NCBI GenBank assembly: GCA_009746045.1
Contig: RPFO01000231.1
Location: 1,872,840 to 1,936,839 of the forward strand
DNA length: 64,000 nucleotides
Origin: Mesostigma viride
Taxonomy: Eukaryota; Streptophyta; Mesostigmatophyceae; Mesostigmatales; Mesostigmataceae
Direction: 5' to 3'
Position 1 is the first letter of the stretch; each line of letters opens with the position of its first letter. A program made the translations under genes and the position numbers. The notes under the pieces were generated by a model, which saw only the letters and a program-made list of their open reading frames with translations, was not told the DNA's origin and did not search any database. Below, piece by piece: positions 1 to 64,000 of the stretch.

Positions 1-1
1 C

Positions 2-2178
2 TCTCCACCACCAACCAGCCCGCCACCCCCTCCCTCGCCACCACCAAGCAGCCCCCCACCCCCTCCCTCGCCACCACCAAGCAGCCCCCCATTCCCTCCC
101 TCGCCACCACCAAGCAGCCCGCCTCCCCCTCCCTCTCTAGCATCGAGCAGCCCACCACCGCCTTCATCCTCATCGCTGAGCAGCCCGCAACCCAGCCCTC
201 CTCCACCTCCCACTAGTCCACCACCCAGCCTTCCACCCTCACCCCCGAACAGCCCGCCACCTCTTTCTCCCCCGCCTCCCAAGAGCCTGCCACCCCCCTC
301 ACCATCTCCACCCACCACGAGTCCACCCCCACTGTTGTCTTCCCCGCCTCCAGCCAGCACGCCACCATCATCAACCCCAGCCATGACCGGGGCCGCGCCG
401 CCCCCCAGCGCTTGGTCCCCCCCCCCGCCACCCAGCGCTGACAGTGGCTCTGTCTGCTTCCCGGGGGATGCCCTCGTGCACGTGGTCATTCCTGAAGTCA
501 GCAGCGCATCCACTCCCTTGAGCCACCCATCAACCTCCTCCCCCTCGGGGTCCAGCGTATCGTCCAAGAACACTATGGCGTCATCAAAGTCACCACAAGC
601 ATCATCGCCAACGCCATCGTCATCGCCATCAACACCACTGCTATCGCCATTGCCATCGCCATCACCGCTACCATCACCGCAACTGGTGGTGGCCCAGAAG
701 CGCGTGTCGGAGCTGGCACAGGGCGACCAGGTGCTCGTGTGGGAGCCAGGGACCGGGCGCGCGCTCGTGGACACCCTGTACCTGTTCTCGCACCGGTGAG
801 CTCTCCTCGCATGGCTCTGATGCACTACTGTGTGTTTTTCTGGCATGCTGTTTTTCTGTAGGCGCGGTATCCTGCCCTCTAGCACATCCGCTGCGCCTCA
901 GTTGCTGCCTGGGATGCACATGTTTCCTCTTCTATAGTATCAAAACTAAACGTTATAATACTAGTTCCTGCTGTTTGAGTCATGAGAGACGATGAGAGTG
1001 CACGCTTTCTGAGCTCTCATTGCGTGGGGACACGGTACCTATTCTGGCTTTGCAAAGACTGTTAGAAAGCGACCAGATAGTTTTAGTCTATGTTTGCCTA
1101 CAGCCTGCTAATCTAAAACCTCCAACTTTTTGTGTGTGTGGAAAAGGCAAGTTGCTGCCATGCATCATCCTTCACACCGTCCAATTGCATGCTGGCTTCA
1201 GCTGTGCATGTATCCCCGGACGCAATGGCTGCAGTCGTGCGCTTCGCACCTCTAGTGCACTTTGCAGCGGTACTAATAATACTTTTTCTTTTTATGCAAT
1301 ATTTCAATGGCCTTAATCTTACTTAAAATGCGCTTATGGCCGCTGGCAGGTTTTGAAGCCGCATGGCAGTGTGGCAACCAATTTGTTTTTCTGCAATCTA
1401 AGATACTCTAGTATGCCAGTTGTAGTGGCCCTAGTTGCATTCCCCTTCTGGTTGATTCTAACACCTGTCAACCATGGGTGGGGATTGTCACTGTTCCCAT
1501 GCACGCAGGCACGCTGACGTCATCACGAGGATGAAGAAGGTCACCACCAGTTCCGGATCGTCCATCACACTGTCGCCCACCCACCTCATTTTCGTCACAC
1601 GGGGACCATCGCATAGGATCTGTTCCTCTGGCCATGACAACAGGCCTGAAGTTAACTCCTCGCTGCCATCCTCCGGCAAAGAACCTGTCACGCCTGATGA
1701 CAAGGTGATGCTCCCCCCGTCACGCGTGCCTGCCTCGCAAGTGAAACTGGGAGACACCCTCTGGGTCTTGCGGATGCCGACCTGCGTGGCGGGCGGCAGC
1801 TTCCCCACGCTGCAGGATGCATCATTCTCGGCAGAGACAGTTGTCACAATCGAAGACACCTCAGCAGCGGGGCTGTACAACTTCCACACGCTGTCGGGCC
1901 ACCCCCTTGTGGTGTCCAGCGTGGTGGTGTCGGATTTCACAGAAGAGAACCAGGGCGCCCTGGAGCGTTTCCTTCGCCTTGTAGGGCCCCGAGCTTTCCG
2001 GCTTCTCCATGGGCTGGGTGGTGACTGGTTGGTGAGCCGGGTGCAGGCATGGCTGCTGGCGTTGTTTGGTCCCCTCTTGGCCGCGGATCCGACTTTGTCA
2101 TCGGGTGACCTATCTCATTCTCTTGCGGGAATCCTTCGGGATGCCATCGTATGGGGCATGGGATCTGACACACCTTAG
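2..2178 (+). CDS. Extensin-like Pro-rich protein with C-terminal Hint (Hedgehog/intein) domain, 5' partial
   Basis: Two exons, 2-795 and 1509-2178, with donor GTGAGC and acceptor ending GCAG. The join restores one frame and gives 487 visible residues. The frame is open at the window edge, so the start lies to the left. The first ~150 residues are Ser-Pro-n repeats typical of algal hydroxyproline-rich wall glycoproteins. They lead into the Hint start motif VCFPGDALVHV, whose catalytic Cys is at 455-457. A Ser/Pro/Thr-rich stretch encoded by CATCGC-like repeats (about 570-690) is inserted before RVSELAQGDQVLVWE. After the intron come the Hint block B-like SPTHLIFV and the C-terminal beta-strand motif SGHPLVVSSVVVSDF. 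Hint domains self-cleave through thioester chemistry at the first Cys. Here they could release or lipid-modify the Pro-rich N-terminal part; that role is inference. The wall or extracellular location is also inferred from the Pro-rich part. Confidence 0.82.
796..1508 (+). other. Intron of the Hint-domain gene
   Basis: GT at 796-797 and AG at 1507-1508. The intron is AT-richer than its exons and contains no other recognisable feature. Codon phase is conserved across the junction: the CG before it and the G after it form an Arg codon, followed by HADVITR. Confidence 0.8.
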
Positions 2179-2383
2179 GCTGTCATATGGCACCTTAGGC
2201 AGTGTTTCAATAGATTTGCTTCGATCAGATAATTTGACACTCTTTTTGAGTTTTGTGCAGCAAATACAGAGTGTCAATATGGAATGATAACCAGGGGTGA
2301 CTTTTCTGCAACTGCCTCTCTAGTTTGGCGCTCTTATACCTCTCTGCATTTTGGCCGCACACAATGTTTGATCTGTCACTTGC

Positions 2384-2660
2384 ATAATTAATTAACTACA
2401 CGAGCTCCCGTTGGGCAGTCACGGAGCACCAGAGTGCTTTTAATCCCTGAGTGTGAACAGCGGGCAGGGGGGAGAGACCCCCCCCTTCCCTCATATTAAT
2501 AAATTAATTCCCTCATATTAATTACTTAATTCATTCCCTCATGTATGCCACAGGGTAAACAATCGATCGGACCCGTCGAAACGATCCGGCATCCCCTGTG
2601 GGTGCAAGAAAGCTTCGACATAGCAAAAGCATAGCGGGTGCAGTAGGGCTGCCCCATGGT
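2384..2660 (-). mobile_element. 5'-truncated LINE 3' end (same family as the 3412-5190 element)
   Basis: Read on the minus strand, this stretch parallels the 3' UTR of the element at 3412-5190. Shared features are a CACCCACAG...GCCGGATCG block, a CTGTGGCAT block, the GGGATTAAAAGCACT block, the hairpin with loop around CCCAACGGGAG, and a terminal TTAATTAATT tail at about 2384-2396. It has no coding capacity. The copy is interrupted by short TTAATTAATT/CCCTCATATT duplications at 2491-2540. Confidence 0.7.
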
Positions 2661-3411
2661 CCAGTGGTTCTGTGCATGAAATGTTAATTCAGCTGCTCGA
2701 TCATGGCCGACTCTGCAATTCCGTTAGATATAACCATGTTGGAATGCAGAGAACGTTTTCAGGAATAGTTGTCTTACTATAGTAAATGATTAAGCTGAAA
2801 TTCAGGAAAGCATACAGGATGATCGAGGTTACGCTGCCACACATGCAGTTGCCAAACCAAGGCAGGCAGCTTAGGCAACCAATCATAGCACAACAGGTCA
2901 TCCAGAGTGTGCAAAAATACTGGATGAAACGGGAGAGATGGCTGTCTAAATGCTTGCCCTGAGAACTAGTACAGTGCCAATCTACGTATAGGCAAACTGC
3001 CAACTCACCCTAAGCCGGCAGATAGTAATCAGTGTTAGGTCTACACTAGAAGCATCATCCAGTGTTGCTGGTGGGGAAAAATATGGGATTCTAAGATACG
3101 CCGCAAATGCGTTGCATGTGTGGGCATGTTATAGCCCGCAATTCGCAAACCATGTGCGCATGTCTTCAGTAGGGTTCCTATACTATGCACAGATAGGGAC
3201 AAGAACTGATAGCAGTTTATACCTTAGTTACTCAAGATCGAGGTTCTTGCGAACCAGCAAACCAGCTGTCTCTCACGAATACGTCACAATGCCAGATTCG
3301 CGCATGCCTCCTTGTGCACCTCCTTCCAGTGCTCCTTCTGGCATTCGCGCGAGCAGTACCCTGCCAGCCGGCACCCGCCACATCGCCGCAGGGACACCCC
3401 TTTCGCCCACA

Positions 3412-5190
3412 GCGAACTGACGACTCCCAAAGCAAAACGAGGGCTGGAAAAGGAGCTGGCACAGCTTCCCAGCGCCCAGCCCAACCCTCTCGCCCTCGCC
3501 ATTGTTCAGCCGACAGGCTTACCCGCCAAACCCTCGCCAAGCGCCTCGCCTGAGCCCAAGAAACCCTGCCACGATCGAAAATGGAGCGAGTTCCTCCCCG
3601 GCGACCGACGATTCTCCCTCACCGAGTGGCAAGAGTTGTCGCCGCAGGAATGCATTGAGGTTCTCCAGTTCCTCGAACAGGAGCGGAAGCTCTTCGTGCC
3701 CAGGAAGGGGGCGGCTATCGACTACAATGGAGACATGTCCTGGCTCTATGCTTTGAACGAAGTACAACAACGCCTGATTATCCTGACCAGCCAATTCCAG
3801 ATCCGCCTCGGCGACATCACCAGAACGCTCCGCACCCCAGCCCCCGCACAGCCGGCAGCGCCATCGGCTTCCTCCCTCGGCAAGGATGACATCCGCGCAG
3901 TGCTGGAGGAGCACGTGACCTGGCCGCTGGCCGAGCAGCTGACATCGCTGAACACCACGCTCAACACGGTCGAGGCCCGGGTCTCCAACGTGGAAACCAA
4001 GGTCGTCCACAAGCTACAACCCCAGTTCACGGCGCTACACACCACGGCGCAGGCTTCGGAAACGCATGCTGCACTTGTCTCTCGCCTTAACCAGGTGGAG
4101 GGCAAGTGTGGCGTGCTCCTGAAGAAGCTTGAGGCCATCACCGCCCACACCGAGGCCCTGGCCACACAGGTCCCCAAGATAGCGGAGCAGACGGCCACCA
4201 TTGCATCCCAGCCACCCCGGCAGGATGCTGGCGACCTCCCGCCGCTCTCCTACGCGGACCTGCTGCGGTCAGCGACCGCCTCCACCACCGACGCCATCGC
4301 CACAAAGCTCCAGGAGCTGGAGGACCACCGCCAGGCCCAGCAACGGGAGGTCACCGATCGCGCTCGCCGCGAGTGCCGAGTGGTGCTACGTCGCTTCCCC
4401 CAGAAGCCAGGTGAGACGTCAACCTCTCTTGCTGACGAGCTCAAGAACCAGCTTCTTACCCTCATGGGCCTGGTAGGTGAGGTAGAACTGCGTGGGTGCC
4501 ACCGCCTTCCCCACTCACGGGACAAGGCGGCCCCCCCACCAGTCCTACTCACCTTCCCCTCCCCTGAGGATAAGCAGCGGTTCCTCTCTCGTCGCAAGCG
4601 GTTGCACGACCTCACCTGGACGCTGGATGACGACCTCACCCCCGCTCAGCAACAGCAGCGACGCGACCTGTGGCCGGAATACCTCCGCCATAAGCAGGAC
4701 CCCCAGAAGCCCAAGGTGTACTGGAGGGGCGGGGACCTGATGATCAACCACAAGATGTGGACGCCCCCAGCGGGCTAGAATAGCAATAGCCCTAGCTTGT
4801 AACCATTGGCGTCACTGCCGCTAAGGCAGCCATGCCTAGCTGTGCCAACACACCTAGTCACGTGCCGCCAACGCACGGTACACAACCAGCCATAGCCTTA
4901 GCCTAGTCCTAGTACAGCCATGCTACGCCCTGGCTATGTTCAGATTACTTGCCCACGCTCCTTGCTATGATATGCTCACATGGGTCTTATTGCACCCACA
5001 GTTTGCCGGATCGTTAGCCTGTCCTTTTCGCTAGCCGCGCCCGATTGCAGCTGTGGCATGCCTTTGGCATGAAGGAGACTGGGGGTCTCTGCCCTTTCTC
5101 CTGTAGTGCACACACAGGGATTAAAAGCACTTCGGTGCTCCGTGACTCCCCAACGGGAGCACGAGTTTAATTAATTAATTAATTAATTAA
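3412..5190 (+). mobile_element. ORF1-only non-LTR retrotransposon with 11-bp target-site duplication
   Basis: The boundaries are defined by TTTCGCCCACA on both sides (3401-3411 and 5191-5201). Removing the element restores the contiguous minus-strand text of the MYND gene. The insert has one long ORF, about 410 bases of 3' UTR and a 3' hairpin (GTGCTCC...GGGAGCAC, 5130-5164). It ends in a (TTAA)n tail. There is no reverse transcriptase: the 3' UTR follows ORF1 directly, as in mammalian HAL1 elements, so it would have had to borrow its machinery. The 5' end lies inside the ORF, so this copy is probably 5'-truncated. Confidence 0.85.
3414..4778 (+). CDS. LINE ORF1-like protein, 5' truncated
   Basis: The frame is open from the element's 5' boundary to a TAG at 4776-4778 (454 residues). 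The apparent extra N-terminus upstream of 3412 is antisense MYND-gene sequence, not part of this protein. A Pro/Ala-rich head (SPSASPEPKK) precedes a long coiled-coil-like middle with repeated leucines and TLNTVEARVSNVETK. The C-terminal ~130 residues resemble the RNA-binding half of L1 ORF1 proteins: HRLPHSRDK, PPPVLLTF, RRKRL, then the signature LDDDLTPAQQQQRRDLWPEY and YWRGGDL. The same layout occurs in the ORFs at 34932-36322 and 39096-40514, clearly diverged in sequence, so this is a second family of the same type. The expected role is nucleic-acid chaperone in the retrotransposition particle. Confidence 0.8.
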   Translation, partial: ELTTPKAKRGLEKELAQLPSAQPNPLALAIVQPTGLPAKPSPSASPEPKKPCHDRKWSEFLPGDRRFSLTEWQELSPQECIEVLQFLEQERKLFVPRKGAAIDYNGDMSWLYALNEVQQRLIILTSQFQIRLGDITRTLRTPAPAQPAAPSASSLGKDDIRAVLEEHVTWPLAEQLTSLNTTLNTVEARVSNVETKVVHKLQPQFTALHTTAQASETHAALVSRLNQVEGKCGVLLKKLEAITAHTEALATQVPKIAEQTATIASQPPRQDAGDLPPLSYADLLRSATASTTDAIATKLQELEDHRQAQQREVTDRARRECRVVLRRFPQKPGETSTSLADELKNQLLTLMGLVGEVELRGCHRLPHSRDKAAPPPVLLTFPSPEDKQRFLSRRKRLHDLTWTLDDDLTPAQQQQRRDLWPEYLRHKQDPQKPKVYWRGGDLMINHKMWTPPAG

Positions 5191-6006
5191 TTTCGCCCAC
5201 AAAGCCAGCATTGCTTTACAGCCGCACAGCCCGCGTCTTCCCGACCACTGGCCAACAGCGGAGTTTCCTTTGCGCTTGGAATCCTGGAGCTCGCAGGCAC
5301 TGCTGCCTTGCATGCTAATATCTTGGCCGAAAATTCATCCCAGCTTAGGCACAGGTCACACCTATGGGGTCTTTCACCGCGGCCATCACCTGCTGCAGAT
5401 AAGGAATGTCCTGAGGTGAAAATGGCCGAAACGTCAGCATCCGCAGCTTTGCTGTCTGGTTGGCCTCCTGCAGCAGTACGTGCCCGCAGGTTTTCAGGCT
5501 CCAAGTTGGAACCTGTTCTATTGGGACCCTGCGGAGCAACCAGCGCAGCACAAACGTTTAAATGGGACGTACTCGGGCAGCCGGTCAGTATCCTCAGGGA
5601 CACCCTGTTGAAAGCATTTGCTGTGGCCATGTGGGCCAGTGCGTTGCCAGGTTGGTCACGCAGGCAGCATCTGATATCGTACTCCAGCGTGCATACCATG
5701 ATTTCTCGGAAGCGAGCCATCTCTTGGAAGCGAACATCTCACTCGATCTAACGTACTCGGGCAGGCCGTCAGCCACAGCGATGTGCTGGCATCATCACGC
5801 AGCAGATTGCCGGCAGCCTCCAGGTTGGCCAGGGATAGGTCATAGGTCGCAGTCGCTGTGACATGCTGCCCTCCATTGCAGCAACGCAGGGACCATGCGG
5901 CAAGGGGCCACCTTGATGTCCAGGTCAGCGAGCCTGATCAACCTCCTGGTGGGCATCCCTGTCTCAAGCAAGAAGCTGGAAGATGGCTGCCTGGAAATAC
6001 AAAGAT

Positions 6007-6357
6007 GATGACGATGACGATGATGGCGATGGCGATGGCGATGGCGATGGCGATGGCGATGGCGATGGCGATGGCGATGGCGATGGCGATGGCGATGGCG
6101 ATGGCGATGGCGATGGCGATGGCGATGGCGATGGCGATGGCGATGGCGATGGCGATGGCGATGGCGATGGCGATGGCGATGGCGATGGCGATGGCGATGG
6201 CGATGCTGATGGCGATGGGGATGCTGATGGCGATGGCAGTGGCTGTGGCGGTGGTGATGGCGGTGGTGATGGTGATGGTGATGGTGACGGTGATGGTGAT
6301 GGTGATGGTGATGGTGATGGTGATGGTGATGGTGATGGTGATGGTGATGATGATGGC
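6007..6357. repeat. (GATGGC)n grading into (GATGGT)n hexanucleotide array
   Basis: About 58 hexamer units inside the Sel1/MYND relic. The first ~34 are nearly perfect GATGGC. They are followed by a mixed zone (GATGCT, GATGGG, GCTGTG) and then GATGGT units. Long Asp-Gly, His-Arg and Met-Ala reading frames across it are artefacts of the six-base period. Confidence 0.95.
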
Positions 6358-8063
6358 AAGCTAGGAGCCCACCAATTATTGTTGAACCGTTCCCACCAAC
6401 AGCTTCACCATTGGAACAGCTGGCATCAGGTGCTGACCGCGTCGCCAGCATCTCTTGCTCTAGTGTCATCTCCACCAACTGGGCTGCCTCCAGCTCCAGG
6501 TCCATGAACGGGCGGCAATGCTGCAGTTGCAGCAGCACCGCCTTCCGATGCTCCTCTGCCAGCGCCACACTCGCCTCCTTCCCCTCAAGAAATTCCTCAA
6601 AGCTCATGTACAGCCTGGATCTGCTCCACCAGCTCCCCCTGCGACCACCCTCTGTCGCGCTGATTCTGCATAAGCCCACACACAGCCGCTTCTGTTTCGA
6701 ACGTCTCCGCCATATTGGCATCACCAAAGACCTCCTCGTTCTCGGCTTATTTCATGGACCTCAGGTGCCAGCAAGCGATTTCCGGCGCCTTCAATGCCTC
6801 TGCCCACGGCTGATGATAGGCAATCACCATCTTGAGTCGTGGATGTTTGTTTCTCACCACGTGGCCACATTGGCATGATTCCGTGGGACACCCCGCGCCA
6901 TCCATGAGTTCTTGGACCAGGTTAAGAGCACGCTCTCGTGTAGCCCGCCTGACACCTGCCCGCCGCTACCATGACATACACTCCTCGGCCGGACGACGAA
7001 GTTCCTCCAACAAGTCGGCCAGGTTCCAAACACCCCCCTAGCTCTGCCGCCGCACGCAACCGTCGCTTCGCCTCAACCAGGTCCTTGTCCAGGCCCAGAC
7101 CCCCCTTCTAGTAGTAGGTGACACCAAGAAGCCCCTGGCATGCTGCCAACATGGGGTCCACCAGCGTGAACCACTGGTATAGGGTTCTGGCCCGCACTGG
7201 ATGGATTGGCGCACCCAACCGATCTCCTTTGCCCACGCCCCTTACCCCACCCTTTGGCCAACTAGATACATGTGCGCAAGCTTTGCCATGACAGCGGCGC
7301 ACGCAGCCTCGGCCTCTTGTTCCAAGGCAACAAGTACACCCCGCACACGCCGGAAGCACTCAAATTCTGGCGACATTACCTCTTCCTGTTCCTCGTTCGT
7401 GTGTTTGTATCGCCTCCAGGTCAGCCTGGGAGAGCCTCCGCGGGTCAACCTTGCTGGCGCCCTGCGATGCCGATGCTTAGAAGCACGATTGCCACCCCGC
7501 AGAGTGCCAGGCTGACAACCTGTCCAGCCAGCCTGACCAGATTTCTTGCCATATGGCCCGTGCTCGGTTCTCATAGTCAGATCTAGCATGAGTCACTTGC
7601 TTGGAAACGACAGCACAAGTGTCCTTTAGGAGTTGCTCGACCAGGGAATGGGGTGCTACTTGCATCCCCTCCACAAGTACACCTTCCGCCTCTTGGCTGT
7701 GTTGGAGGGCAAGTAGGCACTGGCTAGCGTTTGTCAAGGCTGACCAGTGTTTGTCAAGGCTAATGCTTTGCCTGCACAAATCAAACGCCGCCGTGATGTT
7801 GTTGAGGTTCAGAAGACGTTTCGCTTAGCTCGTCAGCGTTTTCGCGCAATAGGCTATTCCTGTGGTAGCAGCGCATACTCATCTGCAGCATGTTCTTGTG
7901 ACAGAAATAGCAGGCGCGCCTTTTCCTCGCGGTATGTTGCTTCTGGACATGACAAAGAGCTTAAAAGTTTATTGGGGATGACTGGGACAAATAAGCCATT
8001 TAAGTTCGTAAATCCTTTATTCCACAAACGTACTAGCTGCTGACATCGGGAAAAAAGCGCCAC

Positions 8064-9345
8064 ACAATCGAGAGTACATGGACGTCAGAAAAAATAATGC
8101 AGCTCCATCCTCTCAGCAGCGCCGACAAAGCCTTCCATACTATGACTCGTAACCTACGAGTTTGCCATGAACGCCTGGAAAGTCCTAGGAAAAGAACGCT
8201 CAGTTGCTGCCAACTCGATCGCTCGCGTCAAGTGCTAGTCGATCTCATGACCAAGAAAGCGTACATAAACACGCTTGATTTTCAGCATGTTGTCATTACT
8301 ATGCTATTGCCATGAAATAGAGCACGCGTAACAGGATTGGCCTCGCCTTCCTCGCCACGTGCTGTACGTCCCTGATATCCTAACGTGTCTACCGATCGAG
8401 TTCTCTCCTGCAGCAGTTCCATGCAGTTGGTAACGCCGTCTACAGAAAAGATAAAGCAGAGGCGGGCCTTGCATAGCCGCTCGGCAATTTTTACAAGTCC
8501 ATGCTAAACCGGTTCCTCAGCTGCCGTGTTGATGCTTGAGCGTTTTTCTTTGCCACCGATCATGTCGATGTAAAATATGTACAGCGCATCATGAGCTATA
8601 ATTATAGCTATCATATTCATCAAGCCAGATCAAGCGCGAAACCTTGCGACCAATATGGCCGCCTCTGCCCGCCTCTTGTTAATACTGTCCTTGGCACTGT
8701 AACTGCTGCCGTGCCCTATGAATGTTTTTTATTGCACCGGACACCGGGAGTGGAGATCTAGTGGAGAGTGGTTAGTCGATCGACACAATTATTTGATGTT
8801 CGCACTTGGCACCTGCGGCCTGTATGCACCAGGATTTGTGTCATCCATCTTCTCGTCTCACGTGACACGTGTCTTCGCTGTTGTTGGTATCTATCTTCCC
8901 GCCATCTTCACTGGCTAATTCTGCCCTTCTGGAGTGACCGTTTGCTGAGTCGGCAATTGTCGTACGCTTTTCCGGTCGGTCGTGAAGCTCTCGTTCGTGG
9001 TTACTAGCCAGCCCAATTGAAGAAAGTAACTTCTATTCCACATCTGCTGAGATCCTGCGTGTTTAGGATCCTCGGCGCGAAATTCGACTGTGGGCTGTTT
9101 GCCGTCCCCGGACCCCGATCCTGGCATGACGACGAATATTTCAAAGGAGACGCCCACTTTCAACGGGAAGTTGATGCTCACGCTCACCATCGGCAGAAGC
9201 GAAAGCACGCTGAGGCAGCAGCCTTATCCACCAACCCAGTCTTTCATCCCATCATTCTGAATCATCTGCACATTATTCGTTTATCACGCATTCATTTGGT
9301 CACGCTGTGGTGACTTAAAGGCTGTCCAACAGGGGCTCACCCGAC
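8064..9345. other. Intergenic region with no recognised gene
   Basis: This lies between the Sel1/MYND relic (minus) and the coiled-coil gene (plus), so it could hold both promoters. Only short unconvincing ORFs are present. No tRNA, repeat array or element end was recognised. Confidence 0.5.
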
Positions 9346-12300
9346 ATGGAGACACTGAGGGCGTCCGCCCCCGGAGACGTGGATGGCAGCCCCATGCGGT
9401 TGCCGAGCCAGCAAGCAAAAATGCCTGTCATGCGCCTTCCATTCTCTCCCCTGCACAATGTGACCGACAGCCCGCCTTCCGGCGCAAAGAGCAAGTCGAA
9501 GACTCCCGCTGCCAGTTCCTCTGTACGCAATTCTGTCGACTTCAATGACGAGAACAGACTGCCCGTGCTTGTACAGGACCCCATTTCTCCAAAGGCCGCG
9601 AAGAGAACCAACAGCGGCATCCGCAAGTCCAGCAACACCTTGTTGCTGCAACAGAGTGTCAAGGTGAGTTCGCAATTCTGATGTGCCATTGCTGAGCAAA
9701 CTGCTGACTCATCGCTGAGCTGCACGCATATATCTCGTAGATCGCATTAATTTCCGCATTTGCGAAGCCACCCAAAGCACCTTGCGCCTTTCCACCTTGT
9801 TGAGAAGGATCGCGAACTTCCGCTTCATCACGCGTGAATGCGTACATTACTTTGCCTGCCTTCCATCGCGTGTCGGTTCGTGCATGCATCTTTTGCCTGC
9901 CTTCCAGAACTCCTTGTCAAACCTGGTAGCATCCGTGGACGGAGATAGCGGCGGCATGACCACTCTCAACGGCCTGGGCAAAGTCCTCTCCCATCGCCTC
10001 GTCACCTCCAAGGAAGGTATGTGGACGCTAACGCGCGTCCCCAACCGTGTACTCATTACAATTATATTGTCATGGTGAACCATTCCGCGGTCGCGGTGCT
10101 TTTTTCCGAATCCTGCACGGGGCATATTCCCCTTTGAGTGCGTTCGCCGTCCTCCATAACATTTTCAGCATATCATTTACAGCCGATATTAACTAATATC
10201 CCAGTACGGCAGGCTGTGCATCCCCAAGCTACAGCATTTCCCTTCATGGCCATCTTGGGTCGAAATATACCGGACTTTAAAATATCACTGGCAGTATCAC
10301 TGGCATTTGCAGGTAGCACTCAAACTACGTGCATTCTTGTTCACACTCGTGGCCTTGCGTGTCGTTTTATGAGCCAGATTTTAACTTGCCATGGACAATT
10401 AAACACTTGCACTACTTGATGACATATCCCCCCATGGGAGATAACGAGCAGTTTGACTTGATTCCTGGCTTAATGCTCTTTCCAGCTACCCCCCTGTACC
10501 TGGCCCATCTCTCCCTTCGCACATTCCTGCGAGCCCAACTGCTGGTACATTCTTTCTCTCTGCCGTGTTTCTGACCCATACCATCTCTGTCTCGCTCTTC
10601 AACTTTACTCTCAAAACTGACCTCGTCTACCTGGCCTATCACCCCCGTTTCTTGGCCAAGCCTACTTGTTGTAGGCCCCTTTACTAAGACCCTCTTCTAT
10701 GTCCATTTTGATATGCCCCTTATTCTTTCTCGTTGCCAACCGTCCCTTACCCACTTGCCCCCCCCCACCGCCCGTTCCCACGTGCTCCCCCCCTGTCCTT
10801 GCCCCACTTGTCCCCCTCTCCCCCACTCCCGCTTGCCCCTCTGAACCCCCAGCGCAACTGCTGGTGCAGCGGCTCGAGTGCGCCACCAGCCGGCTGAATG
10901 GCGAGGTGGTCGAGCTGCGCAAGAAGGAAGAGATGAGCGCGGCCGAGCTGCAGAGCCTGGGTTCGGCCACTAGCGGTGATGCGGACGTGGACCAGTTGGC
11001 GTCGCTGTCGGCGCAGGTGGAGGCGTACACGCGCGACATCGCCAGCAAGGACGCGCAGGTGGGTAACAGGGGTAAAGAAGGAAGAAAGAGCCTGTTTAGG
11101 AAGTAGAGAGGGGAGAAAGAGCCTGTTTAGGAGTTATAGAGGGTAGAGAGAGCCTGTTTAGGAAGAAGAGAGGGGGGGATCATGCATTGCTGGGGACAGT
11201 GCGATCAAGGACGCGCCGGTGGGCAGGAAGGGGTGCGTGGGATGGCAGATGGGGGTGTTTGTTGTTTTTTAGGGATTGGTACACCTGCAAGGGGCTTCAG
11301 GCTTACTGGGGATATTGCGAGCCGGACGCGCAGGTGGGTAAGTGGCACGTGGACGGGGAGGTAAGCCTAGTTGCTTATCCATAGGGAGGGACAGGTATAT
11401 CCATCGGTCACTAGCAAGGTCTCGCAGGTGAGAAGTGGGGGGAATGGGAAGAGCCTTTTCATCCCATAGGGGGCCCTCATACATGGCTGGTGACATTCCG
11501 AGCAAAGGACACCTTAGGGATGACAGGGATGACAGGGGGGAAGGGATACCCGAGTCATCCCCTGAACCACACGTGTGGAGCGGTTGCCTCGCGAATCGCT
11601 ACCATGGAACCCACTGGCCACTTAAGCTGCTGGGTGGTTGCCTTGTGAAGCTCTAGCATGGAACTCACAGGTCACTATACTGGTCGCTATCACTGTTGGG
11701 TGGTTGGCTTGTGAAGCTCTAGCATGGAACTCACAGGTCACTATACTGGTCACTATCACTGCTGGGTGGTTGCCTTGTGAAGCTCTAGCAGGCTCTGCTG
11801 CTGGCTAGTTTGTGTTGTGGGGGATACCATCCTGAAGGTTGCTCTCAAAGCAGCAGTCTTTTTGCCTGCAGCGCATCTCGTATACAACTATACCTGCGCT
11901 TGTATCTCAACATGTGGGATGCGAGAAACTTGTACTCGCATCCTCATGTGAGTGCATGGCAAGTCGCATATTCCAACAGGCAGGTCCCACCAGTATCCTC
12001 TCCCAAATCCCCTTTCCCCCACCCGCGCTCATCCAAGACTTAAATGCCTTTGATGGGTCACCCCCCCTCTCCGTCCCGTCCCACTCCCTCTCTCTCCCCT
12101 CCCGCCTCGACTCCCCCCCCCACCCACACCCACACCTTCAGATGGCGGCAATGCAGGCACAGATGCGTCGCCTGCAGGACCTTGTCTCCTTCATGGAGGT
12201 GGAGGTGGTCGCGCTGCAGGCGGCGTCTGACGGCCTGCGCCAAGAGAAGAGCGCGCACGAGGCGGCCGTGGGGCGTGCGGCAGAACTAGAGGAAGACCTG

Positions 12301-14098
12301 GAGCGCGTCACGGGTTTCCTGACCAAGGCGGAGCAGAAGCTGGCGTGCTCCGAGAAGGTACCTTTTGAATGGGTGGATGGGAGTAGTCTCCAATAAATTC
12401 AAGCGCATGCTTCCATTAAGTGGTCGTTGAGGGTTATGTGTGACAGGGACTGTCAAATGTCTCTATGGTAGCTGTCAAGCGGGCACAGACGCGTGCCTGC
12501 AGGCAGCAGGTGATGGTGGGAAGAACTGTGCTCATAGTATGTTTTAATGGGATACGATTATAACGGGATAGGACCGGTGAAGACGGGATAGGCCCCGTGG
12601 AGCACTCAACGCCACCGGTAGGTATGCTGAGGAGACAACTAGGGAGACTACTAGAACGAGGACAGGGCCGCACCTTTCTGTCTCCTCTGCAGCAGCAAAG
12701 GTCACTGGCCTGACCAGAACGGCTGCCTCCGCAAGCAGTGCGTGTGTTCACGGGGCCTAGAGCGAAACTAGCCCACAACGCGACGGAGGAGGGTGCAGGC
12801 GTGTGCCTACGCTTGTTGAGATTTCCGGCCAGCGCTGACAGAGATGCTCGGGACATAAAATGCAAGCGGTGGGGCATGTGTTTCGATTCGATGCATTGAT
12901 GACAGCTGGGGACCTTCTAGCCCTATTGGGTGGGAGATTCTAGCCCTATTGGGTGCCATCCTAGGGTGCTGGCTTCGGCCATCCTCCTGACTCACACCCA
13001 TCTTAATTTATCGTTGTTCTTAGATCCCCTCCGACTACCCCCCCCACACCCCCGCCCCCACCCCACACATACATTTCCCTTTCTGCTTCTTTTCTTCCCA
13101 AGACAACCTCCCTTCTTTCTGCTCCCTCGTTTTTCCGTGTCACCATCCCCCGCTTGCCGTCTTCCCTGCCCTCCGTTTCTATAAATAGCGATTCTGATCC
13201 GTGCCACCTTCCCATCCCATCGCCCCCCTTCCCTTTCGCCGCTCTCCCCATCCCGCCCCATCCCGCCTCCCCCCGCCCGCCAGCATCGCGAGGGCAGCGA
13301 GCGCGTCGTCTCTCTCTGCCTCCAAAAGATCCAGCGGCTGCGCGCCGAGCTCTCCTCCACCCAGGCCGCCGCCGCGACCGCGTCGGAGAAGATGCTCGTC
13401 TACGAGCTCATGGCCGAGCAGCTGCGCAAGGAAGGGGAGGCCAAAGGGGCCGAGCTGGCCGAGGAGATGCGCCACATGGCGGCTCAGCGCGAGCTGCTCA
13501 TGGCCGAGAACGAAATGCTCCGGAGGGAGCTGAGGGAGGCGGCCGCGCGCGCATCGGTGCAGCGGTCGGTGGAGTTTGGGACCCTGGAGACGCAACTCGC
13601 GAATCTCAGGTGCGCCCTGTTCGGGGAGGGTGCTATTGTTTAGCTAGCCAGGTACAGGGTAGGCATACAAGGGAAAGTATGATTGTTCAACGGCAAAGTT
13701 TGTTCGAGCGGTTTCTTTTGCTGTCGAACAATTTGTTATGCTCTCTGGAATCCAGGTTGTGTCGCCTTGCATAGCTGTTTGGATAGTCCCCTACGCCCGC
13801 TGAAAGGCCGCATGAAAAGCTCTCTGCATTGTTAGTCCCACAGCTGCTGCTGGGTGGACCAAACAGACATGACTCAGCGATGGCATCCTAGAAAGCCAGA
13901 GGTCCAAAAGACAATACCCCTTGTCTACCCCAACTCACCAAGTGCAAGGACCGTTAGAAAAGTAGCAGTAGCAGTAGCAGTAGCAGTAGCAGTAGCAGTA
14001 GCAGTAGCAGTAGCAGTAGCAGTAGCAGTAGCAGTAGCAGTAGCAGTAGCAGTAGCAGTAGCAGTAGCAGTAGCAGCAGCAGCAGCAGTAGCAGTAGC

Positions 14099-14130
<32 letters not shown>

Positions 14131-14312
14131 TAGCAGTAGCAGTAGCAGTAGCAGTAGCAGTAGCAGTAGCAGTAGCAGTAGCAGTAGCAGTAGCAGCAGT
14201 AGCAGTAGCAGTAGCAGTAGCAGTAGCAGTAGCAGTAGCAGTAGCAGTAGCAGTAGCAGTAGCAGTAGCAGTAGCAGTAGCAGTAGTAGTAAGAGTAGTA
14301 AGAGTATTAGTA

Positions 14313-14399
<87 letters not shown>

Positions 14400-15589
14400 G
14401 CAGCAGCAGCAGCACTAGTGCTAGCAGAGTAGTGGTGGTAGTAGTAGTAGTTGTTGTTGTACGTTACCATGCACGTGTTCATGCTCCCCAGCAGGCGGCA
14501 TGGCTTACCCGATCCCCACCATCACACGCACGCAACCCGCTCCCATCACACGCTTGCGGCGCTAACCACGACTCCCGACTCCCTTATCATTGCCAACAAA
14601 CGTCTGTTCCTCCTTCCTTCCCCCCCCCCTGCAGGGACCAGCTCTCCCACCGCACCCAGGCGGTGGACAGCCTGCGCTCGGAGCTGACCGCCAAGAGCGG
14701 CCAGCTGCGCGACGCGCAGGGCAAGGTGGAGGCCGCCAAGGCCGAGGTGGCACGCGCAGCCGCAGAGGACCTGGCGCAGGTGCAGGAGGCCATGGGAGCA
14801 CGCGTGGAGCGGCTGGAGGATGAGGCGCTGGCGCTGTCCAAGCAGGCGGCCGACAAGGAGGCGGCGCTGCAGGTGAGCGAGGGGGGGTAAACGTGCTGGT
14901 GTATGTCGGGTTTTAAATAACCCTCTAGTTGATTCCCACGTTCGTCCTGCTTGACAGGATTCACCTCCCTGACCTCTCCCCTGCTAGTCAAGTATTAACA
15001 ATAAATCATTCATCACAAATGCCAGCAAGGGAAATTTTCTCGGCAAGAAGGTGGGCTGTTGCCTAATGCTTCTTTTGTTCAACCTCCCTCCGTGGATAAC
15101 CCCTTCATCTTTGTCTCTCATCCCTTTCCATGCCACCTATCAGTTTACCGTCCCCTCGCCTTTTCTCCACCTTCTTGGCAGCTGTGGCCCGCCCAGTCCA
15201 TTTTCCTCTCTTTCTTGAAGCCTTGTTTCCATTCCATTCCCTGCCACTCCTTCACCCTCCCTTCTACCCCTCCCTTGCCCTTCATCAATCGACCCACGCA
15301 CCAGGCTGCGCTGAGCCGTTTGGAAGCCCTCCAGCTCGACATGGAGCAGTGGGCCGCCACGCAGGAAGAACAAGGGGCCGAGTTGGCCCGCCTGCGTGCC
15401 GAGGCCGCGTTGGCCGCTGAGTCTCGCAGCGATCTGCTTGCGCGGCTCGACGAGCGCGAAGGGGAGCTGCTCGAGGCCCGCTCGCTGGCGCTGGCCACCG
15501 ACAGAGAGCTGCGTGCGCTGGAAGTCAGCATCGCGGAGATGCAGGTGTGCACTTGTCTGTATGTGGGTGGGGGTGTGGGGGGTGGGGGT

Positions 15590-15646
<57 letters not shown>

Positions 15647-18600
15647 GTATGCAGAAGCGCTGGAAGTCAGCATTGCGGTGTGAGATGCAGGTGTGTACTT
15701 GTGTGCGGTGGAAGTGTGTGTTTGCATGTGTGGTGTAAATGTGGGTGTGGGTCCATATGCACGGGCACGGACTCATCATGCTTCTTATGTGCTGATCGAT
15801 AGCTTCGCAATCCCTGTTTATGGTTTGAGTTTGGGTTTTAGGGCCTAGCTTACAAAATGCTTTTGAGAATACTTAGTCCCGAAATGTATCTCCAGTAGCT
15901 TCCTTCCTCGTCTGGCCGATCCGTACTGCGTCGCGGCTGCACGGCAACATCCAGATGAGCATGAATGATGCAAATGCAATACTGCTATTTTGTTACTGCA
16001 TTCCCAAGTTACCTCCCTGTGTTCCCCTCCGCACATTCTAAGCACACCATGCTGGAGGCACCGTATGCTCTGCTGTGTTTGTCCTGGAACTCCTGTACGC
16101 TTGTTCTCCAAGCTCAAACCCACTCATTGCCCTCCCCTCTGGCACCCATAACCCACTCCGCCCACCGCAGAACGAGATCCAGAAGCACCACGACAAGGCT
16201 GCCGCGGCCGAGGAGGCCGTTGAGCAGCTGCGATCCGCGCTGGCCCGTAAGGAGGCGGCGGTGGCGCGGATGCAAGAAGATATTGCGGGCAAGGACCGCG
16301 TGGCGAAGGCCACAGAGGAGGCGATGAGCAAGAGCAAGGCCGCGCAGGTGAGCCTTGGCTACCGTTTAAACGCGTGGTATGGCCACAGGGGTGGGGACAT
16401 CTGGTTATGAGACCACGGAGGAGGAGATATGCAACAGCAAGGCGGCGCAGGTGAGAGGCCACAGCATCGCAGGGCAGGCACCCTCCGTTCTTACAAGATC
16501 AATACATACAACACCTAGTCACGCATATAATCGAGATGTTGGGGGCAAGCAGACGAGCGAGCGCAAGGTCAGAATGCGGCATAGCACACCGTGTAAGGAA
16601 GCCAATGCCTATTCAATAGAGCAGGACACAAATGCCTGATAGAATCACATGGTGGCGCAGGCCCCAGGTACGCGCCCACGTATTCGTCACCGTCTGCAAG
16701 TTTTCCCATTCCAGTCTCGAAACAATACTCACCGTCACTGGCCTTTCCACCCATGATGAATTCGCTGCTGACTTTCCTCCCCTGGTCCCCCCCCAACACC
16801 CCACCACCAACACCAAACCCACCACTACCACCACGTGTGCAGGAAAGCTCCCAACTCGCCGCCGACACTCTCCAGGGCAAGGTTGTGGAGATGGAGAGCA
16901 TGCTGGCATCTGTCAAGAGCAAGGCCAACGCAAAGGTGGGGCACCACAACGCTTGCTCCCTTGTGGGCGCCGCCCGTTTGTTTTTCGATGGGTGCCTTTC
17001 CTTCATTATTCGCGAGGCAGATGCACGGTGATTATGACGTATACCCCTCGCTTTCCTTTCAAATTTGACCCGCATCAGCTATGTAGAGTTCAAGGGCCTG
17101 GGTCCTGGGGTATTGCGTATCGTGTATCGGTTCTGGATTTAACATTTCACCTTTTCCCCTGCATGGGTCTTCCCCTGTTCACATGTGCCGTCTGCCAGGT
17201 TCGGCGCGCCCAGGACGCGCAGGCCGAGCTGCTCAAGCAGGTGATCACCCTGGGCATGCAGCTGGAGGAGAAGAACGCGCTGTTGGATGCGGCCATCGAC
17301 CAGGCCACCCAGGCGCACATGGCCGCTGGCGCGGGCCGGCTCAAGGCAGAGCTGGCGGGGGACAAGGCTGCCAAAGAGCAGGAGGAGCTCAAGGCGGAGA
17401 TCCAGCGGCTCACCGTCATGCAGTCCAGCATGCAGGTACGACTCAAGGTTGTGCCTACGGTTTTGGTAGATATTAGTCTAGTACTCCAAGGGCGGAGGTC
17501 CAGCAGCGTAGGGCTCGCCGTCATGCAGCCCAGCATGAAGGGGTACGATGGGTAGTTCTATACCACAACTACTTTGTGGCTGCATGGTTCCTGGGCTAGC
17601 TCCCTCCAAGTGGCGAGGTACCCTTTGCCACCGCCATGCAGACATGAATGCAGTTATATATGGAAGCTCATCAGGATCGCGTATCTTGGTTTTCCATAGG
17701 CCAGCCCAACATGTAGGACAAAGTCCTCCCTAATGCCTGCATGCACTTTTTTTTCGTCCTTATGGCTCTGAACTTGTTTCAAGGTCTTTTGGTCCAAATG
17801 GCATAAGGACCCTGGTTTATTTATCTCGCTCGCTCCTGCCTTGCGCTCACCTTGCCACGGCTGGCCCAAGGAAAGAACTCCTTCCTCGTCGTTCTGGTCC
17901 CCCCAGGGGCGCATGACACTATCTCGGGCTGGACACTATGCCGTGCTCACGTGCCTTGCTCAAATGTCGTACCGTCGCATGGCTCTGTGCGAAATGTCCT
18001 GACCCTCCCCCCACATGACGCTGCAAACGTCCCTTTCTTACTCTAACGTCTTTTGTTTGCCTTCTTGGGATCCTCCATCTCTCTCCTTCCCCCCCAGATG
18101 GCTCTGGACACCTCCAAGCGCCTGCTGACCACCACCGAGGAGGAAGCCGCGGCGGTCGAGAATGAGCTGCATGGGCGCATCGCCGAGCTGCAGGCTGAGT
18201 TAGCCTCCCAGAGACTTGCTGCGCAATCAGAGATGGCCACCCACAAGGCCGCCGCCGCGGCCGACAGGGAGCAGGCGGGTCAGCGGGAGGCGGTGCTGCT
18301 GGGTCGCACGGCCTCGCTCCAAGAGCGAGTGGTGGAGTTGGAGAACGAGCTGTGCAACCTGGGGCAGGAGTACGAGGCTGAGCAGGAATACGCGGGCAGC
18401 GTGGAGAGGGTGAGTGGTTTTTATCGATCAAGAGGAGGATAGTATGGGTCCATACGAGAATGAGGGTAAGGGGAAGTGTGAGGGCAATGAGTACGAGAAA
18501 GAGCAGGAGTATGAGGGCAGCGTGGAGAGGGTACGTCTTGGGACTGGTTTTATGTTGGTGATGAGGAGGACGACGAGGGTGAGGATGAGAGTACATGCGA

Positions 18601-21600
18601 GGGTAAGGATGATGAGGCAGAACAGCCGAGCATGAGTATGTGGGTAGGGTGGATGGAATGCGTTGCGGGTGGACTGGGCTTTGTGAGGACGACCCTTTGT
18701 CAAAGTTTAAAAAATCTTTGGGAGCGATTGGACTCACTAGTACAGGATAAGGGTGAGGATGAGCATGAATGGAAGCATAAGGTGATGCTTATGAGGAGGG
18801 GAAGGAGGAAGAGGAAAGGTTAGAGGATGGTGCTCGTGTTAATGGGAGGGAGAGTAAACCCCCATTCTGGCCCCACTACATCCGCACCCATATCGTGCAA
18901 GTTCTTGCAGATTGCACCAAGGATCCATACGGGATAGCGCCCCCTCCCCCCCCAGGTTTCCTGCGGGTCATACTTGGCACCTGTCCTCTGCTCACCGTGG
19001 CTCCCTCGCTCCCACTTAAGCCCCTTTTCAATTCATCACCCCACGGCTAACCCTTCTCCCATTTCATTCATCCTTCTCCCCCCCTTTCCCCTGTCCTCCT
19101 TTTCCCCTGTCCCCCGTCCCCACCCCATTCCCCCGTCTCTTCCTGCTTCCACCTTTCCCTCCCCTTTTCTGGTCTTCCACTTGATGCGGCCCCCTCTCCC
19201 CTTGCCCCCTTGCCCCCTTGCCCCCTTGCCCCCTTGCCCCCTTGCCCCCTTGCCCCCTTGCCCCCTTGCCCCCTTGCCCCCTTGCCCCCTTGCCCCCTTG
19301 CCCCCTTGCCCCCTTGCCCCCTTGCCCCCTTGCCCCCTTGCCCCCTTGCCCCCTTGCCCCCTTGCCCCCTTGCCCCATTTCCCCATTTCCCCATTTCCCC
19401 ATTTCCCCATTTCCCCATTTCCCCATTTCCCCCAGGAGCTAAGCGCCAGCGAGGCGGAGCGTTCTCGACTCGAGCTCTCCCTCAAGGACCGCAGCCGAGA
19501 GGCCTCGGAGGCGCGCGCCCACGCCGACATGCTGCGCGCCGACCTGTGCTCCCTCACCGCCCGCCAGCAGGACCTTGTCTCCCAGCTGTCCGCCTCCCAG
19601 CGCCGCGAAGAGTCCCTGGCGTCCGAGCTGGCGTCGCTGCAAGTGCGGGTCAGTGTGACGGAGGACAGAGCGGACAGCGCCGAGCTGGAGGTGGCAGCGC
19701 TCAAGACGGAGGTGGCGGACCTGGAGAAGCGTGTGTTCGAGGGGTTGCTGCTGAGGGGCGAGTTGGAGAAGAAGGCCAAGGAGCTGGCTGCGGCCGAGCG
19801 GGTCGTCCAGGTGCTGCGCGCCGGTACGTCTCGTGACATGTGGTAGCTGCTCTTTAGCCTTTGGGCCTGTGGGTGTTGGGCGTTCTGTCTGTACCAGGAT
19901 TGCACATCGCCGGTACGTCTGCCATAACGCGTGATGGAGGCACGTGGGGACGTGTGATGGCAGTAAGGATTGGTGGGGGGCTAGGGCGGGTGGGTCCTGC
20001 TGTGAGTACATCTGAATAAATCATCCCTGCCCGCATGATGCCTTTGATGAGTCGCTTCTCGCTTGGTGACAACTTGCAGTCATGAGATCACTTGAATTAT
20101 CCTCTGTAGTCTTCTTTTTGTTCCTTCTTTCTTGAAGGGGGGAGATCCAACGATGTATATCTGCCTTAGTTGTGGCTGTTCTTCATACACCTCTCCCGTC
20201 CCGAGCACCCTCATTTAACCTGCATTCCACCTTTCAACATTCCCACACAATGGATTTTTTTGGGAGCCTTTCTAGAGCCTCGTTTCTGCCTTCCAACCTT
20301 AAACCTCCTGTCTACCTTCTTCCCACATCCCTCCCCCCCCCCCCTTCCCCCCCCCCCCCATGCAGGCACTGCCGAGCAGGAGTCCAAGTGCGCCCAGCTC
20401 GAGCACACACTGGCCTCCGTCACCCGCGCCAAGGAAGCCAGCGACGCCAAGCTGGCGTCGCTTGACAGCCAGCTGCGCGAGGCGGGCGCGCTGCTGGACG
20501 TGAAGGAGGCGCGCACGACCGCGCTGCGCCACCTGCTGCAGGAGCGCGAGGGCCTGCGCGTGCGCGCCGAGACGGACGCCAGGGCGGCGGGGCTCCAGGT
20601 GCAAGGGCTGCTGCAGGCGCTCGTGGAGGCCGGCGCACGCCACTCGGAGGAGCTCATGGTGCGTTAATCCTGGCATGGTTGCATTGTGCCAAAGCTGGTA
20701 AGTGTAGTGTTTTGAGGAGGAGGTGGGGGAGGGATGGAAAGGGGAGCTACGCCGGATTGATTACCACTCAAAGGAGCCCATGGTGCGTGCGTGCTGGCAT
20801 ATCTGGCTGTGTTGGCATATCTGGCACGTGTGTTGGGTGGTGGTCTTCTTTATAATAGCGTGCATCACTAGGGGAAGTAAGGGGAGGTTCAACGTCTCCC
20901 ACGATGTCGAGGCGTTTGGATAGCATAGATTTACCCAGTGTCACTTATCTGGACAAGAGCACCTATCAATAACCGAGGATGAAACTGCGAAATGACCTAT
21001 GCCGACCGGGGTTCTCACTACCACCGTTTGCTTAGCAGCCTCTCCTCCAATCCCTCTCATTCTCTTTTGTTGGCTTACCCTGCATATTTTACTCCTGCAT
21101 ATCCTTACCCACCAACCCCCAGGCCGGCGTGGCCAAGCTGGAGCAGGCGCAGGCCGTGGCGGATGCCATGCGCGAGGACCTTGAGGACCGCGACGCCGAG
21201 CTTGCGTCCGTACGTGCTGAGCTGTGTGAGCTGAATGGTGCGCTGGAGGCCAAGGAGGCGTTCCTTGCACGGTACCGCGACACGGCGCGCCGCGTAGTGG
21301 ACGCTGTGAGGCAGCAGTGTGCGGGCGAGCTGGCCGACAAGCAGGCGGAGCTGGAGCGCGTGGGGGAGGTGAGTACGGGCAATAGCTGTCTGACATATGT
21401 GTCTGACATATGAGCGCTTAGATGACATCATGCTGCTAGTGTATTATGCACAGTATCCGACAAGCTGGGCTGACAAACAGGCAGAGCGGAAGGCGCGGGG
21501 GGAAGGTGGAGTGTAAGCGTACTGGTGTTCATAGACCTACTACTATGCACCTCCAACGACCATGTAACTCTGTATAGTAAAATATTTTCAGGTTTTTAGG

Positions 21601-24600
21601 CGAGTCTGCTAGGACAGGGCAGGGTCATGCTAGAAGAAGAGATCCATATTTTGCAGGTCTGTTGCCCCTCGATGAATCATATTGCTCCTGATATTGCAAC
21701 ACTCCTACGCACCCCAATACCACCACCTAGATCAATCACCTCCGCCACCCCTGAAATTCCACCTCCACCCCATTCCCCACCTCCGTTCTTACCCCTACTT
21801 CTACCTCCAACTCTACCCCCACCCCACATCAGGTGCTGGAGGCCACCCGATTGGAGATGGAGGACCAGGCCAACAGTGCGAGCGCGCGCGAACGCATACT
21901 GGCTGACACCGTCGAGGGCCTGCGTGCGGCCACCACTGACGCGGAGGCAGCGGCAGCCGGGTGGCAGCAGCAAGCAGTGGCGCTCAAGGAGCTGTTGGAT
22001 GCGACTGAGGAGACGTCGGCCGTGAAGGTGCGATGATTACTGCTTTGCAATAGAATTCCAACCACCAACAGGAGTGGTCGCCTTGGCTGAAGGTAAAAGT
22101 CCTTACCCAATCGTTAATGGTCCTAGTGATACGGGTACGGTATTTTATTTTGCAGGGATGCCCAAGGAAGCTGATAAAAGCGTCTTTGCACACTCGTGCA
22201 TCTGGCCTGCCCCTGTCCCGCCCGTTCGCCCGTTTACCCCATTTACCTCCCTCTTTATTTACCTGTATCTACCTCCCTCCGCCCGTCTATCATTCACCCC
22301 CATCCCAAGTGCATATTCCCTGGTGCACTTCGCCCATGCCCCATCCCATGGATGGGCCCTCCCTCCACCCCCCACCAAATCCCCTCCTTTGCCCTTTGCC
22401 AGGGCAGCTTTGCTCATTCCGGCTCCACCTGTCCTCACGTCCATCCCTACCCCCCACACTTTGTCATTCCCTTTCCTTTCACGTATTCCCTTCTTCGCCA
22501 GCGCGCCGACCTGGAGTCGGAGCTGCAAGCCGCCCGCGCCGCCATGTCCCACGCGCAGCTGTACGCACGCCGCACACGTGAGGAGATGAACGAGATCACT
22601 TTGGAGCTGTCCCAACTACAGGCCACCGCTGCGCTGACCGCTGCGGCCGCCGCCGAGCAGTCCTCCCGCCTTGAGGCTGCCGCTGCCACCCTCGCCCAGA
22701 GAGATGCCGCACTCGCCGAGCGCGAGGCGCAGATCCTGGACCGTGACAGGCTGATCGCGTCCGCGCGGGAACAGCTGGCGTCCGCGGAGGCTGACCTCGC
22801 CTCCCTCTCATGCCAGCTCAGCGCGCGTGAGGAGGAATCCGCGCGTGCCCATGCCGCCGTGGCCGAGCTGCACGAGAGGATCGCGTCCCTGGAAGCAGAG
22901 GCGGCGCGGCACGCAGAGACTGCTGAGTGCATCGAGGGGCTTGTCATGGGGCGCGACGCCATGATGGCGCTGTACGAGGACGCGAGCGCGAGGGCCGAGG
23001 CGCTGCAAGGGGAGGCGGAGAGGTTGAGGGCAGAGCTGAGGGAGAGGGAGGATGGGTGGAGGGTCAAGGTGGAGGACAAGGAGGAGGCGCTGGGCAAGAC
23101 GGAGGAGTTCTTGGGCCGGTGAGTGGCGGGGACGTGGTTGATGAAGAGGGCGGTCGGCTGAGGTTGGCAGTTGAATCTTATCGCAGTAGATAATAGAAAA
23201 CGGTATGACTTAAGCAACTGGTAGGGGTTTTCTGGGTTGTGCCCTTTGAGCCATTTCTTTTAGTAATTCTCCTTCCCCCACAGACAAGCACTGCGCACTA
23301 TGGGGCTATCCTGTGCCTCTCTCTCTCGTCACCCCTGCCTCCGTTTCGACACTGGCTCCCTGCCTCCCCTCCAGTCTCCTCAACCCGTTCTCCCTGCCTC
23401 TTCGCTGATGGTCTTTATCATCTTATTATTTATATAGTCTTTATCATCTTCCTGTTGCGACCGGGGAGCACGGGGTAATCCTCGCACCTCATCCTCCCAT
23501 TTGATCTGTTTAGGGTTTATCTGATCTCTAAACGCCATGTCTCGCCCCTCCCTGTCATCCCTTCTCATACCCACATCCCATTCCGCCACTGCCACCAGCT
23601 ACCAAGCGGTGACGGCGTCGGTGATCGCTGCCATTCGCGCGCAAGACGCCCGCGAGCTGGCGTCCGCCACGCTCGAGATCTCCTCCCTGCGCTCCTCCCT
23701 CGCGCGCGCAGAGGCGGAGGCCTCCTCCTCCTCCCTCGAGGTGTCCAGCCTCCGGTCGGCGATGGCCACGCTGGAGGCCTCCTTGGCCGAGTCCCACGCC
23801 GCGCTGCAACTGAGCGAGGCCCAGGGGGTTGCGATTTCCCAGGACCGAGCGGGTCTCGCCCAGCGCGTCGGTGCGCTCGCCGTCGCGGTCGAGGAGCGAC
23901 AGGCTCTGCTGGAGGGTGCTCGGGCTGAGTCAGCCCGCCTCGAGGCCCAGCTTGCGGAGTTGGTCGCCAGTGGGGAGGCCAGGGCGGAGGAGCTCGAGGC
24001 GACACAAAGGGCGTTGGAGGACGCAAGGGAATGCGTGGCTCACGGGGACGAGGAGGTCCGGTCACTGCGCACGCAGGTGTTGGAGATGGAGACCGCGTTC
24101 ACCGTCCTGTTGGCGGAGAGGGGCGCGGAGGAGGCTGGGCGGAAGGACGCGGAGGCCGCGCTGACAGATGCCAGGAGTACTTGTCTGGCGCTGGCGGGGA
24201 GGCTGGAAGACGCGCTGGCAACCGTGACGTCCCTGCGAGGTGAGCTCGCCGAGGCCAGGGCAGAGACGTCCAGGTGTCGCGACACCATGGGCCGGGAGAT
24301 CGAGTCGCTCCGTGGGGTGGTGGCGGCCAAGGAGGAGTTCCTGAGGGCGTTCCGTGAGACGAGCGCCCGCGTGGTCGCGGCCGTGAGGGCGCAAGACGCA
24401 GAGCAACTGGCGGCCGTCACCGCGGAGGCCGCCAGGTGGCAGGAGAGGATGAGGGAGACGACCAGAAAGGTGGTGCTTGCGGTGCGGGAGCAGGACGCGA
24501 GGGAGTTGGCGGCTGCGGTGACGGCAGTCAGAGACGAGGGCGCGAGGGAGCTTGCGCGGGTGAAAGCAGAAGGGGTGGCATCCCTGGACAAGGTGAAGGC

Positions 24601-27600
24601 GGAGGCGGAGCTGTGCCAGGAGAAGGTGAAGGAGACAGCGAGGGGTGTGGTGGCGGCGGTACGGGCGCAAGATGCCAGGGAGCTCGCGGTTGTCAAGGAG
24701 GAAGCGGCGCGCGCGCAGGAGAGGATGCGGGAGGTCTCCCGGAGGGTGGTTGAAGCTGTGAGGGCGCAGGATGCCAAAGAACTGGCAAACGTCAACAAAG
24801 AGCTGTCGGACGCCAGGGCAACCCTGGAGGGTCTCCGAGAGGAACTGGAGGCGGCAGCGGAGGCCGCGGTGCTGGCTTCTGCAGAGCGCGAGGGAATGAA
24901 GGCGGAGGTGGGTGCGATTCAGGCCCAGCTGGACAGCGCCTTGGCCGAGAATGACGTCATCCATGCCCGGCTGCAGGCGGTCAGGGTGGACCGAGAGAGG
25001 GTGGTCTCCCAGCTGTCATCGGTGATGGCCATGAACGAGCAGATGGAGTCTGCGATGGCGATCCTGGGACAGATGCTAGAGGAGTCCCGTGATGCATTGG
25101 CCCGTGAGGAAGCCCGTTCGGCGGAGCTGTCCACCCAGGTTGTCGGTCTGGAGTTCCGGGTGGGCCACCTGGAGACGGGGCGTGTCGAGCTTCTGGCGAA
25201 CGTCAACGAGCTCCAGAGGGGGATCGCCGAGAGGGACGCCATGTCGGATGCCATGAGGGGGGAGCTGGGCGTGGCGGCGGCCGAGCGGGCAGCCTTAGCG
25301 GCGCAGCTCGCGGTCGCCCGTGACGAGCTGGCGCTGTCAACGCGTGCGGCGGAGGTCGCGCACCAGGAGGTGGCGGCGCTGCGGCGCCAGATCGACGCCG
25401 ACAGGGCGTTCTTGGACAAGTACAAGGCGACGGCGACGGGAGTCATTGACGCGATCAAGGCACGGGCGGCGGGCGAGATTGCAGAGAGAGACGCGGTGCT
25501 CGAGGCCGTGCGCGCTGAGCTGGCATCCGTACGCGCCGCGGACGAGCGTGCGAGAGCCGGGGCCGAATCGGAGGTCGCGGAGCTCAGGGCGCGGAGGGAG
25601 GAGGCCGCGGCGCACGTCCTCGCGCTGCGCCGGGCGCTGGAGGAGCAAATGTCGGAAGCTGAGGCGCTTCGGATGGACCTCGCGGAAGCCAGCATCAAGG
25701 ACGGGGACAAGACGCTCACGATCGCAGTGCTGAGGGCCACGCTGGAGGAGAGGGAGGCCGCGGCGGAGGAGTTAAGCGAGGAGCTCGCGGGGGTAGAGGG
25801 CGCGTTGGAGGCGACGGAGAGGGCGGCCGAGGAGGGACGGGCGGCGGCGGCGGTGGCGGCGCGCAGGGCGGCCGACCGCGAGGCGGAGTTGATGGAGAGG
25901 TTGAGGGAGGCGGAGGGCGCGGCGGCGCTGGGGAGGGAGGAGGCGCGGGCGCTGCGCGAGGGGATGGATGCGATGGCCGGTGAGTGGCGGGGCGGTCGCC
26001 TTTTTCGCGTACTTGTGACCCGCTCATGCCTACTACCTTTACCAGGCCACGCGTTTGTCATACGGTCACAAAACATACAATCATGACAAATGCTTGTGTT
26101 GCCATACAGCATGTAGGTCTTACTACCTTACAGGTACTCCCATCGAACCATGCTATTCTGTGTGCACAACCTGGTGCAGCCACACAAACTTGTGTCATGG
26201 AGCCTCTCTTCTAAGCCCCTCCTCATGACCCTTCGTCCACTTCAAAAGCCATCTTCCAAGGCTCGACTGGGATGCAGTGACCGAAAGTCTTACCCCTCCT
26301 CGCTTCTCCCCTCCTCATCCTTGCTTCGTTCTCTTCTGGACTCCCCCCCCCCCTTCTGACCTGACTCTCCCCCGTCCACCCCGTCCACCCCCGCAGTGGT
26401 GGCCGCACGACGCAAGGATGTGACCCAGCGCCTTCTCTCCGCGCTGCGCGCGCAGTGCGCCACCGAGGTCGCCGCAGTGACGTCGCGCGCGGCGCAAGAC
26501 CAGGAGGCCGCCGCCCTCGCCCACGCGGCTGCCCTGTCAGCCATGGCCTCGGACCACGCGACCGCGCTGTCTTCCCTCGCTTCGGACCACGCGAGCGCCC
26601 TATCCGACCTGACCAATGACCACAAGGCGGCGATGTCTGCGCTGACCGCCGAGATGTCGGCAAAGGAGGCCGCGTCACGGTCCGCGCTGGAAGACCTGTG
26701 CTCCCAGCTGTGCGACGTTCTGGCCGTCGTCACGTCCGAGCGGGCGAGGGGCGACCGCCTCCAGGCAGAGGTGACGTGGCTCGCCGAGGAGGGGGAGAAG
26801 GCGGCAGCACGCGAGCGGGAGCTAAGGGAGCGCGCGCGCATGCGGGAGAGCACGATCGCCACGCTGGAGCTGAAGGTCGGCTTCTTGTCGGCGGCGATGC
26901 GGACAAACCGAGACACGCTCGAGCGCAAGGTGGGGGCGGGTGCATGGCTCGCCTTGTGGCAGTGCAATTAATTAAATATATAAAACAAATACTATTGTGG
27001 CTGTGCACTTGTGGTGATGATACTTGTTACATCGTCGTGCCTAGTACTGTTTCTGTCGATGGCGATGTATGGTGGGACAAGAGCGATGCCGACCAACCTC
27101 GGCACACAGAGCGCAAAGAGAGTTGGCTCTGCCTGCCAGTATGGTTCCTCATCGTCCTCCTTGGTCCTTCTAACGCTTGACCCTCTTACCTGGGGACGCT
27201 GTTGTGACCTCCTTGTGCACCCATTCGACTGACAATGACTAAAATATATATGCAGTTCAAGTTATTTACCTGTGAGATGTTTACATCATCCATCTTGGGT
27301 TTTCTCAACCTGATTGTATTGATGAGTGACTTTTTCCTATGTCCATCGAGCTGCTAAAAGCGTTGCACTAGATCTTAACCTTGCTTGTTTCTTGTTGGTT
27401 TGTTCCTTGACTTGTTTCTCTCATCGTTCATCCCCAGTCTATCGAGTCGTTCAAGGCGGTGCGCGAGCTGGCGGACGCGCAGGCGGAGCTCGCGGCGGCG
27501 CGCTCTCGTCTGGACCAGGCCGAGAGGCAGCGTGCCGAGGCGGAGGCGGCGCTGAGGGAGGAGCGGAGGGAAGCCGAGGCCGCGCGCGAGAGCGATCGCT

Positions 27601-30600
27601 TGCACGCGGAGCGGGTTGCAAGGGAGATGCAAGCGCTGAGGGAGGAGCTGGCAGCCAAGGCGGAGCGGTGCGCGCAGCTGGAGGGGAACGTGACCGAGCT
27701 GCGGGTGAGTGGGTCGGCAGCGCAGTGCCGCGCCTAAGACGGCCCTGAGGGCGAGTGTACTTTCAAGTCTGGTGGCAGAGCCCTTATCCAAGCGAGATAT
27801 TGTTTCACGGCTGCCCGTTCGCCTTCAACTTTTTTTTTGCGCCCACATATGGAGCTCATCTTGGCATTCTCTTCAATTTGGTTGTCCTCTTTCTGTCGCT
27901 GCTTCCCACCCTTCCCTCTGCTTGATGCGTCAGGTCGATGTCAATTTTCATCTCTGCTGGCATCTGCACTTGTTCCCTATTCTCGCACCTTGTTTCATGC
28001 GGCTGCCCACCTTTCTCTTTCTTCTTTACGTAACCATATTCATATTTTCCCCCATCATCCTGCCCCTGGGGGTTGTGGGTGAACCCTGGTTATGCCCCAA
28101 CAAACCCTCAGGCTCCGGGAAAGCCCTTTAAATTCTCTTAAACGGGCGCCTCTAAATGCGTTCCAAGCTTGTCTGTGGACTCTGGACCACCATTGGGGCA
28201 GCCTTACTGCATCCGCTATGCTTTTGCTGTGTCGAAGCTTTATTGTACCCACAGTGTTGCGCCCCGGCACCATGAGGCAGCGAGAGTCCTCTGTGGCCTG
28301 CCCACTTGAAGCAGTGAGAGAAGCTAGGGCGCCCTCCCTCCTCGTTGTGTATAGGGTCGAAGGTACCTTTATTGGTACCCACTTTTAATCTTGCCTTATT
28401 TTTTCCTCGATCCCCCCCCACGTTTCCTTTTATGCCGTTTTCCCCACCCGCATAGACGAAGTTCCAATTCTGCTGCCATATTTCTCATTTTGCTGTCCTC
28501 TTTTGTGTCGCTGTGCCCCCCCCTTTCCTCGTACCCATGCTTCTTTATGCTGATGCCTCCCGCCTCCCCTCTCATTCTCATCCTTGTCCTGCATGATCCT
28601 GCATCCCTTTGTCCTGCCTGTTTCTCTTAATCCCTTCAGACGGAGCTCCAGGTGGGCGCGGCCAAGAGCGAGGAGCTTGCGCGCAAGCTGGTGGAGCGTG
28701 AGGCAGAGCTGGCCGAGGCGGAGACCGCCTGGGCCGCGGTGGAGGAGTGCAAGTCCCTCAAAGCGCTGCTCGAGAAGGCACGCGCCGACTCGGCCGCGGC
28801 CACCGAGAGGCTGCTGCAGGCGGAGCAGCACCTGCAGTACGTGGCTGTGTGGTTGTGATGGTTACCAGTACATGGCGGCCCTTATAGTGAAGATCGTGAA
28901 GTTGCTGCAGGTGGAGCGGCACCTGCAGTACGTGGCTGTGTGGTTGTGATGGTTACTAGCACATGGCGGCCATTATAGTGAACATCGTCAAGCTGCTGCA
29001 GGCGGAGCGACACCTGCAGTGCGTGCATTCTTGAGGTTGTGACAGGGCATCTACTCAGTTCAGGCAGGGCTGTGGCCGGCAGTGCCAGCAGGAGTAAGGG
29101 GCCCAAAAGACCAGTTCTGTGGCTAAGAGTAGGTACAGAGGCTCATTTCGTGTGTTTCTTTGTAGAATGAGCCGCAGCATTCCACATTCTGCAATCTAGT
29201 TGATGCTTTGGCTGTGACATTTATTATTATCGTTATATTTAAACTATTGTTATTATTACGGGACACTTTTTCATCGCTTTCCCACCTCTTCCCTGGTGGC
29301 CCACCCCGCCCACCATCGACACCACCATTTCTACCCTATTACTGCAGCCAACAATAACGATAGTAACTCAGTTTTCCACCCTCTCACTACAACCTCTAAT
29401 CACTGCAGCCCTAAACTGTACCCACCACCCACTTACCACCCGCAGGCTGCGCAACGCCGAGATTGAGGCAGGCCTGGAGCGCGAGGCGACGCTCACTGCG
29501 GTGCTCGAGGCCAAGGACACCGAGGTGGGTGGGTGGGGCCACCCACCGGCGCGCGCCGATGAAGATTGCTTGAAGGATGAGGGGGATGATGTAAGCAAGG
29601 GGAGGGTGGGAGGCAGGCAGCACGTGTGCATGGATGTGTGAGGCAGGAAACGTTTACGTTTAAGGGTTTGATGAACATTCCAGGGGTGGCGGTTTAATAG
29701 ACCAACCGGCTACCTCCATCTGGTGCCCCTGTCATGTTAATAGAGATAAGGAGATCAGCAAAGTTACTAAGTGTCCCTCTGAGCTGTGCGGTGCCTCTTT
29801 CCTTACATGGAAGGGCCTGCGTGGCATTCGTAAATTCCTATTGTGTGACCAAGTATTTATGGCTTTCTGCAAGCTATCTGGCGTATTTCTCCGATGGGTG
29901 TATTTTAACCGCCCAATGACCACCACCCTTTCAATCACTCACTTATGCATTCATTTCCTTCATGCACTGCCGTGCCTCCATCTCATAATAAAAGTTTTTA
30001 TTTGAGACCAGCTCGCAGGCCCAGTGCGCCCAAAAAGACTTTCATTCGCTACTTTAAATATTGTGTACAGTCCATTCACGCCTTAAGTCGGGTTTGCTTA
30101 AGTTGTGTTCACGCCTTAAGTTGGGTCGAATAAGATTTTGGCATTCTTAGTTTAAAGTAGTTCACAGTATTTTTTAGTATCTTTAGTTCAAATTAGTAGA
30201 ATTTAGTAGAGTCATTCACGCCTTAAGTTGGGTTGACCCCTAAAAAATCTCGAACCCAACTTAAGGCGTGAATGACTGTACTCTCTACTTTGGATCTGTT
30301 CATGCTCTTGACTGCATTGGACCATGGACCGTTCGCACCCCCTGTTAGCTCGCAACTCCTCCCTGTCAAGTGTGAGGTCCAGCTCACGATGCTCCCTTTG
30401 CCTTTATTCCCTTATTTGGTTCTATTGCGACATTTATATCCCTAACCCATTTCCCTATCAGGTCCAGCGCGCGCGCTATGACGTGCAGCGCCTCTCAGGC
30501 CAGTTCAAAGTAAAAGAGACCATCAGCGCCGAGTCAATGACTGTGGCCGCCACCCTGCGCTCCGACCTGGAGCGCAAGGAGGCCACCCTGGCCAGCTATA

Positions 30601-31384
30601 AACAGGAGATGGCCTCCCTTCGCAAGGTCACCGAGGAGCTGCGAAGGAGGCTGGAGAGTGAGAAGGTGGTTGCCAGCACCCAGTGGAAGCCGGCCACCAA
30701 GGAGTTTGGCAAGAGCGGCATCAGCGGCGCCAAGGAGTGCAACAAAATCCCCAAATGCGTCATGGGGCTGCCCCTCATGAGTGCTGTCATCACCGATGGC
30801 GCACCGCTCCTGTCCGCGGTACGCAAAAGTCATCGTGCTTGCTTTGGGATTTTGTCGCGAAGCTTGCGGACCATGGTTTCATCGGGTTAGATTTACTACT
30901 AGCAGTATTTCACTGGGTCACTTTTAGACCACCTTGTGGGGTTGTGGTTACCTCTAGAGGGACGATCGTTTTGTTGGTGCTTTACTTGGTGTCCACCATG
31001 CTTATATAGTGTACCTGTAGGGCTCATCTAATTTTACGATCCACTGGTCAGGTGGAACTTTGGCTGGGTAAATTATTCGGCTTTTGGAAATAGATTACAT
31101 GCCTGTTGGCTCAAGGTTGTTATAGGTCGTCTTACATCCCTCTTACCTAATTCTCTACCAAGATCCGCAGCGCTTGCACTACTGACCCTGAATGTGCACT
31201 CATTTTCAGTTTCTCCTTACGCTTCTGCGCTTTTGTCTTTTCTTGGAATGCCTCGACCCTGTGATCTTCTTGGCACAAACAGACGGAGACGACCCCCACT
31301 AGGCCACAAGTGCCACCTGCGAAGCAGCGACCGAACGAAGGCCAGGGCCTGGGTTTCCTGGGGCGCCTGAGGCAGCTGCTATGA
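9346..31384 (+). CDS. Giant coiled-coil protein, 23 exons, 2708 residues
   Basis: Exons: 9346-9663, 9908-10016, 10853-11058, 12142-12357, 13284-13609, 14635-14872, 15305-15544, 16171-16347, 16843-16935, 17199-17435, 18098-18409, 19436-19823, 20366-20658, 21123-21368, 21833-22027, 22502-23118, 23599-25979, 26397-26929, 27438-27704, 28640-28836, 29446-29524, 30462-30818, 31283-31384. Every junction is GT-AG and phase-compatible; the sum is 8127 bases ending in TGA. The first ~106 residues are a basic, Ser/Pro-rich head with SP sites. From about residue 145 to 2560 the protein is almost unbroken Ala/Glu/Leu/Arg heptads, so a long rod is expected. There is no transmembrane segment or catalytic motif. 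The tail is short and basic (LGFLGRLRQLL). A structural role (cytoskeleton, basal body, Golgi or nuclear scaffold) is inference; no named family was recognised. A small exon could be missed in the longest introns. Confidence 0.85.
11059..12141 (+). repeat. Intron 3 with a ladder of decayed exon-end/donor copies
   Basis: The exon 3 end reads GCCAGCAAGGACGCGCAG/GTGGGT with GT at 11059. Diverged copies of that junction recur with GT at 11219 (ATCAAGGACGCGCCG/GTGGGC), 11334 (GCCGGACGCGCAG/GTGGGT) and 11428 (AGCAAGGTCTCGCAG/GTGAGA). Spacing falls from 160 to 94 bases. Farther on, a CTCTAGCATGGAACTCACAGG unit is repeated three times at 11640-11790. Confidence 0.75.
13963..14402. repeat. (TAGCAG)n / (TAG)n / (TTG)n array in intron 5
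   Basis: About 440 bases of GTAGCA hexamers interrupted by AGC triplets. The array turns into pure TAG triplets near 14284, TTG near 14366 and CAG near 14400, with a short echo at 14434-14460. It is purely intronic. The poly-Ala/Val/Leu frames that cross it are not genes. Confidence 0.95.
15545..15705 (+). repeat. Poly-G tract and duplicated exon 7 end immediately after the donor
   Basis: Right after the exon 7 donor (GT at 15545) come a TGGGTGGGGG ramp and an almost pure G run to 15644. A copy of the exon 7 end follows (GCGCTGGAAGTCAGCATTGC...GAGATGCAG/GTGTG, GT at about 15691). The unit between the two donors was therefore duplicated and the G run expanded inside it. G runs of this kind are prone to sequencing and assembly length error. 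Confidence 0.85.
16348..16575 (+). repeat. Exon 8 end/donor copies in intron 8
   Basis: The exon 8 end GCAAGAGCAAGGCCGCGCAG/GTGAGC is echoed at about 16420-16455 as ATGCAACAGCAAGGCGGCGCAG-like text followed by GTGAGA, with GT near 16451. It recurs more weakly at 16553-16570 (AGCGAGCGCAAG/GTCAG). Confidence 0.7.
18410..18650 (+). repeat. Exon 11 end/donor copies in intron 11
   Basis: The exon 11 end GAATACGCGGGCAGCGTGGAGAGG/GTGAGT is repeated at 18494-18535 as GAGTATGAGGGCAGCGTGGAGAGG-like text followed by GTACGT. A weaker copy is at about 18612-18648 (GCATGAGTATGTGGGTAGGGTGG). All are in the same orientation as the gene. Confidence 0.75.
19204..19430. repeat. (CCCCCTTG)n then (CCCCATTT)n array forming the acceptor tract of exon 12
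   Basis: About 21 copies of the octamer CCCCCTTG, then seven of CCCCATTT, running directly into CCCCCAG/GAG, the exon 12 acceptor. The array therefore serves as an extreme polypyrimidine tract. Gly/Lys/Ala/Arg-repeat frames on the minus strand are artefacts. Confidence 0.95.
23599..25979 (+). CDS. Exon 17 of the coiled-coil gene, with repeated V-x-A-V-R-A-Q-D-A-x-E-L-A module
   Basis: This 2381-base exon encodes about 794 residues of continuous coiled coil. A 26-residue module recurs. It begins with FL/RM/KV, then R-x-T/S, then VVxAVRAQDAxELA. Copies lie near 23600, 24340, 24445, 24610, 24720 and 25412; related copies sit in exon 14 (~21265) and at the start of exon 18 (~26397). The last four residues of the module (ELA plus a variable residue) continue the heptad phase. 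The exon is unusually long for this gene, whose other exons are 79-617 bases. Its donor is GTGAGT at 25980. Confidence 0.85.
28174..28385 (+). repeat. Dispersed repeat copy in intron 19
   Basis: The first half (GGGGCAGCC...CTATGCTTTTGCT...CCCACAG) matches the minus-strand LINE tail at 2575-2660. The second half (CTGTGGCCTGCCCACTT...GAGAAGCTAGGGCGCCCTCC...) matches the reverse complement of 32455-32600. It is probably a short retroelement or truncated LINE tail. No promoter boxes were recognised. Confidence 0.6.
28837..29035 (+). repeat. Three-step ladder of exon 20 end/donor
   Basis: The exon 20 end GCAGGCGGAGCAGCACCTGCA is followed by donor GTACGTGGC (GT at 28837). It is repeated at about 28908-28955 (GTGGAGCGGCACCTGCA/GTACGTGGC) and at 28998-29025 (GGCGGAGCGACACCTGCA/GTGCGTGCA). 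The intronic TGTGTGGTTGTGATGGTTAC tail is copied too. Donor spacing is about 90 bases. Phase shows the first GTACGT is the authentic donor. Confidence 0.85.
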
Positions 31385-32454
31385 AAGAGTAATGCCGCGA
31401 TGTCTCAGAAAGTGGAGACTGAAGTGTAGCAACTCGTTGCATCTGGGAATATCATTGGGGACATGTCTCGCAGACATCAACTATCTAGGCCACAAGGCAG
31501 CTCATCATGAACACAAGGCAGCTCAAGAATATCATTTGTGGACTGCCTCACACTTAAGAATTGTGTCTGTGGGATGCATACATCTGGTATTGCTTCCCAG
31601 CAATGAGACGCTGAGCGCCGGGTATCGGCTTGGGTGTTTTGAGATATCAAAGCGTGACCGTTGAGTTTTGATAGCTTTTTTTTCTCTTGATATCTGTACA
31701 AAGAACATTTGACATTCTTCCTTCTAACTGATTGAATCGTTGAGAGTTGCTCTTCGTGTATGTGATGTGCGGATGGGCTCAAAGTGAACCGACCTGCAAT
31801 ATGTAGCGTATTAGCAGCGCCTGTCACGGGGGTACTGCAACTGCCGGTACTTAAATTTGTGCCGGCGGTGCAGAGGTTGGACCCGTGGTACAGGACTGGT
31901 AGCTTCTACCGTACGTCTCTAGACCATGGACCTGCGCCTTGGGCGCAACGCAAGTAATAGTATATGGACAGTCAGTACCTAGAGTGGTGAGGGGGTGTAG
32001 TGGGACGCCTCTTTTCAGCTTCGCAACTTGATCCCAGCATTTGCTGGCAAGGTCGGCTGAAAATTTGACGATGCTATCGGCCTTTGTTAGTGCGGAGGTG
32101 CCTGGAATAAATTTTTGTTTTGCTGCTGCGCGACGGAGTCGGCGGCTGGCCCACCGGCGCAGTGCCATTTGGAGAGCAGCATGTGGAATTTAAAATCGCT
32201 AAACGGTACAAATTTAGTATGGAACAACATCCTCTGTAAGATTCACGCAATTTCTTTGCATTAATTCAGCATGCTATCTTTGTATAGTTTTGCCGATCGA
32301 AAGCAACTTGCCAATGATGGCCAGCTCCGCTCAGGGTGCCAATGATGGCCAGCACCGTGCACCACTTTTGCTTGGTACGCATGGGTGCCGTGAATTTTTT
32401 GTAAGCCAACAATTAATAAGCACGTGACTGCGTCACGTGAGTGCCAATACAGAG
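31385..32454. other. Intergenic region downstream of the coiled-coil gene
   Basis: It presumably contains the coiled-coil gene's 3' UTR. A 105-codon minus-strand ORF (31851-32168) has no recognisable motif and is not called. At 32325-32360 a GCCAATGATGGCCAGC unit is repeated twice. Nothing else was recognised. Confidence 0.5.
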
Positions 32455-32600
32455 TAAAGGAACCTTCAACCCTATATACACAGCGAGGAGGGAGGGCGCC
32501 CTAGCTTCTCTCACTGCCGCAAGTGGGCAGGCCACAGAACGCTCTCTCCACAGCATGGTGCATCATGCTGGGGCGCAACACTGTGGGTGCAATACCATAG
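32455..32600 (-). repeat. Dispersed repeat copy (minus)
   Basis: The reverse complement matches 28238-28385: a shared CACAGTGTTGCGCCCC start, CTGTGGCCTGCCCACTTG, and AGAGAAGCTAGGGCGCCCTC. It is flanked at 32420-32440 by the palindromic CACGTGACTGCGTCACGTG. Confidence 0.6.
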
Positions 32601-32824
32601 GTAGGCTGACGCATTGCTTATGCTACAAATGTGAGGTCAAAGGAGAAGCCAACAAATCCGCGATTGGAAGCAAGGGATAGCTGTGGCAAGTAGTGATGAA
32701 GGAGACCACCCCCAAGTCAGTGGGGGCTCCGCGTGTGACCGCGTATGGCATTCATAGCGATTCGGGCCGCGGTGCCCACACCCCTGTAACTAGGACCTAG
32801 ATAGCTGACATCATGTCCATTCCG

Positions 32825-33187
32825 GACGACGACTTGACCCTGGCACAGCAACAACGGCGACGGGAGCTATGGCCGACCTACCTCCAGCTCCGGCAGACCA
32901 AGGCGGGCCAGCCGGTGTACTGGAAGGGGGCGGCCATCTACGTCGGCCACAAGCCCTGGCACGCGACCCCCTCGACCACCGCGGCCCCAGCAACTCCAGC
33001 CCCAGCCTAGGGGAATACAGCAGCAGTAGTGTAGAATAGTTAGACAGTGGCCTTGTACATGCCCGCCTACTACAGGCACTATACCAGCTGAGGCCTAGCC
33101 TTTTTAGTCATGTACATGTGTGCCTATGATGGGCCACCCTCCAGATGATGCCTAGTTTTATTTAATTATGCAGTGCCCATGCAGGGA
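32825..33187 (+). mobile_element. Fragment of ORF1-type LINE (ORF1 3' end plus downstream spacer)
   Basis: From GGACGACGACTTGACCC onward this is nearly identical to the end of the ORF1 at 36135-36322 and its following spacer. It encodes DDDLTLAQQQRRRELWPTYL and YWKGAAIYVGHKPW, with a stop at 33008-33010. At the GCAGGGA near 33187 the sequence departs from the 3' UTR seen in the other copies and enters the reverse-transcriptase region. That point is a recombination or insertion junction, or the true ORF1-ORF2 boundary. Confidence 0.75.
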
Positions 33188-34775
33188 AGGCACCACCCCA
33201 CCATTCCCCCTTCACCACGGGGTGTGGCAAGGTTGTGTCCTGTCCCCATATCTGTTCATTATTGTCGTTGATCACGTCATGCGCCGGGCACGTGCGCGCT
33301 TTACTGCTCTTAAGGGGTTCGAGCCTGGCTTGGACATCCTTAACGACAGCGCGCACGGCGGGGTTCAACCTGGTTACCGCCTGGCCGACTTGATCTATGC
33401 GGACGACACCACCCTCATCGCGCGCCCCGAGCACATTCAGACCTGGCTGGACTGTCTGGGCTTGGAGGCGCGGGCGGTGGGGTTGGAGATTAGTGTCAAA
33501 ACTGAGGCTATGGTGATTGGGGCTTCTAGCCGCCCGCCGCTACCACGGCTGCTAGACGGGACGGAGGTCCCGTTTCGTGATCGCTTTAAACTGCTGGGAA
33601 GCATGCTTCCTGACACCGCCGCCGATGTGGACACCCGCATCGGCCTGGCCTGGGCTCGGCACCGTTTGCTGAAAACCTACTGGCGCACTCGAAGGTCCTC
33701 GGCGAGCACCGCAAGCGCATGCTCCTCAAGGTCCTGGTCCTCACAGTGCTCACGTATGGCGCCGAGGCATGGACGCTCACGGACACGCTGGCGGCCAAGC
33801 TCAACGGCACGGTAACCAGGATGCTCCGTCAGGCCCTGAATGTAGGGTTTGACACGCATAGGCATCTAGAATCTTTGTACCAGGGCATGCCTCGCATTTC
33901 GGACGAGATTAGACAGCGTAGGATAGCATTCGTAGGACATCTTGCTCGCACCAGCCAGGTAGACACCGCCCTCGGTCTGGCCGGCCCACAGCGGCTTGGC
34001 CAGCCAGGACGGCATATCCTGACCTGGCCTGGCCCTAAGGACATTCCTAAGAAGGTAGGCAAACATGTCATGACCTACCCACAGCAGTTGATGGCTGACC
34101 TAGTGGTCCCAGCGCAGTTTGAAAATCGCTTCATGTCCCACGTAGCTCCCACAAAAACCAGCATCTTCATTAAAACAATAAGTGGAAGCATACATGTGAC
34201 ACTAATTGACATGCCCGGAGGCACGCCGTTCAAGGCCCTTCATGAAGTACGTTGCCCTAGAGGCAACCAAGACAAGGGTGGGTGGGTGGGGAGCAAAGAA
34301 AGAGGCCGACAAAACCAGCCAGAGCGGCTTTTAGTCGCAAAACCTCCCTTATCCCTAGCTAACTGACGTCATTAAACCCTTATGTTCAGTGATGCTAGTA
34401 AGACGCTAACCGTACAGACCGGGGGTAGAATATCCCGAATCTGCACGGCTAGTATTAAATAATGCGTAGGTTGTTCTTTTCAGGGGCACTGCACCTCACG
34501 CCCCGTTCCGCCCGGGTATAATCAACCCAAGCGCGGAACGCACATTTTATTTAATTCATTTTTCAACCATGCACTATATTGCATCTACTAATCACAAAAG
34601 CTCTAGCCAAACAGCTACGAGAAAACACTACGACCTATAAGCCGCTCATCCAGCGGCCTCTTGTTCCCGCATTCACGTATAGAAGAAACTCCGTTCAAAG
34701 AACCCCGATTCATGTCCCACGTAGCTCCCACAAAAACCAGCATCTTCATTAAAACAATAAGTGGAAGCATACATG

Positions 34776-36767
34776 ATGAAAAAGCCACGAGCCACGAGAT
34801 AGCCATGGCTGACGGCGGAGCTCATAACTTTCACGTTTGAGCACCGAATTTAGCCGTGAATATCACAATCGATGCGTCTTTCTACGACGCACATGCTGAT
34901 ATAATTTTCCAAAGCTATTACGCAATATACGATGAGCAAACGCCTCTCGACGCAACGCAGCCTGGCGGCTGCGCTCGGCAATTAATGAAACTACGCGTGC
35001 AGCTTCGGCTGCAGCTTCGCCCACCGGCCCCGATGGCCACGGTGACACTAGTAGTGCACTGGTGCTCGCCCAGCCTCCTGGGCTCGCCTCGCCATCTGCA
35101 TCGCCTGAACCTAAGCGCAGTCGCTCTGCTGAGCCGCCCTGGGAAGAGACCTCCTTTGACGTCAACAGCCCCGGCTTCTGGCAACGCCGCCCCGGTTGGT
35201 TCATGGAAGACTTGTATTACGGCAATCACGCCTCGCTTCTAGCCCTGTGCGTGTACCTCACGTCCCACAACCGTGGCCGCTGGCCTGGTGATGGCCAGCT
35301 TGTCGACCCCGCCGAGGCTCTCCCAATCATTCACCGCATGAGTCGCCCCAAGCTCCAACGCTTCGCCCTCTGCTCCCTTGTTGGACGCTCCGAAGCCGCG
35401 ATCTGGGCTTCCCCACCGCCCCCCCCGGCCACCTTCCCCACCGAAGCCACCATCCGCACCCTCCTCAAGGAAGCTTTCGAGCAGCACGCGACCCCTCTTG
35501 CCGCAGATGTGGCGGCAATTGGCAGCACGCTGGCTGCTGAGCTTCCCACCATCCCCACCGCCACCGCCACCCTCCTCGCCTCCACCCCCCCCCCCCTCCG
35601 CCTCCACCGACTCCATCACCGCCCAGCTCCGCGACATCGACCAGCGCCTCAAGGATAATGCACTCGCTATCGAGGTCTTGCAGAACACAGCAGGCCTCAC
35701 CGCCCAGGCAGTGAAGGACATTGCCGCCAAGCCAGCCCCGGCTGGCCTGGCCGGCGATGCTCCTCCCATCACGACCTGGGCGGACATGCTTAAGCAACAT
35801 ACCACCTCCACCACCTCCGCCGTCGCCGCCCAGCTCCAGCGGCAGACGCTTGACCTCCGCGAGGAGGCCGAGCTCGACAAGCGCAGCCTCAACGCCATAC
35901 TCAAGAACTTCGACATGGAAGCAGGTGAGAATTCCGAGAAGCTTGCACGTGCGTTTGAGAGCAAAATCCTTGCACGCATGGGCCTTCTTGGTGAGATCAA
36001 GCTGACCGCCCACCGCCTCCCCCGCGCGCGGGGTAAGGCAGGGGCGCCTCCACTTCTTCTCATCTTTGATAGCCCAGCGGACAAGATTTCGTTCCTCCGA
36101 CGCCGCAAGCGGCTCCAGAATACTCACTTCACCGTGGACGACGACTTGACCCTGGCACAGCAACAACGGCGACGGGAGCTATGGCCGACCTACCTCCAGC
36201 TCCGGCAGACCAAGGCGGGCCAGCCGGTGTACTGGAAGGGGGCGGCCATCTACGTCGGCCACAAGCCCTGGCAAGCGACCCCCTCGACCACCGCGGCCCC
36301 AGCAACTCCAGCCCCAGCCTAGGGGAATACAGCAGTAGTGTAGAATAGTTAGACAGTGGCCTTGTACATGCCCGCCTACTACAGGCACTATACCAGCTTA
36401 GGCCTAGCCTTTTTAGTCATGTACATGTGTGCCTATGATGAGCCACCCTCCAGATGATGCCTAGCTTTATTTAATTATGCAGTGCCCATGCAGGGAGTAA
36501 CTCTCTGCTGAGACGCCATGCCCTAGCTTTTTTTGTATAGCTCTGCTGATCTTCCCCCCCCATGACAGGCTCCCCCTTCGCTGGGCATAGCTTGAAGATC
36601 ATGGGGATGCAAGTGCCCTGGTGCACCTAGAGCAAGGGTCCTTTACATCCCCACCCTTGCAGGAAGTAGCTTAGGATGTATGATAGGCCATATGCTCCCC
36701 TCTCAGGGGCTATGTGCTACATATACTCCCAACGGAGTTATGTTACAATTCAATTCAATTCAATTCA
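34776..36767 (+). mobile_element. ORF1-only LINE inserted in B1 of the PAT-like element, 7-bp TSD
   Basis: ATACATG flanks the insert at 34769-34775 and 36768-36774 and occurs once in the empty paralogous B2 copy near 34187-34193. The 5' end has GCCACGAGCCACGAG and a ~155-base leader also found in the minus-strand element at 38661-40667. The 3' end has the CTCCCAACGGAG hairpin block and an ATTCA-type tail. ORF1 is followed directly by 3' UTR, with no RT. Confidence 0.9.
34932..36322 (+). pseudogene. LINE ORF1 with two frameshifts
   Basis: It starts MSKRLSTQRSLAAAL, as in the intact copy at 39096-40514. A 4-base AATT-type insertion near 34982 then creates a stop, and reading continues in another frame (NETTRAASAAASPTG) to about 35580. 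There a C-run length change shifts the frame again into DSITAQLRDIDQRLKDN. The C-terminal RNA-binding signature DDDLTLAQQQRRRELWPTYL is intact. Confidence 0.85.
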
Positions 36768-36835
36768 ATACATGTGACACTAATTGACATGCCCGGAGGC
36801 ACGCCGTTCAAGGCCCTTCATGAAGTACGTTGCCC

Positions 36836-37672
36836 AATCACCCCCGCCCTGGCTTTCCCTTGAAGCCGCACTCCACCTTGCTCGTTGTCACAAGTGACCG
36901 CCCTGCCGCAAAACGGGAGCCCCCCCACATCGGGAGGCGTGTGCCCGGCGGCTGTGGATGCATGGCCAGGCCCAAAAAGGCCCAGCGCATTTGCACTGCG
37001 ATTGCGCACGGCCAGCCTATCATGACCCCTCTCGGGGCCCCGAGTCGGTACCGCTATGGCCGTCTCCCCATAGACCCGGGGTGCTTCGAGAAAAAACGTG
37101 GACCTAGCCCAGGCCCCGCCAGCCCGGATGCCCGAGGCCACAGCCCCAGGCACCTGGCTGAACGAGAGTCCGTTCAGCCAAGACCGCATTCCCCCCCGAG
37201 GTTTCTATGCGTGGGGAAAAAATTTCTAGCTTAGGCGCTTTTCCCATCGCCGTCCCCAGCCCCAACCACCCCCCCCTCGGCGGAAGGCAATTGCAAAGTT
37301 TGCTGGCCAGCAGCAATTTCCGAAGAAAAAGCCGCAGGCCGCGGACCGAGACACGGGTCGCCAGTGCCAGCCATCCGGCTCCAACCCGGGGTGCAAGCAT
37401 CCCCAGGTACGGAGCACCAGCTCGCGCACTGGGCCGACCAAGCGACAGTTGAGCACCTGTCACGGCATCCGGCCCACCAAAGACCCCAAGCTGGGGAAAA
37501 GGTGCGGACCGGAGGTAATCATTTTCTTTTCTTTTAGTTAACCGGGCGAGGAACTACGCCTGGCCGGTTAACAACTGGAAGTCTCACCACTGGCCAAGTG
37601 GCCGGTGCAACCAGTGCTTTTGGGATTTTGCTCCGCAGCACTCATAGCTGCGGCTGCCGCCGCAACGACAAC
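36836..37672 (-). other. Interior of the non-autonomous PAT-like element
   Basis: A GC-rich stretch lacking any similarity I can see to gag, RT, RNase H or recombinase. A short inverted motif GTTAACCGGGCGAGG...CCTGGCCGGTTAAC lies at 37536-37572. A 134-codon plus-strand ORF (36830-37234) starts with TTG and shows no motif, so it is not called. Confidence 0.5.
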
Positions 37673-38374
37673 GAGCAAAGAAAGAGGCCGACAAAACCAG
37701 CCAGAGCGGCTTTTAGTCGCAAAACCTCCCTTATCCCTAGCTAACTGACGTCATTAAACCCTTATGTTCAGTGATGCTAGTAAGACGCTAACCGTACAGA
37801 CCGGGGGTAGAATATCCCGAATCTGCACGGCTAGTATTAAATAATGCGTAGGTTGTTCTTTTCAGGGGCACTGCACCTCACGCCCCGTTCCGCCCGGCCG
37901 GGTATAATCAACCCAAGCGCGGAACGCACATTTTATTTAATTCATTTTTCAACCATGCACTATATTGCATCTACTAATCACAAAAGCTCTAGCCAAACAG
38001 CTACGAGAAAACACTACGACCTATAAGCCGCTCATCCAGCGGCCTCTTGTTCCCGCATTCACGTATAGAAGAAACTCCGTTCAAAGAACCCCGAATCCAC
38101 TCCCTCTCTCTTGCTTGGACTGCTATGCAGGACAAGAGGAGGTGGAAAACCATTGTCCAGGCTCATACGCCCGCCCCTGCGGTGGGCAAGGCCCCTCCCC
38201 CCAAGCAGAAGGGGCGCTTTGCTGAGTAGAATAAGTAGGGTTTTCTAGATTAGCTTAGCTTAGAGTTAGATTAGTTCGGTTTCGCGGCTTTGCCCCCCCC
38301 CCTCCATCCATCCACGGGAATATGTGCTACATGATCTCCCAACGGAGTCATGTTATAATTTCATTTCAATTTTT

Positions 38375-38660
38375 TTCATGCAGGGAGTCCCTCCCTGCTG
38401 AGAAGCCATGCCCTAGCTCTCGTATTAATTAATTAATTAATTAATTAATTAATTAATTAATTATGATCTTCCCCCACCTGGCACGCTCCCCCTTAACTGG
38501 GCATAGCGTGATACACCACGAGGGTGCAGGTGCCCTGGTGCACCTAGAGCAAGGGTAGCTTACATTCCCACCCTTGCATGAAGTAGCCTAGAATGTATTA
38601 AAAGCCATATGCCCCTTCTCAGGGATATGTCAGTGCTACATTTACTCCCAACGGAGTGAT
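38375..38660 (+). mobile_element. 5'-truncated LINE 3' end
   Basis: It begins CATGCAGGGAGT, like the 3' UTR at 36490, and proceeds through the GGTGCACCTAGAGCAAGGGT block to ACTCCCAACGGAGTGAT and an ATTGA tail. It lies directly after the tail of the RT-bearing LINE. A pure (TTAA)n array interrupts it at 38424-38462. Confidence 0.8.
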
Positions 38661-40667
38661 TGAATTGAATTGAATTGAATTGTAACATAACTCCGTTGGG
38701 AGTATATGTAGCACACAGCCCTTGAGAGGGGGGCATATGGCCTATCATACATCCTAAGCTACTTCCTGCAAGGGTGGGGATGTAAAGGACCCTTGCTCTA
38801 GGTGCACCAGGGCACGTGCATCCCCATGATCTTCAAGCTATGCCCAGCGAAGGGGGAGCCTGTCATGGGGGGGAAGATCAGCATAGCTATTATACAAAGA
38901 AGCTAGGGCATGGCGTCTCAGCAGAGAGTTACTCCCTGCATGGGCACAACATAACTAAATAAAGCTAGGCATCATCTGGGGTGTGGCTCATCATAGGCAC
39001 ACATGTACATGATTAAGGAAAGCGCGTGGCTTAGCTAGGATAGTGCCTCTAGGAGGCGTACATGTACATGGCCACGGTCTATCTATTCTGCACTACTACT
39101 GCGGTATTCCCCTAAGCTGGGGCGTCTGGAGTCGCTGGGGCCGCGGGGGGGGGGGGGTCGCCTGCCAGGGCTTGTGGCCGACGTAGATGGCCGCCCCCTT
39201 CCAGTACACCGGCTGGCCCGCCTTGGTCTGCCGGAGCTGGAGGTAGGTCGGCCATAGCTCCCGTCGCCGTTGTTGCTGCGCCAGGGTCAGGTCGTCATCA
39301 AGGGTGAAGAGAGTCTTCTCGAGCCGCTTGCGGCGTCGGAGAAAAGAAATCTTGTCCGCCGGGGTCTTAAAGGTGAGAAGGAGCGGGGGCGGCCCTGCCT
39401 TACCCCGCGCGCGGGGAAGGCGGTGGGCGGCCAGCGCGATCTCACCGATAAGGCCCATGCGACCAAGGATTTCTCGCTCAAACGCACGCAAAAGCTTCTC
39501 GGAAGTCTCACCTTCCTCCATGGTGAAGTTCTTGACAATGACGTTGAGGCTGTGCTGGGCGAGCTCGGCCTCCTCGCGGAGGTCAAGCGTCTGCCGTTGG
39601 AGCTGGGCTGCGACGGCGGAGGTGGTGGAGGTGGTATGTTGCTTAAGCATGTCCGCCCAGGTCGTGATGGGAGGAGCATCACCGGCCAGGCCAGCCGGGG
39701 CGGGCTTGGCGGCAATGTCCTTCACCGCCTGGGCGGTGAGGCCTGCCGTGTTCTGCAGAACCTCGATAGCGATGGCGTTGTCCTTAAGACGCTGGTCGAT
39801 GTCACGGAGCTGGGCGGTGATGGCGTCGGAGGTGGAGGTGGTGGCGGTGGAGGAGGCGAGGAGGGTGGAGGTGGCGGTGGAGATGGTGGAGGTGGCGGTG
39901 GAAAGGAGGGGAAGCTCGGCAGTCAGCGTGCCGCCGATGGCCGCCACATCTGCAGCAATGGGGTCCACGTGCTCCTCGAGGACCTCCTTAAGGAGTGAGC
40001 GGAGGGAGGATTCGGTTAAGGTGGTGGTGAGAGGCTTGGGGGGCCAAAGCTCCCCGATGGAGCGTCCAAGGAGGGAAAAGAGAGCGAATTGCTGGAGGAA
40101 GGGGCGGTGGAGGCTGGGAATGATGTCGAAAGAGGCGAGACGAACCCAGCGAGGGTCAAAGAGGCGACCTTGGTTGAAGAGCTGCTTGCATAGTGCAAGA
40201 AGCGAGGCGTGCGTTCCATAAAACACGCAGACCAGGATGCGTTCCGTGTTAAGCGTGTCAAGGAAGCCGGGCTGGCTGGCTTCGGCGACAAAGTCGAGCT
40301 CTACCCAACTCGGCTCGGCAGAGCGACTGCGCTTGGGCTCAGGCGACGCTGCGGGCGAGGCGGGCTCAGCAGGGGGCTGGGCGACCATTAGAGCTTGGCT
40401 AGTGGCGCCGCTGCCTTCTGGGCCGGTTGGCGAAGCTGCAGCCGGGGCTGCAGACGTATTTTCATTGCTAAGCGCAGCCGCCAGGCTGCGTTGCGTCGAG
40501 AGGCGTTTGCTCATCGTATAGTGCGTTATAGCTTCGGAAAATTATATCAGCATGTGCGTCTAAGAAAGACGAAGCGATTGTGATATTCACAGCTGAATTC
40601 GGTGCTCAAACGTGAAAGTTATGAGCTCCGACAGCCATGGCTACCTCGTGGCTCGTGGCTCGTGGCT
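38661..40667 (-). mobile_element. Full-length ORF1-only LINE, minus strand, tail-to-tail with its neighbour
   Basis: The 3' end is at 38661 with an ATTCA tail and the CTCCCAACGGAG block. The 5' leader near 40515-40667 carries CCACGAGCCACGAGCCACGAG. About 2.0 kb long, it contains one intact ORF and no RT. ORF1 runs straight into the same 3' UTR as the 34776-36767 copy. Target duplication is unclear; CTACAT..ACGGAGTGATG text occurs on both sides. Confidence 0.85.
39096..40514 (-). CDS. Intact LINE ORF1-like protein, 472 residues
   Basis: It starts at ATG with MSKRLSTQRSLAAALSNEN and stops just before the 3' UTR. An Ala/Pro/Ser-rich head with SPEPKRSRSAEPSW is followed by a globular segment near residues 75-170. 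A Ser/Thr/Ala-rich coiled region (TAQLRDIDQRLKDN) leads to the C-terminal L1-ORF1p-like part: LAAHRLPRARGKAGPPPLLL, FLRRRKRLEKT, LDDDLTLAQQQRRRELWP, and YWKGAAIYVGHKPW. It is expected to bind element RNA. It is the only uninterrupted copy in the window and thus could be expressed. Confidence 0.85.
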   Translation of the reverse strand: MSKRLSTQRSLAAALSNENTSAAPAAASPTGPEGSGATSQALMVAQPPAEPASPAASPEPKRSRSAEPSWVELDFVAEASQPGFLDTLNTERILVCVFYGTHASLLALCKQLFNQGRLFDPRWVRLASFDIIPSLHRPFLQQFALFSLLGRSIGELWPPKPLTTTLTESSLRSLLKEVLEEHVDPIAADVAAIGGTLTAELPLLSTATSTISTATSTLLASSTATTSTSDAITAQLRDIDQRLKDNAIAIEVLQNTAGLTAQAVKDIAAKPAPAGLAGDAPPITTWADMLKQHTTSTTSAVAAQLQRQTLDLREEAELAQHSLNVIVKNFTMEEGETSEKLLRAFEREILGRMGLIGEIALAAHRLPRARGKAGPPPLLLTFKTPADKISFLRRRKRLEKTLFTLDDDLTLAQQQRRRELWPTYLQLRQTKAGQPVYWKGAAIYVGHKPWQATPPPPRPQRLQTPQLRGIPQ

Positions 40668-40802
40668 ATTATTATGCGCTACATAACGGAGTGATGTTGA
40701 TAGTTAATTAATTAATTAATGTCCATTCCATCCCTTCCCACTAAGGACTTGTGCTCACGTGACGCAAACACGTGTCTATTAATTAATTTTTTATTAATTA
40801 AT

Positions 40803-41016
40803 CCATCCCATCCCATCCCATCCCATCCCATCCCATCCCATCCCATCCCATCCCATCCCATCCCATCCCATCCCATCCCATCCCATCCCATCCCATCCCA
40901 TCCCATCCCATCCCATCCCATCCCATCCCATCCCATCCCATCCCATCCCATCCCATCCCATCCCATCCCATCCCATCCCATCCCATCCCATCCCATCCCA
41001 CCCCATCCCACCATCC
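40803..41016. repeat. (TCCCA)n pentanucleotide array
   Basis: About 42 copies with two imperfect units at the right end. It is bounded on both sides by AT-rich ATTAATTA sequence and by CACGTGACGC...ACGTGT palindromic blocks (40757-40775 and 41049-41067). Met-Gly-Trp-Asp repeat frames across it are artefacts. Confidence 0.95.
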
Positions 41017-41099
41017 CATCCCAATCAATTATACTGAGGGCTTTGCTCACGTGACGCTGTTACGTGTTGATATGTTAAGATACTAATATTATGTGATTA

Positions 41100-41495
41100 G
41101 TTAATTAATGCCTAGCCTTTCGCGTAAAGTCCATGGAGGGCAGCCCGGCCGGCGCACGCAGCCAGGGGGCATGCCAAGTGAGGACTCAACGCCTGGGCTG
41201 GGCGGGCTTGGTGCCAGCTAGCCTATCTGATGTATCTACCCGAACTGTGCGGGCCAGGTGCCCCGCTAGGCCCAGACCCTGTGCCTCAGAATGGGGGAAA
41301 CATATGGTAAATCGGCATACAAATCTTAATTGCTAAGGTGCAAACCAATTAATTAACACGTACCGGCGTAATGTGCAAACTAACGGGAATATTAGGTGCC
41401 GTGCGCAGCATCTTAGTGACGGCGCCATTGAGTCGTTTCTCCAGCTCCTGCGTCAGTGTGCACGTCTTGGCGCCGTAGGTCAGGATCGTCAAAAG
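41100..41495 (-). mobile_element. LINE reverse-transcriptase C-terminal fragment
   Basis: The minus strand at 41492-41390 reads LLTILTYGAKTCTLTQELEK then RLNGAVTKMLRTA. This is the same thumb motif as LTVLTYGAEAWTL...LNGTVTRMLRQAL in the LINE at 33719. The remainder toward 41100 is undetermined and ends in AT-rich TTAATTAA. It is too short to be functional. Confidence 0.75.
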
Positions 41496-41916
41496 GAAGG
41501 ATTGTGCCCCTATCCTGCTGTAACCAGCCTTGCGGCCTTCCCATCATGCAAGAACCTATGGGGCTGGCTAGAGCGATCACCCTGCTTGTTCATGCATCCA
41601 TGCCCATATCAAAGAGACAACCATGCCCATATGGTAGAACAGCTGGCGCTAATGGTGGTGGCAGGGAGACACAGGCAAACCCTTTGACAGGGTCGCTACT
41701 TAGTTTCACGTCTAGCTAGGCTTGCGAGCCACGACATCCGGACGACCTCAAGAACGCCATAACAACAGTGGTTGACTTTCTGCAGGCTATATTCCTGGAA
41801 TGGAATGCTACTGAATGGAATGGAATACTAGTGAATCTGCCTCCTTTTCCGACTGCTCGATACGCGGAACATCCTCCTCCTCTTTCTCCTGTTGAACCCC
41901 TCAACGCTACCCATTG

Positions 41917-44900
41917 TCACCCCGTGGCAGACTGAACCGCCGGTTGAGCCCCTGGAGCAGCCAGGGTGGCCTCACACACTGCAGGCTGAGTGCCCGCAAG
42001 CCGAGGCTGGGTGCTCTTGAGCACGGCAGCAAACTGCTTCTTCTGCTTCTCCTCTTGTTCCCTCATGAGCTTGTGCTGGATCACCAGCCAGGGTGGTGGG
42101 GCCAGGGTGTTGGGTGACAAGGCGGCAGAAGAACCACGTATTACAGATGCAGCATGCGGTTGGTCGAGAGAAACAGAAGGATGAATTCAATAGACCCTTT
42201 GTTTTTGTGACGTTATCTCCTTCTCATGGTGCTAAAAGTACAGGCAGCAAGTGATTATAAGTCAGGACAGATGCACGCTATTGACCAGTTAGATAGACCC
42301 CTGCTGATGACAACCATAAATAGCCACCAAGAACATGAATTTTCAGGGATAGGGAAATCACCTTGAACCAACAAAGGTCATATCAAGCACCGAACAGGAG
42401 CCATCGACCAGATAGTCTCTCTTCCCCATTCCTGTCCAGTAATCCCTGTTCGCCCAGTTCCCCCAACTGGCAGCTGAGCCAAGCATAACTGGACAGCCTG
42501 GACTAAACTAAAGATTCCTCTCTATCGATTCTCAATAAATTAATATTTCAACCAAAGGCATGAGACTGCCGTCTCTAATGATTCTTTGGTTGGCTATGAT
42601 CAAACGCTGGCAGGGCTGAATGCCTGCATCGATGCCCAAACATGTGTCAAGCAAAGCCGATGTGGAAAGCTTCGAACAAGGGGGGTTGTCGAATGTCTTT
42701 TTAAGGACTGGGATGCCTATTAAGCCACATGGACAAAACACATGCCATGAACCGCTTCTTTCTTTCAAGGAGTGCAGAGGCGGAAGACCATTGTGAAGCC
42801 ACCCACGAATTGCATACCATGAATCGCTCCTCCTTGTCCGCATCAAAGTTATATGGGTCCACCTTCTTTAGCAGGGCGAGGTCCTTCTTGGCATCCTGAA
42901 AATCCACGGCGGCGGATGGCAGTGCAAAGAAGTGAGGGAAACATTGTGGTCGCAGGATTGGTATGAGTGTAGGGCCCTGGTGCGCATGGCAGCACAAAGA
43001 CGAAAGGGAAGCATGGTGGTGGTCACGACATTGGTAAGAGTGTATGGCCCTGCCCTTCATTGGGCGCCGCTGGCCGCAAATCCCGCAGGTTATTATTGTG
43101 GGAGTCCGACCATGCCACCTTACGCATAATGTCCCATCAAAACCGCGAATGAGGTAGTACTCAGTTAGATTGAAGGCAGGACGGCCCCCTAGCTATACGA
43201 TGTTACAGAAGTTCACTTGGTTACCTTGGGGGCGTGCCGCTGGACGCCCACGTCTACAGATATTCACTGTATGGCCTGGTCCAGGGCACATTCGTTTTGG
43301 TTGCTGTAATGAAAGGTAAGCATATTTTACATTACCGTCCCCATTCCCGCCGCCTGCCAGGTTGCTTGATTCCACTTGAAGATGCAACATGTGCCCCACT
43401 ATCCCACGTGCTCATCATCGAGGTCTCCTCTCTTATCCTATCAACATGCTCCACCTGCCTGTCCTCCACGACATTGCCTGAAGCCTCCACGCCGTTGCCC
43501 GCACCCTAGGAGTCACTACACACAGTGTTCATGCAGATGTCATACAACTTCCCAATCGGTTGGCTCGAACGAAGACCCCACAGAGGCCATCATGCATCAG
43601 AGGGAAGGGGGGCATCACTCGCCTCCTACACGATATAGCCTCCATCGGCGGGGGGAAGGAAACATGCAACACTTCCGTACTACCACTCCCGGCATCGTGG
43701 GGGTTGGAGGGTTAAGAAAACAGGGCGCATATTAAAGTCGGGGTTCTCTGAACATAGTTTCTTTATAGTGATACGGAAGGGGAGCCGCTGATGCTAGGTG
43801 AAATAGAGCTGGGTGATGTGATCGTAATAAGGTTGATTAGGCTTCTAGTGTACGAGTATTACGGATGATATGGCCTAATTGTTGCGGCCCATACCTTGAC
43901 GGTGTGCTGAGTACCTTGACGACGGATTTTTGCGTCTAGGTTCTCCTAGCAGATCTGTGATTGCGGACGGGTTTGCAACAAGCAATATCTGAAGTAAAAC
44001 TTGACGGCTAAAACTGTTTAGAGGCCGTTGCCGGATCTGGCCGTTGGTAGAGAGCCGTTGGCCTTGAAACACGATAAAAGCTTGCTCACCTAGCTCATGG
44101 CGGTCTCTTTTGTTTTAACGAAGGCGGCGACAGGGGTCAGGGGCAGCGTAGCTGACGCCCGGAATTCCTTTCTGCAAAGCGGCTGGGATGCCGAAGCCCG
44201 GGCGGAAGCCAGGTTCGACAGGTGCTGGGAAGCAATTACCGAAAGCTAATCCCGAGGTGCCGACAGCTACTAAACAGACGGGAAAGGGCCGACTAGGCTG
44301 GCCGACGCAGAAGAAAAGGCTCCATCAGGAGCTCTCCACTTGCTCGGGCCTGCCTGAAGTGTGCGCTGCCTTTGAGGCGGTCCTCGGGACCGACTGGGTA
44401 ACTACTGTCAGCCGGTGGTCTGCGGCCCAGCTGGAGTCCGTCGTTGGACTGCTGGTCGACCACGTGGACGGGCCTGAAATTCTGGCAGCAGCGGACCCAA
44501 ACGAAGCGCTAGTGGCAGCCCTCCAAAGCGCCCGGGACTTGGCGGACTCGGACGAAGAGGAGATGCAGCCACCACGCCGGCCCACGAAAGGGGCGAAAAA
44601 GGGGACGAAAAAAGTCGGAAGCCCAGCCCCGAGCAAGGGAAAGGCCGCGGGGGATGTGAGGGAGCAGCTCTTGGAGCTGGCGGCTATTATTGGCAAGCAG
44701 GGGCAGGCGGGCAAAGAAGAGGAGGAGGAGGAGGAGTCCGAGGAAGAGGATTTCCTGACGAAATTGAAGGATGCGCTGGCCGGGGCAGATGGGGCTTCCA
44801 GGAAGCCGAAAAAGACCAAAGGGGTGACGCTGCCCACTCGAGCACAAGTGGTGAATTGGAGGGTGCAAGAGAGAGTGCTCCCCGAGGTGCTCGAGGATGC

Positions 44901-47900
44901 CAACGACAATGGAGGGGGGATAAAGAGTTGGATCATGGCTACTCGCCAAGGGGGGTGGAGGAACCAGGAAAGCAGGAAGGTGGTCATGAACATCGCCCTG
45001 GCCATGGACACACTCTTCAAGGAGTTGGGGCCGGCAGCCGGGGAGTTGGCTGGGGTAGAGTATCTCATGAGGGTGGTGGCAGCCATGCTCCTAGTGGAGA
45101 GCCAGGGGTCAGGAGGGTGGAAGGTGGCTGGCCACCTCCTTGCTCTCAAGGAAGATGCCTCCTTGGTGAGCAACCCGGCCATGAAGATGGCCCTGCAAAG
45201 CGCCACGATGATGGAGAAGCTGGGCAAGGCCCAGCAAACCAAGTAAACACCGAAAGGGTAAACCGCTCCCCCTTCCCACTGCCTCTTCCTACAATGCCTC
45301 TAAGCACTACGTGGGGGAGAGTGAGGTCAGCACGCAGACGCCAGCGTGCAACTCGCCGCCGCCGGACCTTCACTCTACAACACAAGGTGATTACGTGGTT
45401 GAATTGGCTATGGCACGGGGGGGCAGACCCTCCGCCTAAATCTGGAGGCGCGTGCTCCAGAGGAACGGCGGAGGCCCTGAAAAGGGTCAAGAAGCACTGC
45501 GAGTGGTACAGTCGCCGCGTAACCGGCGTTGCGACAGGCCCCGCAGAAGGAAGTGATCTAATCTATGGGAAATGTAATAAGTATGAACAACTTGTGGCGG
45601 AGCGGGTGAGTCTGCCGAAGCGCGAGGTGGCAGGAAAGGCGAAGCTGCTGGATTTGCTGGCGCTACGACCTAGTTGGCGAGAGGTGTACGCGAGCGAAGC
45701 CAACTGCATCAAGCCGGAGGTGGCTGCCAGTGCGAGGTATTGGAATGTACCTGCCCCCAGCCGAGGGTGCACCATGGCGGAGTGGGGCAAGTTGATGGGG
45801 AGGGCAGCGGACGTGGGGATGGTGGAGTTCCGAGAGACGCGGCCAAAGTGGGTAGACGGATGTTTTGGGGTGGCCAAAGGAGTGGGGGAGTTAAGGCTCA
45901 TTGTGAATAAGAAGTTGGGGAACGCACTGTGGGTGGACCCCCCTAAGACGGTGTTACCCCACCTGGGCATATACTCGGAGGTCTATATCAAGGGTCGGTG
46001 CTACACGGCCAAGAGCGATCTGGTCTCGTATTACTATACCATCCAAGTGCCGGAGTGGTGGTGGGATTATCAAGGGCTACCTGATGTGTGGTCCACCGAT
46101 GTCGGGCTGCCGGGGCGGCGGAGGAGGGTGTGGCCAGTGCTGAAAGTGCTGGCCATGGGGCACTCCCACGCTGTAGCGCTAGGGGAAGCCATCCATGAGA
46201 TGGTCCTCTATGCCACGGGCGCTTTGGATCCTAGACGGCAGGTGAACCGCCTCACAAGTGTAGGGGAGCTGACCGTGCTTCGGAATGCATGGGGTAACCC
46301 AACCGCCCTAGCCATCGAGTACAAGGAGGAGAGCACGAGGGAGATGCAAATCGACCTTGAGGACCCCCCTGCCCCTATGGTATCCATCACTATTGATGAC
46401 CTGGTGGTCAGCAATGGGCGCACGTGCGAGGCGGTGAATCGCTTAATCGCGAGTGCTATTGAAGACGGGTACGCGCCTAACAACCTTGTGCCCTCCAAGG
46501 ACAAGACGATCATGGCTAGCCCGGAGGGGGAGGACGAGCTAGAAGCTCTGGGTGTTGTTCACCGGCGGGATGGGGTGTTGGAGCCGACAGCTAAGCAGCT
46601 CACCCTTGTGGTTGCGCACACTCGTGTACTCCTCGAGAGGGGACGCGCTACCGCTGAGGCGCTGGCGGCCGTCGTGGGCCGGTGGGTGTGGCTGCAGATG
46701 CTCAGCCGCACTTGCTTGTCCATATGGCAGCAGAGTTTTAAGTTCATCAACCTCAAGGGGTGGGGCCAGCGAACGCGACCTTTGTGGCAAGGTGTGCGCG
46801 ATGAGCTCGAGTGTGCCATGGCGTTGGCCCCCATGCTCCGTGTGGACCGGGGGGCTGCCCTGGCTCCGGTGGTGGTGGCCTCGGATGCGTCTAGTTTTGG
46901 GCAGGGGGTTGTCTACGCTGAGATGGCCCCAGCTGAGGTGACGGAATTAGCTCGGGCCCGGGAGGTGCGGGGTTACCCAACCCTCCTCACCCCAGGTGAG
47001 GCCATGTATGCCGGGCCTAGACCCTTGACCAAGGCCGCGGAAAAAGCCATCATCCACGGGCGATGGCGCGTCGGGATCAAGAGTCGCTGGCGCGATTCGA
47101 CCATGCACATCAACGAGAAGGAAGTGCGGGCCGCTGTGAAGGGGGTGGAGCGCTCGGCCCGGAACCTCGGAACATGGGGTAAGCGGGTGGTGAGGTTAGT
47201 GGACTCCACTGCCGCTTTGGGCTGCTTGGCTAAAGGGCGTTCCTCTTCTTACCGGTTAAACAAGCAATGCCGCCGGTTGTGCGCTCTTACGTTGGTCACC
47301 GGCAGCCGCTCACAATGGGTCTGGACGCCAAGTGAGCTTCAGCCTGCGGATGGGCCTTCGCGGGGGCTTTCCATGGCTGCCTCGGTGGCCGGGTGGGTCC
47401 GCGATTTGACTCGCGAGGGTGTTCATCCCAATCCCGGGCCTCGGCTTGGCGCTAGCTACTTGACCCTTCTTGAGGGCAAGGTGAAGCCGGCTACTTTGAT
47501 GGTTTACCATCGGGGTCTTAGGTCCTTTTTCGCATGGTGGGCGAGCCGGCGGGGTCGGGTTGGCAGCTTGTTGCGCGGCTTGACGATAGAGGAATACTAT
47601 TGCGAGTATGTCGCTTGGGCGCACTCACGGTGTTACAGCCGCCAGTTGTGTGTCAATGCGCTTATGGGCCTGAATTTGTACTTCCCCCGGGAGGTGCGGG
47701 ATTGGGCCTTGGCACGAAGTGTTTTGGCTGGCTGGCGCACGTTGGCACCCCCTCGTGCCCCCCCCCCATTCCATGGGAGGCTGCGTTTGCGCTTGCTTGT
47801 ACTATGGTGCTCCAGCGGCAGCCTCGTGCGGCTATGATGGTCATCGTTATTTTCCAACAATACCTGCGGGTATCGGAGGCGCTCAACCTGTTGGTCGGCC

Positions 47901-50900
47901 ATGTGCGCTTGCAGCCTGATGTTCGGTTGCGGGGTTCGCAGCGGGGCGCCTTGTTGTTGATGTCAGCTAAGACGGCTAAGGGGGAGGTGCAGTCTGTGGT
48001 GATCGAGGATGTCATGACTGAGACCCTCTTGCGGGCTTGTATGCGTGGCAAGGCGGCCTGGGAGCGGGTGTTCCCTTACGATTATGCCCAGTTCAGCCGG
48101 GTTTGGCATCAGGCCACGCAAGCTTTGGGGGTCGACACGGTGTTTACCATTCACGGGCTGCGGCATGGGGGGGCTACCTATGATTTTTTGCGGCAGCGCA
48201 GCATGGCTGATATTCAGCATCGGGGTCGCTGGCGCAGCAGCAAAACTGTCGCCCACTATGTGGGATTGCACCGGAGCTTGGCCCTCACCCTTCCTGACGC
48301 CCTGGTTCGGGCTATCGCCGCCTGCCCCCCGCGCATTTGGCGGAGCGTCTTTTCTCTGCCTTCCTCTTAAGTTCCCTTCATTCTTGTCTTATGCGTCCAC
48401 CGGTTTTTGTTTTGCCCCTGGCTTGGGTCGCCAGGGAGGGATGTAAGGGTAAGGCTAGCCTTTTTGGACATAAAGTGTTCCCATGGGTAAGGATGGCCAG
48501 TTGAGGGCCACTTCCCGATGTGCTCTACTTATTGTTTTAATAAAGAGTCTGGTTACCCTGGAGTTCCACGGTTAATAGAATCGGGGTTCTCTGAACATAG
48601 TTTCTTTATAGTGATACGGAAGGGGAGCCGCTGATGCTAGGTGAAATAGAGCTGGGTGATGTGATCGTAATAAGGTTGATTAGGCTTCTAGTGTACGAGT
48701 ATTACGGATGATATGGCCTAATTGTTGCGGCCCATACCTTGACGGTGTGCTGAGTACCTTGACGACGGATTTTTGCGTCTAGGTTCTCCTAGCAGATCTG
48801 TGATTGCGGACGGGTTTGCAACAAGCAATATCTGAAGTAAAACTTGACGGCTAAAACTGTTTAGAGGCCGTTGCCGGATCTGGCTGTTGGTAGAGAGCCG
48901 TTGGCCTTGAAACACGATAAAAGCTTGCTCACCTAGCTCATGGCGGTCTCTTTTGTTTTCCCACCCGCCCTCCCTGTGTGTTGCCTGTTTGGGGGTAAGG
49001 CTAGCCTTTTTGGACATAAAGTGTTCCCATGGGTAAGGATGGCCAGTTGAGGGCCACTTCCCGATGTGCTCTACTTATTGTTTTAATAAAGAGTCTGGTT
49101 ACCCTGGAGTTCCACGGTTAATAGAAAAGACCATGCGTGACCTTCAGACATCTAGGAGTGGGTGGGTGCGTGGGTGGGTGGGTGGGTGGGTGGGTGGGTG
49201 GGTGGGTGGGTGGGTGGGTGGGTGGGTGGGTGGGTGGGTGGGTGGGTGGGTGGGTGGGTGGGTGGGTGGGTGGGCGGGCGGGCGGGTGGGTGGGTGGGTG
49301 GGTGGGTGGGTGGGTGGGTGGGTGGGTGGGTGGGCGGGCGGGCGGGCGGGCGGGCGGGCGAGCGAGCGGGCGGGCGGGCGAGCGGGTGGGTGGGTGGGTG
49401 GGGGTGGGGTGAAGGTGGGGGCTCCTGCACCTCGTATTCATGCCGCCTGATGTTGGCCTTTGCACGCCGCAGCAGCCCCTTGGAGTTCTCGGGTTCGAGC
49501 TCTAGCGCCTGCCGTGATGGTTGATACAGAGGAGAACCAATTTTCAGGTAGGGACCGTGGGGCCTTAGAGGATACACAACAGCACTTTCTGCCACACAAT
49601 GAAGCAAAATCTCACTTTCTGCCACACACAGAATTTTACAGCCCAATTGTGAGCATGACTGGGAGTTAACCCATCCAATTCAAACGTTCGAGAGGGTTTC
49701 AGTCGGGCCGAGGATCGGAAACGCCTTACAGATAGGCAAGCAGGCTGGTAGACACGGTGCCAAGAAAAAAGGAAAATGGGTGGAAAGGTAAGGAGCAAAA
49801 GCCTGGACCTGAGCCCCCTCATGGCGGATGACTTTGCTGATCCCAGAAAGCCAGGCGTATCCTCATTTCTATACACCGCTAAATATAATACATAAATATC
49901 GTACGCGCACATGCAAAACCCCTGCGCGGAGACACAGCGGAACCGTCGCGCCGCGGTGGGGTGCACAGGTTCGGGGCAGCCTTTCAGGCAGAGTGACATT
50001 TTTGTGTGCAATCTTTGTGTGAGTTGTGCAAGAATCAGAGTAAGGGCAGTAGGAAACATTGCCGTCGCAATTTCATGCAATTCTTGACCGCGTGCCAAAA
50101 GCGATAGGCTCCCAATGCCATAAGAGATGGGAATAAACAGGAAATGATCGTTGCTGCCCTAAAGCACTTTGTGCATATCTCCACTGCATGCCAAACGAGA
50201 TAAGCTCCCAGTGCCATTAGGAGGAAAAACCACACATGCATATGATCCTTGCGGACGTACCTTAGCGCACACCTCCACTGCATGCCCGTAGTTCTTGCAC
50301 TCGAGCTCGACTGAAAGCAAAAGGCATTCGCAAAGACATGACCACGGAAGTGTACGCGCAGCGCCGGCGTCCAAACAGCACTGGCAAGGATGTTAAAATT
50401 ACTTAGCGACATATGAGCCACTGCAGTGACTAAATATTACACAGATAATTGTAGGAACTTGATGGTAACAAACGATTGTAGCCACTTATTCGTATCTGAA
50501 CAACTGTAGCCACTCAATCAACAGTAAATGAGCAATTGTAGTCACTGAAAAATAAATGAGCAATTGTAGTCACTGAAAAAGTAACGAACAATTGTAGTCA
50601 CTTGATAGCAAATGATCAAGATCGTCTGTCGGATAGCGAATGAACCTAAAAAGTAACGAACAATTGTAGTCACTTGATAGCAAATGATCAAGATCGTCTG
50701 TCGGATAGCGAATGAACCTAAAAGGGAGCATACTTATACTTATCGCCGCTGGATGCGCTAGCAGGCGTTGGGCAGCTGGACATCGGAAAGGCGCTTTCTT
50801 CAACGGATGTTTGCGGCTGTCCACATATTCTTTGTAATAATAATACAACGCCATAAATCCAAGTCTCATTCGTGCAGGGTCCACCCACCCTTACGCAACA

Positions 50901-53333
50901 ATTTAAGCACCAATGCAAATCTCCAGGAGGTTCCAAGAAGGCATGTTGCAAAACTGAAAACTAGCTAAAAGAGAGAGTTGCCAAACGTAAGCACCCCTAT
51001 ATCTCCTGTTTGAGAATGGATCGTCGAGTGGACCAATGCACCAACCGACGCTGTCGTCTCTTCTATGTTCAAATCTGCAAATGTTAAAAGTTTTGGGGGG
51101 CGTTGCTTGACCTAGTGCTTCAAATGCAAGCACACATTGCCAAATTTGGCCAGTGCCCAGGCATTTGCTGCCGTTTCTATTGTACGGGAACAAATCATAA
51201 ATCTACCTCCTTACAGCTACACAAATATATGACACAAGGGCAATTTAGGGCCTTCCTCCACGTCAACAGCTAGCACTCAACCTTTCTTTGTGAACAACGT
51301 TTAAGACTTAAGCAACATGTCTAATCTTTTGTGCGTTTACGCTTCTGCAGAGGCTTTTCCGCGTTGGTGGCATGGTGTGTCAGAAGTTCTCTGTGGCATG
51401 GAAAAAAGCCAGCGCAAAAAAGACCCCTTACACACATGGATAGCTTTCTTGACTTAGAGTGCAGTCACACACACAAAAATCCACTCTGCACTTAGGAAGT
51501 CTCCTTAGAAGGAACAAGAAGGAGAGGAAAAGGAGGAACAATCGTGACTGAAACAGATGAGGTGACAGTGAGGGAAAGAATGGCATAGGCAGTGCACGAG
51601 CAAAGCTAAGAGAGGAAAGGGGGCAGCGCGTGTGCCAGCATATGTAAGCAAAGACGGTTGTGCCAGAGGGTATGCCAGAGATTGCTACAAAAGACACCGG
51701 TGCAAAAAATATGCCACAATATGCTAACAAAGGCAACGATGCCAGACAAGGGGGTTGGCATGCATTACTGTGTGCCAGCATCACCTGCCGCGATGTTGAG
51801 CAAGACTGTCACTCGGTTCTTGTCGATTTCTGCAAGGAGGGGAGAGGCGGAAAGGCAGTATGATGAGACATACGCCAGCAGATAGCGAATGGTGGGGTCC
51901 GGGGTCACTCGCCTGCTTTCTAGCATGAAATATGCAGTTCAGAAATGCCACTCGATTACCTCGCCAGCCTCTGCAAGGCGATAGTACCAATACCAGTAAA
52001 TACAAGTTTCGATAGGCGATACATGTTAGTTACAAGTGTTTCATGAGAAAAGGACCATGGGTGCTTTCCAGAAGGAGCTGTACATCCAGCTTTGGTGGAA
52101 GCGGTTTTGGGGAAGCACATCTTTGGGAAAGCTGTACATCCAGTTTTGGGGTTGAAGAAGCAAGGGGGAGGGTACAATAAGTACATTAAGCGCAGTACAG
52201 ATCAGAAACCGCCAGATCTGTAACCGCCAGATCTGTAACCGCCAGATCTGTAACCGCCATCACTGCGATTCTTATGGCTACCTCGAGAGGCCAACCAGGA
52301 GGAGGTGATGCTTGGCAGTGCAGGTGGGGACCGTGCATAGCTGGCAGCGGGAGATGCATGGACGGCAGTGGGCGATGCACAGACGGCAGTGGGCGATGCA
52401 TGGTGGGCAGTGGGCGATGCATGGACGGCAGAGGGCGATGCACAGACGGCAGCGGGAGATGCATGGACGGCAGAGGGTGATGCATGGACGGCAGAGGGCG
52501 ATGCATGGACGGCAGAGGGCGATGCATGGACGGCAGAGGGCGATGCATGGACGGCAGAGGGTGATGCATGGCTGGCAGTGGGCGATGCATGGACGGCAGA
52601 GGGTGATGCATGGACGGCAGTGGGCGATGCATGTACGGCAGAGGGCGATGCATGGACGGCAGTGGGCGATGCATGGACGGCAGAGGGTGATGCATGGACG
52701 GCAGTGGGCGATGCATGTACGGCAGAGGGCGATGCATGGACGGCAGAGGGCGATGCATGGACGGCAGAGGGCGATGCATGGACGGCAGAGGGTGATGCAT
52801 GGACGGCAGAGGGCGATGCATGGCTGGCAGAGGGCGATGCATGGACGGCAGAGGGTGATGCATGGCTGGCAGTGGGCGATGCATGGACGGCAGAGGGTGA
52901 TGCATGGACGGCAGAGGGTGATGCATGGACGGCAGAGGGCGATGCATGGACGGCAGGAAGCGCAACATCCTTGACCATACCCTCATGCCCTCATCCTTTT
53001 GGCTGTGCTTTTTACACATTGTATCGCTAGTAGTCTGCGCCTGTCATATATCCCCTTATTTATGCGTTGTACCGGTAGCAGCCCGTGTTATTCAAATATC
53101 CTCTTCCGCCACTCACCCTCCTGGTCGTGCGGCGACCGCCCCTGCACGAACTCCACCACGGCCAGTGCCTGCGCGCCAGCAGGCAACGTCGTACGCGTTG
53201 CACGCATGGTGCCGCGGAATGCCAGGGAGCGGGATATAATTGTTACAAAGGTTGGGGTGAGATACGGCGCCCGTCAGTGCTGCAAGTGCCCAAGGATGCT
53301 ACGGTGAATACAATACGGTTAGTGTTCTCTCGC

Positions 53334-53372
<39 letters not shown>

Positions 53373-55606
53373 GTGTGCGTGTGTGTGTGTATGCGCGCGC
53401 GTGCGTGTGTTTGTGTGTTATGGCAACAGCAGCATCGCTTTAGTGAATAGGGGTCGTTCGGAGGCGCGCGGGTGCACTCTACTTTGTGGTACAGGTTGAA
53501 TCCAAGGTATAAAAACTGTAGAATGCCTCGTTCTCGCATTTCAAACCGGAGTCGTGTATCTGTATTGAATAGGCCTCAGTTTCCAAGATGCGGCCACCAC
53601 GAGCTTTCTCACCCACTTTTGTATTTTGAGCGATCTCACCCACCTACCTTTCATCTCCGTGTCGCCTTTGAAAGGAAATCTCCTGTTCAAACGCATGAAT
53701 ATTCGAATCCTACTACAATCAAAATCTTTTGTTACTACTATGACAGTATCTACATAAAGCAATTCATCGACATCACAGGGGCCATATTATGTGCCCTCCT
53801 CTCTGTATAGAATCAAGGAGGCCATAAGGCCATAAAGATATGCGCTGCTTACATTCATTGAGGACGTCTCATATTGACACTAAGCACATTCAATTGGTGT
53901 GCTGTAAGGAGTTTGTAGGGAGGGGGTACAGTGCCCTTGCCTCTGCCCGAGACTGACCTTCGACAGTTGGGAACAAAACTTGTGGGATGCCGCATCATGA
54001 GGGCTCACCCGCCTTTCCATACCAGATTATCTGCTGCTCACGTGCATGGACATCGGATGACCACTTGCGATATCCATGTTTAATACACACAGGTCAACAG
54101 GGGGCAGCATGGTGCACCCGCCTTATGGCACAGTTTGCTAGATCCATGTTTAATATACACAGGTCAATAGGCAGCATGGTGCACCCGCCTTATGGCACAG
54201 TTTGCTAGATCCATGTTTAATATACACAGGTAAATAGGCAGCATGGTGCACCCGCCTTACTATACAGGACCAAAACGTGGTGGATCAAGGTCTAGGGCAT
54301 TAGAATGCATTGCGAGGGGTTTTCCCACCTTCCCGCATATAACATAGGTATTAGGAGGTAGTGAGCTGCACTACCATTCCCTACAGGACCATCGCCTGCT
54401 CACCCATAAACATTTTCCATGGTATGCATCCTTAAACATTATTATACCCTTGTACCCAGCAAGAGGACATAGCAATCAAGTTTGAAACAGCACGAGGGCT
54501 CGCTCACCCTCTGTACAGGATCATGGCTTGTTCAAACACAGAAACCATAACCACGTGTCATGCCTTTCTAAACAAAATCGTGGTTCTCTGAACATAGTTT
54601 CTTTATAGTGAGATGGAAGGGTGGCCGGTATAGATAGGCAGGTAGAATAGATATGCACGTCTTTGGCAGGCAGCACGGTGCACTCGACTTCCTGTACAGA
54701 TGCATCGCCTGCTCAACAATAAAACTATCCCGTAGTTTAGTAGTAGGTCATTAGGGCGCAGCATGGTGCACTCGCCTTCCTGTACAATAGCATCGCCTGC
54801 TCGAACTCGCGTTCCTGGTAGTACTCGTTGCCGGCCCTTCGAAGGCTCAGCTGCCACAATAAGGGTTTAAAGGTTCAAGTGGAGAGAAAGGCAAGCACGG
54901 AAACGTGACAAACACGGCATGGCAACAGGGAAATGAAAGTACTTATTCCGTATTGCTGGTTGACTTGGAAGGATACTGACATTTGTAACGTAATGTTGTC
55001 GTCTTCTCTGCAACTGTCATTAGTGTCATATGCATTCGCATGGCATGCTGAGCTGGTACTTCTGATTGCTGCTAAGGGCTGCCAAGCGTCCCTGATGAGT
55101 AGCTCCCATCTCGCTATGGTATGCATCAATATGAAGGTTTCAATAAACCAATACCTCACTAAACATTCAATTCTACAATCAATGAGGTGCTCAGGGGTAA
55201 TATCAATTCTAGGCAGAACCTAGTTAATAGTACTAGGCAGTGTACTATGTGTCTTTATTTCAGAAAGGGAGAGGGAATTCCCAGAACCTAGTTAATAGTA
55301 CTAGGCAGTGTACTGTGTGTCATTATATAAGAAAGGGAGAGGGAATTCCCAGAACCTTTTCCATGCACTTGTGTAAGTTACACCATCCAGGGTGAACAAT
55401 AAGATGGCACCATTTCTATAAGTAGATAGGCTATAGCATGCTAAGGGAACCAATGTTGGCATAGTAGTATAATGTATGCAGATAACCAGGCCATTTTCTC
55501 TTTTCGATACAAAAGTAACAAAACAACAAGTAAATAGGATGTAGCATGCTAAGGGAACAAACGTTGGCACAGTAGTACGAATGCAGACAACCACGCTATT
55601 TTTTCT

Positions 55607-55659
<53 letters not shown>

Positions 55660-57914
55660 AGCGGCGCGTATCCTGGCCATAGCACTGGCAAAAACACTGT
55701 CGTCCGCATAAACCATGGCTCCAGCGCTGAGAGGAAGGTCGGATGCCAGCAAACAGTTACGTTGGCCCGTAGAATCGTGACGCAAAGATCACGTCATAAT
55801 GGGTGGTGACGACCAGGCCAGGTATCCCAAAGCCTAAAGCCTTTGATTTCGCATGTATACTGCCGCCAGCTGTAACATGGCCAGCCTGACTGCTCGACAG
55901 ACTACCATACTGACAGCCCATCCCCCTAATTTGTAGACGACGAACAGGCTCCACTCACATGTTCGTTTAGTGCAGGCACCAGCTGCATGGTGTTGAGCTT
56001 GACCGCTTGGTAAGATGCCTGCACGCGCGCACCACAGCACGCAAAGGCATGGAAAACACACACGTGCCATGAACTTGCGTGTCTCAAACTCAGGCTACTC
56101 TTATTGCAGTCCTGAAACTGGACGCACGTTTGTAACCAGTAGCTGTGGCAGCTGAACCATTGATAGATGCGGTAGGTGGACCATTGATAGATGTGGCAGG
56201 TGGACCACTATTAGCTGTGGCAGGTGGACCACTATTAGCTGTGGCAGCTGAACCACTAATAGCTGTGGCAGGTGGACCACTATTAGCTGTGGCAGCTGAA
56301 CCACTAATAGATGCGGTAGGTGGACCACTAATAGCTGTGGCAGCTGAACCACTGATAGATGCGGTAGGTGGACCACTAATAGCTGTGGCAGCTGAACCAC
56401 TAATAGATGCGGTAGGTGGACCACTATTAGCTGTGGCAGCTGAACCACTAATAGATGCGGTAGGTGGACCACTATTAGCTGTGGCAGCTGAACCACTGAT
56501 AGATGCGGTAGGTGGACCACTAATAGCTGTGGCAGCTGAACCACTAATAGATGCGGTAGGTGGACCACTATTAGCTGTGGCAGCTGAACCACTAATAGAT
56601 GCGGTAGGTGGACCACTATTAGCTGTGGCAGCTGAACCACTGATAGATGCGGTAGGTGGACCACTATTAGCTGTGGCAGCTGAACCACTGATAGATGCGG
56701 TAGGTGGACCACTAATAGCTGTGGCAGCTGAACCACTAATAGATGCGGTAGGTGGACCACTATTAGCTGTGGCAGGTGGACCACTAATAGCTGTGGCAGC
56801 TGAACCACTAATAGCTGTGGCAGGTGGACCACTAATAGCTGTGGCAGGTGGACCACTAATAGATGCGGTAGGTGGACCACTATTAGCTGTGGCAGCTGGA
56901 CCACTATTAGCTGTGGCAGGTGGACCACTATTAGCTGTGGCAGGTGGACCACTAATAGATGCGGTAGGTGGACCACTAATAGCTGTGGCAGCTGAACCAC
57001 TAATAGCTGTGGCAGCTGAACCACTGATAGATGCGGTAGGTGGACCACTAATAGCTGTGGCAGCTGAACCACTAATAGCTGTGGCAGCTGAACCACTAAT
57101 AGATGCGGTAGGTGGACCACTATTAGCTGTGGCAGCTGAACCACTAATAGCTGCGGCAGGTGGACCACTATTAGCTGTGGCAGGTGGACCACTATTAGCT
57201 GTGGCAGCTGAACCACTAATAGCTGTGGCAGCTGAACCACTGATAGATGCGGTAGGTGGACCACTATTAGCTGTGGCAGCTGAACCACTAATAGATGCGG
57301 TAGGTGGACCACTACTAGCTGTGGCAGCTGAACCACTAATAGCTGTGGCAGCTGAACCACTAATAGCTGTGGCAGGTGGACCACTATTAGCTGTGGCAGC
57401 TGAACCATTGATAGATGCGGTAGGTGGACCACTAATAGCTGTGGCAGGTGGACCACTATTAGCTGTGGCAGCTGAACCACTATTAGCTGTGGCAGCTGAA
57501 CCACTATTAGCTGTGGCAGGTGGACCACTAATAGCTGTGGCAGCTGAACCACTGATAGCTGTGGCAGGTGGACCACTATTAGCTGTGGCAGCTGAACCAC
57601 TAATAGCTGTGGCAGGTGGACCACTTACGAGCTTAAAGTTCTCCGAAGCAGGGTTGTTCTTTTGAGCCAGCACCGCCGTGAGGTTGGTCTCTAATTCTTC
57701 CTCCTGCGCCGCGATTTGGATGAAAGTAACACGATTACCAACGTGGCGCGGTGACACAGAGAGGGAATGAGAGGCAAAAGGCATCTAAGTAAAACATGAG
57801 TAAACCATGGCCACCAAACCCATTAGTGAGTGTTTAGTAAGTAGTCGATAAGGCATTGTAAGAAAGGTTAGAGCATGGAGAGCTTGGCGTAAGCAAGCAA
57901 GCAAGCGAGCAAGC

Positions 57915-57959
<45 letters not shown>

Positions 57960-60900
57960 GCATTGAAAATCGAGCATCACGTAGAAAGGGGAGGCAGTTG
58001 GAGAAAAGGATTGCAAGAGAGAGCGTTCCGATGGGTGTTGATTACTGGCTGATGACTAGAAAACGAAAGTAAACCACCTTTTACAAGGGTTGCCTGGCAC
58101 AGGAGTCGGACCTGCTGCACACCCGGGGCACCTGGACATTGCCAGCATGACCGCAGCCAGCAGCCAGTACTTCTTTGCTCGCAATACCCAAAGGCTAGGT
58201 ACTGCCACCATGCTACATATTGGCGACAGACTACCCCCCCAAAAAAACATCCATGCACCTTGACACAGCCAACATGGAGGAATCCAGCACCATTCTGCAA
58301 ACCACAGCAATGTCACTATGAATCATTGAATACAACCCATAAAAGAGCAATTGGTAGTGGATTTCCTGCCAAGACACACATACACACCGATGGCCGGTTC
58401 CAGCATTAGTAAATGAACCAACCGGTCCCAGCCTACAGCTTGCAACACTGGGGAATGTTGGCCCGCCGCGTCCACAAAGCAGCGACGTGCTACCGCACAA
58501 TAGTGCAACATCATGTCATAGTGGTATTGTCATAGTGGTATTGTCATAGTGATATTGTCATAGTGGTATTGTCATAGTGGTATTGTCATAGTGATATTGT
58601 CATAGTGGTATTGTCATAGTGGTATTCTTTTAGTGATATTGTCATGGTGGTATTGTCATAGTGGTATTGTCATAGTGATATTCTTTTAGTGATACCACAG
58701 GTGTGATGGTCAGAGATACTTGGCAAGCATGCCCTACCGCCCCTTGGAGCGCTTCGGGGGCGTACTAGGGCACCATGGCATCATAGTCACTATATACTCC
58801 TACTCGTATAAGCAAACCCACCGTAATGTGGCCGGCATCGAGCATCTCCTTGGAGCGCTGCAGCATGCTCATCACCTGAGGATTCTCGACCCATCTGCTT
58901 GCCAGGTGGCAGCGGCAGAAGACAAACACACAGCAGGCAAACACACGGGTGGCAGCAGGCAAACACACGGGGGGAAGCAGGCAAACACACAGGCGGCAGC
59001 AAGGAAAATGGGCACATCAGGGGAGGGGGAGTCACCCACCGTTGGGGGTAGCAGCGGGCAAACCAAGGGACGGGTGGCAGCATGCAAGCGAGGTGTGTGA
59101 AGGCAACAGCAGGCACACCAGGGCTTTCAAGAGCAGAACACACCGCTAGGGGACGGGCAGCCAGCGAAACAGGTGGTGGGTGGGTGGCGCTAGTTTTCAA
59201 TCGACAAGGGATGAGACGTGCCAATAATTTAATCTAGGCCGGCAACAAGCTCACGAAGAGAACACCTAATCTCAAGATCTGCGCTGCATGTTGTTGCTGA
59301 AAACACGAACCCCCCAGATGTCGCTGTTGGAACCTAACTACCATTAGAACACCTGCTCTCACAGACTCTGCTCCTTTAGGCCGTTGGAACTGGGACAAAG
59401 CAACAAACAAGAAACCAAACGAGACATGCATGCATTTGCCCCCTCGGGAGCAAACTCCCCCAAACAGCATGCATTAACTCTCTCCGAAGCGGCGCATACC
59501 ACACTGTCTTTAAAACTGGGATGCAGGCAAACATGCGAAAGAAAACAGCGTTGACTATCCGAAGCTTTGCTACGCTGTTGTTGAAACGAGGATGTGATGG
59601 AGTGGTGGTGTACCGCAACGGCACTATCCCTCCTCTAGAATGCAAGTGATTACTCTCGAAAGCTGTGCCACGCCATTTTGCTTTGTCATTTTCTTACACC
59701 GGGATGCGACATTTCTAAAACCAGGGGACAGCGTTTCTAAAACTGGGGAGCGACAGATTAAGCACCAAACAATCCCCCCGTCTCCCTGTAGCGCACAAAC
59801 ACCTACTTTGGAGCACAAACACCACTCAAGCGCACAAGCATGCACTCCAAAGCACAAGCACGTACTCCCGGAAGCTGCGGTCCTTGTCGTTGTTGAAACT
59901 GGCCAGCACGTTGCGCAGCACCGGGTAGTCCAGGTACGGCTGGCAGGATGAGGAGGCGGCGGTGAAAAAGGAGACAGGATAAACACACAGTACATCCACA
60001 AGTGGGGGCGCAAAGAGTGCACCGTACATCGACAAAAGGGGGGGCGCAAAGAGTGCACAGTGCACTGACCAAAGGGGGGGGGGGTGCGCAAACAGAGCAC
60101 AGAACATTGATCAAGGGGGGGCGCAAAAATCGCAACAGTACATCGACAAAGGGGGGGGACAAAGAGAGCACAGTAAAGCGACAAAGGGGGGGCGCACAGA
60201 GTCACACGAGCGATGCAAGGCAACATGAGGACCATGGGCGCATGAGGACCAAGCCATTGAGGTAAGGCTGGCAGGAAAACTGGACCGCGGCAAAGCAAAC
60301 CACAGGATCTCAGCATGGATTTAGGGCTGGCAGGGCACTGTAGGGGACGACAAAGTAGGATCCACTGATACCAGCAAGGGGCACGGCTCCAGTACAGCAG
60401 GATACCATACAGTAGGGCACCACATACACCCCCCCCTTCACGTTTAAGAATGGGGTCCGACCAATCCAGGTCTGATACTCATCCAAACCCTGAAATCTGG
60501 CACATCCCATTATCTTAAAGAATCTTACTACTGTGATTCGATTCTACTACACTCTACTCAATTCTACTGCTACTCTGCTACTAGTAGAGGTCAAATCCAG
60601 GGTCTCACAATCTTACACCTGGGAATCTTAAACGTGAAAGGGGGGGTGTATCAGCAAGGGGCACGGCTCCTGTAAAGAGGGATACCGTGAAGTAGGGTAC
60701 CACATGTCAGCAAGGGGCACGGCTGCCAGCACAAAGGCACCATACATCAGCAAGAGGGGCGGCGCAAAAGGAAGGCATACAGGTGGACGATGCAAAGCAA
60801 CAAGCGCATGAGGACAGGGTGCTCCACAGTCAAGGCTCATCCACAGTTTAGGTTCATCCAGTGTTGGTTGCCAGAATAGGGCCTGAGTGGCCAGGAGAGG

Positions 60901-63805
60901 GTGCGCGAGGGTTTGGACAACCGAAAACGTGCCAACGAGCATATCCGTGAGTGCCAGAAAATCGGCGATTTACGATGTCGAGGGTGTGAAGGATTGATGG
61001 ATATATACGATACGATACGATACGATACGATACGATACGATACGATACGACACGACACGATACGATACGATACGATACGATACGATACGATACGATACGA
61101 TACGATACGATACGATACGATACGATACGATACGATACGATACGATACGATACGATACGATACGACACGACACGACACGACACGACACGACACGACACGA
61201 CACGACACGACACGACACGACACGACACGACACGATACGATACGATACGATACGATACGATACGATACGATACGATACGATACGATACGATACGATACGA
61301 TACGATACGATACGACACGACACGATACGATACGATACGATACGATACGATACGATACGATACGATACGATACGATACGATACGATACGATACGATACGA
61401 TACGATACGATACGATACGATACGATACGATACGATACGATACGATACGATACGATACGATACGATACGATACGATACGATACGATACGATACGATACGA
61501 TACGATACGATACGATACGATACGATACGATACGATACGATACGATACGATACGATACGATACGATACGATACGATACGATACGATACGATACGATACGA
61601 TACGATACGATACGATACGATACGATACGATACGATACGATACGATACGATACGATACGACACGACACGATACGATACGATACGATACGATACGATACGA
61701 TACGATACGATACGATACGATACGATACGATACGATACGATACGATACGATACGATACGATACGATACGATACGATACGATACGATACGATACGATACGA
61801 TACGATACGATACGATACGATACGATACGATACGATACGATACGATACGATACGATACGATACGATACGATACGATACGATACGATACGATACGATACGA
61901 TACGATAGGATACGACACGACACAATATGATATGATATGATATGATATGACATGATATGATACGATATGATATGATATGATATGATATGATATGATATGA
62001 TATGATATGATATGATATGATATGATATGATATGATATGATATGATATGATATGATATGATATGATATGATATGATATGATATGATATGATATGATATGA
62101 TATGATATGATATGATATGATATGATATGATATGATATGATATTGCATCATCATAATAGAAGCAAAAGCTGGTAAGGAATGCCATGTCTCCGCTGTGAGG
62201 GAATGGCGCGAAAAGACGCCAGTACAAGAAATAACCATGATGCAGGACTGTCACGAGCCTGTTGGTGTAGTCGCCACTGTCCAACACCGACCATACTAGG
62301 ACTGCTGTTGTAAGAGACAAAAGAGAAGAAAGTGATTAGGAATCAACCCACCGCAATAAGCCTCTTGTTGTAGTCGTCACTGTCCAACACCGACCATACT
62401 AGGACTGCTGTGGTAAGAGACAAAAGAGATGAAAGTGATTAGGAATCAACCCACCGCAATAAGCCTCTTGGTGTAGTCGTCACAGTCCAGCACGGACTCT
62501 CGTAGCTCCAGCGCTTTATACTGGCCGATGCAACCCAACCCCACACACATGTCACGCCCGCCACAGCCCGTGATGGACAACCACCAACGCAGGAGCTTGG
62601 ATCGTATGAATTGTAGGATTGGTCCATGTAACAGGCTTACAAGGACCCAGATAACAACATACAACCCAGATAAAGGGACCCATATGACGACCCATACAAC
62701 GATCCTACGACGGCCCATACAACAATCTATATCACGACCTGTCACCTGTGCAATAACATATACACGAGCCCTAAGATGGTCTACATAATGGAGCATTCAA
62801 CGAGACATGTTTATATATGTCACTGCTATATACTGACCATATCATCATCTCCAACACGTCCTTCATTTTCATTTTCACCTTGCAAGCGTGGAGCTCAAGG
62901 GGGGCAGAGAGAGTGTTTCTCCGCCCCACCTTTGCCCCCTACTTCCCCACACGCAACGTTTGCATCGTGCAGGGCTCTGTCTAGAGTGGAGCTCAAAGAG
63001 ATGCACCGTCCTTTTGGCCACACAGCCGTCGCCCCAATTACGAAGTAACACCCTGCGTTCAACGGCCTCGCAAGGCAGCCACTTTATAAAGGGGTTTCGC
63101 CCGCGATAATGTTGCCTGCGTTCGACGACCTCGTCAGGATTCAAGCCTAATAAAAGGCTCACTCTGCCGTCTCCACCAAAAAAAGTGGAATCCCGTGTAA
63201 CGCCACCTTCATCACACACCAATCCTAGGAATCGGCTCATCCCGTAGCCAAGATAGAGCCATCACCACAACAACGTGGGAGCCACTTGCCGGTCCAACCT
63301 CACCAGAGCCAAAACATCTTACAATCGTCACCAACAGCCTGGACAACAGCCAGCCGCGGTCTGTCAACCTTCTCCATAGGATCGCAACCCACCGTGTGGT
63401 CGATGCGCGGGTGGACCTTCGTCACATGGCCTGCGACCCACCCATCGGCCATCCATCCACCTTGACAGAATCGAAATGGCACCCACCCATCGGCCGACTT
63501 TGATCTCAGGAGAAACTCAAAAAAGCCCCGGCCCGTGACAGGCTCATCGCCCAACCTTCCTACCACAGAGCGGCTTGACACTTTACTACCAATCGGTCAA
63601 CTTTCGTGGAAACAAAATGACACCCACGCCCCGATGGACCTTCATGGAAACAGAATGACACGTAACCGTCGGTCAACCTTCATGGAGACAACATGGCACT
63701 TACCCGCCGGTCCACCTTCATCTTCAACTTGAGCTCGTTCACCTGGTGCTCTTCCAAAAGCTCGCGGTTTCCTGGCCGGTCCATGAAAGACTTCAGGCTG
63801 CCCTC
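41917..63805 (-). CDS. TPR-domain protein (co-chaperone/FKBP-TPR-like C-terminus), 5' partial, 14 exons seen
   Basis: Exons, 5' to 3': 63805-63704, 62520-62455, 59939-59862, 58875-58822, 57703-57629, 55885-55761, 55726-55657, 54850-54776, 53168-53117, 51829-51785, 50310-50261, 49508-49431, 42895-42818, 42075-41917. All phases agree and give 368 residues to a TGA. The last 170 residues form TPR repeats: RRAGNEYYQEREFEQAMLLY, NRVTVLLNIAAVELECKNYG, ALELEPENSKGLLRRAKANI, DAKKDLALLKKVDPYNF. A basic helix follows (HKLMREQEEKQKKQFAAVLK), as in FKBP/SGT-type co-chaperones that bind Hsp90/Hsp70 tails. The upstream ~200 residues are mostly helical and unrecognised (LDYPVLRNVLASFNNDKDRS); no prolyl-isomerase motif is evident. 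The exon 55885 acceptor is the least certain. One donor is GC-AG (54775). Confidence 0.8.
42740..42817 (-). repeat. Decayed copy of TPR exon 13 end/donor
   Basis: The true junction CGATTCATG/GTATGCAATTCG (exon end 42818) is echoed on the minus strand near 42750 as CGGTTCATG/GCATGTGTTTTG. The copy lies about 75 bases inside the intron. Confidence 0.65.
42896..43737. repeat. Intron segment with a ~95-base tandem duplication
   Basis: GTGAGGGAAACATTGTGGTC...GGTATGAGTGTAGGGCCCTG at 42933-42978 recurs diverged at 43005-43052 (GAAGCATGGTGGTGGTCACG, GTAAGAGTGTATGGCCCTG). The remainder up to the PAT-like element has no recognised gene. Confidence 0.55.
43738..44116 (+). repeat. A1 split direct repeat
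   Basis: It starts TCGGGGTTCTCTGAAC and ends CGGTCTCTTTTGTTTT. It matches A2 over its full 379 bases. The first ~35 bases also match the reverse complement of the end of the non-autonomous element at 38094. Confidence 0.95.
44188..45246 (+). CDS. Gag-like protein of the PAT-like element, 352 residues
   Basis: First ORF of the element, with an ATG 72 bases after A1. The head is basic and Gly/Pro/Lys-rich (MPKPGRKPGSTGAGKQLPK). An acidic run EEEEEESEEED lies near residue 180, and the C-terminal half is helical (VEYLMRVVAAMLLVESQGSG). There is no zinc knuckle. The gag assignment rests on position before RT and on composition; sequence-level family membership was not seen. Confidence 0.75.
   Translation: MPKPGRKPGSTGAGKQLPKANPEVPTATKQTGKGRLGWPTQKKRLHQELSTCSGLPEVCAAFEAVLGTDWVTTVSRWSAAQLESVVGLLVDHVDGPEILAAADPNEALVAALQSARDLADSDEEEMQPPRRPTKGAKKGTKKVGSPAPSKGKAAGDVREQLLELAAIIGKQGQAGKEEEEEEESEEEDFLTKLKDALAGADGASRKPKKTKGVTLPTRAQVVNWRVQERVLPEVLEDANDNGGGIKSWIMATRQGGWRNQESRKVVMNIALAMDTLFKELGPAAGELAGVEYLMRVVAAMLLVESQGSGGWKVAGHLLALKEDASLVSNPAMKMALQSATMMEKLGKAQQTK
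45294..48370 (+). CDS. RT - RNase H - tyrosine recombinase polyprotein, split by a -1 frameshift at a C10 run
   Basis: The chosen ATG is 47 bases after the gag stop; the frame is also open upstream inside gag. RT: LRLIVNKKLG, catalytic TAKSDLVSYYY, LAMGHSHAVALG, and ITIDDLVV (the DD pair). RNase H: VVASDASSFGQGVV, HINEKEVRAA, RLVDSTAALGCLAKG, and PADGPSRG. A 2A-like REGVHPNPGP follows, then the recombinase N-domain (VKPATLMVYHRGLRSFFAWW). After ten Cs at 47758-47767 the frame shifts. The catalytic domain has YLRVSEALNL (Arg), HGLRHGGAT (HxxR), HRGRW, and the nucleophile Tyr in VAHYVGL near 48258. The function is copying element RNA to DNA and integrating it by recombination. Confidence 0.9.
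48447..48580 (+). repeat. B1 split direct repeat
   Basis: From GGGTAAGGCTAGCC to GGTTAATAGAA, the same 134 bases as B2. It contains CTTATTGTTTTAATAAAGAG, with AATAAA as a possible poly(A) signal. It directly abuts A2. Confidence 0.95.
48581..48959 (+). repeat. A2 split direct repeat
   Basis: A 379-base copy of A1 placed immediately after B1 and followed by a 33-base C-rich spacer before B2. Confidence 0.95.
48993..49126 (+). repeat. B2 split direct repeat
   Basis: A 134-base copy of B1 that forms the right end of the element. The flank resumes with AAGACCATGCG. Confidence 0.95.
49158..49412. repeat. (TGGG)n/(CGGG)n array next to a TPR-gene donor
   Basis: About 60 tetramers with two CGGG-rich blocks (49275-49287 and 49334-49384). 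On the gene strand it begins about 20 bases after the donor of exon 49431-49508. Gly-Trp-Val frames across it are artefacts. Confidence 0.95.
50060..50310 (-). repeat. Three tandem copies of a TPR exon/donor unit, one live and two decayed
   Basis: The live exon (50310-50261) encodes ELECKNYGHAVEVCAK. Downstream on the gene strand, decayed copies of its second half plus intron start lie near 50190-50150 (WHAVEICTK) and 50095-50055 (WHAVKNCMK). Shared intronic text such as AATGGCACTGGGAGCTTATC is present. The period is about 100 bases. Confidence 0.75.
50577..50722. repeat. 73-base tandem duplication
   Basis: AAAGTAACGAACAATTGTAG...GGATAGCGAATGAACCTAAAA occurs twice back to back, nearly identical. 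It is preceded by shorter CAATTGTAGTCACT echoes from 50440 onward. It lies in an intron of the TPR gene. Confidence 0.85.
52330..52965. repeat. 21-bp minisatellite, about 30 copies
   Basis: Unit GATGCATGGACGGCAGAGGGC with variants (GTGGGC, GGGTGAT, CTGGCAG) arranged in higher-order blocks. It is in the TPR-gene intron between exons 53117-53168 and 51785-51829. Because 21 is a multiple of three, long repetitive ORFs appear in several frames; they are not genes. Confidence 0.95.
53337..53420. repeat. (GT)n microsatellite
   Basis: An interrupted GT run with GC substitutions, intronic to the TPR gene. Confidence 0.9.
53985..54775 (-). repeat. Ladder of at least five decayed TPR exon-end/GC-donor copies
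   Basis: The live junction is CTATTGTACAGGAAG/GCGAGTGCACCATGC (exon end 54776). On the gene strand, copies with the same GTGCACCATGCTGCC intron start recur near 54665, 54250, 54185 and 54110, with more diverged CTGTACAGG or CCATACC versions near 54515, 54395 and 54010. A 66-base unit containing ATCCATGTTTAATATACACAGG is tandemly repeated at 54070-54240. Confidence 0.75.
54578..54627 (+). mobile_element. Solo fragment of a PAT-like A repeat
   Basis: TCGTGGTTCTCTGAACATAG followed by TTTCTTTATAGTGAGATGG closely matches the first ~50 bases of A1/A2. No B repeat or coding remnant is nearby. It sits within the exon-end ladder of the TPR intron. Confidence 0.7.
55200..55345. repeat. Tandem duplication of ~75 bases
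   Basis: AGAACCTAGTTAATAGTACT...GGCAGTGTACT..GTGTGTC...GAAAGGGAGAGGGAATTCCC occurs twice (about 55213-55281 and 55282-55350). A similar pair (AGCATGCTAAGGGAAC...GTTGGCA) lies at 55433-55570. Confidence 0.8.
55608..55658. repeat. (AC)n microsatellite overlapping a splice donor
   Basis: On the gene strand, exon 55726-55657 ends GCCGCTGGT and runs straight into (GT)n, so several GT donors two bases apart are available. Phase with the next exon selects the one after GCTGGT. Confidence 0.85.
56140..57628. repeat. 24-bp minisatellite, ~61 copies, starting at a splice donor
   Basis: Plus-strand unit CCACTATTAGCTGTGGCAGG plus TGGA, with GCTGAA, TGATAGATGCGG and similar variants. On the gene strand the first unit begins at the donor of exon 57703-57629: CTC/GTAAGTGGTCCACC. 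Open frames of 500+ codons on both strands (Ser-Gly-Pro-Pro-Ala-Thr repeats) result from the 24-base period and are not called. Confidence 0.93.
57895..57958. repeat. (AAGC)n/(AAGT)n tetranucleotide run
   Basis: GCAAGCAAGC changing to AAGTAAGTAAG, intronic to the TPR gene. Confidence 0.9.
58516..58700. repeat. 14-bp minisatellite (GTCATAGTGGTATT), ~13 copies
   Basis: Variants alternate GTGGTATT and GTGATATT; two units carry CTTTTAGTG. Intronic to the TPR gene. Confidence 0.9.
58915..59010. repeat. Short tandem GCAGGCAAACACAC repeats before a TPR acceptor
   Basis: Four diverged ~24-base units lie just upstream (gene strand) of exon 58875-58822. Confidence 0.75.
59770..60310 (-). repeat. Ladders on both sides of TPR exon 59939-59862
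   Basis: On the donor side, GCACAAGCACGTACTCCCGG is echoed three times at ~24-base steps down to 59785. On the acceptor side, a ~50-base unit (GCGCAAAGAGTGCAC...CATCGACAAAGGGGGG) repeats about five times at 59995-60195. A decayed copy of the exon start (CCTGCCAGCCTTACCTCAATG) lies near 60275-60255. Confidence 0.65.
61009..61920. repeat. (TACGA)n array with CACGA blocks
   Basis: About 182 pentamers. CACGA variants cluster in blocks at 61050-61060, 61165-61235, 61316-61325 and 61661-61670, which suggests segmental copying inside the array. Arg-Tyr-Asp-Thr-Ile frames are artefacts. Confidence 0.95.
61921..62143. repeat. (TATGA)n array
   Basis: About 45 pentamers that follow the TACGA array with a sharp change of variant after CACAATATGA; a single TACGA persists at 61961. 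Confidence 0.95.
62250..62520 (-). repeat. TPR exon 62520-62455 and two decayed exon-end/donor copies
   Basis: The live exon encodes YKALELRESVLDCDDYTKRL. The text TAAGCCTCTTG.TGTAGTCGTCAC.GTCCA.CAC recurs at 62350-62400 and 62265-62300, with the adjoining intron GTAAGAGACAAAAGAGA.GAAAGTGATTAGG. The period is about 105 bases. Confidence 0.8.
63400..63703 (-). repeat. Ladder of decayed exon-end/donor copies after TPR exon 63805-63704
   Basis: The live junction on the plus strand is TGGCACTTACCCGCCGGTCCACCTTCATC. Decayed versions follow leftward at about 63655-63690 (GACACGTAACCGTCGGTCAACC), 63617-63650 (GACACCCACGCCCCGATGGACC), 63588-63612 (CCAATCGGTCAACTTTCGTGG), 63476-63505 and 63430-63460 (ACCCACCCATCGGCC). 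Confidence 0.75.
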
Positions 63806-64000
63806 CTGCCAGGCCGAGGGAGTTGGTAGCGGTAACACAAGGAAGATAGTTATGAAATTTTGGCGCATGTCGACCCCGTCGGTCAGGCATTGCTGGAAGT
63901 TCCACGAACGCTTTTCCTGAACTATTGGGCAGGGACCGGTCGGCTACATTCGATTACAAAGTTGTCGCGTGGCTAGCTTGCTAAGCCCAGGATGCACGTT
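63806..64000 (-). other. Right-edge intron of the TPR gene, possible further exon
   Basis: Upstream of exon 63805 on the gene strand there is readable text near 63915-63860 (FQQCLTDGVDMRQNF). No donor gives a plausible intron length before the 63806 acceptor, so no exon is called. The gene's start lies beyond the window. Confidence 0.4.

What the first reader, a model, noticed from the sequence alone, without database searches (positions are those of the whole stretch)
11035..29035. Introns of the coiled-coil gene begin with decayed tandem copies of the preceding exon end plus its donor
Seen directly at exons 3 (GT at 11059, then 11219, 11334, 11428), 7 (15545, ~15691), 8 (16348, ~16451), 10 (17436, copy near 17510-17545), 11 (18410, ~18530), 12 (19824, ~19912), 13 (20659, ~20783), 14 (21369, copy near 21470-21510) and 20 (28837, ~28927, ~29020). 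That is about 9 of 22 donors, always downstream and in gene orientation, at ~85-160-base steps, with divergence rising with distance. This looks like repeated tandem duplication anchored across the exon/intron border, with the inner copies released from coding constraint. It could be a route of intron growth or donor redundancy. AGGT-anchored exon duplication has been proposed for intron gain; a ladder like this is something I do not recognise as described.
Basis: partly seen in the sequence, partly recalled or inferred. Interest (0 to 1): 0.88.

Follow-up and report, generated by a model that had tools for sequence, protein, structure and literature searches.

The report
Decayed exon-end copies inside introns
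In a green alga, about three in ten of the splice donors examined are followed, inside the intron, by decaying tandem copies of the end of the exon, because short stretches of DNA straddling the exon edge were duplicated and only the first copy appears to be used; this lengthens introns and leaves a readable fossil record of how they grow.

Summary
The gene has 23 exons (9346-31384). For 9 of its 22 introns the exon end plus donor matches its own intron better than any of 462 mismatched pairs. The organism is Mesostigma viride. The pattern is genome-wide: over 136 introns, 40 donors and 14 acceptors carry copies above the 99.5th percentile of mismatched pairs (McNemar p 7e-5); reversed exon ends match in 2.

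What it is: short tandem duplication (spacing about 100 bp) is common throughout these introns, with the same spacing inside introns as at donors. A duplication straddling a donor is tolerated because the first donor stays in use. The exon copy is frozen by selection and the rest decays. Much of the 'anchoring' is a visibility effect: the donor excess is 3.0-fold, or 1.5-fold [0.99-2.39] after correcting for the frozen exon copy. Copied donors are not preferentially kept, so donor redundancy is not supported. The AGGT intron-gain model is met in 0 of 136 introns. Acceptor-straddling copies are rarer, and the exon share of copies is unexpectedly short; both are open. New variant of a known kind.

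The parts
9346..31384 (+). Coiled-coil protein gene, 23 exons, 22 GT-AG introns, 2708 aa (annotated in M. viride as Mv16023-RA)
11059..11440 (+). Ladder in intron 3: used donor 11059, copied donors 11219, 11334, 11428 with 20-38 nt of exon-3 end before each; a weaker match without donor at 11575-11608
   Evidence: identity 0.76-0.78 (weak match 0.71)
15545..15705 (+). Ladder in intron 7: used donor 15545, copied donor 15691
   Evidence: identity 0.86
16348..16455 (+). Ladder in intron 8: used donor 16348, copied donor 16451; weaker matches without donor at 16371-16397, 16534-16586 and 16652-16674
   Evidence: identity 0.85 (weak matches 0.71-0.79)
17436..17656 (+). Ladder in intron 10: used donor 17436, copies ending at 17543 and 17654
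   Evidence: identity 0.77 and 0.79
18410..18653 (+). Ladder in intron 11: used donor 18410, copied donor 18531, decayed copies at 18562-18616 and 18625-18653
   Evidence: identity 0.84, 0.67, 0.76
19824..19920 (+). Intron 12: used donor 19824, short copy with donor 19913 (weak: 13.5 points)
20659..20797 (+). Ladder in intron 13: used donor 20659, copied donor 20783
   Evidence: identity 0.79
21369..21512 (+). Ladder in intron 14: used donor 21369, copied donor 21506
   Evidence: identity 0.76
26930..27116 (+).
   Evidence: identity 0.77
28810..29025 (+). Youngest ladder of the gene, intron 20: 91-bp unit, 2.4 copies, 90% identical including intron sequence; used donor 28837, copied donors 28928 and 29019

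Best explanation
M. viride introns accumulate short tandem duplications (spacing mostly about 50-200 bp, median about 100). When the duplicated unit straddles a donor, the gene carries two or more identical exon-end + donor units in a row. The first (5'-most) donor stays in use, so the mRNA does not change and the intron becomes one unit longer. The exon copy is then held by purifying selection while the intronic copies drift, so the similarity should stay visible about twice as long as for duplications wholly inside the intron. Repeats of the event give a ladder whose far copies tend to be older. Shown: the copies, their frequency in 136 introns, the shared spacing with interior duplications, use of the first donor in gene models, and no preferential keeping of copied donors. 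Inferred: the mutation process itself (slippage or repair), the factor of two in visibility, and selection against acceptor-straddling duplications as the cause of the donor/acceptor asymmetry.
For: Own introns beat mismatched introns in three sets: 22 introns of this gene, 56 introns of kinesin, dynein and CCT genes (20 of 56 above the 99th percentile, 0.6 expected) and 58 further introns from my gene finder (14 of 58 above the 99.5th percentile). Young arrays include the intron part of the unit: 83 bp at 96% (four copies of the exon part identical) and 70 bp at 97% in kinesin introns, 91 bp at 90% here. Donor and interior spacing agree (medians 97 and 104, KS p 0.58). Interior windows with a tandem partner: 77 of 682, against 14 of 2405 random pairs. 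In arrays young enough for decay to matter little (period 40 or more, 85% or more identical), 5 straddle donors, 6 lie inside introns, 0 straddle acceptors.
Against: The exon share of copies is shorter than uniform placement predicts (median 31.5 against 56 nt, p 0.0007; maximum 69; 32 of 35 copies used), so placement is not random with respect to the border. The factor of 2 for the frozen copy is a model, and the corrected donor excess (1.49, 0.99-2.39) does not exclude a hotspot. Some introns with acceptor ladders keep the AG in upstream copies (9 of 14) yet use the last acceptor, which a strict 'first site wins' rule does not predict. The trend of divergence with distance is weak. No RNA data were available.
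Confidence: 0.8

Rival explanations
1. A true mutational hotspot at donors: the G-rich start of the intron (for example through R-loops or replication stalling during transcription) provokes duplications with breakpoints about 30 nt before and 65 nt after the donor.
For: GC skew is +0.40 in the first 25 nt of introns and fades to zero by +200 (78 introns); copies share a narrow geometry, exon share median 31.5, maximum 69; corrected donor excess 1.49 [0.99-2.39]; of four repeat-finder arrays with period 60 or more in 50 introns, three straddle a donor.
Against: Intron-only windows beside the donor exceed the interior by only 1.38 [0.74-2.41] and 1.44 [0.83-2.46], the corrected exon-end value is 1.11 [0.70-1.80]; spacing is the same as in the interior; over 136 introns young arrays are 5 at donors and 6 inside introns.
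Confidence: 0.3
2. Selection keeps copied donors as back-ups or decoys (donor redundancy, U1 recruitment).
For: The copies aligned through the donor in the window still carry GT.
Against: That count favours alignments that run through the donor. With exon-only queries GT is kept in 26 of 47 copies (31 of 47 with 2 nt slack) against about 0.73 by drift; the strict count is a deficit, p 0.013, the slack one is not, p 0.32. Annotated proteins use the first donor.
Confidence: 0.05
3. Intron gain by tandem duplication of an AGGT-bearing exon segment.
For: Tandem duplication at exon borders is shown.
Against: The model needs the upstream exon's end at the far end of the intron and the next exon's head at its start: 0 of 136 and 0 of 136 above the 99.5th percentile.
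Confidence: 0.02
4. Assembly artefact or chance similarity from low-complexity coiled-coil codons.
For: The gene is coiled-coil and repetitive; its exon interiors also show self-similarity (10 of 61 windows).
Against: Mismatched exon-intron pairs of the same gene are the control; kinesin, dynein and CCT genes show the same; many copies are only about 65-90% identical, which assembly duplication would not give; reverse complement gives 2 of 136.
Confidence: 0.02

Closest known systems
[quoted passage not shown] reviewed in PMC3443670, passages seen)
   Same: Local tandem duplication within a gene creates extra splice-site-like sequence.
   Different: Here no new intron is seen; an existing intron lengthens, the copy lies about 100 nt after the donor, and the intron's far end does not carry the exon end.
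Potato RdRp boundary-crossing duplication (Ma et al. 2016, PMC4974935, abstract and outline seen)
   Same: The duplicated segment crosses an exon-intron boundary.
   Different: There it crosses the border of an intron and the following exon and a new intron resulted; here donors are hit most often and the result is a longer intron. The contrast fits a 'first site wins' rule at both ends (inference).
Minisatellites / intronic tandem repeats
   Same: Head-to-tail units; donor-straddling arrays with periods 38-91 bp are found by Tandem Repeats Finder.
   Different: One unit is partly coding and frozen, and the arrays lie across the donor.
Tandem alternative donors (recalled, no call)
   Same: Several donors in a row after one exon.
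   Different: The spacing is far larger and the extra donors are not preferentially kept.

Membership tests
AGGT tandem-duplication intron gain | Upstream exon end repeated at the 3' end of the intron | tested here: not met
   0 of 136 introns above the 99.5th percentile of mismatched pairs
AGGT tandem-duplication intron gain | Downstream exon head repeated at the 5' end of the intron | tested here: not met
   0 of 136
Boundary-crossing tandem duplication | Duplicated unit contains both exon and intron sequence, head to tail | tested here: met
   91-bp unit in intron 20 and 70- and 83-bp units in kinesin introns include donor and intron sequence
Boundary-crossing duplication creating a new intron (potato RdRp type) | A new intron is spliced out within the duplicated region | tested here: not met
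   In the window gene the annotated protein equals the one-intron-per-border model apart from the exon-21 insert, next to an intron with no ladder; not tested with RNA
Functional tandem donors | Extra donors maintained by selection | tested here: not met
   GT kept 26 of 47 (31 of 47 with slack) against about 0.73 expected
Functional tandem donors | Extra donors used in transcripts | not testable with these tools
   No RNA-seq at hand; only gene models
Introner-like or other mobile element | Same sequence shared by unrelated introns | tested here: not met
   Mismatched exon-intron pairs average 9.1 while own pairs average 14.2; whole introns were not compared with each other

The most novel reading that the evidence does not exclude
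Donor borders are a genuine, geometrically fixed duplication hotspot tied to transcription or splicing, so that introns in this lineage grow from their 5' end by a conveyor belt: each event inserts a fresh copy beside the exon and pushes older ones inward, with survivors filtered by the need to carry about 45 nt or more of intron head so that the first donor keeps winning.
Probability: 0.25. Interest if true: 0.82.

Novelty: new variant of a known kind. Interest (0 to 1): 0.62.

Why it matters
How introns get long is often put down to transposons; the M. viride genome paper attributes its long introns (mean 1142 bp) to repetitive elements making up 30.1% of intron space (PMC6947507, passages seen). 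Here exon ends act as frozen reference copies, so the age and size of intron-lengthening duplications can be read directly in one genome. The donor-over-acceptor asymmetry is a natural experiment on which of two identical splice sites a cell uses, and the short exon share may map how much intron context a donor needs.

Tried and rejected
Rejected: AGGT intron gain; whole-unit duplication of exon end + intron + next exon head (next exon's head in the intron head 2 of 136, 0.7 expected); donor redundancy; shared mobile element. Led nowhere: exact breakpoints and microhomology from young arrays (several of its 11 rows were trivial self-alignments; not used). Multiples of three in the spacing (8 of 41, p 0.07; 2 of 21 gapless) is only a hint. 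One search returned no M. viride CCT-eta record at its cut-off, so it did not check donor choice there. One search merged minus-strand stretches in the wrong orientation; found, corrected. No other eukaryote genome was at hand, so I cannot say whether the pattern is special to this alga.

Rows dropped before counts: family rows were chosen by hand for adjacent profile positions out of the 129, 44 and 51 matches reported: 94 rows typed, then 23 CCT and 29 kinesin rows, partly repeats. The matches were not fetched. Of 70 junctions 60 were resolved, 9 not, 1 lacked sequence; 56 were kept after a score cut and removal of duplicates. Of 333 gene-finder introns 95 passed filters and 58 were new. The gene finder was trained on the introns it was checked on (22 of 22 and 56 of 56 donors), so that check is not independent. 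In one search, 3 of 35 copies did not reach the junction and were left out of the share statistics.

Literature: searches listed no paper that I recognised as describing decayed exon-end ladders at donors; they cover open-licence PubMed Central only, and not every wording was tried. Papers opened: PMC6947507 (passages), PMC3443670 (passages), PMC4974935 (abstract and outline); all others were seen only as listings.
Full report
Gene and organism. The window lies in a 439,911,974-base assembly of 2243 contigs. The gene at 9346-31384 has 23 exons and encodes 2708 aa. The only protein returned for it at E <= 0.001 (7982 candidates scored) is the M. viride protein jgi/Mesvir1/13895, 99% identical. 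The published M. viride assembly is 441,847,188 bp in 2363 scaffolds (PMC6947507), so the organism is Mesostigma viride. The annotated protein is identical to mine once a 22-residue insert after exon 21 is removed; the insert comes from a donor 66 nt downstream.

Test in the gene. Exon end (60 nt) plus donor (10 nt) was aligned to the next 600 nt of its own and of every other intron of the gene. Own pairs average 16.7, others 9.3; 9 of 22 own pairs exceed all 462 others (7 of 22 with the exon end alone). At acceptors it is 0 of 22 in three settings and 2 of 22 in the shortest, with permutation p from 0.01 to 0.10. A sliding scan peaks at the donor: 38% of queries ending 0-24 nt past it score 16 or more, 7% at 50-74 nt; a second rise at 500-700 nt involves few introns and includes a 66-bp minisatellite in intron 3.

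Genome-wide test. Exon junctions were read from neighbouring profile hits of kinesin, dynein and CCT families and resolved by splice signals and frame. Of 56 such introns, 20 exceed the 99th percentile of mismatched pairs at the donor (0.6 expected) and 10 at the acceptor. A gene finder trained on these exons gave 58 further introns: 14 donors and 5 acceptors above the 99.5th percentile. All 136 together: donors 40, acceptors 14, both 6, McNemar p 7e-5. Reverse-complement exon ends: 2. At a threshold of 15 points, 44 of 136 introns hold 77 copies; 21 have two or more and 8 have three or more.

Anatomy. For 41 first copies that could be mapped, the distance from the used donor is 28-729 nt, median 99; exon share median 28 nt (query cut at 70 nt), intron share median 65. 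Young arrays repeat exon end, donor and intron together: an 83-bp unit in a kinesin intron, 70 bp in another, 91 bp in intron 20. In older ladders mostly the exon-derived part is still recognisable, as expected if intron sequence drifts in both copies and exon sequence in one.

Donor against interior. After masking simple repeats, 40-nt windows with a partner within 300 nt are: straddling the donor 41 of 122, exon end 32 of 128, intron head 17 of 109 and 18 of 111, interior 77 of 682, intron tail 5 of 66 and 7 of 81, straddling the acceptor 15 of 108, exon head 10 of 129. Random pairs give 14 of 2405. Donor over interior is 2.98 [2.01-4.84]; dividing by 2 for the frozen exon copy gives 1.49 [0.99-2.39], and 1.11 [0.70-1.80] for the exon end alone. 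The acceptor value after the same correction is 0.58 [0.33-1.04], and 0.32 [0.15-0.61] for the exon head. Spacing of donor and interior pairs is not distinguishable. Young arrays (period 40 or more, 85% or more identical) are 5 across donors, 6 inside introns, 0 across acceptors; a smaller set of 50 introns had shown 3 of 4 arrays of period 60 or more at donors. So the ladders are mainly the visible edge of a process that works throughout introns, with at most a modest donor excess and a deficit at acceptors. Elsewhere in the window the same statistic is 4 of 204 upstream of the gene, 9 of 283 downstream, 1 of 104 in the retroelement and 80 of 301 in the repeat-rich right end.

Which donor works. 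Family alignments show no insertion at 16 of 20 ladder junctions, the other four deviating by 6-12 nt; my resolver favours zero insertion, so this is support rather than proof. The annotated CCT-epsilon protein is identical over 360 aa across a ladder junction, and its alignment to the Klebsormidium protein is gap-free over that stretch, so the exon copy is the original and the intron copies are derived. Copied donors decay as drift predicts or slightly faster (26 of 47 kept, 31 with slack, about 0.73 expected).

Why donors more than acceptors. Inference: if the 5'-most of two identical sites is used at both ends, a donor duplication leaves the mRNA unchanged, but an acceptor duplication puts intron sequence into it. 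The potato case, where a duplication crossing an intron and the next exon gave a new intron (PMC4974935, abstract), fits. Against this, 9 of 78 introns show copies of the next exon's head, with AG kept in 9 of the 14 copies that reach the junction, yet the last acceptor is the one taken. The C-rich tract before acceptors may also hide or prevent duplications.

Open. The exon share is shorter than uniform placement predicts (observed median 31.5, simulated 56 [40-73], p 0.0007; maximum 69 nt, p < 5e-5). Either breakpoints avoid exons or survivors must carry enough intron head for the first donor to win. Divergence rises with distance only weakly (rho -0.30, p 0.009; 20 pairs fall, 10 rise, 3 tie). 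Introns with copies are longer (628 against 516 nt, one-sided p 0.001; 630 against 563 nt, one-sided p 0.018 with length control).

Noticed in passing
window 29525-29591: Exon 21: the annotated protein uses a donor 66 nt further on (GTAAGC), adding 22 in-frame residues; possible alternative donor in an intron with no ladder.
   Followed up: partly
window 44152-48370: Long open frames ending in a tyrosine recombinase-like domain (PF00589); the layout looks like a DIRS-type retroelement (recalled, not tested).
   Followed up: partly
window 33156-33815, 3228-4778, 35342-36322, 39096-40541: A reverse-transcriptase fragment (PF00078) and three open frames that look alike by eye and read like non-LTR element first ORFs; two of the three were scanned, without Pfam match.
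   Followed up: partly
window 1462-2178: Weak Hint-module match below the family cut-off.
   Followed up: no
window 61005-62142, 56140-57625, 52343-52956: Large tandem arrays: ATACG x 228, a 48-bp unit x 31, a 21-bp unit x 29.
   Followed up: no
window 13961-14451, 15565-15644, 19198-19433: Intronic hexamer array, an 80-nt G-rich run and an 8-bp CCCCTTGC array just before an acceptor.
   Followed up: no
L060, L068, L069 (G000:C1690:5744387-5747219): Two neighbouring dynein introns carry both donor and acceptor ladders, the acceptor copies at steps of about 90-140 nt.
   Followed up: partly
G000:C2:6330541-6334132 and C622:17695-21288: The same kinesin exons occur twice with the same scores, probably two haplotype copies; could show ladder polymorphism.
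   Followed up: no
78 introns (22 of the window, 56 from other loci): Strong strand asymmetry: GC skew +0.40 at intron starts, falling to -0.50 before acceptors.
   Followed up: partly
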